Assembly (NCBI RefSeq): GCF_000428725.1
Contig: NZ_AUAM01000012.1
Span: 1-64,000, forward strand
Origin: Psychromonas aquimarina ATCC BAA-1526
Lineage (GTDB): Bacteria; Pseudomonadota; Gammaproteobacteria; Enterobacterales; Psychromonadaceae
Reading direction: 5' to 3'
DNA: 64,000 nucleotides
Part shown: piece by piece, positions 1 to 64,000 of the stretch
Layout: the number at the start of each line of letters is the position of its first letter
Numbering within the stretch: position 1 is the first letter of the stretch
The notes under the pieces: model-generated
What the model was told of the DNA's origin: nothing
What the model saw: the letters and a program-made list of their open reading frames with translations, nothing else
Database searches by the model: none
Translations under genes and position numbers: made by a program

Positions 1-251
1 TTTTCCATCGTCAATTGCCCAATTTTAGCGTGCAGTTTGTCGACCTCGGCACTGTCATCTTTAGCGACCGAAGACTTCCCATCAAAAATTGAAGAGGCAT
101 TATTAAGTAACTCCTGCTTCCAGGTGGTAATTTGATTGGTGTGAAGATTAAATTGCTGTGCTAACTCAGATAAAGTTTTATCTCCCTTAGCAGCCGCTAA
201 TGCAACCTTAGCTTTAAATTCTGGTGAGTGGTTTCTACGTTTTCTAGTCAT
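1..251 (-). CDS. IS3-family transposase OrfA, partial (3' end outside window)
   Basis: OrfA is the DNA-binding, helix-turn-helix half of the IS3-family transposase; OrfB normally follows by programmed frameshift. The visible 83 residues start MTRKRRNHSPEFKAKVALAA and continue with LSELAQQFNLHTNQITTWKQ, the HTH region typical of IS3 OrfA (HTH_Tnp_1). A leucine-zipper-like stretch (VDKLHAKIGQLTME) is beginning at the window edge, as expected. The start ATG at 251 follows GGAGCAGATT, a good Shine-Dalgarno sequence. The gene is cut by the window edge, so its integrity cannot be judged. Confidence 0.85.
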   Translation of the reverse strand, partial: MTRKRRNHSPEFKAKVALAAAKGDKTLSELAQQFNLHTNQITTWKQELLNNASSIFDGKSSVAKDDSAEVDKLHAKIGQLTME

Positions 252-325
252 AATCTGCTCCAGCTGTGATGCTAGTTATTAAAACAGATTAATCACTTAA
301 GATCGTGTCCGATTTTTGGGGACCA
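1..325 (-). mobile_element. IS3-family insertion sequence, one end only
   Basis: This is the upstream end of an IS3-family element that runs off the left edge of the window. It contains the start of an orfA transposase gene. Its likely terminus, read on the minus strand, begins TGGTCCCCAAAAATCGGACA at position 325, which resembles IS3-family terminal repeats (TG start, CCCC and ATCGGACA). The boundary is inferred from that sequence: the neighbouring NACHT gene reads straight into it and stops at 297. The other end and any target duplication are outside the window. Confidence 0.75.
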
Positions 326-3300
326 TTTCTAGGTCAACGACATTTAAATTTGAGCAATTTAAGTATTTAAGATTTGTACAATTAGATACTGCTGATAGCT
401 CTTCAATATCTGATGAACATAAACTCAAATATTCAAGTTCATTACAATTTGATAAAGCAGATATATCGGATACACCAGTGTAATCAAGTTCTAGTTTAAC
501 AATATTTAACATATATGAAATAGGCGAGATATCACTTATATCCGTATGAGAACAGTCAAGAAAAGTGATTTTCGTACAACACGAAAGTGGTGATAGATCA
601 TTAACAAAAGTAGAATAAAACTCAACTCTCTCAACATTAACAAGATTGATAAATACATCTAAATTAGTAACACTTGTAGCATTAAATTTAATCGTTTTAA
701 GCTCGACTAAATTACATAACGGTGAAATATCTTCAATATAAGTAGAAGAAAAATCGATATGTTTTAATTTTCTCAAACCTGAAACAGCGCTTAAGTTATT
801 TACACATGTATCGTAAATGTCAAGCGCAGTTAAATTATTTAATGTGCTGATAATATTGAGGTGTGTAGTATGCTTACCACGACAAATTATTTTTTTCAAA
901 TTCTTACAATTTGGCAAAAACTCTAAGTCATTTAAGTCATCATTATATGCCAAAACTGTCTTTACAGTATTAAAGTCGATCCCGTTTATAGGCTCTAGGC
1001 CTAAGGCGACTTGCCAATTTTCGATTGTGACTAAGTCAACATATTGAGATTTGTAATAAAGTTTTTGGCTTTGGCAAATAAATGCTAACACCTCCAATAT
1101 TTCTTTAGGGTAGCTGTCGACCCCTTCTGAAATAAGTAAATGTTCAAGATTAATTTCCAACGCTAATTCTGGAGCTAATTTCTTCAAACTGTTTGCTAAT
1201 TTTTCTACATAACTACTACGATTATCTTTCAAATAATCTAAGAGTAATAGGTACGATTCAGAAGTTTCTATTTTAATTAATGCTTGCGCACAATATAGAT
1301 CATGTTTAACAACTCGTGCTTTCTTAGGTCTTTTTAAGTAAGGTAATGCTAAATTACCAGAATCCCCGATTGCATCTTTAACTTTAGCATTTGGAGGTGG
1401 AATAACTTTAGGGATTATTTTCTCTAACCGCATAGAAAATGCTGGAGTTATTTCTCTCATACTTTCTTTACAACGTAATACTATTAGGTACAACGGTATT
1501 GCTTCAACATTTTTTTTATCACTCTCAAATTTGTTTGCAAGCTCTAAAATTGAAGTTAAAAAATTCTCATTATCATCTTTTGATTTTGATAAACCAACGG
1601 CTAATTGTATTGTTTCATGCCAGTAATCATTCGTTGCATTTTTCTTTAATAACTCCCAATCTTTATTCGATACTATGTATTCAGCAGTAAAGAACTCTTG
1701 AAATGACCGATGTGCAAATTGTATTTCAGCATTCCCAACTTTTTGTAATAACCCACTTCTTTCAAGGAAAAATCGTAACAAATCTTCTGCTGATAATTTC
1801 CATTTTAAATCAGGTATATCCAAAAGTTTTTGTTCTAAAATTAACCGTAGAGCGCTAGGTGATATCGACGTTTTTTCTTTTTTAGTCATATTTTGTGCAA
1901 TATCACATAAAAATGTCTGTTTATAACGGTAATCCAATAGATTAAAGTTATTTTCTTCAATTATCTTTCTTTCTCGGTCTCGATTATCAAGAAACATTCT
2001 AGAAGTTGATTCATAAAGGTCAGAGCGATCTCTTGGTAAATAACCGCTTCTGTCATGATGTAACATACAAATTACACCACATAATAATGGTGTTTGTGCC
2101 AGGTGACGTAATGAGTTCTGTAAAGATAGTTTTTGCTTTAACTCATCTGATTCAACTAATAATGCGTCCGGCTTAGTCTGATCATATTCTAACGCTATTG
2201 CATTATGCCAATGTGCAACAAAATCATTTTGTGCCTTCCTATCCATTGGTTGAAGCTCAATAACTTGAAATTTTGATTTATCAAGTGTTGTATCCTCATA
2301 TGCAGATGGCCGTGATGTCAGCACAAAACGATTACCTTTATATCTTTCACAAAGACTTTCAATCCACAAAACAACTTCCGATCGTCTTGTTTTAGGTACC
2401 TCATCAAATCCATCAATCATGAAAATAGCTCGCTTCTCTTCTATTACTTGAGAGGCCCATTCTTGATGCGATAATTCTGATTCAACATTTTCTACCATTA
2501 AGTCATAAAAATCAGGTTGTTCAGGTAATTCAGCATCATTCAACACTTTTCTTAGCTGAATTAATACAGGCACTTTCTTGTTCCATTCTTCATCCTGAAA
2601 TGCTTTCCTTCCACACTGAACTGTCAACCATTGCAATAATGTCGTTTTTCCTTGGCCTGCTTCACCTAAAATAACCAAATGTTCGAAATTAGTTAACGCA
2701 TCTTCAGTTGACATAATGCAAGTGTCATCAAACTCGTTAAATTCTGTTTCTGTTGTCAAAGAAATATAGGCAACAGTAAGCTGATATTTACGGGCGCGTT
2801 TACCAAAATTGACACCAAAAATTCGCAATTCATCAAAACGCCTTACTATGGCACGCCTATATTCACTTTCAATTAATGAACTTTCGTCTTTTTCTTGTTC
2901 TTTTGTTTGCTTCCAACTAGCTAGCTCTTCACGTAACTTTTTAAACAGTTCGGAATCATCTTCTAACTGTGTGATTAAATTTGATTCATTCCATGTAGGT
3001 AGTGCATTACTGCAATCTATAATAACTTCACATAACTCTTTTAATATCTGATCGAAACTTGGGGATGATACTTCCAGATATTGTACTTTTAACGAGCCAT
3101 AAAGAGCATGAGGTTCAAAGTTAATTTTATCTAATTGGTTATGATAAATTGGATTATTTTGTAGTATTGTAGCTAATTCATTAATCAGATGAATTTTTGT
3201 AGAGTGCTCTGCTTTTATTCCTAATAATCCCAAAGCCAATTCTACAACGTCATCAAGCAAACGTTCAAAAGCATTGCGCCCTTTTATTTTCCCTCTAGTA

Positions 3301-4373
3301 CCTACAATTCTCTGTAATTCCTCCGTATAAGATAAACCAACATCTGAACACAACCATATGTTCGCAATCGCTTTGACAATTTGTGGTGCTAAAGATTCAT
3401 AAAGTAAATCTTCAATTTCTTGGTTTTCTCTTTCTAGCCTTTCAACTTCGCTTACAGTACTAATCTTTTCATCATTTATAACACGTTCTTCTAATAGCTC
3501 TTTTTCCGAACGAGTTATCTCATTCACTAAAGAACTAATTAAATCGGGCAATTCATTAAAGTCTTTATACAACAATGGATTGACTTGTGCTTTTTTATAT
3601 AACTCTTTAAGGTCGGCAGGTAAATCTCGCCAATCTTGTTCTCGCATTACTGTAATTGAATACTGAAGCTTATTGAGTTTATTTTGTGATTCACATAATT
3701 TGTACCACTCAATAACACGAGGATCTAACATTGAACACCCAAAATACACTATTGAACGAGACAATAAATCATTATGGAGTTTTCCAATTAAAAATGGATA
3801 TTGATCTGAAAATTTTAGGTAACTATCTTCGTCAAATATCCAATTAGAAATATTATGATAACCACCATGTATTTTATATAGAGACAATAAGTTTGATTGC
3901 TCTAGTCCAATGTTTTGCTCTAAGGTTACTAGATTGTATCTACAGTTATTTTTGTCTAATGCATTCTCGAGCAATTGATCATAATTTGTTGTATAAATTT
4001 TATTCCAAGGTAAGTTAACCAAATCCACATGCATGCTACTAGCATCTTTTGGTAAATTAGTAAAAATACTAGCCAGTGTGGCATTTAGTCGACCGTAGCC
4101 ATTTTTAAAAGCAAACTCTTGCACCCAATGTGTAAAAGAAAACTTCGGGGAGTTAGTGGCAAGTGTTGAATCCCATGGGGTAAAATCAGGTAAATCCAAC
4201 AAACTTTTTTCTCTAATTAGCTTTATAAGATCAAGCGTAGTTGGGTAGCCAGATGAAACCGACAATCCTGCACCAGCCCATAGTATGGGACTAAATGACT
4301 CTTCCTTTTTGCCTATACGAAATATACTTATTAATGCTTTCCAGGTATCTGACTCTTTAAAACTGTGGCTCAT
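297..4373 (-). CDS. SIR2-NACHT-leucine-rich-repeat protein, NLR-like antiphage defence, 3' end replaced by IS sequence
   Basis: A 1358-residue STAND protein. The N-terminal SIR2-like domain (about residues 10-270) has FSPILWAGAGLSVSSGYP, TTNYDQLLE and the catalytic-type YKIHGG; such domains in defence proteins deplete NAD+. The NACHT NTPase follows: Walker A GEAGQGKTT near residue 570, Walker B FMIDGFDE near 655, then LTSRPS and FAHRSFQEFFTAEYI. From about residue 1165 there are roughly 22-residue leucine-rich repeats of the LxxLDxSxTxIxDISPL type, a likely sensor. The last residues (MVPKNRTRS) come from the end of an IS3-family element, so the native C-terminus is lost. I chose the ATG at 4373 because AGGAA lies 7 bases upstream; an ATG at 4424 is in frame but has no ribosome site. 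SIR2-NACHT architectures belong to the known bacterial NLR/Avs-like class. Whether the truncated protein still works is unknown. Confidence 0.85.
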   Translation of the reverse strand: MSHSFKESDTWKALISIFRIGKKEESFSPILWAGAGLSVSSGYPTTLDLIKLIREKSLLDLPDFTPWDSTLATNSPKFSFTHWVQEFAFKNGYGRLNATLASIFTNLPKDASSMHVDLVNLPWNKIYTTNYDQLLENALDKNNCRYNLVTLEQNIGLEQSNLLSLYKIHGGYHNISNWIFDEDSYLKFSDQYPFLIGKLHNDLLSRSIVYFGCSMLDPRVIEWYKLCESQNKLNKLQYSITVMREQDWRDLPADLKELYKKAQVNPLLYKDFNELPDLISSLVNEITRSEKELLEERVINDEKISTVSEVERLERENQEIEDLLYESLAPQIVKAIANIWLCSDVGLSYTEELQRIVGTRGKIKGRNAFERLLDDVVELALGLLGIKAEHSTKIHLINELATILQNNPIYHNQLDKINFEPHALYGSLKVQYLEVSSPSFDQILKELCEVIIDCSNALPTWNESNLITQLEDDSELFKKLREELASWKQTKEQEKDESSLIESEYRRAIVRRFDELRIFGVNFGKRARKYQLTVAYISLTTETEFNEFDDTCIMSTEDALTNFEHLVILGEAGQGKTTLLQWLTVQCGRKAFQDEEWNKKVPVLIQLRKVLNDAELPEQPDFYDLMVENVESELSHQEWASQVIEEKRAIFMIDGFDEVPKTRRSEVVLWIESLCERYKGNRFVLTSRPSAYEDTTLDKSKFQVIELQPMDRKAQNDFVAHWHNAIALEYDQTKPDALLVESDELKQKLSLQNSLRHLAQTPLLCGVICMLHHDRSGYLPRDRSDLYESTSRMFLDNRDRERKIIEENNFNLLDYRYKQTFLCDIAQNMTKKEKTSISPSALRLILEQKLLDIPDLKWKLSAEDLLRFFLERSGLLQKVGNAEIQFAHRSFQEFFTAEYIVSNKDWELLKKNATNDYWHETIQLAVGLSKSKDDNENFLTSILELANKFESDKKNVEAIPLYLIVLRCKESMREITPAFSMRLEKIIPKVIPPPNAKVKDAIGDSGNLALPYLKRPKKARVVKHDLYCAQALIKIETSESYLLLLDYLKDNRSSYVEKLANSLKKLAPELALEINLEHLLISEGVDSYPKEILEVLAFICQSQKLYYKSQYVDLVTIENWQVALGLEPINGIDFNTVKTVLAYNDDLNDLEFLPNCKNLKKIICRGKHTTHLNIISTLNNLTALDIYDTCVNNLSAVSGLRKLKHIDFSSTYIEDISPLCNLVELKTIKFNATSVTNLDVFINLVNVERVEFYSTFVNDLSPLSCCTKITFLDCSHTDISDISPISYMLNIVKLELDYTGVSDISALSNCNELEYLSLCSSDIEELSAVSNCTNLKYLNCSNLNVVDLEMVPKNRTRS

Positions 4374-4525
4374 GCACAAATTCCTATTTTTTTTAATGAA
4401 TTTTATAGATCCAATAAAACTCATGACTCAAGTATTAAATTTTGTTGATTTTTTAACGGCTCTAATTTAATTGAAGTTAGCTCCTGCTTTTACCAACAGG
4501 AAAACCAACTCCGCCCAATTTAACT

Positions 4526-5668
4526 TCAATTCTTAAACGTAATTTCCCGATGATAAGCGAGGTAATCCTGGTGCTCTTTTTTTAAGATAATTCCCATATT
4601 TTCACTGAGACCGAGTGCTTTGTAGTCGTCTAAACACTCTGATATGCGAATCTTGCCTTTGTCAGTAAAGGTGATGTAACCGCGGTCAAAGGCTTTATCA
4701 ATATTTGCCAGCAGCAGGAAACCATTATTAGGATCTAACCTTTCAATATCATTTGATTTTGACCAGGGTTTAATATGTGATGCAATTAAAAAATCTGTGT
4801 TGCTGTAACCCGTTAATGCGCATCCCTGCCAGTGATCAATAAGATCTGTTCTAAATTTTCCCTGACCTAGCCGCGTGTTAACTAAAACTGCTTTGTATGT
4901 TGCTGTTGTATCACCATCTTTTAGAATTTCTTCTATATCGTTATTGAGACTTGCCTGAGTAAGATCATCTAAAAAGACTTGATAGGATTTAAGGGCGGCA
5001 CTGTACATGCCCTTGCCTTTTGCATTTTTTACTTTAAATTCTTCTACCAGCATAACTTTTGCGGCGACCATGCTGTACACAGAGTGCGAGCTTATGGTCA
5101 TTAAGTTTGCTGTCGGAATACCGGCATCTTCAAGCCAGTTAGGAATTGAGCCTTTTAATGCGCCGATATAATTTTTAACGGTTTTATCCGACTTGCCTAT
5201 GGATAATGCCCAGCGTCTATATTGAATTTCTAGATCACCCAAATTATGCGTTAATGCCTCTTTTAACGACGATCGTGTTATCGGGCTTTTCAGGTAAGTG
5301 AATAGTTCATCATCAAGATATGCAAAATTCACACAACGCTGAATAAAGGCACTACTGGCAGATTTTGATTGTTCGAACTCTTTTTGGTGATCGGGTTTGA
5401 TATCGAGATGCCAGAATTGACTGCTTTGTAAATGGTAAAAAGGTAAGTGCGGCGTGTCTTGATCATTACCCTGTTTCAGCTGTTCAAAATAGGAGGTAAA
5501 AGCGGCTTTAAGCTGTTCATTGAATTGAATTCGGTTTTGAGTAATCCCCCCCTGCTCAATCAGATCAATAACAGCAAACATTAAACAGACTTTATGCGGT
5601 TTAGCATGGCCGTTAGAGCGGTCTGTACGTAAAGATTGAAACTTATCAAGGTAAAACTGTACTGTCAT
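4526..5668 (-). CDS. HNH endonuclease, ScoMcrA-like (probable modification-dependent restriction enzyme)
   Basis: A 380-residue predicted nuclease. The C-terminal HNH_2-type domain (about residues 280-350) shows CALTGY, ASHIKPW and NGFLLLANIDKAFDRGY. The N-terminal region has the pattern HAKPHKVCLMFAVIDLI ... LPFYHLQSSQFWHL, which resembles the DNA sulfur-binding domain of ScoMcrA-type phosphorothioate-dependent restriction enzymes; that assignment is from memory of the family pattern and is moderate. The gene starts on the last base of the upstream methyltransferase stop codon (TAATG), so the two are translationally coupled. AAGGA precedes the start. Together with the SIR2-NACHT gene it suggests a small defence region. 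A housekeeping HNH nuclease of unknown role is the alternative. Confidence 0.72.
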   Translation of the reverse strand: MTVQFYLDKFQSLRTDRSNGHAKPHKVCLMFAVIDLIEQGGITQNRIQFNEQLKAAFTSYFEQLKQGNDQDTPHLPFYHLQSSQFWHLDIKPDHQKEFEQSKSASSAFIQRCVNFAYLDDELFTYLKSPITRSSLKEALTHNLGDLEIQYRRWALSIGKSDKTVKNYIGALKGSIPNWLEDAGIPTANLMTISSHSVYSMVAAKVMLVEEFKVKNAKGKGMYSAALKSYQVFLDDLTQASLNNDIEEILKDGDTTATYKAVLVNTRLGQGKFRTDLIDHWQGCALTGYSNTDFLIASHIKPWSKSNDIERLDPNNGFLLLANIDKAFDRGYITFTDKGKIRISECLDDYKALGLSENMGIILKKEHQDYLAYHREITFKN

Positions 5669-6291
5669 TAGTCACTTTCCTTGGTAAACACCACCGTCTG
5701 CCAGTAAATCGCTTCACGGCCCATGACATCGCTATTTTTTTCAGTCACTAACACAGGTGATAAACCCACAGACCTTCCAAGCAGTACAAGCTGATCGGCG
5801 AACACTTCAAACACCTTGCGTTCATCACCGCATGGACCGTGACGTAATGAGATAACCAGTTTGCCGCCCGGTTTCAACAAATCAGAAAGTTTATGAATGG
5901 AGGGCTCGCGCTCAGAGTCGGGAATATGCATCCACACTGCACTGAGAAGGATCAAGTCGAAACCGCTCTGCTGCTTTGTTATTATATTTAAGTCCGGCAG
6001 CGCATCCTGCAGCCAGTGTACGTTTAATCCCTGAGTGTGTTTTTTACCCAGCTCAGCAAGCATTTGTGCAGGTTCAACAGCAGTGATACAGACGTTATTA
6101 AGCGCGCCCTGCTCTGCCATATACTGGCTGTCACGCCCGGCACCGGCCCCAATATCAAGAATGCGCGCATTAGTTTTCTCTAAAATCGGCGCTAACAGAT
6201 CCAGCCATGGCTCATGTACCTGTTCAAATGATTTTGAAAGATATAAATCAGCAAGGCTAGACGCATTTTTATTGTAAAAATTTTCTGACAT
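5668..6291 (-). CDS. class I SAM-dependent methyltransferase
   Basis: A 207-residue methyltransferase of the Methyltransf_11/25 type. The SAM-binding motif I is ARILDIGAGAGRDSQYMAEQG (about residues 43-62), followed by the acidic motif II ITAVEP and a motif IV-like LILLSAVWMHIP. It has no DPPY/NPPY motif, so it is unlikely to methylate adenine or cytosine N4 in DNA; the substrate is unknown, probably a small molecule or protein. AAGG lies five bases before the ATG. The gene is first in a two-gene operon with the HNH nuclease, overlapping by one base. Confidence 0.8.
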   Translation of the reverse strand: MSENFYNKNASSLADLYLSKSFEQVHEPWLDLLAPILEKTNARILDIGAGAGRDSQYMAEQGALNNVCITAVEPAQMLAELGKKHTQGLNVHWLQDALPDLNIITKQQSGFDLILLSAVWMHIPDSEREPSIHKLSDLLKPGGKLVISLRHGPCGDERKVFEVFADQLVLLGRSVGLSPVLVTEKNSDVMGREAIYWQTVVFTKESD

Positions 6292-6892
6292 TAAAACCTT
6301 CCCCCATGCAGGACATTATCTTGACATTAAACTTAAGAGGTTGAAAAACAAACAGGTTCAGTTGATGAAATCAAAATGCATATTACCTCACTCAATCATC
6401 AACTTTGTGTTTGAGATCAACATTGTGAAATAAAATATAAACGAGCTAGTCATTTCTGGTTAGAACTTGTGTTTAGTCTGGGAATTCAAACAGGTAACGG
6501 TGGTATTAAGCGTCGAGCTAAGTATTACCAGGTGGAGTATGGGCATGAGGTGCGGTGGTATTAATCGCAGAGCTATGCATTCCCACGCGGAGCATGGGAA
6601 CGAGATGTGCTGCGCATGGGAGCGAGGAGTGCTGCGCATGGGAGCGAGGAGTGCTTCGCATGGGGGTAGTGCAGGAACGAGGTAAGCGAGTGTCATATCC
6701 TTAAGCGCTGATATAACAAATGGTCATTTCTCAAATACCAAATTGTCATTAGATTGATATCACCGAAGAGTTAAAATTACACCATAGAAATTCACAGTGT
6801 GAATAATTTTAAACACCAGACTAAGCAGATAGGCTTAGTTCAACGAACAATATTCACATAATTCAACAAACTAACTTAAAGGAAACATTACG
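6292..6892. other. intergenic region with a REP-like cluster, no gene seen
   Basis: About 600 bases between the methyltransferase and a tiny peptide gene. The middle part (6480-6700) holds one good copy of the window's palindromic repeat and several degenerate ones. The short open frames here on both strands are made of repeat sequence and I do not regard them as genes. The last 150 bases should carry the promoter of the small peptide gene at 6893. Confidence 0.6.
6535..6690. repeat. REP-like palindromic repeats, one clear copy plus degenerate copies
   Basis: The clear copy at 6575-6604 reads ATGCATTCCCACGCGGAGC then ATGGGAACGAG, an imperfect palindrome that can fold as CCCACGC/GC-TGGG. It is followed by three short tandem variants of GTGCTGCGCATGGGAGCGAG (about 6607-6665), as if the 3' half had been amplified. 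The same unit recurs up to about 24.5 kb. Confidence 0.8.
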
Positions 6893-6964
6893 ATGAAAGC
6901 CGTCAAACCAGTACTAGCACTAATCTTTATGTTCCTGGTCATGTCTGTATTCGCTACAGCTTAA
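6893..6964 (+). CDS. 23-residue hydrophobic peptide, unknown function
   Basis: A very short reading frame with a real-looking ribosome site (AAAGGAAACATTACG before ATG). The peptide starts MKAVKPVLALIFMFLVMS and ends VFATA: two lysines, a hydrophobic stretch, then a signal-peptidase-like ATA, so it is either a small membrane peptide or little more than a signal sequence. A strong hairpin begins 22 bases after the stop. It converges on the radical SAM gene at 7072. It could be a partner of that cassette or an unrelated small membrane protein; I cannot tell. Confidence 0.5.
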   Translation: MKAVKPVLALIFMFLVMSVFATA

Positions 6965-6985
6965 ACCGTGGTAAACAAAGCCAGA

Positions 6986-7015
6986 TGCAGCGGCCGGGTA
7001 AAACCGGCGGCTGCA
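6986..7015. terminator. GC-rich hairpin between convergent genes, probable terminator
   Basis: Arms 6986-6997 (TGCAGCGGCCGG) and 7004-7015 (CCGGCGGCTGCA) pair over 12 bases with one mismatch around a 6-base loop. No U-run follows on either strand, so it may be a weak or factor-aided terminator, or protect 3' ends. It lies between the 23-residue gene (plus) and the end of the radical SAM gene (minus). Confidence 0.5.
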
Positions 7016-7071
7016 CTAGCGGCCTGAAACTAATCAGTCAGCAGAGTTGTAACTTTTGAAAAATAGCGTGC

Positions 7072-8865
7072 TTATTCCGCCCAGTAAAACTCTAAATATG
7101 GAAAAGGCAGGTTGATTGCCTGAATATGATAAAAGGCATTCTTTTTTTGTTTACTGTAATGGTATTCACGCAGCGTTTTTGTGGTGAAATAAAGATTATT
7201 ACGCACATCAGGCAGAAATAGCGCCTGATGCTGCAAAAAGAAAGGTCTTAAATCAAATAGATACCAGCCGTCTTTATTTTCAGACAACAGCTCAAAACTA
7301 TTTTTATATAAACTGTAGTCAACTATATGCTCCTGCTTTTCACGTCCTTCATCACCGTAAGTCACCATGGTATTTCTTAACAACATCAAATGAATGCAGT
7401 TATTGACCGGATCTTTACTGTGCAGACCAAAGATATCCTCTCTTACTTTGAGGATCACTGAGGCCTGTTTATTTAATAAAGCCAGGTCATTACTGTTATG
7501 AAGAACCGGGCTGGTTAACGCGTAGTCAACCCCGTCAACCTGCAGCGAAAAAAGTGTGTCACTATAGATAGTCTGCAGCACCTCATCAGCGGCTATTAAG
7601 CTGGTTAATGCATTGCTGTCTTCATATAATTCCGGCGTAATATAACGCGGTTTAACGGTTTCTATCTGATTCTCCTTAAAGCTTTGAATACTGTTTTTGT
7701 ATTTATAATTCGCGGCATACTGCTTTATGTAGCTCTCTTCATAAGGCGGATAGCGCTCCAGGTTGTCTTTATATAAAGCTTTCTGCAGTAAACAGGTATA
7801 GCTCTTAGTCAGCCCGGTCTGCTGACGTACAAATACACAGCCCTGATTACAATAAGGTAAATAGCTGCAGCTGAAACACTCCTGATCAGCCTGCAGGCGG
7901 TTTTCAATCGATTCAATAACCTGCCAGCCGTTTGCAATAATGTCCGTAATCGGCTGCTTATATAAATTACCGTAAAAGAACTGCCGTGAAGACTGCCCTC
8001 TCGGACATGAATACACATCCCCGTTACTCTGCAGCAGAAAAAATTTATCGCCGCAGTTCACCGCACTGCAGCAGAACTCCGGGGTAAACTCTTTAAACCA
8101 GTGCTCTTTTAGACCTTGCTCCAGCTCACTGCCGCTAAACTCAGAGGATAAGCGCTGATAAAAATACAGCTGCTGCTCTTGAGTCAGCATGCAGGCAGGA
8201 TCATTTTCCTGAGCAAACTTTTCACTGTTTTTATCGCTGTCAAAGGAGAACATAATATTAAACTTACTCATATCCAGACCTATGTCGTAATGAATATGTT
8301 TGATATCAGCAATAAATTCATCTAGATGGTCAAGATGTTCCCGGGTAACAACACAGGATATTTTTTTATGGTGCGGGTAATTTGCGAGTAATTTTAAGTT
8401 TTTGCGGATCTGCGCCAGTGTTGAGCGCCCTCTTTTATCTGTGCGGTATTTTTCATGCAGAAATAACGGCAAATCAACACTGCCGCTGATTGAAACCTGA
8501 TAATTCTCACACAGAGAGTAAATGCGGTCAAAATTAAACAAATTGGTTTTAATATGAATAGGGTTTAACGGATAACCCGCTTCTTTTATCTGAGCGCCGA
8601 ACTTTGCATAATAGTTTTTAGAAAATTCGAACAGTTCAGCCAGCTGCTGCGGTGGAATAGAAGTCGGCTCGCCGCCGTGAAAAGACAGATTAAAGGGAAT
8701 AACATCCTCATTTAAAAACTGCTGTACGGCATGCTCCAGTGTGCTGACTGTCTGCGAGGCTTTGTTTTTCTGCTCTGTACCTGTGCCTAAGTAACAGTAT
8801 TTACAGCCCATATTGCAGAAGTTGGTCGGCGCATATAAGAGGTGAATAAATTTTGGGGATGACAT
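7072..8865 (-). CDS. radical SAM/SPASM peptide-modifying enzyme with an extra C-terminal region
   Basis: A 597-residue enzyme. The radical SAM cluster motif CNMGCKYC (Cys17, 21, 24) binds the catalytic 4Fe-4S cluster, and HGGEPTSIP follows. A SPASM region (about residues 250-385) holds further cysteine motifs: CCSAVNCGDKF, GDVYSCPRG, CFSCSYLPYCNQGC. SPASM enzymes of this anSME/GrrM-like type modify side chains of peptides. The last ~210 residues (from about 390) are not part of the usual fold and I do not recognise them. The longest frame starts at a TTG (8871) overlapping the previous gene's stop; I prefer the ATG at 8865. It is third in an operon after an Asn-tailed small protein and a membrane protein, which points to RiPP maturation. 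The exact chemistry is unknown. Confidence 0.82.
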   Translation of the reverse strand: MSSPKFIHLLYAPTNFCNMGCKYCYLGTGTEQKNKASQTVSTLEHAVQQFLNEDVIPFNLSFHGGEPTSIPPQQLAELFEFSKNYYAKFGAQIKEAGYPLNPIHIKTNLFNFDRIYSLCENYQVSISGSVDLPLFLHEKYRTDKRGRSTLAQIRKNLKLLANYPHHKKISCVVTREHLDHLDEFIADIKHIHYDIGLDMSKFNIMFSFDSDKNSEKFAQENDPACMLTQEQQLYFYQRLSSEFSGSELEQGLKEHWFKEFTPEFCCSAVNCGDKFFLLQSNGDVYSCPRGQSSRQFFYGNLYKQPITDIIANGWQVIESIENRLQADQECFSCSYLPYCNQGCVFVRQQTGLTKSYTCLLQKALYKDNLERYPPYEESYIKQYAANYKYKNSIQSFKENQIETVKPRYITPELYEDSNALTSLIAADEVLQTIYSDTLFSLQVDGVDYALTSPVLHNSNDLALLNKQASVILKVREDIFGLHSKDPVNNCIHLMLLRNTMVTYGDEGREKQEHIVDYSLYKNSFELLSENKDGWYLFDLRPFFLQHQALFLPDVRNNLYFTTKTLREYHYSKQKKNAFYHIQAINLPFPYLEFYWAE

Positions 8866-8867
8866 AA

Positions 8868-9677
8868 TCAACTTGCCTGCTTAAAAGGATCACTGCTTAA
8901 GCGGTGTTTCAAATACAGTGTAAAACCCGCCATTACAACGGCCGATATTATCTGCATCACCAGGTTCGGCAGAACAGGCAGCACAGCGGCGGCGACTGCC
9001 GACATAATAATTAACCAGATAAATAATAAAATAGTATCCCGGCGTTTTTTAACCAGCGTTTCCAGCAGTAAGGAGCTGTCGCCATAAAAGACCATAAACC
9101 CGCTTTTATCTTTTTTGTTAGCCGTCAGGGTCACACAGTTTTTATTGACGCTGTTCACGGTTCCCCAGACATTAATCCGGGTTGTTTTATCCGCCCATTT
9201 TTCTTCTATGGAATAGTGCTGATATTTCGGTTTAGCTAAGGCCTTAACGGCATCACAAGGAGGCTCATTGCTGATAATGGTTGTGCTGTTTAAATTGACA
9301 AAGGCTTCAATATTATTGGCAAAACCTAACTGTACCACCTGTTTGCCGTCGCTGATTAACAGCGGCAGATGATCATTACTGTCTTTAAAAATAACCGGAG
9401 AATGGGTCTGCATTCCTTTGCCTGGTTTTTTCATTTTAGTGGTAAATACGGCACGGACAACAGCGCCCCAGTAAACACAATTTACCTTATTAAAAGGCGT
9501 TTGTGTTTCCGGCAGACTGAACGAACCTTGAAAGCGAATATAATCACCGACTTTTACCTGGTCGTTTAAATATACCGCCCTGTGCATCTTATTTGAGCGT
9601 TTCATACCGCGACGGTAAATACCTATAGTTTTATAAAGGTGATAGACAATAAACAAAGCGATAACCAGATATAACAT
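8868..9677 (-). CDS. membrane protein, GIDE/MULAN-like, middle gene of the RiPP-like operon
   Basis: A 269-residue protein with an N-terminal membrane segment (LYLVIALFIVYHLY, residues 2-15) and a C-terminal hairpin of two segments near residues 215-255 (ILLFIWLIIMSAVAAAVLP and LVMQIISAVVMAGFTLYL). The soluble middle has a pattern like VKVGDYIRFQGSF ... CVYWGAVVRAVF, which recalls the GIDE domain of MULAN-type proteins; this likeness is tentative. GGAA lies 7 bases before the ATG. It starts 30 bases after the Asn-tailed gene and ends at the start of the radical SAM gene, so it is co-transcribed. It could be the exporter, anchor or processing factor for a modified peptide; no protease motif is visible. 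Confidence 0.65.
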   Translation of the reverse strand: MLYLVIALFIVYHLYKTIGIYRRGMKRSNKMHRAVYLNDQVKVGDYIRFQGSFSLPETQTPFNKVNCVYWGAVVRAVFTTKMKKPGKGMQTHSPVIFKDSNDHLPLLISDGKQVVQLGFANNIEAFVNLNSTTIISNEPPCDAVKALAKPKYQHYSIEEKWADKTTRINVWGTVNSVNKNCVTLTANKKDKSGFMVFYGDSSLLLETLVKKRRDTILLFIWLIIMSAVAAAVLPVLPNLVMQIISAVVMAGFTLYLKHRLSSDPFKQAS

Positions 9678-9706
9678 AATTGAATTCCATTTCTTAACGC
9701 AATAAC

Positions 9707-10069
9707 TTAGCCGTTATTGTTACCGTTATTATTATTGTTATTATTGTTGTTATTATTATTCGCCGAGTGCATATCCTGAGCAGCGGCAGAACCGACAAAC
9801 GCACTGCCGATAAAGTACTGCGGGGCAATTCTTGAGACTTTCAGACCGTCAAATGTATATATGCTGTTATCTGCATCACCGCCGCAGGCAATGCTGTTGA
9901 CGATCTGGTCATGTTCATAAAAATAGATAATAGAACGTTTTACAATGATATGTTTATGGCCAATATCAGTGCTGAAAAAGGTGTCAATAACAGGTTTTAA
10001 CTGCTCTGACTTATCCGCTAATGATGCCCTGTCTAAAAACAGCTGAGTTTGTTGGGAAGTATTCTGCAT
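9707..10069 (-). CDS. candidate RiPP precursor with a C-terminal Asn/Gly-rich tail
   Basis: A 120-residue protein starting MQNTSQQTQLFLDRASLADK and ending in twelve consecutive asparagines, then G, NNN and G. The tail is coded by a mixture of AAT and AAC, not by one repeated triplet, so it is not a simple microsatellite. The first ~100 residues look folded (HKHIIVKRSIIYFYEHDQIV, GLKVSRIAPQYFIGSAF), longer than most leader peptides. It is the first gene of an operon with a GIDE-like membrane protein and a radical SAM/SPASM enzyme, hence the precursor proposal: leader plus Asn/Gly core. The longer frame begins with TTG at 10084; the ATG at 10069 is the likely start. An Asn-rich linker on a structural protein is the alternative. 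Confidence 0.6.
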   Translation of the reverse strand: MQNTSQQTQLFLDRASLADKSEQLKPVIDTFFSTDIGHKHIIVKRSIIYFYEHDQIVNSIACGGDADNSIYTFDGLKVSRIAPQYFIGSAFVGSAAAQDMHSANNNNNNNNNNNNGNNNG

Positions 10070-10499
10070 AACTTTATTTCTCAATTTTCATATAACCGAA
10101 CCACCTGCAGGCCGAGTACTCAAACCTGATACTACTCTACAATATTAGCCCAAAGAAAACATCACTCACAACTTAACTAAAAACAAATGTCTGCCGGCAC
10201 AAAAGGCGCATACAGCCGTAAGTATGCATTCAGACCAGACGCTCCCGACATTAACCACCAGCCTATGCGTTACCACGCAGAGCGTGGGAACGAGGTGTAA
10301 ACATTGCCCGGCACATAAGACGCCGTATCAATCATGGATCTATGCATTCCCACGCGGAGCATGGGAATTCAGACTCTCGGCAGTAGAATTAACCATCAAT
10401 CTTTGCGCTGTCTGGCGGCAAGGGACAAGAAATATCACTGCCAATACGATATAGTGACGTGATAACAAATACTTATATTAATACCCTAGAGGGCAGATT
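10070..10499. other. intergenic region between RiPP-like operon and ribE, with REP repeats
   Basis: The first 130 bases should hold the promoter of the minus-strand RiPP-like operon. From 10224 to about 10400 there are REP-like repeats. The final 60 bases lead into riboflavin synthase. No FMN riboswitch is recognisable, and the open frame across the repeats is not convincing. Confidence 0.55.
10258..10385. repeat. two REP-like palindromic repeats (BIME-like pair)
   Basis: Copies at about 10264-10295 (TACCACGCAGAGCGTGGGAA core) and 10341-10375 (ATTCCCACGCGGAGCATGGG core followed by AATTCAGACTC). They belong to the same dispersed family as the repeats around the RAYT gene. Confidence 0.8.
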
Positions 10500-11108
10500 A
10501 TGTTTACCGGAATAGTGCAGAGAAAAGCTGAAATAGTGAGTATCGAAAAAAAAGATCAACTGCATAGATTAGAAGTTGCTTTAGCTAAGGAAGATCAGGA
10601 CGGTTTAATAACCGGGGCCAGCATTGCTAATAACGGCACCTGTTTAACGGTCGTAAAAATGACCGACACTGCGGTATTTTTTGATGTGATTGAGGAAACA
10701 CTAAAGGTAACTAACCTGGCAGATCTGCAGGTCGGCAGTGAGGTTAATATTGAACGGGCCGCCCGATTCGGTGATGAAATCGGCGGGCACCTGCTTTCCG
10801 GCCATGTGCATACGCAGGCAGAAATTGTCACCATTAAGCGTACCGACACTAACTGCGATATCTGCTTCAAAATTGAAACGCAGTGGCAGAAATATATTCT
10901 GCCTAAAGGTTTTATTGCCATTGACGGCATCAGCCTGACCTTAGGTGATGTTGATAACGGTTTATTCTGGGTACACCTGATACCGGAAACATTAGCGGTG
11001 ACAAACTTAGGCGGCCGCAGGATGGGTGAGCACGTTAATATTGAAATAGACAGCCAGACACAGGCGATTGTTGATACCGTAGAGCGGGTGATACAGGGGA
11101 AATCCTAG
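10500..11108 (+). CDS. ribE: riboflavin synthase, alpha subunit
   Basis: It catalyses the dismutation of two 6,7-dimethyl-8-ribityllumazine molecules into riboflavin, the last step of riboflavin synthesis, in the cytoplasm. The 202-residue length is normal. The start MFTGIVQRKAEIVSIEKK is the family signature. Two lumazine-binding repeats follow (about 1-95 and 96-190), each with the A-x-L-G/S-G-H-like features (ISLTLGDVD, GGHLLSGHVH). The ATG is preceded by AGAGGGCAGATT. It stands alone, between two repeat clusters, without other rib genes nearby; the symbol ribC is used for the same gene in some species. Confidence 0.95.
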   Translation: MFTGIVQRKAEIVSIEKKDQLHRLEVALAKEDQDGLITGASIANNGTCLTVVKMTDTAVFFDVIEETLKVTNLADLQVGSEVNIERAARFGDEIGGHLLSGHVHTQAEIVTIKRTDTNCDICFKIETQWQKYILPKGFIAIDGISLTLGDVDNGLFWVHLIPETLAVTNLGGRRMGEHVNIEIDSQTQAIVDTVERVIQGKS

Positions 11109-11137
11109 CTTTATAGGGCTTCGTTAATTAATACCAG

Positions 11138-11362
11138 TAGTTCCCATGCTCTGTGTGGGAACTCAGACTCGCTGTTTGTGCATAGCGCATCAATCTATGC
11201 ATTACCACGCGGAGCGTGGGAACGAGGTGTCCTACTCTACACGGGAACGAACAGCCTCACTCTCCCACTAGTTCCCATGCTTTGTGTGGGAACTCAGACT
11301 CGCTGTTTGTGCATAGCGCATCAATCTATGCATTACCACGCGGTGGCGTAAGAGCGAGGTGA
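11138..11362. repeat. tandem duplication of a REP/BIME unit
   Basis: A unit of about 75 bases starting GTTCCCATGCTCTGTGTGGG (11140) and ending CAATCTATGCATTACCACGC is repeated almost exactly at 11270, about 130 bases later (one difference, CTCTG to TTTGTG, in the first palindrome). Each unit holds two inverted REP copies. The second ends in a degraded copy (CGGTGGCGTAAGAGCGAGG). Confidence 0.85.
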
Positions 11363-11383
11363 TGCTAAAACCAGCATTGCTTA

Positions 11384-11956
11384 CTAATTTAAAAATACCC
11401 CCTGAGTTCGCCCGTTCTCTGTTATCCGATCATACTGTTCACTGAGTTCCTTATAAGTATTCAGCACCATATAAGCTTGCGCATTCAAATCATTTGTAAA
11501 CAGTTTACAGTTTCCTTCATACGTCATCGCATACAGTGAACTTTCGATTGATTTCGCAGCATTCACTGCATAATCAGCATGGCCTTTTTCATGACGAAAC
11601 AACGCATCATAATATGACAAATAACTCAGCCAAAGCGTTTCATTCACTGGAAGCGTCAGCGCTTTAGGCATTGTATAGGTCAGATCAACATGGCTCGTTA
11701 CTTTAGTAACCCAGCACACTCCCCCCTCTTTCTTCCAACGAAAATTCCACTTTACAAACCACTTCGTATGTCCATGAACTTTTTTCCCGTCTTTCGATAC
11801 TGGCGATGCTTTAGAAAGAATTTTACTCATTTCTCCAGCCGATTCAGCTTGTTTTATATCGACACTGTAATAAGTAAAATTAGTGTTCACTATTGGTTCA
11901 GCAGCGGTATTTAGCGCAGCCGAACAGAGCAATAAAAAAAACAATCTGGATAACAT
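11384..11956 (-). CDS. exported DUF922-family putative zinc protease
   Basis: A 190-residue protein with a signal peptide (MLSRLFFLLLCSAALNTAAE). The motif FRHEKGHADYAV contains HExxH (HEKGH), the zinc-binding signature of DUF922, a family of predicted periplasmic metalloproteases. TYYSVDI near the mature N-terminus also fits the family. The longest open frame starts inside a REP repeat at 12064; I chose the ATG at 11956, which has AGGGAAAGTT before it. It is followed by a REP-rich gap and preceded by another. Activity has not been shown for most family members. Confidence 0.78.
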   Translation of the reverse strand: MLSRLFFLLLCSAALNTAAEPIVNTNFTYYSVDIKQAESAGEMSKILSKASPVSKDGKKVHGHTKWFVKWNFRWKKEGGVCWVTKVTSHVDLTYTMPKALTLPVNETLWLSYLSYYDALFRHEKGHADYAVNAAKSIESSLYAMTYEGNCKLFTNDLNAQAYMVLNTYKELSEQYDRITENGRTQGVFLN

Positions 11957-12034
11957 AACTTTCCCTGTATAAAAAACATAAACCGCTGAACATTTTAACT
12001 GTATATTTCCCCCTAGCCTGAAGCCGGGAATCAA

Positions 12035-12105
12035 TTGGATTCTATGCATTCCCACGCAGAGCATGGGAACGAGGTATGTATTACCACGCGAAGTACGGCT
12101 GCAAG
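12035..12105. repeat. REP-like palindromic repeat
   Basis: One full copy at 12043-12075 (ATGCATTCCCACGCAGAGC then ATGGGAACGAGG), followed by a degraded one (GTATTACCACGCGAAGTACG). Confidence 0.8.
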
Positions 12106-12125
12106 GTGTTGTGCGCTATGAATTA

Positions 12126-13700
12126 TTATTTAACATGCCGGACTCGCTCTTTAGCTCTGCTGTGTCCCTGCTCTGCCGCTTTGCGGAACCATTTCTGTGA
12201 TTCTTCGTCATTTATTGAAACAATTCGACCGTAAGCGTACATAATTCCAAGCTGGAATTGTGCCTGCACGCTGCCTTTTTCAGCACTCTGGTGAAGCCAG
12301 ATTAATGCATCACGGTTTCTCTGCATAGCGGCTTGTTTATACCAGAAAAATGCACCTTGACTGTTCCTGGTTATCCCCGTTCCACGGTCATACATCCAGC
12401 CAATAGCTGTCTGCGCCGAAGCGGCTCCCTGTTCTGCAGCTTTGTAAAACCACTTAAAGGCTTGTTTCTCGCTTTTAGCAACGCCCTTACCATTAAAGTA
12501 CATGCCGGCAATCCGATGCTGGGCTTCAATACTGCCTTTTTCTGCTGCTTTAAGGATCCATTCTGCAGCTGCTTTATCACTTTTAGGAACGCCTTGTCCA
12601 TTTCCGTGCATAGCCCCAATAATGTACATTGCTCTAGCGTTTCCATGCTCAGCAGCTTTATCCAGCCAATATAAAGCCTTCTTATCATTTTGATCTACAC
12701 CTTCACCACTAAAATGCATCTGCCCGATCTCAACATAGCTTTCTACATTTCCCTGCTTAGCGGCTTTATAAAACCACTTTTTCGCTTCGCTATTATTCTT
12801 GGTTCCAGCAAGGCCGTACTGATAAATTATACCAAGTCCGACTTGACCTTCGGCATTACCCTGTTCAGCAGCTTTAAGGAAATAACTTTTTGCCAGCCGA
12901 TGGTTAGAGTCGACAGCACCACGCCCCTTGAGATAAATCCAGCCGAGCGTAACTTGAGCGTCAACACTTCCCTTATCTGCTAAATCATGCAGATTGCTTA
13001 TAACAACATAATCTTGAACTGAATCCTTTACTAAAGAGGCTTTACTATACCAGTACACGGCTTCTGAATAACTCTGAGCAACGCCCTTTCCATAAACATA
13101 CATATCCCCAAGTTCAACTTGACTGGAAGCGTGCTCCTGTACGGCGGCTCTGCGATACCACTTTGCGGCTTGTTTATAGTTTTTATCAATGGCGTAATAA
13201 TGCTCTGCCACCCGGTACTGAGCATCGGCATTGCCCTGCTCAGCAGCTTTTCGATACCATTTCAGAGCATTACTTTTACTCTCAGCAACACCGTCTCCCC
13301 AGCTGTACAGTGACCCTAGTCGATATTGCGCTTCCGGCTCGCCCTGTTCAGCAGCTTTGCGGATCCATTTAAGGGCCTGCTTTTCATCATCTGCTTTACT
13401 ATCCAGGCCGTAATCAGTAGGAAAACGATAGATCAGTCCAAGTTTTGTCTGCGCCTTTGCATGGTTTTGTTTCGCGGCTTTAAGCAGCAGCTCTTTTGCG
13501 GCGGCTCCGTCATATTCTAACTCTAGAATCAGTATTGCAAGCTGATACTGAGCTTCGGCATTTCCCTGTACGGCAGCTTCAGTAAATTCCTGATATGCAG
13601 CAGCATAATCCTTTGCATCTACTGCCTGCATTCCTTTTTCTACATCAGCAGCAAAACAGCTGCCGGCGAATAGAAGTAGAATTAATATGTATTTATGCAT
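12126..13700 (-). CDS. Sel1-repeat (TPR-like) exported protein
   Basis: A 524-residue protein with a signal peptide (MHKYILILLLFAGSCFA) and, after it, about a dozen Sel1-like repeats of 36 residues along its whole length, with motifs such as AEAQYQLA, LGxxYxxGxGV and KAAEQGNAEAQ. Sel1 repeats form alpha-solenoids that bind proteins, and in bacteria are often periplasmic or secreted adaptors. No catalytic domain is visible. Nearly identical repeats make several shadow frames in this interval. It lies alone between REP repeats; its partner is unknown. Confidence 0.88.
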   Translation of the reverse strand: MHKYILILLLFAGSCFAADVEKGMQAVDAKDYAAAYQEFTEAAVQGNAEAQYQLAILILELEYDGAAAKELLLKAAKQNHAKAQTKLGLIYRFPTDYGLDSKADDEKQALKWIRKAAEQGEPEAQYRLGSLYSWGDGVAESKSNALKWYRKAAEQGNADAQYRVAEHYYAIDKNYKQAAKWYRRAAVQEHASSQVELGDMYVYGKGVAQSYSEAVYWYSKASLVKDSVQDYVVISNLHDLADKGSVDAQVTLGWIYLKGRGAVDSNHRLAKSYFLKAAEQGNAEGQVGLGIIYQYGLAGTKNNSEAKKWFYKAAKQGNVESYVEIGQMHFSGEGVDQNDKKALYWLDKAAEHGNARAMYIIGAMHGNGQGVPKSDKAAAEWILKAAEKGSIEAQHRIAGMYFNGKGVAKSEKQAFKWFYKAAEQGAASAQTAIGWMYDRGTGITRNSQGAFFWYKQAAMQRNRDALIWLHQSAEKGSVQAQFQLGIMYAYGRIVSINDEESQKWFRKAAEQGHSRAKERVRHVK

Positions 13701-13797
13701 AATTAGAATGTCCCTGTTGTAATTATATTTGCTCTAATCAATAAGAAATAATAATACACAAGGGAAGCTCAAAATGATTTGATCTGACACATTACCA

Positions 13798-13835
13798 GTT
13801 CTATGCATTCCCACGCGGAGCATGGGAACAAGGTT
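13798..13835. repeat. REP-like palindromic repeat
   Basis: A single copy reading CTATGCATTCCCACGCGGAG then CATGGGAACAAGG, with a half copy (CTCTGCGCGGGAACAAAG) following at about 13840-13857. It lies between the Sel1 gene and the DUF503 gene. Confidence 0.8.
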
Positions 13836-13879
13836 TTTACTCTGCGCGGGAACAAAGACCGGCTGCCGTGCAGTTTTAA

Positions 13880-14176
13880 TTACAGCCACAGCTGTTCAAT
13901 TTCTGTTATTTCGATATCACGGTTTTCTTCACAAAGGCTGCGGATTCTATCGGTATTTGACGTTAACAGGCGCTTATCGCTGCCGACCAGGCAGACAGCT
14001 AAGACTGCCCGCTGCCATTTATCCTGAAAGGCGACCTCCGCCACGGATGCGTTGAATTTTGCGCGGATACGCTCCTTTAAACTGCGCACCACCTGGCGTT
14101 TGTCTTTAAGCGACTGCGCATGGGGAATCAGCAGTTCGATAGTAACAAGCGTAACAAAACATGACTGCCCCTGCAT
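13880..14176 (-). CDS. DUF503 (YlxP-like) family protein
   Basis: A 98-residue cytoplasmic protein starting MQGQSCFVTLVTIELLIPHA. The segment SLKDKRQVVRSLKERIRAKFNASVAEV is the DUF503 signature (SLKxKR, then RxxFNxSVAE). Family members include YlxP, next to ribosome-binding factor genes in Firmicutes, but their function is not established. The start at 14176 has GGAGG five bases upstream, which overrules the longer frame that begins inside a REP repeat at 14278. The gene has no operon partners here. Confidence 0.85.
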   Translation of the reverse strand: MQGQSCFVTLVTIELLIPHAQSLKDKRQVVRSLKERIRAKFNASVAEVAFQDKWQRAVLAVCLVGSDKRLLTSNTDRIRSLCEENRDIEITEIEQLWL

Positions 14177-14249
14177 AAACACCTCCAGTACTAATACCAA
14201 TCGCTTTAAGTATATACCACCAGCTTTCATGGTGACGCCGTTATTAAGC

Positions 14250-14355
14250 GTTAATCTATGTATTCCTGCGCAGAGCATGGTAACGAGGTATGCGCCTCTG
14301 TACAGCAGTGTCCAAGGGACTGCTGGTTCCCATGCTCCGCGTGGGAATCCAGACT
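14250..14355. repeat. two REP-like repeats, inverted pair
   Basis: Copies at about 14253-14290 (GTATTCCTGCGCAGAGCATG then GTAACGAGG) and 14326-14352 (GTTCCCATGCTCCGCGTGGG), facing each other as in BIME elements. Confidence 0.78.
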
Positions 14356-14448
14356 ATACTCTAGGTATTACCGGCGGCGATATTGCAGACCGTTAAGGCG
14401 GCTGTCTTTAGTATTTATTTTATAGAAAACCTTGCCATAGGAAAAAAA

Positions 14449-14874
14449 ATGAAACCTTTCAATAGTGCTGTGAAAGTAGACTTAGTTCCATGGGATGAAG
14501 AATATAATATTGGCATAGCCTTGATAGATGAGCAGCATAAAAAACTAATGGCAGTCGTCAATGAATTAATTAATGCAGTAAATGAAGATTTAAAAAATGA
14601 AGTTATTTTAAGTTGTTTCGATAAACTTTATGACTATACAATTTACCATTTTAAATCCGAAGAACAGTATTTTTTTAGTTTGGATAAAGCTGACACTGAA
14701 TTACATAAATTACAGCATAAACATTTCATAGAACAACTCGATAATGTAAAACAAAGTCTTAAAACAGATGATGTATCAAATGAACTGCTTTGGTATTTAA
14801 CTGACTGGTTATTAATACATATCCAGCATGACGACAAAAAATTCCTTAATAAATACCCCAAAAACTCCGTTTAA
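14449..14874 (+). CDS. bacteriohemerythrin
   Basis: A 141-residue cytoplasmic di-iron protein that binds O2 reversibly. It shows the expected ligands: WDEEYNIGIALIDEQHKKL (His), YHFKSEEQYF (His, Glu), HKLQHKHF (two His) and HIQHDDKKF (His, Asp), so all seven ligands of the family appear present. Start: the longest frame begins with TTG at 14383; the ATG at 14449 has AGGAAAAAAA just before it and gives the usual family length. Roles in oxygen storage, sensing or delivery to membrane oxidases are known for relatives. It has no operon partner here. Confidence 0.9.
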   Translation: MKPFNSAVKVDLVPWDEEYNIGIALIDEQHKKLMAVVNELINAVNEDLKNEVILSCFDKLYDYTIYHFKSEEQYFFSLDKADTELHKLQHKHFIEQLDNVKQSLKTDDVSNELLWYLTDWLLIHIQHDDKKFLNKYPKNSV

Positions 14875-14897
14875 AACAACTGCCTTACTCTTATTTT

Positions 14898-14930
14898 CTA
14901 GTTCCCACGCTCTGCGCGTGAGAACTCAGG
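14898..14930. repeat. REP-like palindromic repeat
   Basis: A single inverted copy, AGTTCCCACGCTCTGCGCGT then GAGAACTCAGG, between the hemerythrin gene and the exported-protein operon. Confidence 0.75.
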
Positions 14931-14953
14931 CCTGCAGCTTCCGTCAGCAATAA

Positions 14954-15403
14954 TTAGCCGTTAAAAGTTGGTGCATTAATTTTAATAACGGTATGCACTT
15001 GAGCATCACCAGCTGGGACGTTGCGCTTATGTTCTTCTACCTTTGTATAAAAATCAAAATCACGACCAACAGGGAGCATGAATGTATCACCACTGTGTAA
15101 ACCTTGATTATCACCAACTGAATAAACGATTTTATTTTCAAGACCAGACAGGTTTGGACTAACACGCAAAGTCTCAATAGATAATGACTCTTGAGCGGAT
15201 GCATTAGACACAACTCTTACCATTGCGGCTCTTTGGCTGTTGAAAGACTCATCACCAAAAGCAATTTCACCGCTGGCATTAGTGATTACAATTGAGCGAA
15301 CAGGTTCAACAGTACGGTTGAACTCAGCATAAGCCTGATCAGAAGCAGTGGCAGAAGTACAAACAACAGATGCAAGAGCAAGAACTAAAAGTGATTTTTT
15401 CAT
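14954..15403 (-). CDS. exported protein of unknown function, last gene of a three-gene operon
   Basis: A 149-residue protein with a clear signal peptide (MKKSLLVLALASVVCTSATA, cleaved near SDQA). The mature part is rich in beta-prone stretches (VEPVRSIVITNASGEIAFGD, VHTVIKINAP) and has no cysteine beyond the signal peptide, so no disulfide. I do not recognise a family; a small pilin-like or secreted structural subunit is one possibility. The start at 15403 has AAGG eight bases upstream; a longer frame begins at 15448. It follows two other signal-peptide genes on the same strand. Confidence 0.65.
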   Translation of the reverse strand: MKKSLLVLALASVVCTSATASDQAYAEFNRTVEPVRSIVITNASGEIAFGDESFNSQRAAMVRVVSNASAQESLSIETLRVSPNLSGLENKIVYSVGDNQGLHSGDTFMLPVGRDFDFYTKVEEHKRNVPAGDAQVHTVIKINAPTFNG

Positions 15404-15465
15404 TTTTATTACCTTAATATTATGCATAAAATTATGCGTTTTGGTCACATGACCGGTGTTTAAAA

Positions 15466-15900
15466 CTAACCTTCAACAAAGATTTCTTTGCCGTTTGACT
15501 TACCAGCTGTAGCAGCTGCTTTTAGTAAAAGCAGCTCTGCTTCTAATTTTTGAATATGCGTATTACGTGCGCGCAGTTCCAGATCATATAAACGACTAGG
15601 ATCAGGTTTTGCCTTGTCACCAAACGTAATCGGGATGACAGCCTGTATATAAATAGTGCCTTCATTTCTGTCACGGTCGTTATGTCTTAAATGATCATAA
15701 TAACGATCATGAGATTTATCCTGGCCGTATGAACCGCCCATCTGCAGAGTCATATCCGGTGCGATAGTAGTATCAATCTCAATACCGCTTTCGCCGCGAA
15801 CCCGCACACGATCACCCTGGGCCATTGTCGGACTAGGCATATAACCTGCAATACTTGACAGTGTTGTCAGCGCTAAAGCTGCTCCTATAATCAGTTTTTT
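15466..15900 (-). CDS. exported protein of unknown function, middle gene of operon
   Basis: The predicted start is the ATG at 15903 (MKKLIIGAALALTTLSSIAG), which overlaps the upstream stop by four bases (ATGA). The 145-residue product has a signal peptide, a charged Asp/His/Arg-rich middle (DKSHDRYYDHLRHNDRDRNE), a beta-like strand (GTIYIQAVIPITFG) and a C-terminal helix with heptad-like leucines (LRARNTHIQKLEAELLLLKA) that could form a coiled coil. It may be an outer-membrane or periplasmic accessory protein. I recognise no family. Confidence 0.6.
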   Translation of the reverse strand, partial: KKLIIGAALALTTLSSIAGYMPSPTMAQGDRVRVRGESGIEIDTTIAPDMTLQMGGSYGQDKSHDRYYDHLRHNDRDRNEGTIYIQAVIPITFGDKAKPDPSRLYDLELRARNTHIQKLEAELLLLKAAATAGKSNGKEIFVEG

Positions 15901-16268
15901 CACTTGTCTTCACCTTGTTTGATAACTAAACCATAAATGCTGATTAACGACTCAATTTCGCTTCTAGTTGTCTGCCCTTTTCCCGGGATACTGCGGGTGC
16001 TGACAATCTTATGATTCCATGCATCTTTTTTATCGACCTTCACATTTAACTGAATCTTTTTTTCTTCATCCGGCACCAGCGTAAACTTACCTAAAACACT
16101 GCCGTCAACAATAACCTCGTAGCTTTGCGTATAGCTGTTCAGGTTAGTGACATCAATTGCTACAGTGACTCTGTCTTCTGCAGAGAAAGCACGGATTTCA
16201 CGCGGACTCTGAGAGTGAGCGGCGGCAAAAAACGGCATAAGCGCTAATACTAGTAATAATTTTTTCAT
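15900..16268 (-). CDS. exported protein of unknown function, first gene of operon
   Basis: A 122-residue protein with signal peptide MKKLLLVLALMPFFAAAHSQ. The mature part looks like one immunoglobulin-type beta domain (VTVAIDVTNLNSYTQSYEV, KFTLVPDEEKKIQLNVKV), a pattern seen in periplasmic chaperone-like and pilus-associated proteins, but no signature is clear. GGGA precedes the ATG at 16268; a longer frame begins at 16298. It overlaps the next gene by four bases. Three small exported proteins in a row suggest one surface or secreted assembly. Confidence 0.62.
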   Translation of the reverse strand: MKKLLLVLALMPFFAAAHSQSPREIRAFSAEDRVTVAIDVTNLNSYTQSYEVIVDGSVLGKFTLVPDEEKKIQLNVKVDKKDAWNHKIVSTRSIPGKGQTTRSEIESLISIYGLVIKQGEDK

Positions 16269-16583
16269 CGGTATTCCCAGCGTGTTAATTTCACGCATAA
16301 TTTAGTGTTTATTTGACGATATCTCACCGACGTTTAGCCGGGAGAAATATCAGACAGCGTCAGAAATAACTTTCAATCCTTTTAGTAATTACATTTAACA
16401 TTCAACCTTTGTGGTTAAATTTTTTAGCTTAATCTACAATCCAAAAGCCTAAGCTGCAGGCTTAAATAAACGCTCTGCTGAACAATTGATTTGACGGCAA
16501 ACATAAGATGTCAAATATTAAAAGCCTCTGTTTATTCAGCCACTCTCTTTTATTAAAAGAGCGGCGTCTAAACTTGTACTCTT

Positions 16584-16787
16584 CTAACCCTCTCTTTCCT
16601 CATCGCGTTTTAACTGATTGGCAATGGCCAGTCTTACGTATGCCTCCAGTGCACCGCTTGCCTTTCCTGTTGTTACTAATTTATCAAAACGCTTTCTTGT
16701 ATTATCGGGAAGTTTTCTAACCGACATATGAAAGTCATATTTAACAACGCCAACAGAGCAGGCAGTTTTTTTTTCTTCTTTCAGCAT
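16584..16787 (-). CDS. small protein, possibly a DNA-binding protein
   Basis: A 67-residue basic protein starting MLKEEKKTACSVGVVKYDFH and containing VRKLPDNTRKRFDKLVTTGK and an amphipathic helix (GALEAYVRLAIANQLKRDEE). The short strand followed by helices recalls ribbon-helix-helix proteins, but the likeness is weak. AAGGGCAAAC precedes the ATG, a good ribosome site. An overlapping 60-residue frame upstream (16741-16923) has no such site. No toxin-like partner is visible, so a role in toxin-antitoxin control is not supported. Confidence 0.45.
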   Translation of the reverse strand: MLKEEKKTACSVGVVKYDFHMSVRKLPDNTRKRFDKLVTTGKASGALEAYVRLAIANQLKRDEEREG

Positions 16788-17007
16788 GTTTGCCCTTTTC
16801 GTTTAACTTGAAACCAATGATAAAAGGTTTGATATCAAACCGCAAGCGTTTTGACAGCATTTTTTGATATTTTTTCTGCCCAGCTGTTATGCCGGTGCGA
16901 AAATTCATCTCAGCATCTGTCATATTTATGCAAAATAAGTGTAATCACACTGACATCTTGCTGCTGTTTACTAGCCTCATAAAAAACAACAAGACTGGAG
17001 ATAAGTA

Positions 17008-18933
17008 ATGACAACCCGTATGAGCCCCTTTGAACGCCGTGAACAAGACCTTGATCCTCGAGAAGAAACTACCCAGCTGACAGAAATGATCACAACGGCT
17101 ATGTCTCGCCGTAAATTTTTAAGCGCGGCTTCCGTTATGACTGCCGGTGCTTTTATGAGCGGTATGCCTGTTTCTGCAGCGGCCGGCTCAGGCTCTCCAA
17201 GCGGCAGCAGACTAATGGGATTCAAGAAAGTAGATGTCAGTACTGCTGATTCCTTTGTTGTACCTGAAGGTTATGAAGCAAATGTATTAATACGCTGGGG
17301 TGATCCGCTGTTTGCAGATGCGCCGCAATTTGATCCGACAGGTAATGCCAAAGCAGCCGATCAGGCGCTGCAGTTCGGTGACAATAATGACGGCATGGCC
17401 CTGTTTCCGCTCTCACAGGAAAGAGCTGTATTAGCCGTTAATAATGAGTACTGCAATAACGAATATCTGTTTTCACACCAGGGTGAAACGATGACTGCCG
17501 ATGATGTCAAAAAATCACAAGCGGCACATGGTATCTCTATTTTTGAAGTAAAACGCAGCAGTGCTGATAACTGGAAAATCGTATTAGACTCAAAATATAA
17601 CCGCCGTATTACGGCAGACAGTGAAATAGAAATCACAGGTTTAGCCGCCGGTCATCCGGATCTGATCACTGCAGCCGATCCTCTGGGAACAAAAGCATTA
17701 GGCACCTTTGGCAACTGTGCAAACGGCGTGACTCCCTGGGGAACCTACTTAACCTGCGAAGAAAATTTTAACGGTTACTTCGGCTCAGAAAACGATGTGA
17801 GTCTTAATAAAGAGCAGAAACGCTACGGTATTAGTCAGGAAGAAGCAGGCTATCACTGGCATCAGCATGATCCGCGCTTTGATATCGCTCAAAATCCCAA
17901 CGAAGCAAACCGTCACGGCTGGGTGGTAGAAATTGACCCCATGGATCCGACATCAACACCGAAAAAACGCACCGCAATGGGACGTTTTAAGCATGAAAAT
18001 GTTGCTGTTATTATTAATAAAGACGGTTTTATTGTTGCTTATATGGGTGATGATGAACGCGGCGAACACTTATACCGCTTTGTTTCTAAAAACAAATACG
18101 TTGAAGGTGATGATGCGGCAAACCGCAGACTGTTAGAAGAAGGTACGATTTACGCTGCCAAGTTTAGTGCAGACCGTAATAAGAGCGGCGGTATCGGCCA
18201 GTGGGTTGCATTAACACACGGCAAAAACGGCTTAACACGTGAAAACGGTTTCCCGAATCAGGAATACATTAATATCTATACACGTTTAGCCGCCACACAG
18301 GTTAATGCAACTACGATGGACCGCCCGGAATGGATTGCTGTGCATCCAAAACAGGATTACGCTTTCTGTACCCTCACCAATAACAAACACCGCGGTATAA
18401 AAGAGGGTCAGCCGGTGGGCGGACCAAACCCGCGTAAAGCGAATAACTACGGGCAGATTTTACGCTGGCGCCAGGTTAATGACGACCATACTTACCCGAC
18501 ATTTGCCTGGGATCTGTATGTGGTTGCCGGGAATCCTCAAGTCCATAAAGGCGGAAGTTATGCGGGCAGCAGCAATATTAACAGTGACAATATGTTCAAC
18601 AGCCCGGACGGTTTAGGCTTTGATCAGGCAGGCCGCTTATGGATTCAAACGGACGGTGCCTATTCAAATAAAGGCGAATATGCAGGCATGGGTAATAATT
18701 CAATGTTCTGCGGTGACCCTGACAGCGGTGAAATACGCCGTTTCTTAACCGGCCCGATTGCCTGTGAAATTACCGGACTGACCTTCAGCCCGGATTATAA
18801 AACCATGTTTGTCGGTGTACAGCATCCGGGTGAAGATCTGCAGCCGTCGCACTGGCCGGACGGCGGCACCAGTACTCCCCGCTCAGCAGTAATGATGATA
18901 AGCAGAAAAGACGGCGGTATTATCGGAAGCTGA
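17008..18933 (+). CDS. PhoX-family (DUF839) Tat-exported protein, putative alkaline phosphatase
   Basis: A 641-residue protein with a twin-arginine signal (SRRKFLSAASVMTAGAF, residues 33-49) after an unusually long n-region, so it is folded before export to the periplasm. The body is a DUF839/PhoX beta-propeller: GTFGNCANGVTPWGTYLTCEEN carries the conserved Cys-containing segment and HENVAVII, AYMGDDERGEHLYRF and NSPDGLGFD follow. PhoX enzymes hydrolyse phosphate esters using Fe and Ca; not every DUF839 protein does. GGAG lies seven bases before the ATG. It is transcribed alone, and a large REP cluster follows. No Pho box was looked for with confidence. Confidence 0.88.
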   Translation: MTTRMSPFERREQDLDPREETTQLTEMITTAMSRRKFLSAASVMTAGAFMSGMPVSAAAGSGSPSGSRLMGFKKVDVSTADSFVVPEGYEANVLIRWGDPLFADAPQFDPTGNAKAADQALQFGDNNDGMALFPLSQERAVLAVNNEYCNNEYLFSHQGETMTADDVKKSQAAHGISIFEVKRSSADNWKIVLDSKYNRRITADSEIEITGLAAGHPDLITAADPLGTKALGTFGNCANGVTPWGTYLTCEENFNGYFGSENDVSLNKEQKRYGISQEEAGYHWHQHDPRFDIAQNPNEANRHGWVVEIDPMDPTSTPKKRTAMGRFKHENVAVIINKDGFIVAYMGDDERGEHLYRFVSKNKYVEGDDAANRRLLEEGTIYAAKFSADRNKSGGIGQWVALTHGKNGLTRENGFPNQEYINIYTRLAATQVNATTMDRPEWIAVHPKQDYAFCTLTNNKHRGIKEGQPVGGPNPRKANNYGQILRWRQVNDDHTYPTFAWDLYVVAGNPQVHKGGSYAGSSNINSDNMFNSPDGLGFDQAGRLWIQTDGAYSNKGEYAGMGNNSMFCGDPDSGEIRRFLTGPIACEITGLTFSPDYKTMFVGVQHPGEDLQPSHWPDGGTSTPRSAVMMISRKDGGIIGS

Positions 18934-18944
18934 TACCCTGCGTG

Positions 18945-19332
18945 CGCAGCAGGTTCCCATGCTCCATACCTTCTAATTCCCATACTCCAGACCCACTAGT
19001 TCCCATGCTCCATACCTTCTAATTCCCATACTCCAGACCCACTAGTTCCCATGCTCCGCGTGGGAATTCAGACTCATCGGCGCAGAACTAAGCATCAATC
19101 TATGCATTACCACGCAGAGCGTGGTAACGAGATGTAACGGCTAGCTCCCATGCACTAAACCCCGCTAGTTCCCATGCTCTGCGTGGGAATTCATACTCAC
19201 GACGAAAGCATAACCATCAGTCTATGCACATCTCCTCCCCACTAGTTCCCATGCTCTGCGTGGGAATTCATACTCTCGACTACAGCATAACCATCAGTCT
19301 ATGCATTACCACGCAGAGCATGGTAACGAGCA
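18945..19332. repeat. REP/BIME cluster on one side of the RAYT gene
   Basis: At least four full copies and several halves: GTTCCCATGCTCCGCGTGGG at about 19043, CATTACCACGCAGAGCGTGG at about 19104, GTTCCCATGCTCTGCGTGGG at about 19169 and 19244, and CATTACCACGCAGAGCATGG at about 19302. A 64-base stretch near 18954 (CCATGCTCCATACCTTCTAA) is repeated in tandem. Copies alternate in orientation, as in BIMEs. The cluster directly abuts the end of the REP-associated transposase gene. Confidence 0.88.
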
Positions 19333-19340
19333 ATATACAC

Positions 19341-19871
19341 TTACCAGTTTTTACATACCTCAATAAGCCCCGGCTCTCCCTGGTAATTTTTTGCACTAGA
19401 ATATCGCCAGTGCTCAGCTGACTCAACATAACCACGCTTAACTGGGTTTTGATGAATATACTCAATTTTTTGACGCATCATCGTTTCATTTTGAATCAAC
19501 TCCGGGTGAATACCTTCCTGCCAGAACTGATAAGCACGATCATCTTTATGTGCTTTTTTATAAAAAGCTAACTGCTCTAAAATTGTTTTTACATTATGCC
19601 GCGTAAGATAAGCAATCAACTGCTTGGCTGTATAAGATTTTAAACGTCTTATATCTTTGTCTAACTGCTCACTCTGAACAATCAGATGCAGGTGGTTTTC
19701 CAGAATCACATAAGCATGCACTTTCAAACCTTCCCGTATTAAAAAGCGCAGTGAATCAAATATCATTTCAACCGTTTCCGGACGTGTGAATACAGGTATC
19801 CAGTGCAATACGGTTAAGGTAATAAAATGCGGTGCATCAACTTGCGTTATTTTGTAACGGCTTCTTCCCAT
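19341..19871 (-). CDS. REP-associated tyrosine transposase (RAYT, Y1/HUH type)
   Basis: A 176-residue single-strand DNA transposase of the Y1_Tnp/IS200-like group. The HUH motif is NHLHLIV (His60, His62) and the likely catalytic tyrosine is in KSYTAKQL (Tyr80). It starts MGRSRYKITQVDAPHFITLT, typical of RAYTs, and the C-terminal IHQNPVKRGYV segment is also a RAYT hallmark. AAAGGAGCACAC precedes the ATG. It is flanked on both sides by copies of the palindromic repeat, as RAYT genes usually are, and is the likely enzyme that dispersed the family over 6.5-24.5 kb. It looks intact. Confidence 0.92.
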   Translation of the reverse strand: MGRSRYKITQVDAPHFITLTVLHWIPVFTRPETVEMIFDSLRFLIREGLKVHAYVILENHLHLIVQSEQLDKDIRRLKSYTAKQLIAYLTRHNVKTILEQLAFYKKAHKDDRAYQFWQEGIHPELIQNETMMRQKIEYIHQNPVKRGYVESAEHWRYSSAKNYQGEPGLIEVCKNW

Positions 19872-19894
19872 GTGTGCTCCTTTGTTTATCGCCC

Positions 19895-20095
19895 GTTAGT
19901 TCCCATGAGCTACACGGGGCTTAAGACTCGTTATGGCAACACTAAGCATAGACCTATGCATTCCCACGCAGAGCATGGGAACGAGGTATTGTTACACGGA
20001 GCGTGGGAATTCAGACTCGCGACGGCAGCACTAAGCATAGACCTATGCATTCCCACGCAGAGCATGGGAACGAGGTGTTCTGCGTAGGAACGAGC
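19895..20095. repeat. REP/BIME cluster on the other side of the RAYT gene
   Basis: Two near-identical units with CTAAGCATAGACCTATGCAT then TCCCACGCAGAGCATGGGAA (about 19944-19985 and 20030-20076), plus a short half copy (GTTACACGGAGCGTGGGAAT) at about 19990. The duplicated unit is about 85 bases long. Immediately downstream in the minus direction is the acyltransferase gene end at 20099. Confidence 0.87.
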
Positions 20096-20098
20096 TGT

Positions 20099-21127
20099 TT
20101 ACCTGAAAAGATATTTCTGCACAGATGTTTTTTCAACTAATTTAACAAAAGCTATTGAAGAGATGATGGTGCCGAAGAATAACAGTGCATCTCTTGCTAA
20201 TCCGCTTACTGCAAATATCCCGGCAATATTATAAAAAACAATCACAATTGACAGATGACAGACATAGATCGGCAGTATGCTTTTACTTAACCAGTAAGTC
20301 AGCGGGTGATCCCCAAGCAGAGGTTTTGCTAATAAAAAGAAAAACAGACCGCTTGCCCACAACGGAGTAAACAGTAAAAGATCGTGACTGGAAAATGCCA
20401 CCTCTTTAGTAAATAACCAGTAGGCTTCAGCAAAATGCCCAAGCAGACCAGCAGACAGCATCAGTAAGGCAGACTGAGCTGATAATCTGAATTCAAATCT
20501 TCTAATTTCAAAACCGATGACCACCATCAGAAAACTGAAAAACGGCCCGTTACGCGTTAAAAAGGGAGAGCCGATTTCAGTAATTGATGCATAGCTTCCG
20601 GCTAAAACACCGTATATATACAATAAGGCGGCGGCGGGTAATAACAGTTTCAGCAGTTTAAAGTGAACAAATAAACCTGTCATAACAACGGCGATGATCA
20701 GTGCCGGTAAGAACCATAAATGTACTAAACCGCCCTCTAAAAATGAATTAAGCGGCGTATCTAATAAAAAATTCCAGTAAGCCTGGCGCTCACCAAGATA
20801 GCCCTGCTCCATCACAGTATTTAATCTCGTCGGCAGTATCAGACAGATGGCAGTCCACACCAGCCACACTTTCAGCAGCGGTGCATTATAGCGGCGCATC
20901 ACAGACAACGGCGAGTTCATCAGTTTCGGCTGGATTAAAAAACCCGCTAATAAAAAGAAAAACGGTACGGCAAAACGACTGAGCTGATTAACAACATCAG
21001 CCAGCCAGGCATGGCCGTTTATAATCGGTGCATCAATAAATAATCGGGTATGAATCGCAATAACCGCAGCCATAGCGATAACGCGCATAAATTCAAGACT
21101 GGCAATTCTGGCAGGATAAGTTTTCAT
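20099..21127 (-). CDS. acyltransferase 3 family membrane protein
   Basis: A 342-residue integral membrane protein with about ten predicted transmembrane segments. It begins MKTYPARIASLEFMRVIAMA then AVIAIHTRLF, the Acyl_transf_3 N-terminal pattern (RxxxLxxlRgiA, HxxxF), with the conserved histidine. Such proteins move acyl groups onto sugars of lipopolysaccharide, exopolysaccharide or peptidoglycan. No polysaccharide genes lie nearby, so the acceptor cannot be named. The start ATG has no strong ribosome site (CTAACCTGTCGTTGAGAACAA upstream, with only GAGAA). The end is 4 bases from a REP copy. Confidence 0.88.
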   Translation of the reverse strand: MKTYPARIASLEFMRVIAMAAVIAIHTRLFIDAPIINGHAWLADVVNQLSRFAVPFFFLLAGFLIQPKLMNSPLSVMRRYNAPLLKVWLVWTAICLILPTRLNTVMEQGYLGERQAYWNFLLDTPLNSFLEGGLVHLWFLPALIIAVVMTGLFVHFKLLKLLLPAAALLYIYGVLAGSYASITEIGSPFLTRNGPFFSFLMVVIGFEIRRFEFRLSAQSALLMLSAGLLGHFAEAYWLFTKEVAFSSHDLLLFTPLWASGLFFFLLAKPLLGDHPLTYWLSKSILPIYVCHLSIVIVFYNIAGIFAVSGLARDALLFFGTIISSIAFVKLVEKTSVQKYLFR

Positions 21128-21316
21128 TTGTTCTCAACGACAGGTTAGGGAAATGATTTAATTAAACAGCATTCCTTTGCCTGCAGGAAAAATAACAGAA
21201 AACAGCACTTCTGATAGCGTTAAAAGATAAAAAACGGCAGTCACTCAAAAAATAATACTTTGAAACAAAATTTTTATTGTAAACAGCAGAATTATCAGTG
21301 CAGCTTTGATCCTTTA

Positions 21317-22264
21317 TTATTCACTTTCTCCTAACAGCTGCATTATCTCATTACTGTTTATATTCTTCTGTCCTACAAAAATCACACCAGTATCTAGATA
21401 CTCTTCAACAGATAAACCACGCATTGCACGATACGCTGTTGTTACCCCCTCATATCCCATACGAAAAGGATTCTGCATAACAAAGCCGTACATCTGTGCA
21501 TCTTTTACCGAGTTAACCATAATTCGATGGGCATCAAAACCGATATGGATGATATTTTCAGCCCGGTTAATGCGTTTCAGCGCTATAGATACTCCTATAC
21601 TGGTGGATTCGTTCGGGGTAAAAATGCCGTCGATCTGTTTCTGCAGTCTGAGAATCTGATAGGCAGCCGCTCGTGCATCTCCCACCATGGTGCCGATATA
21701 CTGATCAACCACAATTTCCAGACCGCCCTGCACTGCACCTTCTATAAAACCATTTTCACGTAAAGTAGTACTTAACACTTCTTTACTTAAGCGCAGTACA
21801 GCAATCTGCCCCTGCCCCTGCAGAGCTTTTGCCATTTCTCTGCCCGCCAGCCGCCCGGCAGCATAATTTTCTGTTTTAATAACACTGAGTCTTTCGCCAC
21901 CCATATCACGATCAATATAAACGGTGGCAATACCTAACTCTTTTAACCGGGCAACATCTTTAATACGATCTGTTGAATTTGGTGCCAGCACTAAGGCGCG
22001 GCAGCCTTTATTGATGATCGATTGTATTATCTCCCCTTGTCCCTCTCTATTAACCTCGTCGATTACTCCCCGAGCATAGATATTTATATTCAGTTCCTGT
22101 CCCGCCTTAACAGCTCCGCGAATAACTTCTCCCCAAAAGCTTTGCCCTCCGCCGGCAGTAACAACAGCAATACATTTTGCGCTGACTGATAATTCGACAG
22201 AAAAAAACAGAACCACGGCAGTCATTAGTTGAGCTAATCTACCTGTCAGTAAATTCATAGTCAT
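21317..22264 (-). CDS. periplasmic sugar-binding protein, RbsB-like (orphan)
   Basis: A 315-residue Peripla_BP_4 protein with a signal peptide (LTGRLAQLMTAVVLFFSVEL). AVVTAGGGQSFWGEVIRGAV is the ligand-binding first strand, followed by RALVLAPNSTDRIKDVAR and IATVYIDRDM, all typical of RbsB-type proteins that bind ribose-like sugars or autoinducer-2-type molecules. GGAG lies seven bases before the first ATG. No ABC permease or ATPase gene is adjacent, so it may serve a distant transporter or work as the input for a signalling protein; the diguanylate cyclase 500 bases away on the opposite strand is a candidate partner, but this is guesswork. Confidence 0.87.
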   Translation of the reverse strand: MTMNLLTGRLAQLMTAVVLFFSVELSVSAKCIAVVTAGGGQSFWGEVIRGAVKAGQELNINIYARGVIDEVNREGQGEIIQSIINKGCRALVLAPNSTDRIKDVARLKELGIATVYIDRDMGGERLSVIKTENYAAGRLAGREMAKALQGQGQIAVLRLSKEVLSTTLRENGFIEGAVQGGLEIVVDQYIGTMVGDARAAAYQILRLQKQIDGIFTPNESTSIGVSIALKRINRAENIIHIGFDAHRIMVNSVKDAQMYGFVMQNPFRMGYEGVTTAYRAMRGLSVEEYLDTGVIFVGQKNINSNEIMQLLGESE

Positions 22265-22772
22265 TGCCTAACTCCCAGACTTATCCGCCTGCTAATAAGA
22301 CTTATGAAGGTTTTATATCCAAGTTTAGCCGAAAAATACACAGCGTAAGCTGGCACAACTGCTGTTAAGGGAGCAGGCTTCGATTTTTACTGGTTAATAT
22401 AACGGCTTTCCAGCAGCTATAGCCGAACAACAAAACAGAAAATTACGACCGCGGCATTTCCCTGCAGATGAAACCTTATTGATTTTTTGATGGCAAAAAT
22501 TACTCAACACACAGCATCACCACGGGCCCTGTTAAAACTAGAGCTAGCAAAAACAATTCCCAGTTAACTTTAAACAGAGATCTTTTTCGTTTTTGATTTA
22601 TTAATAACAAAAGCTTGCCAGCAAGTCGATTGTGTCAACCGTACCTGTAAATCTATACTTAAATGGAATTAAGTATAGATTTTACAGGGAGATACGTTTG
22701 CTTTTATAAGGATACGAGATTAACAGCAGAATCTGCTGTCTCGCTGCATAAAGTTTAAGGATAAATAAGCAA
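22265..22772. other. divergent intergenic region with an inverted repeat
   Basis: About 500 bases between the divergently transcribed RbsB-like and diguanylate cyclase genes; it must hold both promoters. Apart from the inverted repeat at 22644-22688, I see no other structure. No credible gene is present. Confidence 0.6.
22644..22688. promoter_or_regulatory. 18-base inverted repeat upstream of diguanylate cyclase gene
   Basis: CCTGTAAATCTATACTTA and TAAGTATAGATTTTACAGG pair over 18 bases with one bulged A, around AATGGAAT. It ends 84 bases before the cyclase start. It has no U-run after it, so it is not a plain terminator; it could be an operator, an RNA leader hairpin or a small repeat element. 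Confidence 0.5.
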
Positions 22773-24380
22773 ATGGCGAATACAGTTAATTACACAAAAG
22801 CAAACCTGACAAAGAAAAAACGTAAACAAGGCATCGTTTATGTTTCTCTGCTGTTTCTGTTTCTGATTTTAGTGATTACTGTTATTTATGCCTTCATACA
22901 TGAACAGATTGACCATGACCGCGAAGTAAAACAATATTCTGAACTCTTTAATATCCAAAGCAAGGTGATCGCAGAGTTAAGCTCTGTCGGAGCGGATCTT
23001 ATCTATTATTCCCACAGCGATCTCGCTATTGCAACTCTTTCATCGCAAGACCAGGCTGCCCAGAACTACCTGACATCCTTGATGTATAAAATCAGCTCGC
23101 ATCAGAGACGTTATGATCAAATCCGCCTTTTTGATACACAGGGAAATGAGATCATTCGTCTTAATCAAGGCTCGGACTTCTCTCTGATACAAGTCCCGCA
23201 GCCTATATTACAAAATAAAAAAGACCGTTACTATTTCAAAAATGCGCTGCGCCTCCAGCCGGGACAAATTTATACCTCGCAGTTTGATCTCAATAAAGAG
23301 CAGGGAAAAATCCAGTACCCCGTCAAACCAATGATCCGTTATGCAACACCTGTCCACTCAGAAAATGGTGAGCTACTCGGCGCAGGTGTTATTAATTATA
23401 ACGGCAGCCAGATTCTGAAAATAATAACGGATCTTAATGTTCATGAAGGTGATCAGGTTTTTCTTATCAATGAGGACGGTTATTACTTAAAAGGCAATGA
23501 AGCGAAGAAAGAATGGGGATTTATGTTCCCTGAAGATAAACAGTTTAGATTCTCCGATGAGCATCCGCAGGTATGGCAGGCGATGCAGGAGAAAACAAAG
23601 GGTCTGGTCTCTAATGAAAACGGCGAATATTATTTCACTCAGTTCTACTTGTCCCCCTCTGCATCGTTTAATGTAGTTAACAGCGAGCGGGTTTTTCTTA
23701 TTATGCATGTCCCTGAACATATTCTTCATGATGAACATGCACTGTTGATGAAAGGTATCGCCATAGGCTCCCTGCTGGTTTTCCCTATGCTTTCACTATT
23801 GGGCTGGATACTGGCAGGCTCTCAGGTAGAACGGGTATGGTTATTTAAAAAACTAAATTTTGAAGCTCACCATGATGCATTAACCGGGCTGTATAACCGA
23901 AAAGCAATTGTTGATTACCTTGAAAAAAATATCAGCATCAGCCGGCGCAGAAATTTTCCTTTAGCAGTCGGCTTTATTGATGTTAATGATTTGAAAAAGA
24001 CCAATGATCAGCTGGGACATGACGCTGGAGATGCCCTGATAAAAGGTGTTGCTTCAGTCATTACTCAAACAATTCGTGAATCTGATTTTGCGGCGCGTTT
24101 AGGAGGCGATGAGTTTCTCATTGTATTTGTGGACTGCAATGCAGGTAATGCCAGCAGCATTATGGAACGCATGCAGTCTAAATGTTCCTCTCTGGGTCTC
24201 AAACAAGCAGGTAAAGAATGGAGTATAAGCCACGGTGCTGCTGAACTTCTGGATGCACAGGATAATGCTGAAAAAATAATTGAAAGAGCCGACGGCGCTA
24301 TGTATATACACAAAGCACAGCAGAAATTTACAGCACAGCAGAAACAAAAAGCACAACAGAAACGCCTGCAGACAGCCTGA
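22773..24380 (+). CDS. membrane diguanylate cyclase with periplasmic sensor domain
   Basis: A 535-residue inner-membrane enzyme that makes c-di-GMP from two GTP. Membrane segments lie near residues 20-43 and 328-348 and enclose a periplasmic sensor of about 285 residues of dCache type (RYDQIRLFDTQGNEIIRLNQ, YFKNALRLQPGQIYTSQFD). The GGDEF domain starts at DALTGLYNRKA and has FIDVNDLKKTND and the intact active motif LGGDEF near residue 444. The inhibitory I-site RESD lies five residues before it, so product inhibition is likely. The C-terminus is a Gln/Lys-rich tail (QQKFTAQQKQKAQQKRLQ). Ligand unknown; GGATAAATAAGCAA precedes the ATG. Confidence 0.92.
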   Translation: MANTVNYTKANLTKKKRKQGIVYVSLLFLFLILVITVIYAFIHEQIDHDREVKQYSELFNIQSKVIAELSSVGADLIYYSHSDLAIATLSSQDQAAQNYLTSLMYKISSHQRRYDQIRLFDTQGNEIIRLNQGSDFSLIQVPQPILQNKKDRYYFKNALRLQPGQIYTSQFDLNKEQGKIQYPVKPMIRYATPVHSENGELLGAGVINYNGSQILKIITDLNVHEGDQVFLINEDGYYLKGNEAKKEWGFMFPEDKQFRFSDEHPQVWQAMQEKTKGLVSNENGEYYFTQFYLSPSASFNVVNSERVFLIMHVPEHILHDEHALLMKGIAIGSLLVFPMLSLLGWILAGSQVERVWLFKKLNFEAHHDALTGLYNRKAIVDYLEKNISISRRRNFPLAVGFIDVNDLKKTNDQLGHDAGDALIKGVASVITQTIRESDFAARLGGDEFLIVFVDCNAGNASSIMERMQSKCSSLGLKQAGKEWSISHGAAELLDAQDNAEKIIERADGAMYIHKAQQKFTAQQKQKAQQKRLQTA

Positions 24381-24679
24381 GACTTCTTTAAGATAATTTT
24401 ATCCCCTGTCCTCTAATTCTCATGCTCTGCACAGGAACTCAGCGCAGCGGCATTAACCATCAATCTATGCATTCCCACGCGAAGCATGGAACGAGGTTAA
24501 ACCTCTCTGTTCAACTCTGCCGCTTGCCACCAAATCGATAACTTATTGATAACTTTATATTAACCTCAAGGCTGGAAATTGCTATAATCAAACTCCATGT
24601 ACAAGTCTAACTATTTGATGTTATTTACAATATTCAGGGCTAGTTTACTTTCCACTTTATCCGCTTTCTGGAGTATTTC
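24381..24679. other. intergenic region with last REP copies
   Basis: About 300 bases between the cyclase and antiporter genes. The first third holds two REP copies (24413-24496). The remainder is AT-rich leader sequence for the antiporter gene, with GGAGTATTTC just before its ATG. Confidence 0.6.
24413..24496. repeat. REP-like inverted pair, last copies in the window
   Basis: CTAATTCTCATGCTCTGCAC (inverted, degraded) and CATTCCCACGCGAAGCATGG at about 24469 with AACGAGG. I see no further copies from here to 64 kb. Confidence 0.75.
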
Positions 24680-25867
24680 ATGTCTACTGAGATCATTATG
24701 CTGGGAATGGCCGTATTAGTCGCGGTCGGAATTTTACTGCATCACCCGTCAAGAACCTTCGGCATCCCTTCTCTGCTTATCTTTATGGGTGTGGGACTCG
24801 CACTGGGTAACGGCGAGTTCAACTTTGTTTATGACAATCTCACTAAAACAGCCTGGGTAGGCGGCCTGGCACTCAATATTATTGTATTTGTCGGCGGGCT
24901 CAATACCTGCAATGATAAGATTAAAGCGGCCTTTAAAGAAGGCGGTGTGCTTGCCTCCTTTGGTGTAGTTTTTACCACCCTGTTTTTTGCACTGATTATT
25001 TACCAGCTGCTCGATTTTAACTTTATCACCTGCCTGCTGTTTGCCGCCGTTGTTTCCTCTACCGATGCAGCAGCCGTATTCTCGATACTTGAATCTAAAA
25101 AACTTAAATTAAAAGAGCAGACCGACAGCGTATTAGAATTTGAATCAGCAACCAATGATCCGGTCGCGATGCTGCTGGTTATATTCCTGACTGAAATGGC
25201 TTTATCATCAACTCAGGAAGTCCTTGCCCACGACATTGCATTAAATTTATTAACACAAATCGGCGTAGCAGTGGTGGTCGGCCTTATGGTTGGTAAAATC
25301 ACTGTCCGGCTGCTCAATAAAATTCAGCTTGCTGAATACGGGCTGATCCCGGTATTTATTCTTGCCTGTTTTATTATTTCCACCTACGGTGCAGAGATGC
25401 TCGGCGGTAATATTCTCCTGGCTTCATATATCTCAGGGGTAGTGATCGGCAACGGTATCAAGCGCGGGCAGCAGGTTAACAAACACTTTTTTAACAGCCT
25501 TTCCTGGCTGGCGCAGGCGTTGATGTTTATCGTATTAGGCCTGCAGATTTTCCCGCAGTCATTAATAACAATTTTCTGGGCTTCGGTATTACCCGCACTG
25601 CTGCTGATTTTTGCAGCCAGACCTTTAGCGGTGCAGATCTGTTATCTGCCCTTTATTAAATCCAGCTGGCGAAAACGTCTGTTTATCTCCTTAATCGGAT
25701 TAAAAGGCGCAACCCCCATTGTATTTGCACTTATTCCAGCGGCGGCAGGCGTGCCGGGTGCAGTCGATATTCTGCATATGGTTTTCTTTATTGTCCTGTT
25801 TTCGGTTGTACTGCAAGGCGGTGCAATAGCCCCCTTAGCCAACCGTCTGCGCTTAAATAATGATTAA
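24680..25867 (+). CDS. cation/proton antiporter, CPA1 NhaP2/CvrA-like, membrane domain only
   Basis: A 395-residue integral membrane antiporter with about 12 transmembrane segments. Motifs of the NhaP2 family are present: ASFGVVFTTLFFALII, VVSSTDAAAVFSILES (the ion-binding TD of CPA1 proteins), EFESATNDPVAMLLV (the ND motif) and LKGATPIVFALIPAA. It likely exchanges K+ or Na+ for H+ across the inner membrane. Full-length NhaP2/CvrA is about 580 residues with a C-terminal cytosolic TrkA_C region; this protein stops after the membrane part, apparently naturally, because the stop is clean and no continuation appears after it. GGAG lies before the ATG. Confidence 0.9.
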   Translation: MSTEIIMLGMAVLVAVGILLHHPSRTFGIPSLLIFMGVGLALGNGEFNFVYDNLTKTAWVGGLALNIIVFVGGLNTCNDKIKAAFKEGGVLASFGVVFTTLFFALIIYQLLDFNFITCLLFAAVVSSTDAAAVFSILESKKLKLKEQTDSVLEFESATNDPVAMLLVIFLTEMALSSTQEVLAHDIALNLLTQIGVAVVVGLMVGKITVRLLNKIQLAEYGLIPVFILACFIISTYGAEMLGGNILLASYISGVVIGNGIKRGQQVNKHFFNSLSWLAQALMFIVLGLQIFPQSLITIFWASVLPALLLIFAARPLAVQICYLPFIKSSWRKRLFISLIGLKGATPIVFALIPAAAGVPGAVDILHMVFFIVLFSVVLQGGAIAPLANRLRLNND

Positions 25868-26226
25868 CCGTGTTCACTGGCAGGGGGTTAAGCGGATCTG
25901 CATAGTACAACTGTAATAATCTGGTACACCGCCTGCACTTTAATAATGTGTTTATATTTGCAGGCCCAGCCTTTTCTGATCCTTACATACAGTCATAACA
26001 GGTTGATAACCGTAAATTATTTAAACTTGTAATCCGCTGCTGTTTATTTTGCCAGATTCTTTCCTAATGCAGGTCAACTAACTTAATTTGTTCACTAGTA
26101 AATTTACAACTACATTAGTTATAAAGCCTGTAAAGGCTGAACAGCACAGCAAAAACAAAATTCCTGCTCCAGCCTGTAGTTCAGGGATAATTAAAGACCC
26201 GGATGTAGAGGTTTTAAAGGATATAC
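25868..26226. other. intergenic region between two antiporter genes
   Basis: About 360 bases. The second half should contain the promoter of the KefB-like gene, whose ATG follows AAAGGATATAC. A short frame starting at 26088 overlaps that gene and I take it as a shadow. No hairpin terminator is obvious after the first antiporter. Confidence 0.5.
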
Positions 26227-27825
26227 ATGGAATCAGTTCTGCTTATCATTTTCATCTCCTTAGCTATAGCAAGCACCTTGAATCTCGTGCTGAAAAAGTT
26301 TTCGGTATCGCATATTATCGGCTACATAATTATCGGTACAATTATCAGTAATATCTTTGCTTTCGGCAGTGAAAATCTTAAGTCATTAGCATTGATCGGG
26401 GAATTCGGCATCGTCTTCCTTATGTTTACCATAGGTTTAGAAATGTCCTTTTCTAAACTGAAAAAAATGAAAGAGATTATCTTTATTAACGGCTTTATAC
26501 AGGTTGCTTTAAGTTCCGTCGTTATTTACAGCATCTGCTATTATCTGTTTGCTCTCGATCTCACTTCATCAATTATTATTGCGCTGGCCTTCAGCTTATC
26601 ATCTACGGCCATCATCTTAAGTTATCTGAAACAGTCAAAAGATATTCTTACTCCTTACGGTAAAAAATCCGCCGCTGTTTTAATTTTTCAAGATCTGGCC
26701 GTTATCCCGATTTTACTCTTGATCAGTTTTTTATCCCGTAATGATTTGTCGCTCAGCGATGTGCTGCTGAAAACATTTATTTCGGCCGCCGTGGTCATTG
26801 TTTTTATGTTCACCCTGGGTAAAAAAATAATAGAAGGGTTACTGCAGTTTTCATCCCGCGCAAAACTGCAGGAATTATTCGTAGCCTCGGTATTAACCAT
26901 TGTGCTCGGCGCCGCATTATTAGCCCACAAAATGGGCTTTACCTATTCTTTAGGGGCTTTTATTGCAGGAATGATCATTGCAGAAACTACTTTTCATATC
27001 AAAGTAGAGTCGGATATTTCTTCCTATAAGGATCTGTTATTAGGCGCTTTTTTCTTTTCAATCGGCACTAAAATTGATGTCTATTATTTTATAACGCACT
27101 TATATCAAGTCTTCAGCGTATTAATTTTTGCCATGCTGATAAAAGCACTGATTATCTATTTTCTAATCAGATATAAATCTAATACGAGTGACTCGCTTAA
27201 ATCTGCTGTTGCACTGTGTCAGATCGGCGAGTTTTCCTTTGCCGTTTTTTCACTTGCCCTCAGCGAGCATTTACTTTCCGAAGAGGTCGGCGGATTCCTG
27301 ATATTAGTAACGGTTTTATCTATGCTGGTGACGCCTTTTATGGTCAATAATATTTATAAAATAGCGGCCCTGTTTGTGGCTGAGTTTTATGAATCCGATA
27401 AGATTAACCCGCTTAAAAACAGCCGCCATACAGTGATCTGCGGCTTTGCAACGGTCGGGCGAATAGCCGCCCGGGAGCTGCAGAAACAGAAAGTTAATTT
27501 TGTAATTATTTCCAATAACCTGCAGCACGTATTAATCGCCAGAAAACGCGGTTATAGTGCCTATTTCGGGCATTTCGAAAAACTACCGGTACTGGAGTCT
27601 CTCAATATCGAGCAGACATCAAGTATTATTATTACAGTTAACAACATCCGCACTAAAAGAATAATCTGCGAAGCACTGCTCGATTATTACCCGCAGGCAA
27701 ATCTAGTGGTAAAAATTAATACCCATCAGGAACGGCACGCCTTTGCGGATCTTACCATTAACTCATTTGTTCATTCCGAGCATGAAACCGCACTGTTATT
27801 AGTAAAACAAAGCCTTCATAAATAG
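26227..27825 (+). CDS. cation/proton antiporter, CPA2 KefB/YbaL-like with TrkA-N domain
   Basis: A 532-residue inner-membrane antiporter. The first ~390 residues form the Na_H_Exchanger domain with about 12 segments (GYIIIGTIISN, GEFGIVFLMFTIGLEMSFSK, FQDLAVIPILLL, AFIAGMIIAET). The C-terminal ~140 residues form a Rossmann NAD(H)-binding TrkA-N domain beginning HTVICGFATVGRIAARELQK (the glycines are G-x-x-x-G-type), which gates such transporters in response to nucleotide or redox state. The exported ion is probably K+ or Na+. The ATG follows AGGATATAC. It lies on the same strand as the NhaP2-like gene, 360 bases away, so probably has its own promoter. Confidence 0.9.
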   Translation: MESVLLIIFISLAIASTLNLVLKKFSVSHIIGYIIIGTIISNIFAFGSENLKSLALIGEFGIVFLMFTIGLEMSFSKLKKMKEIIFINGFIQVALSSVVIYSICYYLFALDLTSSIIIALAFSLSSTAIILSYLKQSKDILTPYGKKSAAVLIFQDLAVIPILLLISFLSRNDLSLSDVLLKTFISAAVVIVFMFTLGKKIIEGLLQFSSRAKLQELFVASVLTIVLGAALLAHKMGFTYSLGAFIAGMIIAETTFHIKVESDISSYKDLLLGAFFFSIGTKIDVYYFITHLYQVFSVLIFAMLIKALIIYFLIRYKSNTSDSLKSAVALCQIGEFSFAVFSLALSEHLLSEEVGGFLILVTVLSMLVTPFMVNNIYKIAALFVAEFYESDKINPLKNSRHTVICGFATVGRIAARELQKQKVNFVIISNNLQHVLIARKRGYSAYFGHFEKLPVLESLNIEQTSSIIITVNNIRTKRIICEALLDYYPQANLVVKINTHQERHAFADLTINSFVHSEHETALLLVKQSLHK

Positions 27826-27993
27826 TCTTTATTACTTTCCTACAGGCAGAACAGATAAACTCTACAGACTGCAGTTAAAACTGCCTGCGGGTCATAATAT
27901 ATTTTCATCCAGAATAATTAGACAGCGCTTAAACAGGCTATTATTTAAAGAGTAATTCTTTCTGTGTTAATCGTATATTGCTACGGATGTATT

Positions 27994-28800
27994 ATGGACT
28001 CGCTGTTTAAACTAAAAATGTCTTTCACTCCTTTTTTTCTTGTGCTTCTGTTTTTGAGCAGCCCGGCTTCCTCTGAGCAGCCCACTCTGAAAGCGATCGG
28101 CCATCATGACTATGCGCCCTGGAACTGGGAAAAAGATAATCAAATTGTCGGTGCGGCGGCTGAAATAACAGCGGTTCTTTTCAAGAAAGCCGGTGCCAAT
28201 ATAGATTTAACTTATCTAGGGCCGTGGAAAAGAGGGCAGGGTTTTGTTGAACACGGTGTTGCCGATATTAATATCTGCGCATTTATTAACGAACAGAGAA
28301 AAGCCTACTCTGTTTTTATAGAAACCCCGATGGGTTTTATCGAACAAGCGCTGTTTGTCAAAAAAGGCAAAGAGTTTCCTTTCAACTCATGGCAGGATTT
28401 AAAAAATAAAAAAGTCGCACTGCTCTTTGGTGTCAGCTTAGGCACAAAATTTGATGACTTTTTGAATAACAATGTAAAAGTATTCAGAGCAAACAATTAT
28501 CAACTGCTGTTCAGACAGTTAAAATCGGAACGAATCGATGCTGTCGTTATCGGGCGAAATTCCGGACAAGCAATACTGGAAGCATATGGATTTGCAGAAG
28601 ATATCGTCAGTTTACCCAATCCCGTATTAACCGGAAAACTATATATATCAATGTCCAAAAAATCCAACTATCTGCACCTGCTGCCGTTAGTTGAAAAACA
28701 GATGCAGCAGCAGGGTTATTATCAATGGGTTGATAAACTGCTCGCTAAATATACCTATATCTACCAGAGTGACTACCAGTCTGAAAACAGCACAGAATAA
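27994..28800 (+). CDS. periplasmic solute-binding protein, SBP_bac_3 family (orphan)
   Basis: A 268-residue protein with a signal peptide (SFTPFFLVLLFLSSPASSEQ). The mature domain opens KAIGHHDYAPWNWEKDN and continues VGAAAEITAVLFKKAG, then LKNKKVALLFGVSLG and RIDAVVIGRNSG, the two-lobed SBP_bac_3 fold that binds amino acids or related small acids. No ABC transporter gene lies beside it. The longest frame starts with GTG at 27964; I prefer the ATG at 27994, with a GGA six bases upstream; Met at 28018 is also possible. A stand-alone sensor role or use by a distant permease are both possible. Confidence 0.85.
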   Translation: MDSLFKLKMSFTPFFLVLLFLSSPASSEQPTLKAIGHHDYAPWNWEKDNQIVGAAAEITAVLFKKAGANIDLTYLGPWKRGQGFVEHGVADINICAFINEQRKAYSVFIETPMGFIEQALFVKKGKEFPFNSWQDLKNKKVALLFGVSLGTKFDDFLNNNVKVFRANNYQLLFRQLKSERIDAVVIGRNSGQAILEAYGFAEDIVSLPNPVLTGKLYISMSKKSNYLHLLPLVEKQMQQQGYYQWVDKLLAKYTYIYQSDYQSENSTE

Positions 28801-28847
28801 CAGCAGTTCATCATAATAATGAACACCTTAAGAATATTTAAGGCAGG

Positions 28848-29243
28848 TCACTTATCAATAACCGTCACTTTATGGTCTTTTTCAGCGATATAAAAAACAA
28901 TAATCTTAGCCGCCTCTGTACCAGTATTCTCTCCATAGTGAGAGGTGTTTACCAGCTCAACCAGACTGTCACCCGCCTGCACCTTTAACACCTTGTCACC
29001 ACTGTAAACGGTTAGTGTACCGCTTAATAATACACCGGCATTAATAACCGGATGTTGATGCATAGGCAGTTTTTCACCCGGCGCAATAACTATTTCTTTA
29101 ATGGTCACCTCGGGTTGAGTTAATGACTGAGCAGGAAGGTTTGTACCATCCCATGACTTAGTACTTTTAACTAAATCGACAGAAGTCGCGGCGCTGACAT
29201 TTAAGACAGCCAGCAGAAGAGCGGTAGGAAGTAGTTTTAACAT
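28848..29243 (-). CDS. exported cupin-domain protein
   Basis: A 131-residue protein with signal peptide MLKLLPTALLLAVLNVSAAT. The single cupin barrel shows the first motif as APGEKLPMHQHPVINAGVLL (metal-binding His pair HxH, then E/G positions partly replaced) and the second as VNTSHYGENTG. It converges on the SBP gene. The start at 29243 has AGGTG six bases upstream; the longer frame begins with GTG. Small periplasmic cupins of this kind are often sulfur- or oxygen-handling enzymes or sugar binders, but the substrate cannot be named here. Confidence 0.8.
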   Translation of the reverse strand: MLKLLPTALLLAVLNVSAATSVDLVKSTKSWDGTNLPAQSLTQPEVTIKEIVIAPGEKLPMHQHPVINAGVLLSGTLTVYSGDKVLKVQAGDSLVELVNTSHYGENTGTEAAKIIVFYIAEKDHKVTVIDK

Positions 29244-29377
29244 AAACATCACCTGTTATCGAAGCAGAAGAATTATAAACCTACATAAAATGCTAACAGA
29301 CAAAAACAGCAAATAATATGCCGCGAAATGAATAATTTCTTTAAAAACATTAAGTTAATGAAATCAACAAAGTGATA

Positions 29378-30058
29378 TTACTGGTAGTGGTCAATAAAAA
29401 ACTTTAAGGCATCTGTATCAATAACACGGATTTCTGTGCCGTGTTTTTCAACTAAACCTTTCTCAATAAGATCTTTCACCACTCGTCGATAAACCCGGCT
29501 TGTGGTACCGAAGCGCTCTGCTTCCATACATACCTTGTCAAAACTGCCGAGCATGACACTGCTTTGACTGCGGTGCCATAAATCATAAGCAATATTGTAA
29601 GTGATGGAGTGCAGAAGACGGTGGGTGTAGATATCCAGCGAATCCTGATAATCGGCGGCTAACGCACAGGAAAAAAACAGATGAAACTCCGGTCGTTTCG
29701 CCAGTAACTCAGTCAAGGCATTAAGGCAGATAATATCCACCTGCATACCTTCAGCCGCTACCACGTTCCACTGACAGACAGTATCTGTAAAGTACTCCAT
29801 TTCACCGAAAATATGATAATCACATTCCACTTCACCTAACTGAAAACGCCGCCCGTTGACCGCGGCAATATTCATTGATACCCGGCCGACAGAAACCAGA
29901 TACAGGTGTTTAAGTACCTGCCCCTGACGCAGGATATCCTCACCCGCCTGAAAATACTGGCTATGGCTCTGGCACAAATAAAAGGCTTCCTTAAACTCAG
30001 GATACAGGGTATTCAGATGACTGGAAAAACGACTTTGTGAATAGGGTTTCAACTGCAT
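29378..30058 (-). CDS. Crp/Fnr-family transcriptional regulator, YeiL-like
   Basis: A 226-residue regulator. The cyclic-nucleotide-binding-type barrel covers residues 1-130 (FQAGEDILRQGQVLKHLYLV, HIFGEMEYF), lacking the cAMP Arg/Ser pair pattern of Crp, so the effector may be different. The C-terminal winged helix includes FGTTSRVYRRVVKDLIEKGL, the DNA-recognition helix. It resembles YeiL of E. coli, which sits beside nucleoside-hydrolase genes; here a nucleoside phosphorylase-PnuC operon lies 155 bases upstream on the same strand, with a terminator between, so regulation of that operon is plausible but not shown. The gene has no strong ribosome site (CCGAAAGTATAAATT before ATG). Confidence 0.83.
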   Translation of the reverse strand: MQLKPYSQSRFSSHLNTLYPEFKEAFYLCQSHSQYFQAGEDILRQGQVLKHLYLVSVGRVSMNIAAVNGRRFQLGEVECDYHIFGEMEYFTDTVCQWNVVAAEGMQVDIICLNALTELLAKRPEFHLFFSCALAADYQDSLDIYTHRLLHSITYNIAYDLWHRSQSSVMLGSFDKVCMEAERFGTTSRVYRRVVKDLIEKGLVEKHGTEIRVIDTDALKFFIDHYQ

Positions 30059-30172
30059 AATTTATACTTTCGGCAAAATGCTAACGAGAACAATTAAGAA
30101 GCCGCATGCTAACCAATCATCAGCAGCAGAGCAATAGTTTAACTGCAAAACTCCGGCATTAAACCTGACCGT

Positions 30173-30199
30173 GAAAAAGCCCGGTAAAAGAACCGGGCC
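30173..30199 (-). terminator. rho-independent terminator of phosphorylase operon
   Basis: Read on the minus strand: GCCCGGTT, loop CTTTT, ACCGGGC, then TTTTTC. The hairpin ends the pnuC-phosphorylase transcript 15 bases after the phosphorylase stop codon. Confidence 0.9.
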
Positions 30200-30213
30200 T
30201 GTATCACAAACTA

Positions 30214-30966
30214 TCAGCCGTTACGGCCGGCAGCACAGCGCATGCAGCACAGCGCATGCAGCGCAGCTTCAGCAGCTGTTTTTTCTCCCTGCATCATTGT
30301 CTGATCAGCATCCACATACTGATTTATCCCTTCTTGAACATCCTGCTGATATAAAACAACATTATTAAGAATGCTGGCAATGCGCAGGCCCCGCAGCCTG
30401 CCCACAGTCAGTAAAGCAGAGGTTTCCATATCCGCACCTAACACCCCTTTCTGACTCCAGTGCTCACATATCTGCGCTTCATTATCGGTATAAAAACTGT
30501 CGTTAGAACGTACAATACCGAAATGAGCGGCAGTCTTGTGCATGTTAAGGTACTGCTCAATACCCGCCAGTAAATGCCGATCCGCATAAGCGGGGAATTC
30601 AGCTGCAACATAAGCCTTAGAGCCGCCTTCATCACGCACAGCCCCCTCAGCAACAATCAGTTCACCTAATCCGATATTATCCTGCAGAGCGCCAGCAGAG
30701 CCCACCCGGACAATATATTGTGCGCCGCATAAATGCAGCTCTTCAAGCGCAATAATTGCCGAAGGCGCACCGATACCTGTGCTGCACACAGTAACCGCTT
30801 TGCCCTGATAATAACCGTTGATCAGGCGGTATTCACGGTTATCCGATATAAGCTGTACATCGTCAAGCAGATCAGCGATGCGGTTAACCCTGGCAGGTTC
30901 GCCGCAGACAATAACACGCGCGGCAACCTGAGAGGCATTCACGTTAATATGAGGCTGTTTACTCAT
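30214..30966 (-). CDS. nucleoside phosphorylase (uridine phosphorylase-like)
   Basis: A 250-residue PNP_UDP_1 family enzyme, which splits nucleosides with phosphate into base and ribose-1-phosphate. Family motifs are VIVCGEPARVNRIADLL (residues 18-34), CSTGIGAPSAIIALEEL (phosphate-binding region), VRVGSAGALQ and DMETSALLTVGRLRGL (ribose/base region with the conserved Glu). The C-terminus is unusual: CCMRCAAGRNG with three cysteines in a short stretch. It overlaps pnuC by four bases (ATGA), so the two are coupled; that suggests the imported substrate is a nucleoside such as nicotinamide riboside or another ribonucleoside. The specific base is not decided by sequence. Confidence 0.88.
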   Translation of the reverse strand: MSKQPHINVNASQVAARVIVCGEPARVNRIADLLDDVQLISDNREYRLINGYYQGKAVTVCSTGIGAPSAIIALEELHLCGAQYIVRVGSAGALQDNIGLGELIVAEGAVRDEGGSKAYVAAEFPAYADRHLLAGIEQYLNMHKTAAHFGIVRSNDSFYTDNEAQICEHWSQKGVLGADMETSALLTVGRLRGLRIASILNNVVLYQQDVQEGINQYVDADQTMMQGEKTAAEAALHALCCMRCAAGRNG

Positions 30967-31730
30967 GCTGTTTTAACCTCTGCGCTGTCCTGAACTTTTG
31001 TTTCTGAAGCAGCAGTATTGGCTCCCTGATTATCTTTGGCAGTATTCATCCACTGACGTGTACCGTTAGCCGCAATAATCATCAGAATCGCATACTCAAT
31101 TGACAGTGCATAAACGCCCTGCGCTGCATAAATGCATACGCTGATAACATTAATAACAACCCACAGGATCCAGTTTTCAACATATTTTCGTGTCATTAGA
31201 ATCTGCGCCACAACTGACAGCACTGTCATCACAGAATCCCAGAACGGAAATGCATCCGGCGATAACTCCGGACGGGCAAGCCCGGCACCAAAAATATTCA
31301 TGGTATCAACAGCAACATTTGCCAGCACTAAGAAAACCGGATCGATATATACCGTCATCAGCGCAATACCCAGTACACTCACCGCCACGGTAAATGCAGT
31401 TTTCTGTTTACTCATCCAGCGCACTGTCAATTTGTCACCGTCTTCAGAAGCTGGTCTTGTCCATGCGTACCAGCCGTACAGATTGGCACAAAAGAAAAAC
31501 AGCTGCAGCAGAAGAATACCGTAAAGCTGAATCTGGTAAAATATAACCGCAAACAGCGTGACATTAATCAGACCAAACAGATAGTTGATGGTTTTTTCCT
31601 GACTGGCATTCCAGATACACAGTAAACCAAAAACAGTACCAACCGCCTCAATCCACGACATAGCGTAACCGCCGCCGACAGGGATATTCACCAGCGTATT
31701 ATTGATATCAAACCAGGTTAAGATATCCAT
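30963..31730 (-). CDS. pnuC: PnuC-family nucleoside (nicotinamide riboside-type) transporter
   Basis: A 255-residue inner-membrane facilitator with about seven transmembrane segments: SWIEAVGTVFGLLCIWNASQ, YLFGLINVTLFAVIFYQIQL, LLLQLFFFCANLYGWYAWTR. The W-x-x-W-type and N-L-x-G-W-Y features are the PnuC signature, giving a vitamin-import role; most PnuC proteins carry nicotinamide riboside, related ones carry thiamine or deoxynucleosides. A charged tail (about 35 residues after residue 220) follows. AAGGAATAAAA precedes the ATG. It is first in a two-gene unit with the phosphorylase. A MITE-like element ends 31 bases upstream of the ATG. Confidence 0.88.
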   Translation of the reverse strand: MDILTWFDINNTLVNIPVGGGYAMSWIEAVGTVFGLLCIWNASQEKTINYLFGLINVTLFAVIFYQIQLYGILLLQLFFFCANLYGWYAWTRPASEDGDKLTVRWMSKQKTAFTVAVSVLGIALMTVYIDPVFLVLANVAVDTMNIFGAGLARPELSPDAFPFWDSVMTVLSVVAQILMTRKYVENWILWVVINVISVCIYAAQGVYALSIEYAILMIIAANGTRQWMNTAKDNQGANTAASETKVQDSAEVKTA

Positions 31731-32217
31731 TTTTATTCCTTTTATAGATTTTGAAAGTTATATACCCGTTATCAATCAAGATGCAAAAATCAGCAAGTCG
31801 TAAGGTGAACAGGTTCTAGGCGTGAAGGTGAAGATCTAACGGGTTAAATCGAGACTTCATAACAACGAAAATGTTTGCCTTACGGCTTGCCCTGCGGGTC
31901 GCCAGCTCGAAAACCAATACTGCGTTGCAACATTTGATAAGGACTAGCCATTGTCATCATGTTGCGCCTTGTCTTAGTGTCCGAGCTAGCGACTGATAAA
32001 TGCATTTTGATTGATAACGGGTATGTCTATGGTAATAAAAAGCACTACTCGGCAATGAGGACTTTTGTCCCCCTGCATTCGATACATATCAAAGTTCAGC
32101 AGAGAAAATAGAAAAAACACAATGAGGGAGTAAACAAGGGAAAACTTGCGGGCCCCGAATCTTTAAACTTATAAAGCTCAGGTGCCCTGCTTTTTTATAG
32201 GATGCTGCTAAGTCTGC
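31731..32217. other. intergenic region with a MITE-like element, no gene
   Basis: About 490 bases between pnuC and the DUF3581 gene, which are both on the minus strand. The element at 31762-32024 fills just over half. The remaining 190 bases (32025-32217) hold a T-rich tract but no clear terminator. The promoter of pnuC must be in the element or beyond it. Confidence 0.6.
31762..32024. mobile_element. MITE-like element with 32-base terminal inverted repeats
   Basis: The ends are ATACCCGTTATCAATCAAGA then TGCAAAAATCAG at 31762, and the inverted complement at 31993-32024 (28 of 32 bases match). The element is 263 bases and I find no open frame in it, so it would rely on a transposase from elsewhere. 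No direct target duplication is obvious at the flanks. A cis-regulatory inverted repeat would be shorter. Confidence 0.68.
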
Positions 32218-32922
32218 CTAAAACGCAGAACGGCGGGCTTCATAAGCGGCTGAGAAAGCCGTGATGGATTCATGATCATAGGGTTTTAAACCGGCAACAA
32301 CCATTTTTTTAATACCGCGGCCGATCGACTTTTCACCGTCATTGATGGCAAAATGCAGAAAGTTATTCGCACGCTTCGGCTCTACTTCAAAAAGAGAGTC
32401 TTCCAGTTCAACATTTACCGGCGCATTAAGTGCCAGGGCATCAAATTCAAAACTCATGCTGTTGTACATCACTAACGGGCGGGCTGGGTTAAACATCACA
32501 TTATGCTTTTTCATCAGCGGCATTAATAATGTCGGGAAATTCTGCCCCGAAAAAACTACGTAGTTTTTAATTAAAGACTCGATTAATGCCGGATCATGGC
32601 TGGTACTGCCCTTTTTACTAATTTCTAAGACACTTTTTCCCTGTTCATTGGTAATTACGATATGCTCACCGTCTGCTTCAGGAAAAACTAATCCGACATT
32701 ATCACCCACCATATTGGTAAAAGTGAAGCTCATAGACTCACTTACGCCGTACTCATTTAATGCCAGTGAAAACAGTAAATCCCCCGGTACGCAGAAACGT
32801 TTGTTTTCAGGATCATGAATAGGGTTAAAATCACGACATTCTTGTTTAGCAAAGGTGCTTGCCTGAGCAGCTGAAATGCGCACAAGGTTGTCACGTTTCG
32901 TGTAATAAGATTCTAATAACAT
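32218..32922 (-). CDS. DUF3581 family protein
   Basis: A 234-residue cytoplasmic protein beginning MLLESYYTKRDNLVRISAAQ and then FAKQECRDFNPIHDPENKRF, which is the DUF3581 pattern known from marine gammaproteobacteria (Vibrio, Shewanella). The C-terminal part has IGRGIKKMVVAGLKPYDHES. The fold and role of the family are not known to me; the DFNPIH segment resembles hotdog-fold dehydratase motifs, which is only a hint. It is alone, with LysR upstream on the same strand, 133 bases away. Confidence 0.85.
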   Translation of the reverse strand: MLLESYYTKRDNLVRISAAQASTFAKQECRDFNPIHDPENKRFCVPGDLLFSLALNEYGVSESMSFTFTNMVGDNVGLVFPEADGEHIVITNEQGKSVLEISKKGSTSHDPALIESLIKNYVVFSGQNFPTLLMPLMKKHNVMFNPARPLVMYNSMSFEFDALALNAPVNVELEDSLFEVEPKRANNFLHFAINDGEKSIGRGIKKMVVAGLKPYDHESITAFSAAYEARRSAF

Positions 32923-33055
32923 CAGGCTTCTCTTAAATGGTAAATAAATTAAAAAAGCGGATTATAAGGAAATAATATAAAAAAGATATCACTTCGCGTT
33001 TTTTTCTGTCATTTTCTAGGAATTTATTACCCGGCAGGACACAGCAAAAACGCTG

Positions 33056-33952
33056 TTAATCACCAAAGTTATTGTTTTTGTTCACTTCATTTAAAGTGAA
33101 ATCAACAAAACGTTTATTAGCAACAGACAAATAACCGTCCCTGCGCCAGGCCATAGCCAGATCCAGATGTACAGCCGGCTCAAAAGGGATGCCCTGTATG
33201 TCCGGTTCAACATCTGTCACTAACTCTAATAATGCAGTGATCGCAAATTCATTTTTTACAATGTTTAAAATCATCGCTAATAAATTAGTTTCAAAAGAAT
33301 ATTGTGCCGTGCAGTGGTGCTGCTGACATAGGTCGTCAATCACAGCCCGGTGGAAATAACCGGCTTTAAACATCACCAGTTCATGGTCAAAAAAGGTCCG
33401 GCAGTTTATATTGTTATGCGCAGCTAAAGGATGATTTTGCCCCACGGCGGCTACCATTTGTGAGGTGATCAGATGCTTTGCCTGCAGTTCATCGGGCACA
33501 TTTTCATTGATAATTATGCCTAAATCCAGCTCCCCGCTGAGGAGCAGATCTTTAATAGTCTGCGTACCCGACTCCACAATACTAAGATTCAGATGCGGAT
33601 GCTGAAACTTAAATGCCATTAAGATCTCTGGAAAAAAATAGGTACCCATCATGCTCGGGATACCGATTTTTACTTCGCCCTTTTCCAGACCGCGCAGTTC
33701 ATCAACCGCAGTCTGAGCATCTGCAATTTTATTAAGGATGCCTTTAGCATGATCTAACAAAACCTGCCCTTCTGTAGTGACCGAGACCCCTTTACGGCTG
33801 CGGTACAATAAAGTAACACCAAGCTTTTGTTCAAATTTAGACATAGAAATACTCAGGGCTGACTGAGCAATATTCAAGGATGCAGCTGCTTTTGTATAAC
33901 TGCCGTGCTCAACAACAGAGACAAAATAGTGTAAGTTCTTAGAATTAAGCAT
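33056..33952 (-). CDS. LysR-family transcriptional regulator
   Basis: A 298-residue LTTR. The N-terminal HTH is NLHYFVSVVEHGSYTKAAAS (residues 5-24) and LNIAQSALSISMSKFEQKLG, the family signature; the C-terminal co-inducer domain (about 90-295) has VKIGIPSMMGTYFFPEILMA. It is transcribed divergently from an MFS exporter/importer gene with a 95-base gap, the usual arrangement in which the LTTR controls its neighbour, and itself. The effector is unknown. Confidence 0.92.
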   Translation of the reverse strand: MLNSKNLHYFVSVVEHGSYTKAAASLNIAQSALSISMSKFEQKLGVTLLYRSRKGVSVTTEGQVLLDHAKGILNKIADAQTAVDELRGLEKGEVKIGIPSMMGTYFFPEILMAFKFQHPHLNLSIVESGTQTIKDLLLSGELDLGIIINENVPDELQAKHLITSQMVAAVGQNHPLAAHNNINCRTFFDHELVMFKAGYFHRAVIDDLCQQHHCTAQYSFETNLLAMILNIVKNEFAITALLELVTDVEPDIQGIPFEPAVHLDLAMAWRRDGYLSVANKRFVDFTLNEVNKNNNFGD

Positions 33953-34047
33953 AAGTAAAATATATACCCGGGATAAGTTTAATATATTTTTAATACTACC
34001 ATTTAACAGCTAACCTCTTGGTAAATTATCAGCTGCGGAACTCAAAA
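33953..34047. promoter_or_regulatory. divergent promoter region LysR/MFS
   Basis: A 95-base AT-rich gap between divergent genes. It contains AT-rich tracts (AATATATTTTTAATA) that could serve as -10 elements on either strand. I did not identify a convincing T-N11-A LysR box. Confidence 0.45.
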
Positions 34048-35244
34048 ATGATTAAATTACATTCAAGCTCATATAAACGCGTGACTGTCGGCCTCGGATT
34101 AGGTTCATTTCTAGTATTTTGCAATCTCTATTACTTTCAGCCGTTACTTCCCCATTTTATGCGTACATTTAATGCCACAGAAATACAGGTAAACTGGCTG
34201 TTCTCTGTTACTACCTTAGCTGTAGCCATTGCACTTATTCCCTGGGCAATTCTTTCTGAAACTTACGGCCGCCGTCCGGTAATGTTATGCAGCTTATTGT
34301 TAATTCCGGTTATTAATCTGCTGATGTTTTTTAGTCAGGATTTATCAACTCTGCTTGTGCTGCGCTTTTTTCTGGGCATATCTCTAGCTGGTTTTATTGC
34401 GGTAGCCGTCGCTTATATGGCTGATGAATTTGAACCGCAGGCTTTACTAACTGCCGTCGGCGGCTATATCAGTGCTAATTCACTGGGCGGTATTCTAGGA
34501 CGAATATACGGCGGTGTAATGACCGACTTTATAGGGTTAAACTGGACGATATTAAGTATGTCTGCTTTAAGCTTTACTGCACTGTTTTTTATCTTCCCGA
34601 GGATCAGCAGGCAAGACCATTTCAGTGCGCATAAAGGCCGTTTTTTTCATCATAACAGACAGCTGCTTACACATATCCGCACACCAAAAATATTACTGGC
34701 GACGATTATCGGCGGATTAAATTTTGCAATGTTTATTAATATCTATACGGTAATGGCCTTTAAATTATCATCGCCGCCTTTATCACTGCCCGCGAGCATC
34801 ACTTCGCTGATATTTTTATGTTATTTAGCCGGCACCCTGTCGGCTAAACTGAGCGGCAGCTGGACAAAAAAGTACAGCACAACTTCGGGCATACTAGCGG
34901 CTGCGGCCGTCTGTTTCAGCGCAATAATAATCATGTCGCTGCAGAATTTAGTGTCTATTGTACTAGGTCTGCTGCTGCTCAGCGGCGGCGCTTTTTTTAT
35001 CCACTCTCTGGCTTATGGTTTTGTCGGGCGAAATGCGCGCCACGGGAAATCTACCGCAACCGCTCTGTATCTGGTGATGTATTACTGCGGAGGCAGCCTG
35101 GGCGGCTTTGTTCTGATATCCTGCTGGCAGTCAGGGGGCTGGCCGATGGTATTTACAGCCTGCGTATTCACTTATTTAATCATGGCGGCACTGACGGTTT
35201 ATTTAAGCCGCAAAAGCATGCCGGCAAATACACAGTGTGCTTAA
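34048..35244 (+). CDS. MFS transporter
   Basis: A 398-residue major-facilitator protein with about 12 membrane segments. The loop between helices 2 and 3 carries the MFS motif (ILSETYGRRPVMLCSLLL, with the G-x-x-x-D/E-R/K-x-G-R-R-like pattern), and GGVMTDFIGLNWTILSMSAL follows in the second helix group. It resembles YnfM-type drug or metabolite exporters. The frame can start at TTG 34018; I use the ATG at 34048, preceded by GGAACTCAAAA. It is probably controlled by the divergent LysR gene. Substrate unknown. Confidence 0.9.
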   Translation: MIKLHSSSYKRVTVGLGLGSFLVFCNLYYFQPLLPHFMRTFNATEIQVNWLFSVTTLAVAIALIPWAILSETYGRRPVMLCSLLLIPVINLLMFFSQDLSTLLVLRFFLGISLAGFIAVAVAYMADEFEPQALLTAVGGYISANSLGGILGRIYGGVMTDFIGLNWTILSMSALSFTALFFIFPRISRQDHFSAHKGRFFHHNRQLLTHIRTPKILLATIIGGLNFAMFINIYTVMAFKLSSPPLSLPASITSLIFLCYLAGTLSAKLSGSWTKKYSTTSGILAAAAVCFSAIIIMSLQNLVSIVLGLLLLSGGAFFIHSLAYGFVGRNARHGKSTATALYLVMYYCGGSLGGFVLISCWQSGGWPMVFTACVFTYLIMAALTVYLSRKSMPANTQCA

Positions 35245-35254
35245 AGCTCATTAA

Positions 35255-35671
35255 TTAACGACCGTTTGACCGGCTTAGCAACTCTACCTGGTGCTGTTCC
35301 TGCTCTGTTAAAGCACCATAAAAGCGCGGATAAGGCCAGCCGTATCCCCAGCGAAAACTGGTTGGCAAAAACGGAGTGCCTCCAACCCGGACGCCCAGGA
35401 GCATTAACAAAGCAACTTCGGGTTCTCCAACCTGAGTTACACAGAGTTTCAAAGCTTTATCGGACTCTATCCGCTGCTGGTAAGTGCCGCCTTTCCAGTA
35501 GTCATAATCATGCTTCGTACAGCATGAAAGCCATAGCTTGTTCTGCTCTATTGTTCCGTCAGGAAATGCGCTGCAGCCGTCACTAGTAAAAGGCACCAGG
35601 GTATCCGCATAAGCACAAGGCGCCCCTAATACAAATAATAGGAGTGGGATTAACTTATTTAATCTTTTCAT
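35255..35671 (-). CDS. exported phospholipase A2-like protein
   Basis: A 138-residue protein with signal peptide KRLNKLIPLLLFVLGAPCAY. The mature part has DGCSAFPDGTIEQ and then LSCCTKHDYDYWKGG, whose CCxxHDxxY arrangement is the active-site helix of phospholipase A2-type enzymes (His-Asp dyad). The Ca-binding Gly-rich loop typical of PLA2 is not clear, so catalytic activity is uncertain. A cysteine pair in the same motif could form disulfides after export. The ATG at 35671 follows CAGCAGGTGTT; a TTG at 35686 is in frame. It converges on the MFS gene, only ten bases from its stop. Confidence 0.62.
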   Translation of the reverse strand: MKRLNKLIPLLLFVLGAPCAYADTLVPFTSDGCSAFPDGTIEQNKLWLSCCTKHDYDYWKGGTYQQRIESDKALKLCVTQVGEPEVALLMLLGVRVGGTPFLPTSFRWGYGWPYPRFYGALTEQEQHQVELLSRSNGR

Positions 35672-35863
35672 AACACCTGCTGACAATACGGCAACTTATA
35701 TTAACTAGGCTTAATTAGCATCATGCATAAACCATGTTTATGCAATAACACTAGTTAAGTGCATTATTCTCTTTCTCCTCTCAGCATAAACTTCTTCTGT
35801 GCTTACAACAATCAACAAAACAAATACCCGTTTAAAGTTAAATTATCTAATAAGGTCAAAGAT

Positions 35864-37353
35864 ATGAAAAAATTAATTATTGCCGGAACTGCCGCTTTTT
35901 CATTTTCTGCAGGTGCCGTGCAGATCCCGGAAAATATTACCACGCCGGATAAAGTTGTCACCAGTGTCGGGACATTCAATTATTTTGACGGTTACCTGGA
36001 CGAAGCCGGCACGACCCGTGCACTGGAACTGCTGCAGCTGCAGCGTGCATCGCAGGTTTTCCTGGATCATATTCCGACGACATCAATGTATGCCTTTACA
36101 GAAGGTCTGACTGCAGCGGGACAAAAACAGCCTAACCAGGTTTTACTGTTTGAAGATATGATGGATGACCAGACACTGCTGCTGACTGCCAATAATGACA
36201 CCGTTTATTTCCTCGGCCAGTATGATTTAAGCAGAGGCCCGGTTGTTCTGCAGACACCGCCCGATACATTAGGATTTATCGATGATGCTCGATTCCATCA
36301 TATCGCTGATACCGGCCGCGCGGGTGCAGATAAAGGCCAGGGCGGCACCTTCATTCTTTTACCGCCGGATTATGATAACCACTACGGCAGCGCTGAGCAG
36401 CTGAAAAACAAACATAACGCTTTTGTTTATCAGTCTCCTTCATACAATATTATGATGCTTAACCGTGGTTTTCGTGACCAAAACGGTAACTGGGATAAAG
36501 CGGTAGCTAATATCAAAGCGAACATGAAAGGTTTCTACTTAGCTGATATCGATAATCCGCCGGCTATGCAGTTTATTAAATACACAGGTAAAGAAACCAA
36601 TACCATTCACGCAAATAATCAGGATTTCTACCAGGAATTAAACGCGGCGGTTCAGCGTGAGCCGGCACAGTTATACAGTGTTGAAGAGCGCGGCCTGATG
36701 GAATCCATCGGAATCGTTAAAGGACAAGATTTTATCCCCAAAGCGGATCTGGTTCAGGCGGCTGCCGTTGCTAATGCACAGGCCCGGGCGGTAACCTTCC
36801 GCCCCGATGACAGCTTTAATGTTTATCCGGGCAATCCGCAGTGGACAACCCCCTATGAGCCTAATCCAAGCCATGATTATGTCACTGAAAACGGAGGCCG
36901 AAACTTTGATGCGATGATTTATTTCCATTATTATGCAACAGGTGTTTCACCGGCAATGGCGCTTGATTTCTTAGAGAAAGGCAGCAAATATGCAGCTGCT
37001 TTTCATGACTCCACGGGCGCTTATTTAGACGGCGGTTTACATTATACAATCACTATTCCGGCAGGTGTTCCGGCAAAGGATTTCTGGTCATTCACTGTTT
37101 ATGATACACAGACCCGCTCAATGCTGGTTAACGGCAGTAAATCATCTGTTATAGGTTTTGATGCGCAGGCGAACAAGGACGGATCTATACCCTGCACTTT
37201 GCACCGCAGCGTCCGCAGGGAGTCAATGAAAGTAACTGGGTTAAAACTCTCAGCGGCAGATCATGGTCCACCATCTTTCGTAACTATGGACCGAAGCAGG
37301 CCTGGTTTGATAAAACCTGGCAGCTGGGTAATATTGAAAAAGTTGAATCATAA
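35864..37353 (+). pseudogene. DUF1254/DUF1214 exported protein, frameshifted near the 3' end
   Basis: An exported protein (signal peptide MKKLIIAGTAAFSFSAGAVQ, start at 35864 with AAGG upstream) of the DUF1254-DUF1214 family, about 500 residues. NNDTVYFLGQYDLSRGPVVL, YFHYYATGVSPAMA and FWSFTVYDTQTRSML are typical of it. After ANKDGS (37181-37190) the frame changes: the reading frame shifted by -1 continues YTLHFAPQRPQGVNESNWVK to WFDKTWQLGNIEKVES and stops at 37353, exactly the family's normal C-terminus. The open frame on the original phase instead runs to 37363 with an unrelated tail. One base is missing, either a real mutation or a sequencing error. Family function is not established. Confidence 0.85.
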
Positions 37354-37362
37354 AAATGATTA

Positions 37363-37387
37363 AGGCCCGCTGCAGCGGGCCTTTTTT
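37363..37387 (+). terminator. rho-independent terminator after the DUF1254 gene
   Basis: Perfect hairpin GGCCCGC TGCA GCGGGCC then TTTTTT. It ends the DUF1254 transcript. Confidence 0.93.
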
Positions 37388-37406
37388 ACCTGCACTGTGT
37401 GCTATA

Positions 37407-37829
37407 TCAGCCTAACAATCTTTCCATTGATAAATGCACAATGCCGGCTTCCATAAACTCTTCACCAAATGGTGTAAAACCTAGTTTTGTATAAAAATCG
37501 ACAGCTTGTTTTTGTGCCCCAAGATAAACACGCGAGCAGCCCTTTTCAGCGGCCGCGTCGATTAATGACAGCACAACTTTCGCCCCCAGCCCCTGACCTC
37601 TATAATCACGCAGAACTGCAATACGTCCGATATGTCCGTCTTCCAGCATGCGCCCGGTAGCGGCGGCTTTACCCTCAACAAACAGCAGAGCATGCAGCGC
37701 AGACTGATCATTACCGTCAAATTCAATCTCGGCATCTATGCCCTGCTCTTTAATAAAAACACTCTCTCGAATGAAACGAATAGACTGTTTATTTTCACTG
37801 TCAAAAGCGACATTTTTTACTGCTGACAT
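37407..37829 (-). CDS. GNAT-family N-acetyltransferase
   Basis: A 140-residue acetyl-CoA-dependent acetyltransferase. The acetyl-CoA loop is RDYRGQGLGAKVVLSLI (R/Q-x-x-G-x-G/A), preceded by IGRIAVLRD and followed by YLGAQKQAVDFYTKLGF. IRESVFIKEQGI near the N-terminus matches ElaA/YjdJ-like members. The ATG at 37829 follows AAGGGGAAATA; the longer frame begins with TTG. The substrate is not known. It converges on the DUF1254 gene terminator. Confidence 0.9.
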   Translation of the reverse strand: MSAVKNVAFDSENKQSIRFIRESVFIKEQGIDAEIEFDGNDQSALHALLFVEGKAAATGRMLEDGHIGRIAVLRDYRGQGLGAKVVLSLIDAAAEKGCSRVYLGAQKQAVDFYTKLGFTPFGEEFMEAGIVHLSMERLLG

Positions 37830-38018
37830 TATTTCCCCTTGCAATACACATTTAAATTCACAGATGCTGCTTAGGCTGACTTTACTATGTTTAATCCTGT
37901 ATTCAAACCCGTAAGTTTATTCAGCACTATAAGGAAAGATACTTACCTGAAGGTGTTTAATTCAGGCTCTGCGCAAACGGCTGTAAATTTCGGACTCCAC
38001 AAAAAATCGTATAACACT

Positions 38019-38034
38019 TATGTTATACAACATA
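38019..38034. promoter_or_regulatory. palindrome upstream of alkylsulfatase gene, possible operator
   Basis: TATGTTATACAACATA is an inverted repeat (TATGTT ATAC AACATA), about 90 bases before the start of the MBL-fold gene, in an AT-rich leader. The downstream LysR regulator might bind here, but the spacing does not prove it. Confidence 0.4.
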
Positions 38035-38121
38035 TAGAAATAATACGTTAGTTTAATACCTTTATCCTCTCTAAACTGGCTTTGTATTTACAGATAACCA
38101 GTTTAAAGAGAGGATAATAAA

Positions 38122-39933
38122 ATGAAAAAATCAATCATAGCCGCAGCAGTTTTACTCAGCCCGTTTATACTTTCTGCGCATGTTTTACCCGATTTAGAAA
38201 CGAAAGTTTACCATGATGTGGAGTTTTCTAAGGGTGATAATCCGTACAAAGTAAAACGTTATGTGCCGGAGTATTTCAAAAATCACAGCAGGCATTTTGA
38301 AGAAAACTTTTTCCAGCACCCGAGTGCGCCAATCTGGACGATTATTCCAGACAATGCTTTTGCTACCATACATGTGATTGATGCGCCGGAAGGCCTGATT
38401 ATTGTCGATACCGGTTTAAATGAGCCGTCAATGCGGCCCGTAGTTGAGAAAATAAAAAAATTATCGGACAAACCGATTAAAGCGGTGATTTATACCCATC
38501 CACATGCTGACCATACTGGCGGTGTGGGTGCCTTTATCACACAGGAGCAGGTTAACAGCGGCGAAGTGGAAGTGATTGCCGATGCTAAATTTGTTGAAGC
38601 ATTTATTTCTGAAAATGCGGCAACCGGCCCGGTGATGGCGCAGCGCGCAGTCGCAATGTACGGCGCCTTATTACAGCCTGAAGATCGTGAAGATTATACT
38701 ATCGGCTGCTGCGGTCATATGACTCAAGGCGCCACTTCATTTATTGCGCCAACCTATACTATTGAAGAGCAGGAAACCCGCAAAGTGGCGGGATTAGAGT
38801 TAACCTTTGTTCATTCTGGTGGTGAAAACTCAGCACATATGGTGATCTATGCACCTGAATATAACACCGTGTTTACCGGTGATGAACTGCAGGGCCCGGC
38901 GGCGCCGCAGCTGCATTCACCACGCGGTACCAAATTCCGTGATACTAATGCCTGGGTAGCTGCCATTGATAATATTCGAGGTTTAGATCCTGAACATCTA
39001 CTGCCTGGTCATGGCCGCCCGGAATACGGCCGCGATAAAGTAGAAAAGATCTTAACCGTTTACCGTGATTCAATGCAGTACCAGCATGATCAGGCAATCC
39101 GCCTAATTAACCAGGGTAAAGGCCCGGATCAGCTGGCTAATGAGATTAAAATTCCTGATTATTTAACCCTGGATCCGTTTACGGTAGAAACCTACGGTAA
39201 TGTCGCCACCAATGTACGCTCTTTTTACAGCGGTTATATTTCCTGGTTTGACGGCAATCCGGCGAATTTAGAGCCGCTGCCGGAAGTTGAGTCAGCGAAC
39301 AAATTAATCACAGCCATGGGCGGCCGCAATCAGGTGGTGAAATTAGCTGAAAAAGCACTGCAGGACGGTGAAATAAAATGGTCGGTTGAGCTTTCAGACA
39401 AACTGGTGCGTGTTGATAACAATGACCAGCAGGCGCGTCATCTCAAAGCGGCAGGTTTACGTCATTTAGGTTATGCCTCTATTAACTCTTCTAATCGCGG
39501 CTTTTACCTAACGGCAGCCGATGAACTGGACGGACTTTTAGATATGAATATGGTCAAAAATATAGCGCAAAGCATGGTTGCTAATCCTAAGATGATCAGC
39601 GGCATGTCAACCAGCAGCTTAATGGACAGCCTGCGTTATAAAGTCAGACCTGAAGTTATCGGCGGCACGGAAACGGTTTATCAGTTTAATTTCAGCGACA
39701 GCGGCGAGACTTTTACTGTTCACCTTCGTAACGGCATTGTCGAAGTTATCCAGGGGAAAAGTGAGAGTGATGTAACAGTTCTTACAGCTAGAGCTGAATT
39801 TGATAAATTATTCTATCAAGATAACACCATGCTTAACGACCTTGGTAAAGTCATAGGTAAAAAAGGGGATATTCAACGCTTTGATAATGCCTTTGATTTC
39901 ACTTTTTTCCCATACAGCTACGGGTTGAAATAA
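38122..39933 (+). CDS. exported metallo-beta-lactamase-fold alkyl sulfatase (SdsA-like)
   Basis: A 603-residue periplasmic enzyme with a signal peptide (MKKSIIAAAVLLSPFILSAH). The zinc-binding motif THPHADHTGG lies near residues 125-134, with GGENSAHMVIY and DELQGPAAPQLHSP later, and the dimerisation and C-terminal SCP-like domains follow (from about residue 380). SdsA1-type enzymes hydrolyse sodium dodecyl sulfate and related alkyl sulfates to alcohol and sulfate. TSS-proximal GAGAGGATAATAAA precedes the ATG. A LysR-family gene follows 64 bases after the stop and may control it. Confidence 0.92.
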   Translation: MKKSIIAAAVLLSPFILSAHVLPDLETKVYHDVEFSKGDNPYKVKRYVPEYFKNHSRHFEENFFQHPSAPIWTIIPDNAFATIHVIDAPEGLIIVDTGLNEPSMRPVVEKIKKLSDKPIKAVIYTHPHADHTGGVGAFITQEQVNSGEVEVIADAKFVEAFISENAATGPVMAQRAVAMYGALLQPEDREDYTIGCCGHMTQGATSFIAPTYTIEEQETRKVAGLELTFVHSGGENSAHMVIYAPEYNTVFTGDELQGPAAPQLHSPRGTKFRDTNAWVAAIDNIRGLDPEHLLPGHGRPEYGRDKVEKILTVYRDSMQYQHDQAIRLINQGKGPDQLANEIKIPDYLTLDPFTVETYGNVATNVRSFYSGYISWFDGNPANLEPLPEVESANKLITAMGGRNQVVKLAEKALQDGEIKWSVELSDKLVRVDNNDQQARHLKAAGLRHLGYASINSSNRGFYLTAADELDGLLDMNMVKNIAQSMVANPKMISGMSTSSLMDSLRYKVRPEVIGGTETVYQFNFSDSGETFTVHLRNGIVEVIQGKSESDVTVLTARAEFDKLFYQDNTMLNDLGKVIGKKGDIQRFDNAFDFTFFPYSYGLK

Positions 39934-39964
39934 CGGTCTTTTAATTGAAAAACCTAAAATAGTC

Positions 39965-39986
39965 AGGAGCCTGCGGGCTCCTTTAT
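39965..39986 (+). terminator. hairpin after alkylsulfatase gene, probable terminator
   Basis: AGGAGCC TGCG GGCTCCT then TTATTT. The stem is 7 bases, so the terminator is modest. It sits between the alkylsulfatase and the LysR gene, so the two may be separate transcripts. Confidence 0.6.
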
Positions 39987-39997
39987 TTGGAGTATAT

Positions 39998-40942
39998 ATG
40001 CCGCAGGTAAACCTTAATCTTTTAGATCTTAATTTATTAAAAGTGTTTAAGGTGTTACTTGAAGAGCGCAGCACAGTAAAAGCCGCCGAACGTTTACATA
40101 TGGCACAGCCTTCCGTCAGCCGCAGTTTAAAAAGATTAAGAGAGCAGTTTGATGACCAGCTGTTTGTTCCCTCAAGCCAGGGGTTATTACTCACCGCCAG
40201 GTGTGAGATTTTAAGCCGCAGCATTCCTTCTTTGTTAAACGATCTGTCACAAGCGATAGAGAGCAGTTATGAGTTTAATCCTGCAGAAAAAATCGATAAG
40301 CTGGTATTAGCAGTTAACCCCTTATTAGGACAAAGCCTGCCCGCTGAAATTTTTTTAATGCTGCAGCAGAAAGCACCGAATATAGAGTTTTCAACAGAAA
40401 TCTGGAATAACCAGACCCTTGACAAATTAAGTACAGGTCAAATCCTGATCGGCATTAATTACAGCCCTCTGCAGACCAAGAAAGAGATAATAAGCACGCT
40501 GCTCGCAGTTGATAATTTTAAAGCCTGCATATCTCAATCACATCCGTTAACCCGCCTGGTAAACCCGACCCTCAAAGATATTGCCCGCTACCCGATAGCC
40601 ACTGCTATTGCCCCTGACTGGAATCAGCATAAAACACTTATTGAAGAGGTCTTTGAGCAGTTCGGACTATCCCTGATACAGGGGTTCCGCTCTGAAATCA
40701 TCGCCAACATTGCCCAGGTCACTGCATTAAGCGAGCAGATATTTCCTACCTCGGAGCTTTATGACAGCCGGGACCTTGCTCTGGTCGATTTTCGTCTGCA
40801 TGAATTCGATAAAACATTCGCTAAAGCCATTCATCTTTACGGCCATTACCGACACCGCCATGATCCCTATTATCAGTGGCTGAATAATGAAATTCAGCAG
40901 ATTGTTAATAACATAATGAAGCGCACTGCAGCGTACAGTTAA
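39998..40942 (+). CDS. LysR-family transcriptional regulator
   Basis: A 314-residue LTTR starting MPQVNLNLLDLNLLKVFKVL and with HTH RSTVKAAERLHMAQPSVSRS (about residues 26-45), typical of the LeuO/NodD-like branch. The C-terminal sensing domain begins near KLVLAVNPLLGQSL. GGAGTATAT precedes the ATG. It follows the alkylsulfatase on the same strand with a hairpin between, so a link to alkyl sulfate use is plausible. Effector unknown. Confidence 0.9.
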   Translation: MPQVNLNLLDLNLLKVFKVLLEERSTVKAAERLHMAQPSVSRSLKRLREQFDDQLFVPSSQGLLLTARCEILSRSIPSLLNDLSQAIESSYEFNPAEKIDKLVLAVNPLLGQSLPAEIFLMLQQKAPNIEFSTEIWNNQTLDKLSTGQILIGINYSPLQTKKEIISTLLAVDNFKACISQSHPLTRLVNPTLKDIARYPIATAIAPDWNQHKTLIEEVFEQFGLSLIQGFRSEIIANIAQVTALSEQIFPTSELYDSRDLALVDFRLHEFDKTFAKAIHLYGHYRHRHDPYYQWLNNEIQQIVNNIMKRTAAYS

Positions 40943-41055
40943 TTAGTAACAATCAAGAAGATGCAGAGTTATATCCACTTTATCATCATCTAATAATCAA
41001 TATGTTATATTTTTTATAACTAGAAAATTAAATTCTTCCCAGCCCGAGCGAAAAG

Positions 41056-41089
41056 CGCTGAATAATGCGCTTTCCGGCATTATTCAGCG
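41056..41089. terminator. 13-base perfect hairpin after LysR gene
   Basis: CGCTGAATAATGC and GCATTATTCAGCG pair fully around an 8-base loop. No U-run follows on the plus strand; a short CTTTTC follows on the minus. It lies about 115 bases after the LysR stop, so it may be a terminator or a short dispersed palindrome. Confidence 0.5.
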
Positions 41090-41215
41090 TCCATAAATAC
41101 GCGCCTCAGACACAAGAAGATGCTATTGTTATAGTGTATTTTACTAGTGGTCAGCGTCAGTTTTATCCTGAGCAGTCTCTTCCTATATAACGGCCCTAAC
41201 ATTGGGATATTTATT

Positions 41216-42025
41216 TTGCCGAAAAATATCTTAACTTTTTGCTTAATAGTGCTGCTGAGTTTTGTCTTTTCCGGGCAGCTGCGCGCAGAGCAGATCTCTA
41301 TCGGCATTAGTTTTTCAATCCCTCCCTGGGTAATCAAGGAAACTGAGACGGGATTAGAGCTGGACATACTCAAAGAAGCATTTGCAGTTAAAGGACACAG
41401 CATAAAAGCACACTACCTGCCCCTGGCCAGAGCTTTCGAGTCATTTGATTCCGGCAAGGTTGAGGCAGTAATTAATGTTAAAAAAGGCATGGTAAACGGC
41501 TTTTATTCAGATCTGGTGGTCAGTTTTCAAAATTGTGCAATAAGCTTAGCCGACAACGAATTTGTCATTAATGACATTAATGACCTGCAGGACAAACGTA
41601 TTGTTGCCTTTCAAAGGGCATCAACAATATTAGGTAAAGACTTCAAAAACATGACCTTGAAAAATACACGTTATAGAGAGATTTCGGATCAGTCGCTGCA
41701 GGTAAAACAGCTGTTCAAAAAACGTGTAGATGTGGTTATTTCAGAAAAGAATATTTTCAAGTATTTTCATAATCAGTCTCTGCTGGAATCCTTAAACGGT
41801 GAAGCTGTCTTCGGTATTAACGCCTCAGATCTGGATCTGAAAGTTAAATACGATTGTATATTTCCTCCTTCCCATTACCATTATGCATTTACTTCAGAAA
41901 AAATTCGCGATGATTTTAATTACGGCTTAAAAACCATACGTGAAAACGGCACGTACAACAAAATTTTCAGTAACTATGCACACACAATAGAAACAACTCC
42001 AACCAGCAGCACCCAGCGGCCTTAG
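41216..42025 (+). CDS. periplasmic solute-binding protein, SBP_bac_3-like (orphan)
   Basis: A 269-residue protein with a signal peptide (NILTFCLIVLLSFVFSGQLR). The mature domain begins QISIGISFSIPPWVIKETE and contains GLELDILKEAFAVKG, then DLQDKRIVAFQRASTIL, the two-lobed binding-protein pattern; it resembles the ABC-type amino-acid sensor proteins with no adjacent permease. There is no ATG: the longest frame starts GTG at 41147, and I propose TTG at 41216 because GGGA lies about eight bases before it. The start is therefore uncertain. No transporter partner is nearby. Confidence 0.78.
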   Translation: MPKNILTFCLIVLLSFVFSGQLRAEQISIGISFSIPPWVIKETETGLELDILKEAFAVKGHSIKAHYLPLARAFESFDSGKVEAVINVKKGMVNGFYSDLVVSFQNCAISLADNEFVINDINDLQDKRIVAFQRASTILGKDFKNMTLKNTRYREISDQSLQVKQLFKKRVDVVISEKNIFKYFHNQSLLESLNGEAVFGINASDLDLKVKYDCIFPPSHYHYAFTSEKIRDDFNYGLKTIRENGTYNKIFSNYAHTIETTPTSSTQRP

Positions 42026-42077
42026 ATGCCGGAAAATATCGGCTGTTTAAATTGTAAATACAATTTCAGCATTAATC

Positions 42078-42102
42078 ATGCTCTGCTTTACAAGCAGAGC
42101 AT
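42078..42102. terminator. hairpin between convergent genes (bidirectional terminator candidate)
   Basis: ATGCTCTGCTT TAC AAGCAGAGCAT, an 11-base perfect stem, between the SBP gene (ends 42025, plus) and cpdB (ends 42117, minus). A U-run is missing on both sides. Confidence 0.5.
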
Positions 42103-42116
42103 CTGCCGGCGCGTTA

Positions 42117-44177
42117 TTACCTACCTTTCGGCGGCGCTGTTAAATCTATTTTGTAAATTGCAAAACCGAGATCATCAACAGCCACTTTGTGCATATCTCT
42201 CTGCTTAAACTGCTCAATAAATTCAGCTGCTTTTTCCGTATTTTGTGTTTCAAAACGTATATCCAGCGCTGTTTCCGTATCAATCGTTTTAAAACTCCAG
42301 TTATGATCCGCTTCTGTCGTCACCTGTCCTTTGGCAGCCGTTTGTGCAGTGATATAGTTTGACAGCACAGTGCGGTTCTCATCCGGCAGTTCAAGCACTA
42401 CATGGTCAAATCCGGTACCGGCAAAACTGCCTCCGAAGGCACGGTAATTATTCACCCCGACAAGGAATTCCATCGCGGCTAACTTATCACCCGTGTACTT
42501 TGTGCCGTCTTCTGCTGTATAGGTTAAACCAGAAATACGCTCTGCGCCTTCATTACCCGGCACCAGCGTACAGCTGCTGTCGAACTTATTCGGCTGAGTA
42601 ACATCAATCTGATAAGTAACACCGTCGATCACGTCATAATTATAAGTCGGATGACCAGCATAATTAATTAACGCCTGCGGTTTACTGCTGCCAGGATCAA
42701 TTTGATTAAACTGGTTTGCACTGCATTCCAGCCAGTCTTTAACCTCAGCACCTGTCGCTTTTACAACTACCATGGTATTTGGATAAAGATATAAATCGGC
42801 CGCATTTTTATAGGTTAGCTGACCTTTATCAACCTGCACGTACTGATCCGCATCACTCGAGGTACCATGACGGCCGCCGGCTTTAAATGGAGCAGCGGCA
42901 GAAAGTACCGGTAAATCTTTAAGTGCAGGCATGTTAGCTATCTGCTCTTTTACTTTATCGATCTGCGCATCAGCCACTATCTGCACCGTAGGATCATCCT
43001 GAACCAGTGTCAAGAAGCTGTACATATTGCCCGATGCTTTACCAATAGGCTGGGAGACAAAGTTAAGCGTTTCCTGATGTTCTGTTTTGACCGCATCACG
43101 CAGAGCCTGATCGGCTTCAACAAGCGGCTTATCTTTAAAAATCGGGCGCGCTTCTGAGTGCGAATCAACTACTGACCATTTGCCCTCTTTCAGTTCAACT
43201 TTAAGATCAACAACGCCGAGGTTATCACCCCAGCGGCCCGGCATAACAGCAGCAACACCGTTTAAGGTACCTTTTTCGATATCAGCATTGGGGACATCAG
43301 CATATTTTGGCGCCGGGAAAATAGAGTGGCTGTGACCGAACATAATTGCATCAATACCATCCACCAGACTCAGTGCATAAGTTGCATTTTCTGCATTAAT
43401 CTCACCCGGGTTTTCCGGCGTTCCGATACCGGAGTGCGGAATAGCAATAATAATATCTGCACCCTGCGCTTTCATCTCAGGTATAAACTTATTAGCACTT
43501 GCAATGATGTCATCCGCACGTACTTTGCCCTCTAAATGTTTTTTATCCCACTGAAGAATCTGCGGCGGCACAAAACCGATATAACCGATTTTCATGATGT
43601 GCTTATTACCGTCAGTATCAAGCACTTCTTTTTCCTGAATCAGATAAGGGGTAAATAAATTATCACCGCGTTCCAGGCCGTTCCAGCACTGCGAACTGTC
43701 ACAGTAAACATTTGCGTTGATATAGGGGAACTGTGCACCGGAAAGTGCTTTTTCCAGGAATTCTAAACCGTAGTTGAACTCATGATTACCGATATTACCC
43801 ACGGCATAGTTAAGTGTATTCATTACCTTGTAGGCTGGATGAGTATCACCTTGAGCAACACCTAAATCTTTATTGTACTGATCAGCAACATAATCCGCCA
43901 TTGGACTGCCTTGAAGCAGATCGCCGTTGTCCACTAACACAAAGTTATCACTTTCTGCACCAGCCGCACGGATCAGACTCGCAGTACGAGTCAGGCCGAT
44001 AGTCGGATCTTCTTTGCCGCTGTAATAGTTGAAATCCATAATATTGGCGTGCAGATCCGTGGTTTCTAAAATTCGCAGATCAACCTGCACCGGCTCTTCA
44101 TCACTGCTCAAGCTGCATGCAGACAGCCCCAGTGTTGATGTAATAACCACTGCTAATACTTTTTTATTAAACATATC
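42117..44177 (-). CDS. cpdB: bifunctional 2',3'-cyclic-nucleotide phosphodiesterase/3'-nucleotidase
   Basis: A 686-residue periplasmic lipoprotein. The lipobox is LSAC in MFNKKVLAVVITSTLGLSAC, which places it on a membrane. The metallophosphatase domain shows ETTDLHANIMDF (DxH), VDNGDLLQGSPM, GNIGNHEFNYG (GNHE) and FGHSHS, so all metal-binding motifs are intact; the C-terminal 5'-nucleotidase domain follows (PNTMVVVKATGAEVKDWLEC, GGSFAGTG). It degrades 2',3'-cyclic nucleotides and 3'-nucleotides for phosphate and nucleoside uptake. The start is ambiguous: ATGs at 44225, 44186 and 44177 are in frame; the 44177 start gives the cleanest signal peptide. Confidence 0.92.
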   Translation of the reverse strand, partial: DMFNKKVLAVVITSTLGLSACSLSSDEEPVQVDLRILETTDLHANIMDFNYYSGKEDPTIGLTRTASLIRAAGAESDNFVLVDNGDLLQGSPMADYVADQYNKDLGVAQGDTHPAYKVMNTLNYAVGNIGNHEFNYGLEFLEKALSGAQFPYINANVYCDSSQCWNGLERGDNLFTPYLIQEKEVLDTDGNKHIMKIGYIGFVPPQILQWDKKHLEGKVRADDIIASANKFIPEMKAQGADIIIAIPHSGIGTPENPGEINAENATYALSLVDGIDAIMFGHSHSIFPAPKYADVPNADIEKGTLNGVAAVMPGRWGDNLGVVDLKVELKEGKWSVVDSHSEARPIFKDKPLVEADQALRDAVKTEHQETLNFVSQPIGKASGNMYSFLTLVQDDPTVQIVADAQIDKVKEQIANMPALKDLPVLSAAAPFKAGGRHGTSSDADQYVQVDKGQLTYKNAADLYLYPNTMVVVKATGAEVKDWLECSANQFNQIDPGSSKPQALINYAGHPTYNYDVIDGVTYQIDVTQPNKFDSSCTLVPGNEGAERISGLTYTAEDGTKYTGDKLAAMEFLVGVNNYRAFGGSFAGTGFDHVVLELPDENRTVLSNYITAQTAAKGQVTTEADHNWSFKTIDTETALDIRFETQNTEKAAEFIEQFKQRDMHKVAVDDLGFAIYKIDLTAPPKGR

Positions 44178-44676
44178 AATCATTCTCTTATTAATTAAAC
44201 TTGAAAAACAATCACTAGCGATCATTTCTCAAACAGCTGATGTACCGATACCAGTTTAAGTCTGCATCTGTTCTGCTTAATGCTTCGTGTGCTAATCCCT
44301 TGACCCATTTCAGTACAAAGAGAAATAATCACAAACTCAATCAGTATGGATAATGAAACAACTAAGCCGCTTGGAAATACGTATTACGGTATTTCCAAGT
44401 GGCTTAGTACAAACAGCAGTTCATCATTTATTTAAAACATCCAATAGAGAAGCTTTATCCCTCTCTCTGGATCTGAATTTTGATTACATCATACTCGTCA
44501 ATCTGAAGTCAATTTACTATAAAAAATCATACAAAAATTTCATATGCTGCTGCCTGACAGAATACTTTTTTACAACACAACAGCTGTTTACCATATCAAC
44601 CGCCATAGTATATGATGACGCGCAACGAAAATAATAAACCAGCGGCTGTTAAGCCTGCGAACGGAGTAAACAATAA
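44178..44676. other. divergent intergenic region between cpdB and the HAD gene
   Basis: About 500 bases, AT-rich, containing one strong hairpin (44361-44408). A 93-residue frame at 44353-44634 overlaps the hairpin and has no ribosome site; I do not call it. Promoters of both flanking genes must lie here. Confidence 0.5.
44361..44408. repeat. 20-base inverted repeat (hairpin) in cpdB/HAD intergenic region
   Basis: Arms ACTAAGCCGCTTGGAAATAC and GTATTTCCAAGTGGCTTAGT differ at one position (a G-T wobble in RNA) around an 8-base loop. It has no U-run, so it is not a typical terminator. It could be a leader-RNA structure or a small dispersed palindrome. Confidence 0.6.
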
Positions 44677-45501
44677 GTGAAAATAATTAACGGTCTTAAG
44701 GACATCATCGACAGTTTTGATACCTTTATTCTAGATCAATGGGGCGTGCTGCATAACGGCGGCGACGCTTTTGAACAAGCGGTTGAAACACTGGAATTTC
44801 TGCACAAACATAATAAGAAAGTAGTGATCCTGTCTAACAGCGGCAATACCCACAATTTTTCTTACGCCCGTTTACAGGACTCTGGCATTCGCCGCGATTT
44901 ATATATCGACGTATTAACATCCGGGGACCATATGCGTCATAATTTTAACTCCGGAAAATTTAAGCACCTCGGGACAAAGCCCCTGTTTTTCACCTGGGAA
45001 GAGAGTACAACTGTGCTTGAAGAGTGCGGGTTAAGCCGTGCATCTGTTGAAAATGCATCCTTTGTACTCTGCTATGGTGTCAGCCGTCCTGAGCTTTCCG
45101 ACTATATGGATGATCTTAAGGCAGCCCGCGCACGTAATCTTGAATTAGTGGTCAGTAATCCCGATCTGGTGGCTATGACACCTGAGGGTTCATTAAAAAT
45201 GTGTCCGGGCTCCATTGCTAAAGCTTATCAGGATATGGGCGGCACAGTACACTGGCACGGCAAACCGCAGCCGGATATCTACGCGATGTGCAGAGAACTG
45301 GTCGGCGGATGGGAGAACGCCATAGCTGTAGGCGACAGCATGGAACACGATATGGCCGGTGCGGATAACGCAGGAATATCAAGCCTGTTTATTACTAGCG
45401 GTATTCATGCACAAGAGATCACGGATCAGCAAAGCATTAGTGATTTAAGTGCTGAGTACGCCGTTAATCCCAGCTTTTATATTGACTGGTTTAAAGTTTA
45501 A
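44677..45501 (+). CDS. HAD-superfamily class IIA hydrolase (TIGR01459-like)
   Basis: A 274-residue cytoplasmic phosphatase-like protein. Motif I is TFILDQWGVLHNGGDAFEQA with the nucleophile Asp of HAD enzymes and the DxWG feature of the class IIA NagD-like branch; motif II is KVVILSNSGN; motifs III/IV are HGKPQPDIYAM and AIAVGDSMEHDMAGA. Natural substrates of this group are unknown, likely small phosphate esters. It starts with GTG; GGAG precedes it by about ten bases. A terminator follows. Confidence 0.88.
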   Translation: MKIINGLKDIIDSFDTFILDQWGVLHNGGDAFEQAVETLEFLHKHNKKVVILSNSGNTHNFSYARLQDSGIRRDLYIDVLTSGDHMRHNFNSGKFKHLGTKPLFFTWEESTTVLEECGLSRASVENASFVLCYGVSRPELSDYMDDLKAARARNLELVVSNPDLVAMTPEGSLKMCPGSIAKAYQDMGGTVHWHGKPQPDIYAMCRELVGGWENAIAVGDSMEHDMAGADNAGISSLFITSGIHAQEITDQQSISDLSAEYAVNPSFYIDWFKV

Positions 45502-45518
45502 ATAAACAGAGTACAAAC

Positions 45519-45549
45519 AAAGAACGGTGACTAAAGATCACCGTTCTTT
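45519..45549 (+). terminator. rho-independent terminator after the HAD gene
   Basis: AGAACGGTGA, loop CTAAAGA, TCACCGTTCT then TTCC; 10-base stem, A/T flanks on both sides, so it could work in either direction. Confidence 0.85.
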
Positions 45550-45672
45550 CCTGCCTTCGATATATATAATCAAGATTAAAGCGGCTCAAAGATTGCTTTA
45601 AATTTCTTTCCGGTTACAATTCACTGTATATTTAATCAGTTATTATAGACACTTGCAGGTGACTAGGAAAAC

Positions 45673-46338
45673 ATGTCATTTAATAAACCCATAAAACCCG
45701 CCAAAGATATTGACGGCGTACGCAGATCCGCCTTCTGGCATCTGGGTCGGCGCGATCATAGCGAAAAAGAGCTGCGGGAAAAAATCTCCCGCAAAACCGA
45801 CAATCAGCAGTGGATTGAAACGGTTATCAGCGAGTGTCTTGACAATAATTATTTAAATGATGCCCGTTTTATAGAAAATTTTATCCGCTCAGCACAAAAC
45901 AGAGGATTCGGCCTTAACCGCATTAAACGGGATCTGCAGAACAAAGGTATTAGTTTAAATGAACTTGCTGATATCTTTGAAAACAGCATTCATGATTATG
46001 TAAACTGTGCCGTAAGGCTCTTGTCGGACAAATATAAACAGCGCCTTGCTAATCAGCACCTGAAACAAAAAGCAATGGCTTTTCTACAGGGTAAAGGGCA
46101 TGATTTCAATGATATATTCAGCGCTATTGAAATACATAATGAAGCATTCCCGGAAGAAGAGTGTGTTGATATAAACGAGGCGGTGCGGCTCCTGTCTCGT
46201 AAATTTAAGACAGAAATTATTGAGCGTAAACAGCACGATAAAGCGATGCGTTTTTTAGTATCAAGAGGTTATACATTCAGTGATACCCAGGATGCAGTTA
46301 AAGAATTCAATAAACAGATGCATGAAGCTGAGCAGTAA
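45673..46338 (+). CDS. recX: RecX-family regulatory protein, long form
   Basis: RecX modulates RecA by capping its filaments. This 221-residue protein begins with the RecX core (SAFWHLGRRDHSEKELREKI, then YLNDARFIENFIRSAQNRGF and IKRDLQNKGI), all family motifs. It is longer than the usual ~150-170 residues because the three-helix module is repeated: residues near 115-155 (AVRLLSDKYKQ ... KAMAFLQGKGHDFNDIFSAI) and near 170-212 (AVRLLSRKFKT ... KAMRFLVSRGYTFSDTQDAV) are alike. It is not beside recA here; instead it lies 25 bases before radA, a pairing of two homologous-recombination factors. Confidence 0.87.
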   Translation: MSFNKPIKPAKDIDGVRRSAFWHLGRRDHSEKELREKISRKTDNQQWIETVISECLDNNYLNDARFIENFIRSAQNRGFGLNRIKRDLQNKGISLNELADIFENSIHDYVNCAVRLLSDKYKQRLANQHLKQKAMAFLQGKGHDFNDIFSAIEIHNEAFPEEECVDINEAVRLLSRKFKTEIIERKQHDKAMRFLVSRGYTFSDTQDAVKEFNKQMHEAEQ

Positions 46339-46363
46339 ATAGTACAAACAGCAGGATAAGTTA

Positions 46364-47776
46364 ATGGCGAAGGCAAAAACAAAAATCGCATATGTATGCA
46401 GTGAATGCGGTGCAGATTATAAAAAATGGCAGGGTCAGTGTGTCGAATGCAAATCGTGGAATACCGTCACTGAGTTTAGAGAAGCATCAGCAGCGACAAA
46501 GTCGGTTAATGCGGCAGTAAACCGTGTTAAAAGCGGTGGTTATGCCGGTGTTTCCAGCAGCGGCGTGCAGCGGATTTCCGGTGTACAGGTTGAAAATGCA
46601 GCTCGTGTAACAACCGGTCTGTCAGAACTGGACCGTGTTTTAGGCGGCGGTATCACACTGGGCTCAGTAGTGCTGATCAGCGGCGATCCGGGTTCAGGTA
46701 AAACTACCCTGCTCACCAAGGTGGCCGAAGTGATGTCGCAGTCTATGCCGACTCTCTATGTGACCGCCGAAGAAAGTCTCAGCCAGTGGGCGAAACGCGG
46801 CATTGAACGCTTAAAACTCAACTTTAATGAAGATAACTTTTTATTGTCTGATACCGACAGTGTTGAAGATATTGTTGATCAGTGTGTCGAAAATAATATC
46901 AAGTTTCTGATTGCCGATTCAATCCAGGCGTTTGAATCAACTGCCGTAGACGGCTCTGCCGGCGGTGTTACCCAGGTTAAAACCTGTGCCAAAATCTTAA
47001 ACAGATTATGTAAGCAGCATGGTATTACCCTTATTTTAGTCGGCCAGGTAAATAAAAACTCACAGATGGCCGGCCCGCAGACCTTAAAACATATTATTGA
47101 TACCGCCGTTCATATTGAAGTAAATGATGCTTCGGTACGTATTTTACGTGCGGATAAGAACCGTTTCGGTGATACCGAGCAGGTAGGCATTTTCCAAATG
47201 ACCGAAAAAGGCATGCTCTCCGTTGACAACCCGAGCCGCCTCTTCCTTTCCGGCAGTGAAGAGCATTTTGAGGGCTCCGCCATCTCGGTGATTAAAGACG
47301 GCGCGCGCAATCTGCTGATTGAGATTCAGGCGTTAGCAACCGAGGTAGAAGGCGAAAAATCTATCCGTAACTGTATCGGCGTTTCCTACAGCCGCTTGTC
47401 TCTTATTACTGCGGTATTAAAAAAACACGGCGGCATTCCTACCTATTACGATATTAATATCAGTCTGGTCGGCGGCCTGAAAATGGCCGATTCTGAAACA
47501 TCAACTGATATGGCTGTGACAGCTGCCCTGCTCAGCTCTATTAACTCCAGACCGCTGCCGGAAGATTCAGTATTTATCGGCGAACTGGCTCTAACCGGCG
47601 AGTTACGTCAGATACCGCAGATTGTACCGCGTGTGCGCGAAGCATTAAGCCATGGTAAAAAACAGATCTATATTCCTGCAGTGGCTTATCATAAATCGAT
47701 GCAGCAGTTCGTAAAAGCTGAGCAGTCCGTGATCCCGCTTAAAAACGTTAAGGACTTAATTGAAGCGCTGAATTAA
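46364..47776 (+). CDS. radA: DNA repair protein RadA (Sms)
   Basis: A 470-residue branch-migration helicase related to RecA that processes recombination intermediates. Its zinc finger uses Cys12, 15, 26 and 29 (CSECGADYKKWQGQC). The RecA-like ATPase has Walker A GDPGSGKTT (near residue 106), LIADSIQ for Walker B and the RadA-specific KNRFG (near 264). The C-terminal Lon-protease-like domain (from about 290) ends the protein, with ALTGEL and the LSS-like segments that are inactive in RadA. Sequence GGATAAGTTA precedes the ATG. Downstream of recX in what looks like one transcript. Confidence 0.95.
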   Translation: MAKAKTKIAYVCSECGADYKKWQGQCVECKSWNTVTEFREASAATKSVNAAVNRVKSGGYAGVSSSGVQRISGVQVENAARVTTGLSELDRVLGGGITLGSVVLISGDPGSGKTTLLTKVAEVMSQSMPTLYVTAEESLSQWAKRGIERLKLNFNEDNFLLSDTDSVEDIVDQCVENNIKFLIADSIQAFESTAVDGSAGGVTQVKTCAKILNRLCKQHGITLILVGQVNKNSQMAGPQTLKHIIDTAVHIEVNDASVRILRADKNRFGDTEQVGIFQMTEKGMLSVDNPSRLFLSGSEEHFEGSAISVIKDGARNLLIEIQALATEVEGEKSIRNCIGVSYSRLSLITAVLKKHGGIPTYYDINISLVGGLKMADSETSTDMAVTAALLSSINSRPLPEDSVFIGELALTGELRQIPQIVPRVREALSHGKKQIYIPAVAYHKSMQQFVKAEQSVIPLKNVKDLIEALN

Positions 47777-48135
47777 TAACATAGACAAGGCACCATGCCG
47801 GTGCCCTTGTTAAGACTCAAGCACATGATTTTAAAAACAATAATCTCTACTGTTTTTTTTGTCGGATTATTTTACAAAAGTAAAAACAAGCTAAGCAATT
47901 GATTTATTGAAAAAACATAAGAAAAGCTCGTTAATCTACTGATATCTTAGTGCGTAACTATTTTAAAATTTTACAGTTTTACTCTTTATCGGCGCATCTC
48001 ACTCGGCCTAACTTCTATTAATTAACTCTAAGGATTTGATCTGTATCAATTTAATAATTATGGCCTAACGATTGCAAAAGTTTACTGATGAGCATTGCAG
48101 GGTGTAATGCTTATGCAAACGTAGGAGCTTAACTG
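47777..48135. other. intergenic region between radA and the PEP-CTERM gene
   Basis: About 360 bases. A hairpin just after radA (47785-47810) is the only clear structure. The rest is AT-rich and holds the promoter of the PEP-CTERM gene, whose ATG follows GTAGGAGCTTAACTG. No gene is supported. Confidence 0.5.
47785..47810 (+). terminator. hairpin after radA, probable terminator
   Basis: ACAAGGCACC and GGTGCCCTTGT pair with one bulge around ATGCC. No U-run follows, so it may be weak. Confidence 0.4.
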
Positions 48136-48768
48136 ATGAATAAAAAACTACATTTAGCAGCAGGTTTAGCATTGTCATTTGCAGTGAGCAATACTCAGGC
48201 AGTTGTTATCACAGATATGGTTGGTGATCTCGATTGTTTAGGCGGCGCAATTGTCTGTGGAGCAACCTCATTTTCAGGTCCTTTTGATAACAGGTCCCCG
48301 GCAGAGCTTGCAGCCACCGACGGCGCTCAGCATACTGACTATGCAACTCATTCATTTGGCACTTGGTTAGGTAACCCGACTTTTAACCACAGTTATTCAG
48401 TTTTCAGCAGCATTGCCTCGGCAACATGGGAAGTGGGTGTCGGCGGTGTACAGAGCCTTAATGACAGACTGTATTTAGACGGAACGCTGTTTGCAAGCGG
48501 CGCGCAGATCCCCGATCAAGGACCTAATGGTTATGGTATTTTAAGTTACGCGCTAACCGGCGCTTCACTGACCGCTCTTCTTGACGGCAGCGGCTCGTTC
48601 AGATTTAATCTAAACTCCAATACCAGCGGTGAGCCAGTTGTCTTTGACTACAGTAAACTCACTATTACCGGTACCCTTCGTGACGGCAACGTACCAGAGC
48701 CTGCAGCGTCCGCACTTTTAGGCTTAGCTTTATTAGGCTTTGTCTTAATAAGACGCAGAAGAACTTAA
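48136..48768 (+). CDS. PEP-CTERM sorting-signal exported protein
   Basis: A 210-residue exported protein. A signal peptide (KLHLAAGLALSFAVSNTQAV) precedes a beta-rich body of unknown function. The C-terminus is VPEPAASALLGLALLGFVLI followed by Arg-rich RRRRT: the PEP-CTERM tripartite signal (VPEP, membrane stretch, basic tail) that is cleaved by exosortase/EpsH and links the protein to an exopolysaccharide or the surface. There is no exosortase gene in the window, so it must be elsewhere. Function of the body is unknown; LDGSGSFRFNLNSNTSGEPV is typical of such surface proteins. A terminator follows. Confidence 0.9.
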   Translation: MNKKLHLAAGLALSFAVSNTQAVVITDMVGDLDCLGGAIVCGATSFSGPFDNRSPAELAATDGAQHTDYATHSFGTWLGNPTFNHSYSVFSSIASATWEVGVGGVQSLNDRLYLDGTLFASGAQIPDQGPNGYGILSYALTGASLTALLDGSGSFRFNLNSNTSGEPVVFDYSKLTITGTLRDGNVPEPAASALLGLALLGFVLIRRRRT

Positions 48769-48777
48769 TCTCTTAAT

Positions 48778-48801
48778 GTGGGAGTTTACTCCCACTTTTT
48801 C
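48778..48801 (+). terminator. rho-independent terminator after PEP-CTERM gene
   Basis: GTGGGAG, loop TTTA, CTCCCAC then TTTTT. It ends the PEP-CTERM transcript. Confidence 0.9.
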
Positions 48802-48903
48802 TGCCACAGTTAAAAGAAAACCTCCCGCTCATTAACCTTCTCCCATTATACAGCCGTAAAAACTATATTATGCGCAATGCAGTTTTCATATAGTGCAGCT
48901 GCA

Positions 48904-50589
48904 TTACGAAGAATAAATGCAGTTTTTACCGCTTTTTTTAGCCTTATATAAGGCTTCATCTGCTTTTTTAAGCAGCTCCGCACTGTTTAAGTTTTCCTGA
49001 TAACAGCTGCCGGCAATACCGATACTCATGGTGATGTGTGGAGCTGCGCGGTTTCCTTCATGCGGGATATTCAAAGCATTAACTTCAGCAAGCACCTCCG
49101 CCGCCATTTTCTGCGCACCATCGGGTGTTGTATTAGGTAAAATGAACAGAAACTCTTCGCCGCCGTATCGCGCAATAAAATCAGTAGAGCGCCTTTTGCA
49201 GCGCAGCAGGGCAGCACTTACCTGCTTCAGACAGTCATCTCCTGCTAAATGACCATAAATATCGTTGTATCTTTTGAAATAATCAATATCCATTATCAGT
49301 ACCGCCACAGGCAGCTGATTTCTCACGGCACTCTGTAATTCCTGATCCAGCCTCTGATCTAAAGCGCGCCGGTTAAACAACCCCGTTAAACCGTCAGTTA
49401 AAGACAGATCCCGTAATATCTTCTTCTGCTCTTCGACTTTAGCAGCAAAAAAATTAAATGCTTCCGCCATATCAGAAATTTCATCGTTACCGCTGACATC
49501 AAATTCGACCTTATCGCCTTTGAGGCGGGCAATAACATGGTTATTAAGTAAAACAACACGTTCAACAAAACGCCTTTTAATAAAATAAATAACAGCAAAA
49601 AGAACAAATAAAACCAATAACGAAGCTGCATTCATTAGTTTTGTTTCAGCTGAAGCTTTCTCGGTTATCGAATTTGTATCAGCAATCACTGCTTCATTAA
49701 TCTGATAAGACTTAAATTCGGCCACGCGGGAAAAATCATCAAGCAGATTTTTCACAAAATGCTCTCGTCCGATAACACGCCCGTTAATGCGCAGCTGCTC
49801 AATTTTCAGCTGCAGCAGGCCGTTTTCGGCAAACAGCAGCAGACGCAGCTGTGCAGTTAAAGATTCAGCGCTTGTGCGGCTGGACTGCGGCAGAGAAATA
49901 ATATCTTTCTCAAGTAAAAATATTTTATTTTCTATCTGACGATAAATCTGCCTTACTTCCTGTAATCTAAGCTTTATTAATGTTTTACTGGCTAAAGTTA
50001 TCATCTCTGAATAAGCCGATGTCCAGGTCGTGCCCGCTGAATTTTTGTTTACCTGCGGTGACAGCCTGAACATTTTTTCATGAAGTACATACATAGTGTT
50101 CTGAGCTTCTATTATCTGCTCCTGAACAGCGAGTTTCTGCTTAACCAGCAGTTGTAAACTAGAAAACTCATTACTGATAACATTCAGCTGAGTACCCAAA
50201 TAAACATTTCCGTCCTGTTCATTTATCTGCTTTTGAATGCTCTGCACCTTATTATCGATGCTTTGTTTTGCCATACGCAGGGTTACATCATTAGCAGCAT
50301 AAGCCAGACGGCTGCTTAAATGAAGCAGCTCATTGATCTGGTTGTGCAGGTTCCTTGAATAGGTGATTTCTGGAAAAGAGTCTTCTGTAATACCGGTTAA
50401 AATAGACTGAAAACCAAGCAGACGGTAATGTGATAAAGTCATTGCGCTTATAAATAAAAAAACAATGCAGATAAATGCACTGCTGATAACGGCGGCCAGG
50501 GAGCATCGACGCCCGCGAGATGAACGTGAGAGCGGCTGCAGAGAAGGCTCCTGCTCGACTGGCGGCGGCATTTTTTTTCTGCTGTTCAT
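48904..50589 (-). CDS. membrane diguanylate cyclase (HAMP-GGDEF)
   Basis: A 561-residue inner-membrane c-di-GMP synthase. Membrane segments lie near residues 30-54 and 313-332, with about 260 residues of periplasmic helical sensor between. A HAMP linker (RFVERVVLLNNHVIARLKGD) leads to the GGDEF domain, starting DGLTGLFNRRALDQR, with DIDYFKRYND and the active motif RYGGEEF (GGEEF, functional form). RSTDF, five residues before it, matches the I-site (RxxD), so product inhibition is expected. It overlaps the preceding gene by four bases (ATGA), so it is co-translated with a degenerate 5'-nucleotidase-like periplasmic protein, which may be its sensor partner. Confidence 0.9.
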   Translation of the reverse strand: MNSRKKMPPPVEQEPSLQPLSRSSRGRRCSLAAVISSAFICIVFLFISAMTLSHYRLLGFQSILTGITEDSFPEITYSRNLHNQINELLHLSSRLAYAANDVTLRMAKQSIDNKVQSIQKQINEQDGNVYLGTQLNVISNEFSSLQLLVKQKLAVQEQIIEAQNTMYVLHEKMFRLSPQVNKNSAGTTWTSAYSEMITLASKTLIKLRLQEVRQIYRQIENKIFLLEKDIISLPQSSRTSAESLTAQLRLLLFAENGLLQLKIEQLRINGRVIGREHFVKNLLDDFSRVAEFKSYQINEAVIADTNSITEKASAETKLMNAASLLVLFVLFAVIYFIKRRFVERVVLLNNHVIARLKGDKVEFDVSGNDEISDMAEAFNFFAAKVEEQKKILRDLSLTDGLTGLFNRRALDQRLDQELQSAVRNQLPVAVLIMDIDYFKRYNDIYGHLAGDDCLKQVSAALLRCKRRSTDFIARYGGEEFLFILPNTTPDGAQKMAAEVLAEVNALNIPHEGNRAAPHITMSIGIAGSCYQENLNSAELLKKADEALYKAKKSGKNCIYSS

Positions 50590-52091
50590 GGCTGACCCGC
50601 CGGCTGTTTCACGATATCTATCATTCTAGATTCTATTTTCGGGAAAATACTGTTGGTTAAACGCAGCTCGTTAATCAGTATGTCTGACAACAGTTTTGAC
50701 ATCTGCTGATTATAGGTAAGCGGGACATTATGCCTAAACCTCTGATAACCGTCTCCGCCTCTGGCAATATAAGATGAAGTAGCCAGTTTATAGCGCTTTA
50801 AGGGCTGCAGAGGGCTGTTATTAATCTCGACAGAAATAACGCGGTCACCAGCAGCAGCCTGAGAATCATAAACAACTTTCATACCCGAGATCTGCGGAAA
50901 GCGGCCTTTAATATTTTCAATTTGTGAAAAACCATTTTCTAATACCGCTAATAACTGCATTCCAGTAACTTCTAATAAAACCACTGTGTCACGATAAGGA
51001 AGCATTTTGACAATATCCCTTCTACTAATTTGACTGTTTTTCGGATAAAAACTGTCGCCTCGAACCGCGCCGCCGTTAAGCAGTGCAATATCAGCGCCGC
51101 TATGCTTTTTCATTAAATCGGTCACTAAATTGCCCAGGGCATTTTCTTTAGTGCGCAAACCTACTGTAGATGTATCAATATCTGTTCTGGTAACTCCGAT
51201 TATTTCATCAAGCAGTAAATCTAAACGGCTGCTGTAATTCTTTATCTGCTGCTGCACAGCTGAATTTTTCGGGTATAAGGCAAGTTTCTCTGCCTGCCAC
51301 TGCACAGTTAATGTCTGCGGCAGCTTGCTCTGCCAGCTTAATTCAATAACAGCGGCCTGAGCAGTTTCTGCTAAAAATATCTGCTTAGCATGCTTCTGCG
51401 CCTTTTCTGCAGTTAATAGGCTGCTGTCATTATTATTTCGTAAAACCAGGTCCACCATGCCGTTTTTTAAAAAATCAATGCAGTTAAGTTCCGTACCTCG
51501 ATAATGTATAATGATAAGATCCGCTCCCAAGCTGCGTAATTTTTCTGCTTCGGCAGCAACAATCAACTGCGGATCTTTCACACTGATTCGTGTTAAATTG
51601 TAGGTTTCAAGTACCCCCTCATCCATTAACGATATAAAGCCCAGCTTATATCGCCCCTGCTGCAGTATTACTGAATTAAGTACTCCGTCGAGATTCTGCC
51701 CGGAAGCTGTTTCAATAATATTACTCTGCACAATAGGAAAAGCAGCCTCATAGGTGCGCAGAGACAATTCATCTTCAGAAAACGCAAAATCACCATTGCT
51801 GGCCCCCATCACATCGGGCTCTAAGCTGTTGAGCAGATCAATAATATGGGTGCCGTGATCAAAGGAAGATAAAATACTCGGAAAAAGACTGTTGCCGCCG
51901 AAAATAAAAAAAACTGCCGTCGGCTTTTTTCTGTGAATTTCTAATAACGATGCTAATTCAGCATAACCGCCTTTATCTTTAACGGCTATTTCCGTAAGCC
52001 CGCCGGTAAATATCAGAGTGACTTTTTCTGCACCGGCATAAACACTATTAATATAGAAAAAACTGATAAAGAGAAAAATAAATTTTGTCAT
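50586..52091 (-). CDS. 5'-nucleotidase-like periplasmic protein with degenerate active site
   Basis: A 501-residue exported protein (signal peptide MTKFIFLFISFFYINSVYAG) of the UshA/5'-nucleotidase architecture: metallophosphatase domain (about 25-260) and 5_nucleotid_C domain (about 300-470) with NALGNLVTDLMKKHSGADI, LLNGGAVRGDSF and YIARGGDGYQRF intact. The metal sites look lost: the usual ND-x-H is TGGL, GD is GGN, GNHE is SNGD, and GHxH is RNNND. One His remains in IIHYRG. It is therefore probably not an enzyme but could still bind nucleotides through the C-terminal domain. It is coupled (ATGA overlap) to a diguanylate cyclase, so a periplasmic nucleotide-sensing pair is a hypothesis. Confidence 0.82.
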   Translation of the reverse strand: MTKFIFLFISFFYINSVYAGAEKVTLIFTGGLTEIAVKDKGGYAELASLLEIHRKKPTAVFFIFGGNSLFPSILSSFDHGTHIIDLLNSLEPDVMGASNGDFAFSEDELSLRTYEAAFPIVQSNIIETASGQNLDGVLNSVILQQGRYKLGFISLMDEGVLETYNLTRISVKDPQLIVAAEAEKLRSLGADLIIIHYRGTELNCIDFLKNGMVDLVLRNNNDSSLLTAEKAQKHAKQIFLAETAQAAVIELSWQSKLPQTLTVQWQAEKLALYPKNSAVQQQIKNYSSRLDLLLDEIIGVTRTDIDTSTVGLRTKENALGNLVTDLMKKHSGADIALLNGGAVRGDSFYPKNSQISRRDIVKMLPYRDTVVLLEVTGMQLLAVLENGFSQIENIKGRFPQISGMKVVYDSQAAAGDRVISVEINNSPLQPLKRYKLATSSYIARGGDGYQRFRHNVPLTYNQQMSKLLSDILINELRLTNSIFPKIESRMIDIVKQPAGQP

Positions 52092-52341
52092 GATAATTGA
52101 TGCCGTTATTCCCTGAACGGTTTACCTGGATTTTTAGCCGGCTGGATCAACATGATTAAATACAGCCGGTAAGTACGCAGACAGCATACCCTTTTGAAAA
52201 ATAATGACCATTTGATTGGTTATTTATCATTTGAATATAAGCAGGAGATCACTTACAGGGGTAAGTATAGTCATTAAACAGGTAATGCAGGAAGCGGCAG
52301 GTATACAAAATACTGTTCTTTCAGATATTAAAAAACCACAA

Positions 52342-52362
52342 AACAACAACAACAACAACAAC
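52342..52362. repeat. (AAC)7 microsatellite
   Basis: Seven exact AAC triplets on the plus strand, immediately before a hairpin. Read on the minus strand it is (GTT)7, a U-rich tract that directly follows the hairpin of the ABC operon terminator. It would code poly-Asn in a short plus frame (to 52404), which I reject as a gene. Confidence 0.85.
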
Positions 52363-52392
52363 AGTGTCCGGAGTTTATCTACCGGACACTGT
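52361..52392 (-). terminator. terminator of the YtrA-ABC operon, with (GTT)n tail
   Basis: An 11-base perfect stem (ACAGTGTCCGG, loop TAGATAAACT on the minus strand, CCGGACACTGT) nine bases downstream of the permease stop, followed on the minus strand by TGTTGTTGTTG and then TTTTG. The U-tract is interrupted by G, unusual but U-rich. Confidence 0.7.
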
Positions 52393-52400
52393 CGTTTCGA

Positions 52401-53231
52401 CTAGCCTGCGAATTTCCCCTGTCTTCTTATTAACAGACTAAACAGCAGGCACAAGCCGCCAAGCAGATAAGCACCTAAACAGGATAACCAGCCGACCTGA
52501 GCAAACACCATTAACGGCTGCTGCGCCGTCAGCAGCGTCAGCGGCATTGACATAATATCGTCGATGAAATCAGCCAGAGCTGTAAAAGAAAAAACATAAC
52601 TGCAGAGAAATTCAAGCGTATAAGCTCCCACTACCACCACCAGCAAAGGAAAGTTACTTACCTGAGAAACGGCCAGCAGCAGACAGGCCAGCGGCAGCAG
52701 CGCTAAACTAACCAGAATCATTTTAGCCATAAACAGTAACCAGCTAAGCAGTGCTCCGAAAAATGAGACTTCCCCCAGCAGACTAATTAAATTCTGACCA
52801 TTGGTTAATGAAATAAACCACAGTAACAGCTCGGCACTTAGGACCAGAGCCGAACAGATCAGCGGAATTAAAATCAATGCAAAGCCCAGCTTAACGGCAT
52901 GAGTCAGTGCATCTGATACCGGCATACTGCGCCAGAACATCAGACTGCCCTCCTGGCGCTCTTTAAGAAACGTTTTTGCCAGATACATTATTGATAACAG
53001 CAGAGAAACAGCGCCGGCACTCATTGAGATGAAACTGCTAAGCCCCTGACTAAAGTCCGCTGACAGATCGCCCTGATAACTAAACTGCAGCGACATACTG
53101 TTAACGGAGTCACTATTAAACATTATCGAGCCCAGTATTAATAAGCCGAAAATCAGTAAAAAAAGCGGTAAACGGGTAACAATTTTATGTTCAATGAGCT
53201 CTTTTTCAAGCATAAATAAACTTGGATGCAT
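52401..53231 (-). CDS. ABC-2-type transporter permease
   Basis: A 276-residue membrane protein with six predicted segments (LPLFLLIFGLLILGSIMF, AGAVSLLLSIMYLAKTFL, LIPLICSALVLSAELLLWF and later ones). KERQEGSLMFWRSMPVSD after the second segment is a typical ABC-2 permease motif region. Starts one base from the ATPase stop (shared base), so the two are coupled. It likely works as homodimer or heterodimer with the ATPase, exporting an unknown substrate, by analogy with YtrBCDEF and antibiotic-resistance exporters regulated by YtrA. Confidence 0.85.
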   Translation of the reverse strand: MHPSLFMLEKELIEHKIVTRLPLFLLIFGLLILGSIMFNSDSVNSMSLQFSYQGDLSADFSQGLSSFISMSAGAVSLLLSIMYLAKTFLKERQEGSLMFWRSMPVSDALTHAVKLGFALILIPLICSALVLSAELLLWFISLTNGQNLISLLGEVSFFGALLSWLLFMAKMILVSLALLPLACLLLAVSQVSNFPLLVVVVGAYTLEFLCSYVFSFTALADFIDDIMSMPLTLLTAQQPLMVFAQVGWLSCLGAYLLGGLCLLFSLLIRRQGKFAG

Positions 53232-54085
53232 TACGCGCCCTCCTTTTGAAGTGCAATAAAGATTTCCTGCAGGGTCGGATTTATAATTTCTCCCAGCTCT
53301 TCTGCCTGTGAGCGGTACTCACTTCTGAGCAGCCATTTACTGCTGCCGAGACCAGCTTGAGAAGAGATCGGCGCCATCTGCTTAATGGCCTCCTGATGCT
53401 GATGCACTGCATCAACAATAAAATACTGAGCATGCAACGAGTCCATATCGCCCTGCAGCACAACTTTCCCCTGCTTGAGCATTAGTACATCGGTGAGCAG
53501 GTGTTCAATTTCATTAACTTCATGACTGGCAATAATTAGGGCACGTTCACCATCATGAAACCACTCGATAAGATGACGATAAAAGGTGTCACGATAAATA
53601 AGATCCAAACCTAAGGTCGGCTCATCAAGAATTAAAACCTTAGTATCAGTAGCAATAATAATAGACAGATGCAGCTGCACCTTCATACCTTTAGACAGAG
53701 CGCCGATTTTCGTGCGCAGTGCTATCTGTGTACTGCTGAGTAACTCTTTAGCTTTACTGATATCAAAACTCGGGTGCACACCGCTGGTGTAGCGTAAAAT
53801 CTGTGCAACTGTCATCCACTCCGGTAATACATTCACATCCGAAATATATGCCAGATGGCGCATTAACTCGGCACGCTGACTGACCGGATTTAAGCCGCAG
53901 ACCCGAACTTCTCCCTGATGACGCAAAGAGCCCAGGAGCGCACCGATCAGCGAGGATTTTCCCGCACCATTATGCCCTAACAGGCCGAGTACCTGCCCGG
54001 CCTGCAGTTCAAAAGAAACATCTTTAACCGCCATGGTGGACTGGTACTTTTTAGTGATATGTGCAGCGCTGACTAATGTGCTCAT
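53231..54085 (-). CDS. ABC transporter ATP-binding protein
   Basis: A 284-residue ATPase. Walker A is GLLGHNGAGKSSLIGALLGS (residues 34-53), signature LSKGMKVQLHLS, Walker B VLILDEPTLGLD and H-loop SHEVNE follow; the signature is LSKGM rather than LSGGQ, as in several YtrB-type exporter ATPases. It overlaps the regulator by four bases (ATGA) and the permease by one base. Powers the ABC-2 exporter; substrate not identifiable. Confidence 0.93.
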   Translation of the reverse strand: MSTLVSAAHITKKYQSTMAVKDVSFELQAGQVLGLLGHNGAGKSSLIGALLGSLRHQGEVRVCGLNPVSQRAELMRHLAYISDVNVLPEWMTVAQILRYTSGVHPSFDISKAKELLSSTQIALRTKIGALSKGMKVQLHLSIIIATDTKVLILDEPTLGLDLIYRDTFYRHLIEWFHDGERALIIASHEVNEIEHLLTDVLMLKQGKVVLQGDMDSLHAQYFIVDAVHQHQEAIKQMAPISSQAGLGSSKWLLRSEYRSQAEELGEIINPTLQEIFIALQKEGA

Positions 54086-54453
54086 TGGCTTTCCTCAATT
54101 TGTTTTTCTAACTCTTTAATAAAATCCTGCAAAGGCATATCAATCCGTTTCAGCAGCTGCACAATATTCGGGATGTCCCGGGTTAAAAACAACTGCTTTT
54201 TTTCCATTTTCAGTTTTTCAGCGGCGCCGGGTAAAACGAACATGCCCTGACCGCGTTTTTTTTCAATTAGGTTTTTATCAACCAGCAGCTGATAAGCTTT
54301 CATCACGGTCAGATGATTAATTTTCATATCTGCAGCAACAACTCTTACCGAAGGTAATGCACTCCCCTCCAGCCATACTCCAAGCAGAATCTGCTCTTCG
54401 ATCAGCTCTTTTATTTGATGAAATATAGGTTGTTTATCATTCCAGTCGGTCAT
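54082..54453 (-). CDS. GntR-family regulator, YtrA subfamily
   Basis: A 123-residue repressor with the short YtrA form: an N-terminal winged HTH (IFHQIKELIEEQILLGVWLE, then LPSVRVVAADMKINHLTVMK and YQLLVDKNLIEKKRGQGMFV) and only a short C-terminal helix. YtrA proteins repress adjacent ABC operons. A perfect 12-base inverted repeat (54466-54493) lies just upstream of the ATG, a strong candidate operator. First gene of a three-gene operon with the ATPase and permease. GGGA is within the leader, close to the start. Confidence 0.92.
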   Translation of the reverse strand: MTDWNDKQPIFHQIKELIEEQILLGVWLEGSALPSVRVVAADMKINHLTVMKAYQLLVDKNLIEKKRGQGMFVLPGAAEKLKMEKKQLFLTRDIPNIVQLLKRIDMPLQDFIKELEKQIEESQ

Positions 54454-54465
54454 AGCGTCCCTGTT

Positions 54466-54493
54466 ATGGTGTTATACTTATGTATAACACCAT
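54466..54493. promoter_or_regulatory. operator of YtrA-type regulator
   Basis: A perfect inverted repeat ATGGTGTTATAC TTAT GTATAACACCAT (12-base arms, 4-base spacer) 13 bases upstream of the regulator start. GTTATAC...GTATAAC overlaps the likely -10 region (TATACT/TATAAC). Placement, symmetry and adjacency to a YtrA gene support autoregulation. Confidence 0.8.
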
Positions 54494-54582
54494 ATCTCTA
54501 AGAGAAGCTGAATGCAAGCCTTACAGGAGATAAAAGAAGCGGAGAACAGAGTAGTGCATGAGGTAACGGTAAAAGGCGGCTG

Positions 54583-54620
54583 ATAAAAAAACGGGCAGCA
54601 GCATAGGCTGTTACCCGTTA
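54583..54620 (-). terminator. rho-independent terminator after chitinase gene
   Basis: Read on the minus strand: AACGGGTAACAGC, CTAT, GCTGCTGCCCGTT, then TTTTTTATC. The stem is interrupted but long and the U-run is present. Confidence 0.85.
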
Positions 54621-54683
54621 TGATTTTTCCTACTCAGCATTAAAACAGCGCAGGCGGATAATTATTTACTATTTTAAGTAAAA

Positions 54684-56474
54684 TTAATCCTGTTTCCATA
54701 CATCAGATGAACCGGGGACATCCCCTTTTGTCCACCAGCTTGCCGTCCAGGTAAGTCCCTGATACAAGGCTTTATCACCACCGTTATAGGTTGTATCGGC
54801 AGACCACTCCAGCACAGCACCGTTAGTATCTGCTTTCCAGACATCTGATTTACCTGGGACATCACCCTGTGTCCACCATAGTGCGGTATATTCAACAGCA
54901 TCGTAAATCACCTTGTCATCTGTATTATATACAGTTGCGGCATCCCATGTATTTTCACCGGGATCTTCCTGTTCTTTCACAGTAATAATACGCTCTTCAA
55001 CCGTAGTCACATCTCCAGAATCTGTTACGCTGTAGGTTAAGCTGTAATCGCCGACAACGGCATTATCTACACTGCCGCTTACAATAACAGCATCTGTAAG
55101 GTCCCCGTCTTCACTGTCTGATGCACTCACACCGGCCATAGGATCAAAGACTTCATTAACAAAAATCGTTTCATCTTCAACGCCGATGATAACCGGAGGC
55201 TGGTTCACTAGAACATCCACATTTCTGACTTCTGTTGTAGTGTTCTTATCGGAGTCCGTGACACTGTAAGTGATTTCGTAACTGCCTGCGCTATTTTCAT
55301 CCACAACACCCGTTACAATAATTGACTCCGTTAAATCACCGTCTTCTTCATCAGAAGCCGTGACACCGGCCATCTCATCAAATTCACTGCCAAGCTGAAT
55401 ACTGGTATCTTCTATGCCGGCTATTTCCGGGAAACCTTCATTCGGATCAACCGGCCCGTTATGAACAAATTCCGCGTAATCTTTAATAAACTGCTGATTG
55501 TATTCAGCGCCGCTGACATTCGTGCCCATATCCCAGTTAATTGACCAGCTCATAATACCATGCAGAGCCTGCCCGTCCTGCGCCATACGCGTCAGCCCCT
55601 GATAAATATCCTGTGGATTTTCAAATCCGGAAGCGGCAGCATCAATATTTGCAGGTGTTCCATAGACCAGACGATCATGCGGGATCTGACTATATCCGTC
55701 TATACCATTAGCTAAGGCGCGGCTCATATAATAGGGGAACTCGTCATGTTCACCTGTCATCCATATCCCCTGGCCGTTATTGTAGTCAGCAACCCATAAA
55801 CCGTCTCCGCCCTGGTTATAAAACTGCGGGTTAATGAAATCATAATAACCTTCCAGTGCATCCAGATAAGGCAGATAAGCCCCGCCAACGGTCAGATAAG
55901 GAAATTCAGGCGCGGCTGTGATCATAAAGTTCTTGCCCTGCGCGCGGTAATGATCTTTAACAATAATCAGCGCGGCAGGAATAACACTCTGATTATCTCC
56001 AGCGGTAATAGCGGCCTGCTCCAGATCAATATCCAGACCGTCAAAGCCGTATTTTTCGGTCAGGCGGATAATTTCATCTGCAAAAGCCTGCTCATCACCA
56101 GTCTGCAGTTCTATATGAGCATCTGCGCCACCTAAGGCCAGCAGTACTGCACGTCCCTGTGAATTTATTTGTGAAATTTGAGCGATAAATTCTGCATCAG
56201 TTACACGGGGATCTAATACAAAAGTCGGAATTTTCTGCGGCGGATATGCCTTCATAAATGAAACATTCACCACATTCCAGGCGGCATGAACCTCGTCTAA
56301 ATCTACCCAGGGAGCATTTCCTCCTTTATAACCAGCACCATCAGCCCAGTTATGCCAGTAACCGACTAATACATTACCCTGCGGATTAACCATGGCTTTG
56401 TCGGCGGCGGCGGCAGGCAGCGAAACACCTGCAGAAATTAACCCGGCTAACAGCAACTTTTTGAACGTTTTCAT
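54684..56474 (-). CDS. secreted GH18 chitinase with Ig-like and chitin-binding domains
   Basis: A 596-residue secreted enzyme that cleaves beta-1,4-GlcNAc chains. The signal peptide is MKTFKKLLLAGLISAGVSLP. The GH18 domain (about 30-330) has the catalytic DGLDIDLE (near 146, Glu is the acid) and LLALGGA and FINPQFYNQGGDG. Two tandem Ig-like domains (about 345-420 and 425-500, each GxEDxxIxxxxxFDxMAGVxAxDxEDGDLTxxI) follow, then two CBM5/12 chitin-binding modules (about 505-550 and 553-596; YNTDDKVIYDAVEYTALWWT, YNGGDKALYQGLTWTASWWT). Spacing of AGGAG to ATG is 8. A smaller relative with similar ends lies just upstream at 56803-57129. Confidence 0.95.
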   Translation of the reverse strand: MKTFKKLLLAGLISAGVSLPAAAADKAMVNPQGNVLVGYWHNWADGAGYKGGNAPWVDLDEVHAAWNVVNVSFMKAYPPQKIPTFVLDPRVTDAEFIAQISQINSQGRAVLLALGGADAHIELQTGDEQAFADEIIRLTEKYGFDGLDIDLEQAAITAGDNQSVIPAALIIVKDHYRAQGKNFMITAAPEFPYLTVGGAYLPYLDALEGYYDFINPQFYNQGGDGLWVADYNNGQGIWMTGEHDEFPYYMSRALANGIDGYSQIPHDRLVYGTPANIDAAASGFENPQDIYQGLTRMAQDGQALHGIMSWSINWDMGTNVSGAEYNQQFIKDYAEFVHNGPVDPNEGFPEIAGIEDTSIQLGSEFDEMAGVTASDEEDGDLTESIIVTGVVDENSAGSYEITYSVTDSDKNTTTEVRNVDVLVNQPPVIIGVEDETIFVNEVFDPMAGVSASDSEDGDLTDAVIVSGSVDNAVVGDYSLTYSVTDSGDVTTVEERIITVKEQEDPGENTWDAATVYNTDDKVIYDAVEYTALWWTQGDVPGKSDVWKADTNGAVLEWSADTTYNGGDKALYQGLTWTASWWTKGDVPGSSDVWKQD

Positions 56475-56802
56475 TGATTTAACTCCTAATATTGCAGATA
56501 TGAGCCTGGATAATAGGGCAATATCTATAGGAATTCTCTCCAGCCTCCCTGTCTTTACACTTAATTTACACTTGCTTGTTACTCTTAACTTATTTACTTA
56601 TATTTTTCAATTTTATGCTGCAGCTTAGTCTTATTAAACATAGGCTTACTTGTGTTATATGACACAGAAAATCATTTTCTAAAATAAAAAGCATTGTAAA
56701 TTTCCTTGCTGTTATAAATGTTAATCTATAAAGAAACGGGTATCAGCATCAGCCGTTACCCGTTATTAATTTCCTGCTTAGTTTTGAAACAGCACAAACC
56801 GC
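56475..56802. other. region between chitinase and the CBM-only gene
   Basis: About 330 bases upstream of the chitinase. It holds its promoter and, at 56730-56764, the terminator of the next gene. No further gene. Confidence 0.55.
56730..56764 (-). terminator. terminator of His-rich CBM gene, similar to the chitinase terminator
   Basis: Read on the minus strand: AACGGGTAACGGCTGATGCT then GATACCCGTTTCTTTA. The hairpin resembles the one after the chitinase (AACGGGTAACAGCCTATGCT), which suggests the two genes share a common ancestor including their terminators. Confidence 0.7.
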
Positions 56803-57129
56803 TTATTGTTGACTTTTTTCCCATGCGTCAGACGTACCAGGGTGATCCCCCTGCGTCCACCATAGTGCCCTATAGGCCAGATCATTGTAAGTTACCTCGT
56901 CCCCTGTGTTATAAGCGGCTTCAGGGTCCCATTCTGCGCCGGGCACGACCGGTGTATCATTATGGTCGTAATCATGAGCATGGTCATGAGCATGGTCATG
57001 AGCATGGTCATGATCATGCTCTTCCATCATTACTGCATCATAGGAGTCCCCCGCGCTGTAAGCTGTGACCGGCAGTGATACACCTCCGGAAATCAACGCT
57101 GCTAATAGTAGTTTCTTAAATGCTTTCAT
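56803..57129 (-). CDS. secreted His-rich single-CBM5/12 protein (shortened chitinase relative)
   Basis: A 108-residue protein with signal peptide MKAFKKLLLAALISGGVSLP, nearly the same as that of the chitinase. It then has a His/Asp-rich stretch (HDHDHAHDHAHDHAHDYDH) that could bind Zn, Cu or Ni, and finally one CBM5/12 module (WDPEAAYNTGDEVTYNDLAY, ALWWTQGDHPGTSDAW) that should bind chitin. No catalytic domain is present. The ATG at 57129 has AGGA nine bases upstream. Possibly a chitin-bound metal carrier or a helper of chitinases or LPMOs, but no function is established. Confidence 0.82.
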   Translation of the reverse strand: MKAFKKLLLAALISGGVSLPVTAYSAGDSYDAVMMEEHDHDHAHDHAHDHAHDYDHNDTPVVPGAEWDPEAAYNTGDEVTYNDLAYRALWWTQGDHPGTSDAWEKSQQ

Positions 57130-57646
57130 TAAGTTCATTCCTTATGCTTCAAAAGACAAAGCTGAATAATAGAGCAGCAGCGGCAGGAATTCCCCTGCCT
57201 CCGGATGCTATTTACACAAATTCACCCTTTTTCACGACTTTTCACTCCGATCACATTTTTTCACTTTAACATCTTGCCCCTAACTCACCTTTCAAATAAT
57301 TAAGCTGCTGTTTAATAATAATAACGCCCCTAAAAAGCAGCCTTACGGAAGAAAACACACAGAAAATATTCTTACTAAGTGAAGGTTAGTATGCGCAGTT
57401 AACCTTAATAAGCAGGAGAAAGAATCAGAAAAGGGATGACTTTGAGCCGGCAGTATCAGGTGTGAAAATATATTCATAAGCAGTCAAATCGGCACTATCA
57501 TTTTGTAATGGAGATATGTCTGTCTCCATCACATGAAACTGCATCAGCGGCTTGATCAACTGATCCGCCGCAAAGCATATTTCACCGAAGTGAATTCAAT
57601 CGCTCATGTTAAATGAAAATAGATTAATAATGCTCTCTCAAGCATA
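57130..57646. other. intergenic region between CBM gene and hybrid kinase gene
   Basis: About 515 bases. The promoter of the CBM gene is in its first part. A short hairpin (ATGGAGA...TCTCCAT, about 57508-57529) has no U-run. A weak hairpin directly after the kinase stop (ATGCT...AGCAT, about 57629-57643) may act as its terminator. No gene is visible. Confidence 0.5.
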
Positions 57647-60600
57647 CTAATTAATAGTAGTGCTTTTTATTATCTGCAGCGCTTCATCAAAATCAAACTC
57701 TTCCAGTGCTGTTTCTAACTGAGTAAATTCATCTTCTGTCAAACCGATTAGCCCGGCATTAGACAGGCCGCTCACTATCGTTAATGCCTGGGTATCATCA
57801 TGTTCAATTTTAGTAATTAAATTATTCAGCAGATCTGTATCAACAGCATATGCTGCCTGTTGCGGCTGCTGCTCTTGTGCGCTGTTCTGTACAAAAAATT
57901 CACTCAGCGCAGTTGTTATATCAGCTAAACGTACCTGTATTAAAGCTGTGTGTTCAGAGATCTGCTGCATATTCATAGCTGACTCGTTCAACTCCAGTTC
58001 TTCACAGAGCTTATGCAGTGATTTAGCACCTATAGTGCCGGAAACTCCCTTAATAGTATGAATATAACGCTCTCTTTCTTCTCCCGATCCAGCCAGACTG
58101 TTTTTTACCTGCGCCTGATCTGAATAAGTTTCGCTGAAGCGTTTTAACAATTTGAGGTACAGCGGCACTTTACCGTTAGCAGCATTGAGACCGGTTTTTG
58201 TGTCTACTCCGTCTATAACAGGTAAATTTAGCTGAGTCTCTGCATCAGAAGTTACCCTTCGCATTTCCGGATTAGCCGGTATCACCCATTCTGCTAATGT
58301 CTTAAACATACAGGGAACATCGATAGGTTTAGCGATAAGATCATTCATCCCCGAAAGCAGCGCTTTTTCCCGGTCTTTTTCCATAACATTAGCCGTCATG
58401 GCAATAATAGGGATCTTTGTGTCTCCCAGCTTACGGCGAATATGCTCGCTCGCTTCATAACCATCCATCACCGGCATCTGACAATCCATTAATATACCGT
58501 CAAACACATACTCGCCGTACAGCTTAACTGCTTCCTGGCCGTTTTCCGCTATGCTCACATAAATCTGCTGACTTTCTAATAACTCTTTCGCCAGCTCTTG
58601 GTTAATATCATTGTCTTCAACCAGTAGAATATGTGCGCCGGCAAGTTTGGCGGTACTTTCCTGCAGACTGTGCCGGCTTAGATCATCACGGCTGATACGG
58701 CCGCTCTGCAGGCCGTAGGTATTAATAACGGCATCGAACAGGTGCGAGGAGGTAACGGGTTTATCTAAAATAGTTTTTACCTGCAGTTTTCTACAAGTCA
58801 GTGCATCCGCCAGCTCTTCTCGTCCATAAGCCGTTAACATTATGATATTAGGCCGTTTATCTATCGACCGTAGCTGTTCAATAGACTCAACCAGATCCAC
58901 ACCGTCTTTACCCGGCATTTTCCAGTCAATGATAAGCAGATCAAAGGGGCATTTAGACAGATCAGCCTGCTTCATAGCCGCAAGTGCGTCATCCGCACTA
59001 TTAACCGCCTGCGCTTCAAATTTCAGCGACTGCAGAATTTCTGTCACAATCAGCCGAGCACTGGAGTTATCATCAACCACCAGCACTTTCAGTTCATTTA
59101 ATGCCGGTGGAATAACAACCGGCTCCTGCTTAAGCATAGTGCTGCACTGCAGCTGCGCGGTAAAAGAAAATACAGACCCTTTATTAATTTCACTACTGAC
59201 CGTGATTTCTCCCCCCATCAGTGAACAGAGATTCTTACTTATTGCTAAACCTAAACCTGTGCCGCCGTATTTTCGGGTTGTAGAACTGTCCGCCTGGGTA
59301 AATTTATTAAACAGCTTATCGGCCTGCTCCCGGGTCATGCCGATACCGCTGTCAGCTACTTCAAACTGCAGGGTAACCTGCTGCTGGTGCTGCGCGGCAA
59401 CAGAGATATGAATTTTAATCTCGCCCTTTTCGGTAAACTTCACCGCATTATTGCTTAAATTGACCAGAATCTGACTGAGCCTCAGCGGATCGCCGATCAG
59501 TGCCGTCGGCACATTCTCATCAATATGAATCAGCAGCTCCAAACCTCTTTCAGAAGCCCGCAGCCCGACCAGGTTAGTGATATTGTCGAGTACCGTTTCC
59601 AGATGAAAATCGATGTTTTCAATATCAAGTTTACCGGCTTCAATTTTTGAAAAATCAAGAATGTCATTAATCAGCCCGAGCAGAGAGTCCGCAGACAGCT
59701 TAACTTTATTGATATAATTGCGCTGCGCTTTATTGAGATCTGTTTTCAGCGCCAGATAGCTCATACCGATAATGGCATTCATCGGCGTTCTTATTTCATG
59801 GCTCATATTAGCCAGGAAATCTGATTTGGCCAGATTAGCTGAATCAGCTTCATCCCGGGCGTCAGCCAGCTTATCAGCAAACCTCTGCAGCGCGCTGTAT
59901 GATTTACTGGTCAGTATAACCAGCAGAATCACTGTGATAACAAAGAAGATCCCGCCGAATGCGAGATAACCGGACAGGCTGCTCGAGGACTGAAAAGCGC
60001 TTAACTGTTTATCGCGGGCAGCTAATATGGCTTTATCTGCCAGGGAGACAGCGGCATGCATCTCCTGTGTAACCTTATCGGATAACAGATTCACTGCAAC
60101 TAACTGCTCAAAGCTGTCTAGGTAGTCTTGGACTCTGGATTCAAGCGCTATAAAAGCCTTCTTGTCATCCTGCTTAGTTAATTTGTTATAAAGCTGCCTG
60201 CCCTCCTGCAAAGCATCGCCAAGGCGCTGTGCAACCTGCTGCGCATAAAAGGTGCGCATCTCCGGCGTATTCGCTAAAACAAAATCTCTGTCCAGCAGGC
60301 TGGCATCATTAATACTGTTTTCCAGCCTGAATACCGCTTTAGAGAGCAGCATACGATCAGCTGAGAGCATCTGAATATGAGACAGATCTGACTGTATTTT
60401 ATTGAGTAAAATATGTTCATTATCCCTTAATGACAGTGAGGCGGTAGAAAAGTCTTTGCCGGCACGGCTCAGCTGAGCAGTAATAGACTGCAGCAGGCGC
60501 GGATTTGTCTGCCCGCGCAGCTGCGTAAAACTAACATGAAAACGGTTTTTTGCCTGATTAATACTGAGCAGCAGAGAACGACTGTGCGGATCCTTAATTG

Positions 60601-61279
60601 AATTATCCAGCTGTTTAAGCAGTGTCGATATTTTATTGATCTCAAGGATAGTCTGGTTATAAACCTTCGGCAGCTGCGTTAACTGGAAGTCTTTGGCATA
60701 GCTTTGCGCGTTAGCAGTAAACGAGACAAGTTTCTGAACTTCCGCACTATTCGCAGTAACTGCCATCATCAGCTCTTTGTGCTGTTTAATTTTAAGCGTA
60801 TCAGCATCCTGATACTGCTGCTGCAGTTTCTGCATCGTCCGTGCATGTAGTAAAGCAGAAGCCGAGGTCTCAGCCATGCTTTTTCTAATCTGCCGGCTCT
60901 GCTGCTTAAGCTGATAATACTGCTCAGTCCCGGTCTGATAATTTTTAAGCGCCTTCTCAGCATCCCCGCTGTTGCCCTTCTCTAAAGAAAACTGCATCGC
61001 TAAAGACAGCGCTAATGCAGTTTCCTTTTTGGCGGCCGAAGCCGACTCGCTGCTGTTATCACGGCTGTAGGTCAGCTGATATAAACGAGCACGATCCAGG
61101 GCCATAACAAGCTGACTGCTGAGAGCATAACTGTCAACGGCAGAAAAGCGTTTATTTAAACTGTTCCAGCCTGCGGTTCCGGCCGTGATCAGCATCAGCA
61201 TCGCAATGCAGAAACCAATCAAAATTCTTTTCGAATCACTAACATATGACTCGTTTCTGTTCCCTGAAAGCTGCTGCAT
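57647..61279 (-). CDS. hybrid histidine kinase with two receiver domains and an HPt domain
   Basis: A 1210-residue inner-membrane sensor kinase. Two membrane segments (near residues 20-40 and 425-450) flank about 380 residues of helical periplasmic sensor. The kinase part has His[22 protein letters not shown] (phosphorylated His near 495) and an HATPase_c domain (about 605-725; N box [11 protein letters not shown]2 box [10 protein letters not shown]). Two receiver domains follow: [20 protein letters not shown] (near 728) and [19 protein letters not shown] (near 880), then an HPt domain with [14 protein letters not shown] (near 1075). The layout is that of BarA/ArcB-type phosphorelays. The HD-GYP response regulator gene lies 35 bases before its start, so the two form one operon. 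Confidence 0.93.
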
Positions 61280-61314
61280 TATGACCTCATTGTATTGCGT
61301 GTAAGTACTGCCGG

Positions 61315-62346
61315 CTAGTCCGTAAATGACGCTTTTATTTTAAGAATATTGTCCAGCTGACTAATAAATAACGGCACAAGCACAGGATCAAAATGCAGCC
61401 CTGCCTGCTCTTCTATTAGACAAACCGCTTTCTCAACGGGCCAGGCTTCTTTATAGGGCCGTGTACTGGTAAGTGCATCAAAAACATCGGATATTGCAAC
61501 AATACGGGCAGAAAGCGGTATCTCCTGCCCCGCAAGGCCGTTCGGATAACCGCTGCCGTCCCATTTTTCGTGGTGGCACAGCGCAATTTCCTGAGCCAGC
61601 TGCAGAATTTCAGATTCATTATCATCGAGAATATTTGCCCCGATCCGGGCGTGCTGGAGCATGATATTCCATTCTTGAGCATCAAGTTTACCCGGTTTAC
61701 CAAGGATATGGTCTGGAATACCTATTTTGCCGATATCATGCATGGGAGCCGCATTAAACAGCAGCTCCACCCAGTCCCTGCTGACATCTAACTGCTCGGC
61801 TAATACTTTAGTGTAGTGGCTCATGCGCAGCACGTGCATGCCGGTTTCATTATCTTTGTATTCAGCGGCGCGTCCCAGTTTGCGGATAATTTCAAAGCGG
61901 CTTTCTTCAAGCTGCCGGGTGCGCTCTCGAACCTGTACAGCAAGCGCTTTATTCTGATCATATAAAGCAATCTGTGTGCGAACCCGGGCTTTGACAATTG
62001 CCGGACTTATCGGCTTAGTGATGTAGTCAACGGCGCCAAGTTCAAAACCTTTCTGTTCATCCACTTCCTGTGCTTTTGCAGTAACAAAAATAACCGGAAT
62101 CCCTGCAGTGACCGGATTGGCTTTTAACGCCAGACAAACCTCATAACCGTCCATTTCCGGCATCATAATATCTAATAAAATCAGATCCGGCTTGGGAGTC
62201 GAATTGGCAATTTTAAGGGCCTTCTGCCCTGTTTTGGCGGCTTTAACGGTGAATTCATCCGCTAAAATACCGGATAAAACATGGATATTCTCAGGAATAT
62301 CATCAACAACTAAAATTACAGGTTTTTGTTCACTCAGATCTGTCAT
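61315..62346 (-). CDS. response regulator with HD-GYP domain (RpfG-like c-di-GMP phosphodiesterase)
   Basis: A 343-residue cytoplasmic protein. The N-terminal receiver (about 10-125) contains [15 protein letters not shown] and [19 protein letters not shown], with the phosphorylated Asp. A coiled-coil-like linker leads to the HD-GYP domain: [30 protein letters not shown] (HD motif near 200), and [16 protein letters not shown] (GYP near 265). All catalytic residues are in place, so it should hydrolyse c-di-GMP to pGpG or GMP. Immediately upstream of the hybrid kinase gene in the same operon, it is its probable partner. It opposes the two diguanylate cyclases in the window. Confidence 0.94.
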
Positions 62347-62547
62347 TGGTCCCTCAATTTCAGTTTAATGTATTGGAAATAGATACCTTGCTCAGCATTA
62401 ACAGCTAGTTAAGAGTAGTTCCTGATTATAAATGAAGTTGCAGCAAAGCATAACTTTAATGTGAATATATGAGACTGATATTAATATAAAAGCACCCGTT
62501 AACTTGGGGCAAGGCAGTTAAGGCGCCTTCTCTGCCCTGCCATAATA

Positions 62548-63858
62548 TTAAGATTCAATCTGTTTACGGAAAAACTGCACCATCTCATTACGGGTATTAA
62601 GGTGTTTAAGATGAAAAATATCCATCGGAAAAAGCAGTTCGATAACACCGCTGTCAAAAAGGCGTTTTACCTCATACTCATTATGCGCCACATCCTGCTG
62701 ATACATATAATTTAACCAGGTCTGATTGGTATGGATAATAAACTCCACACGCATGCCGCCGAGGCGCGCAAAAAACTTCATCATTGAGGTTTTATCACTG
62801 GAGCCGACAGCCCGGCCGCGGTACACAGTATGTTCAACTAAGGTATCTGAAATATCTTCCAGCACCATTAATGAATCTGCCTTAGAAGCGCTGCGGGTAA
62901 GGTGCTGCTGAAAAGCTCTAACATCACTTACTGAGTCCAGTACCGCCATTAAACCTAATTCATCGTCCACGGCAACCGCCGGGTTTTTCTGATTTTTTCT
63001 TAACAGTTTTAATACTTTAGCTTCAGGCGGTTTCTTTCTTATGGAAACATAAATAGGTGTTTTTTTCTTTCCGACATTAAAACTACGGCGTTTAACTAAA
63101 GTAAGCTTATTGTCTTTAGCGGGCTGCACTAACTTCGCCTGCTTGGGCGTCAATACACTTACTGCAGTACAACGGTAGTCCTGCTCACTGTGGGTAGAGT
63201 GCAGATAAACCGGATCTAACTCGCCGATTTTCAGATTCGGACTCCACACATAACCGTTTAAAAATTCCAGAAAAGTAGAAAACTTATTTTCGATATCCGT
63301 TTCACGTTCTCGCTGGTCAATGCTGCCGGCCAGTGTCATTAAAATCAGTTTACGACGTGCTTCAAAACGTGCTTTTTTATGATAATCATCATTAAACATA
63401 ATCAATAACAGTTCAACGGGATTATTGGTAACTTCTATTTCATTGGTGGTTTCAATATGTGAAGCATAGGGAGAAAGAATTTTATCGGTAATCGAATGGA
63501 TAACCGCATCAGCAGTGCGCGCATATTCATCAACACGGCTGCTTATCTCATTCAGATTACCGTCAATACCGAACATATTACCTAAAAGCCGCAGCGCTCG
63601 ATCACTACGAGTCTGACGCAGATCTTTATCAGCAATCAAGGATTGAACCTGACTAATACAGTCCACGCCTAAAAACTCAAATATCTGACTGCGCAGTGCG
63701 CGGTACTTAGTAATATTATTCGGATCCTTCTGCAGGTCTTTTATCCATTGCCGGGTCTGCACAGAAAAACAACCGGCATTGAGTGAATCGTCAGTAACGG
63801 CAAAAGGACCATGCTGCTGAAGAGAAGTAAATACACTATTTGGAGAAAGAACCGACAT
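62548..63858 (-). CDS. unrecognised 436-residue protein
   Basis: I do not recognise a family. The protein has no signal peptide or membrane segment, so it is probably cytoplasmic. It is mixed helix-strand, with a basic middle region (LVKRRSFNVGKKKTPIYVSI, RKKPPEAKVLKLLRKNQKN) and a C-terminal part with EFIIHTNQTWLNYMYQQD. It looks like a stable, well-coded gene of normal composition. It lies alone on the minus strand, 200 bases from the two-component operon. Guesses such as a nucleotide-signalling fold are unsupported. The AT-rich region between it and the window end carries the promoter. Confidence 0.7.
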   Translation of the reverse strand: MSVLSPNSVFTSLQQHGPFAVTDDSLNAGCFSVQTRQWIKDLQKDPNNITKYRALRSQIFEFLGVDCISQVQSLIADKDLRQTRSDRALRLLGNMFGIDGNLNEISSRVDEYARTADAVIHSITDKILSPYASHIETTNEIEVTNNPVELLLIMFNDDYHKKARFEARRKLILMTLAGSIDQRERETDIENKFSTFLEFLNGYVWSPNLKIGELDPVYLHSTHSEQDYRCTAVSVLTPKQAKLVQPAKDNKLTLVKRRSFNVGKKKTPIYVSIRKKPPEAKVLKLLRKNQKNPAVAVDDELGLMAVLDSVSDVRAFQQHLTRSASKADSLMVLEDISDTLVEHTVYRGRAVGSSDKTSMMKFFARLGGMRVEFIIHTNQTWLNYMYQQDVAHNEYEVKRLFDSGVIELLFPMDIFHLKHLNTRNEMVQFFRKQIES

Positions 63859-64000
63859 AAACCCGCCTGAAAGTAAATAACAGTGCAGCGCACTGTTTAA
63901 TAGAAGAAAATATACATGAATACACCGCCAGGCAGTTAATTTTACTTTTGATCAGCATCTGTTGTTCTAATTGATACCGGGTGATCTTCGTTTAACTGCA

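Follow-up and report, generated by a model that had tools for sequence, protein, structure and literature searches.

The window analysed here is a 64,000-nucleotide stretch of the Psychromonas aquimarina ATCC BAA-1526 genome. Three genes, A, B and C, were confirmed on its minus strand in the order A, B, C (Table 1). A first-pass annotation, made from the DNA alone, had described this three-gene cluster, and all three open reading frames were found where it had placed them. Its spacing needed adjustment. The A stop codon and the B start are separated by 29 bases rather than 30, and the overlap that it reported between B and C requires a TTG start of C at 8871. If C begins with the ATG at 8865, 2 bases separate the two genes. 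ATG 8865 is the likelier start because this spacing agrees with the related locus of Psychromonas ossibalaenae (L021), in which the end of B is at 5004 and the start of C at 5007. Between the window and L021, dN/dS is 0.06 for A, 0.09 for B and 0.07 for C.

Table 1. Genes and protein regions of the A-B-C locus, in positions of the window.
Feature	Position	Strand	Basis
Gene A, Asn-tailed protein of 120 aa and presumed substrate (coordinates include the stop codon)	9707..10069	-	Open reading frame and ATG at 10069; relatives in the same place at 10 further loci
A residues 1-85, folded alpha/beta domain of two helices and five strands	9815..10069	-	AlphaFold model
A residues 104-120, NNNNNNNNNNNNGNNNG tail, presumed modification site	9710..9760	-	Tail identity, mixed codons, single genome place
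Gene B, 269-aa membrane protein	8868..9677	-	Hydropathy; hydrophobic segments at about 1-20 and 213-257
Gene C, radical SAM/SPASM enzyme, 599 aa (TTG 8871) or 597 aa (ATG 8865)	7072..8871	-	Family models, motifs
C residues 9-200, radical SAM core carrying the motif C19-x3-C23-x2-C26	8272..8847	-	PF04055; anSME 4k36 matched by profile
C residues 267-360, SPASM part with eight invariant Cys	7792..8073	-	Alignment; TIGR04085 above cut-off
C residues 413-599, extra C-terminal domain, conserved end segment NAFYHIQAINLPFxxxEFYW	7075..7635	-	Conservation; bacterial and phage enzymes

Protein A ends in SANNNNNNNNNNNNGNNNG, that is 12 Asn, Gly, 3 Asn and Gly, the ending that the first-pass annotation had read. 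An AlphaFold model of A was built from 8 sequences (mean pLDDT 75.2); residues 1-80 are mostly confident, and tail residues 90-107 fall below 50. The model, a check that the annotation had itself proposed, supports the folded "leader" predicted there. Within a conserved FDGxKV segment, FDG is nearly invariant among A proteins. The Asn run is free of Cys in 11/11 proteins, and A has no conserved Cys position anywhere. No family in NCBIfam, PHROG or PADLOC matched A, and its predicted fold matched nothing in the PDB at E<=0.001. Matches between the A profile and PDB sequences (EED and maltose-binding protein entries) lie on the Asn-rich end and were taken as low complexity. Homology of A to the phage family phrog_10241 was rejected, as no similarity was found.

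The tail of A is under selection. Mean pairwise identity between loci is 91% over the last 15 residues and 26% over residues 1-95; the tail is thus conserved more than any other part of A and is not freely lost among relatives, a possibility that had been raised at the outset. Between the window and L021, the last 16 codons of A show two synonymous differences and no amino-acid change. Each of the 11 A genes uses both AAT and AAC in its tail, and therefore the Asn run is no pure trinucleotide repeat. Gene A is the sole place in the 5.53-Mb genome with eight consecutive AAY codons (5 overlapping matches). With the pattern reversed as a control, 4 matches were obtained, presumably from the same tract in another register.

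The CxxxCxxC and SPASM Cys motifs annotated in the third gene are present and are kept across relatives. SPASM Cys 267, 273, 289, 332, 335, 341, 345 and 360 occur in 17/17 aligned enzymes, and radical SAM Cys 19, 23 and 26 in 16/17, the seventeenth (L051) lacking its N-terminus because the contig starts within it. The SPASM part is expected to hold two auxiliary clusters. C passes the cut-offs of TIGR04085 SPASM (40.4 bits, cut-off 27) and PF04055 Radical_SAM (35.6 bits, cut-off 29.5) and falls under that of PF13186 SPASM (19.2 bits, cut-off 21.5). Among the 25 NCBIfam families listed, out of 48, the general SPASM domain alone passes its cut-off. The C-terminal domain was found in both bacterial and phage enzymes, with conservation of 0.72-0.77 over residues 551-599. 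A PADLOC viperin label (E=4.8e-7, residues 16-105) was set aside, since the similarity is limited to the core.

The nearest solved folds of C are peptide or protein maturases, the first being anSME with bound substrate peptides; the PDB matches listed cover 262-485 aligned columns, against a length of 599 residues for C. Like C, anSME (PDB 4k36-4k39; TIGR03942) combines a radical SAM core with a full SPASM part, and it is the best match of C by PDB profile (E=8e-20) and by predicted fold (E=8.8e-15, TM 0.72 by target length). However, C scores 86.2 bits against the TIGR03942 cut-off of 349.45, has an extra C-terminal domain, and has a partner, A, that is no sulfatase. It also has Pro in place of the catalytic Asp that follows the SPASM Cys of VY-x-C in anSME 4k36. 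The cyclophane maturases GrrM/OscB, XyeB, AmcB and YhhB and the daropeptide/dynobactin enzymes DarE, DarW and DynA are likewise SPASM maturases, and in these families the maturase gene adjoins the substrate gene. C lies far below the cut-offs of their models, and the Asn run of A lacks aromatic residues. Sactipeptide and ranthipeptide maturases (PapB, SCIFF maturase; PDB 5wgg/5why) have the same radical SAM/SPASM fold and link Cys to another residue, but Cys is absent from the A tail and C is below the cut-offs of those maturases. The match that spans the whole length of C (residues 14-597, E=2.4e-48) is to phrog_1802, a phage family annotated without function as "radical SAM domain-containing protein". 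The chromosomal branch differs from these phages in having poly-Asn A, not a fibre, as its partner. The family libraries scanned hold no name for the A-C system.

All 11 chromosomal C loci found (window included), whose enzymes are 43-95% identical, have a neighbouring A that carries a stretch of 10-16 Asn and ends in NNG. The first-pass annotation had asked whether such enzymes occur without an Asn-rich neighbour; none did among the 11 chromosomal loci found. The sequence of locus L052 stops 142 bases past A. Gene orders are A-B-C (7 loci), C-A-B (2) and C-A (2), and their distribution follows the enzyme tree. Of 394 genomes of the order, C was detected in 4 (E<=1e-40) and A in the same 4; one further weak A fragment (E=0.004) carries a stop. 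A hit from the relatives search (L019, E=8e-4) was read as an AraC-like regulator with other unrelated genes and was taken as chance. The tail could be a low-complexity, prion-like or solubility segment, with C acting on B, a metabolite or some other protein. Poly-Asn tracts are known from prion-like proteins, but A and C co-occur also without B, they are adjacent across three gene orders, and the phage Asn ends described below are too short to be prion-like. We regard this explanation as very improbable.

B is not a fixed part of the system. Its relatives adjoin A and C in 9/11 loci, with none in genome G045 and none found in G613. Hydropathy agrees with the annotation of the second gene as a membrane protein. 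The label "GIDE-like" is weak: 1/8 B proteins matches Pfam GIDE (PF12483), at E=0.031 and below the gathering threshold, and B of the window does not match. No PDB sequence matched B at E<=1. Where present, B might tether the A-C pair at the membrane, a suggestion we make tentatively.

Judged from these sequence comparisons, the tail of A is very probably the substrate of C. C would be an anaerobic maturase acting on protein tails. It would recognise A, most likely through the folded N-terminal domain of A, and docking by this route seems fairly probable to us. The C-terminal domain of C may provide the docking surface or an active-site lid, and the flexible Asn tail would enter the radical SAM/SPASM barrel. 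There, a 5'-deoxyadenosyl radical would oxidise Asn residues repeatedly, with electrons accepted by the two auxiliary clusters. Thioether or cyclophane links within the Asn run are impossible because the run and the end consist of Asn and Gly only. Our guess, a possible rather than a probable one, is that the products are Asn-Asn carbon-carbon or carbon-nitrogen cross-links, or dehydro-Asn. We prefer it to epimerisation of the tail by C, also a guess and an unlikely one.

Members of the enzyme family of C also occur among the tail-fibre genes of Mu-like, Campylobacter-type phages. A full-length C homologue with 34.6% identity was found in CAM-P21 and in a C. coli plasmid record, and the Campylobacter phage enzyme belongs to phrog_1802 (E=6.4e-142). 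In the enzyme tree, the chromosomal enzymes form a clade separate from the phage enzymes. PMC7882524 and PMC11464564 describe Mu-like Campylobacter prophages with a CJIE1-type H-fibre and a DUF4376 (Tfa-like) chaperone, the H-fibres being receptor-binding proteins that bind the major outer membrane protein. According to PMC11464564, this enzyme-less fibre type has already been assayed with chimeric pyocins and pull-downs. The enzyme-bearing loci occupy the corresponding position of the tail operon, and the fibre N-terminus is 91-93% identical in Campylobacter controls. The CJIE1-type fibre ends in SFMELR and is followed by DUF4376, whereas the fibre of the enzyme-bearing loci ends in Asn-Asn-X and is followed by phrog_10241 and the radical enzyme, which together occupy the usual fibre chaperone position.

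The Asn-Asn-X fibre end was found in 14/14 enzyme-bearing phage loci (10 distinct fibres) and in 0/8 related loci without the enzyme; the fibre of control locus L060 ends in SFIRYS. Other open reading frames of these phage loci end in NNX in 2/141 cases (Fisher 5e-14, for mutually related loci and uncorrected for kinship). The fibre tips comprise about three sequence kinds with 17-33% identity between kinds, all with the NNX end, and the closing residue may be G, Y, F, S or N. Two loci (L045, L046) have broken enzyme frames and retain the Asn end; they were excluded from the enzyme alignments and included in the fibre count. L037, a contig fragment, shows its fibre end only, and L076-L084, which repeat other loci, were counted once. 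A more distant virus, L048, was kept apart from the 14 loci. It has a full-length enzyme in the tail region and no Asn-Asn fibre end, and therefore the rule fails at one of 15 phage loci; an Asn-Asn-Asn-X-stop pattern gave 3 matches in this virus versus 3 in the reversed control. Distant phage SPASM proteins (L049, L085-L095) were rejected at 21-33% identity over part of the query among the matches listed, where the C-terminal motif is absent from L049 and L085-L090. The T4-like Campylobacter phage CP220 has 11 radical SAM genes, termed highly unusual by its authors (PMC2853527). It was not taken as the same system: within the 49 kb examined by eye, these genes lie near amidinotransferase and sugar-transferase genes.

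The phage branch is likely to act on the Asn-Asn-X fibre end, with phrog_10241 replacing the fibre chaperone of Mu-like, Campylobacter-type phages. The phage ends hold 2-5 Asn and the A tails 10-16, and therefore a single chemistry for both is uncertain. The Asn end could also be a handle: C would grip the oligo-Asn of A or of fibres while its target is a different residue, such as one in FDGxKV of A or elsewhere in the fibre tip. The near-invariance of FDG in A would suit a handle, and the phage ends have in common just Asn-Asn and one residue. Yet a grip needs no 10-16 Asn kept at 91% identity, and no fibre counterpart of FDGxKV was noticed in passing, which leaves a handle rather improbable.

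The first-pass annotation had proposed a RiPP system with the Asn/Gly tail as core. A precursor gene does adjoin the enzyme at 11/11 loci, but a RiPP in the strict sense, with the leader removed and a small product, is unsupported. C would then modify the tail and a protease would free a small Asn-rich product, the domain of A being a true leader. The arrangement of a SPASM maturase beside a short protein whose C-terminal stretch is conserved fits such a pathway, and RiPP maturases are among the closest NCBIfam models of C. On the other hand, no protease or exporter common to the flanks of L021-L027 was seen by eye among the flank genes listed (a protease could be encoded at another place in the genome), and the phage relatives retain the Asn end on a structural protein. 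We consider a freed peptide unlikely. The comparison with phages suggests a modified protein tail, preferred to an excised peptide because the phage Asn end belongs to a tail fibre. C is probably a radical maturase of Asn-ended protein tails, those of A in bacteria and of receptor-binding fibres in phages. On balance we favour, by a little, covalent modification of Asn-ended C-terminal tails by phrog_1802 and its chromosomal sister clade, on a poly-Asn protein in marine bacteria and on the receptor-binding fibre in phages.

The A-C pairing and the phage fibre link point to an unrecorded kind of protein-tail modification. Poly-Asn would be an unusual radical SAM target. The run has no Cys or aromatic residues, and therefore any radical chemistry there would widen the known scope of SPASM enzymes; iterative Asn cross-linking or desaturation, if true, would belong to no named class. 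The phage link gives phrog_1802-type genes a testable role, that of a radical enzyme finishing the end of a receptor-binding fibre. We know of no earlier case of a virion receptor-binding protein modified by a radical enzyme, and the phage branch, if this role is true, would be the first.

A, the gene for the Asn-tailed protein, B, a membrane protein gene, and C, the radical SAM/SPASM enzyme gene, were all present on the minus strand. The first-pass annotation had read them as a RiPP-like operon in which the Asn/Gly tail is the modified core, and A does end with 12 Asn, Gly, three Asn and Gly. The claimed 30-base gap between A and B is close to the 29 bases counted. The overlap of B and C holds with a TTG start for C but not with the ATG at 8865, which lies 2 bases from the B stop and agrees with the Psychromonas ossibalaenae relative. 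Purifying selection acts on A, B and C (dN/dS 0.06-0.09, window versus the Psychromonas locus L021). A pattern scan of the 5.53-Mb genome found a run of eight AAY codons at a single place, inside A; the reversed pattern, used as a control, gave 4 matches. AAT and AAC are mixed in the run in 11/11 A genes, so the run is maintained at the protein level. By eye, the 1375-aa ORF elsewhere in the window looks like the kind found in antiphage defence.

Features of the window and of loci from viral contigs and phages
Feature	Record	Position	Strand	Description
A	window	9707-10069	-	Asn-tailed 120-aa protein
B	window	8868-9677	-	membrane protein
C	window	7072-8871	-	radical SAM/SPASM enzyme
Short ORF	window	6893-6964	+	hydrophobic, ~23 residues, read by eye as MKAVKPVLALIFMFLVMSVFATA; converges on the end of C; matching DNA occurs in locus L002 in another frame
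1375-aa ORF	window	297-4424	-	by eye, SIR2-like, NTPase (GEAGQGKT), leucine-rich-repeat protein
34-aa ORF	L048	4268-4372		Thr/Asn/Cys-rich, ends NCTNNSNH; before the 200-aa gene preceding the enzyme
His-x-Asp pair	L088 (IMG/VR)	4717-7194		tail-region protein, mostly His-x-Asp repeats (HTDTHTDTAHVDTHGD...), upstream of a SPASM-type radical SAM gene
His-x-Asp pair	L090 (IMG/VR)	5144-7227		as L088
Cys-Gly pair	L087 (IMG/VR)	5578-7792		radical SAM gene (544 aa), then a 199-aa protein with Cys-Gly repeats (CSGGCKGGCTSDCGGCGGSC...) over its C-terminal half
Cys-Gly pair	L089 (IMG/VR)	5524-7987		as L087 (558 aa, then 266 aa)
Radical SAM cluster	L099 (CP220, FN667788)	10691-24767		with amidinotransferase and sugar-transferase-like genes; T4-like Campylobacter phage

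C was identified in 4/394 genomes of the order (E<=1e-40), 3/369 of the class including the window's own (E<=1e-30), and 1/398 of the phylum, which was the window's own. The first search of relatives was positive in 19/60 at E<=0.001, strongly only in the window, G016 and G045. Relatives L021-L027 were obtained by a pattern scan of named genomes. G016 and L021 are the same Psychromonas locus and were counted once, as were G303 and L026 (Aliikangiella). This generated 11 chromosomal loci: the window, L021-L027, L003 (G045), L051 (G625) and L052 (G613).

A adjoins C in 11/11 loci, and each A ends in NNG with an Asn run of 10 to 16. Seven loci have the gene order A-B-C, two (L027, L051) C-A-B and two (L003, L052) C-A; the enzyme tree agrees with these groups and pairs L003 with L052 at 100/100. 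A B profile, run on five genomes, identified B in G016, G303 and G625; it gave no match in G045, which is 99% complete, nor in G613, which is 82% complete and whose contig stops 142 bases beyond A. An A profile run over 394 genomes picked out the four genomes that also have C and, beyond these, a fragment interrupted by a stop (E=0.004). Enzyme homologues without an Asn-rich neighbour and free loss of the tail, which the first-pass annotation had named as grounds against its proposal, were both sought; neither was seen among the 11 chromosomal loci, in all of which the pairing and the Asn end hold. In ten loci (L021 was left out as near-identical) mean pairwise identity is 26% over residues 1-95 of A and 91% over the last 15. 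The folded leader that had been proposed is supported by the AlphaFold model, which folds residues 1-85 into two helices and five strands (block means 64-94) and leaves the tail disordered. A PDB fold search with this model gave no match at E<=0.001.

C has the radical SAM core expected of it, and its eight-Cys SPASM set is complete (17/17 aligned enzymes). A further C-terminal domain lies beyond these. NCBIfam yielded 48 families at E<=1, and among the 25 listed only the general SPASM domain model passed its cut-off; Pfam Radical_SAM and Fer4_12 passed while SPASM (PF13186) fell just short. By profile and by predicted fold alike, anSME is the closest solved enzyme; next in the fold search come a sactipeptide enzyme (5wgg, which we take to be CteB), ChlB and SuiB. 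In the alignment, C has Pro at a position following a SPASM Cys that is Asp in anSME. The AlphaFold model of C has a mean pLDDT of 80.7, from 14 sequences. A strikingly conserved stretch near the end of C, NAFYHIQAI, includes residues 579-587 with pLDDT below 50, which would fit a segment that orders upon substrate.

By tblastn, C matches a homologue in Campylobacter phage CAM-P21 with 34.6% identity along 98% of its length; a C. coli plasmid record carries this homologue too, together with the same tail genes. The text available from PMC10720507 describes the CAM-P21 genome paper as retracted, the first sequence being incorrect or incomplete; version 2 of the record was used here. The fibre-enzyme arrangement is present in 12 IMG/VR loci, whose enzymes are 90-100% (seven) or 63-69% (five) identical to that of CAM-P21. 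The order is baseplate genes, tail fibre (PF12571 at its start in CAM-P21), a ~210-aa protein (phrog_10241 for CAM-P21) and the radical enzyme (phrog_1802), with a DUF1353-like gene following in most loci. In all 14 of these loci the fibre C-terminus is Asn-Asn followed by a single residue (TNNNNY eight, GNNF three, SNNNNY, CNNNNN and GNNS one each). The tips ahead of this end sort into roughly three kinds that are 17-33% identical to one another (alignments of at least 20 columns).

As controls, eight related loci were taken from phages of Campylobacter, Helicobacter and Sulfurimonas; tblastn detected no full-length C homologue in them. Their fibres end in SFMELR (4), SFIRYS (2), SVLEFS (1) and TADAEL (1), and are followed by a DUF4376-type or unannotated gene. 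An NN or NNx end was found in 12/151 distinct ORFs of at least 100 aa in these loci, comprising 10 distinct fibres versus 2/141 others (Fisher 5e-14, overstated because the fibre loci are kin and kinship was uncorrected). The portions consulted of PMC7882524 and PMC11464564 describe the DUF4376-type H-fibre as a shown receptor-binding protein, and a chaperone as required for activity of one of two such H-fibres. The radical enzyme and phrog_10241 thus occupy the chaperone's place.

One exception is virus contig L048, where a full-length enzyme (38-39% identity) lies downstream of tail-like genes with no fibre ending Asn-Asn-X near it; it forms a long branch of unsure placement in the enzyme tree. 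The 34-aa ORF of L048 follows, in the same frame, the stop codon of a tail-like ORF of 172 aa whose C-terminal stretch is Cys-rich. The enzyme frame is broken in two phage loci, L045 (near the C-terminus) and L046 (after ~150 residues), from either sequence error or loss; the adjoining fibres keep the Asn-Asn-X end.

Other phage radical SAM genes were also observed. The His-x-Asp repeat protein of L088 and L090 is possibly another phage tail protein serving as a radical SAM substrate; the enzyme's own C-terminus is His/Asp/Ser-rich. The L087 and L089 gene pairs are RiPP-like in arrangement. The CP220 cluster, whose radical SAM genes its authors call "highly unusual" in the part of PMC2853527 consulted, is seemingly unrelated to the family of C.

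A SPASM enzyme with an adjoining substrate-like protein is a known kind. The Asn tail, folded substrate, extra C-terminal domain and phage-fibre link had no named counterpart among the matches listed from NCBIfam, Pfam, PHROG and PADLOC. Among the matches listed from the open-access literature, with subscription papers largely outside, none dealt with poly-Asn as a radical SAM substrate or with tail fibres modified by a radical SAM enzyme.

Judged from sequence, C most likely acts on the tail of A, since this part is under the strongest constraint and is of a kind also seen in the phage fibres. Only Asn and Gly occur in the run, and therefore thioether and cyclophane links within it are ruled out. 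Cys can act as a hydrogen donor in epimerisation. Such a reaction is unsupported here because every Cys that is invariant across the bacterial and phage enzymes is already assigned as a cluster ligand. Our preferred guess, a tentative one with somewhat less than an even chance, is that C would cross-link Asn to Asn or desaturate the tail. Because of the phage branch, and because no protease or export genes common to the L021-L027 flanks were seen by eye, we lean toward a product that would stay a protein rather than be cut free.
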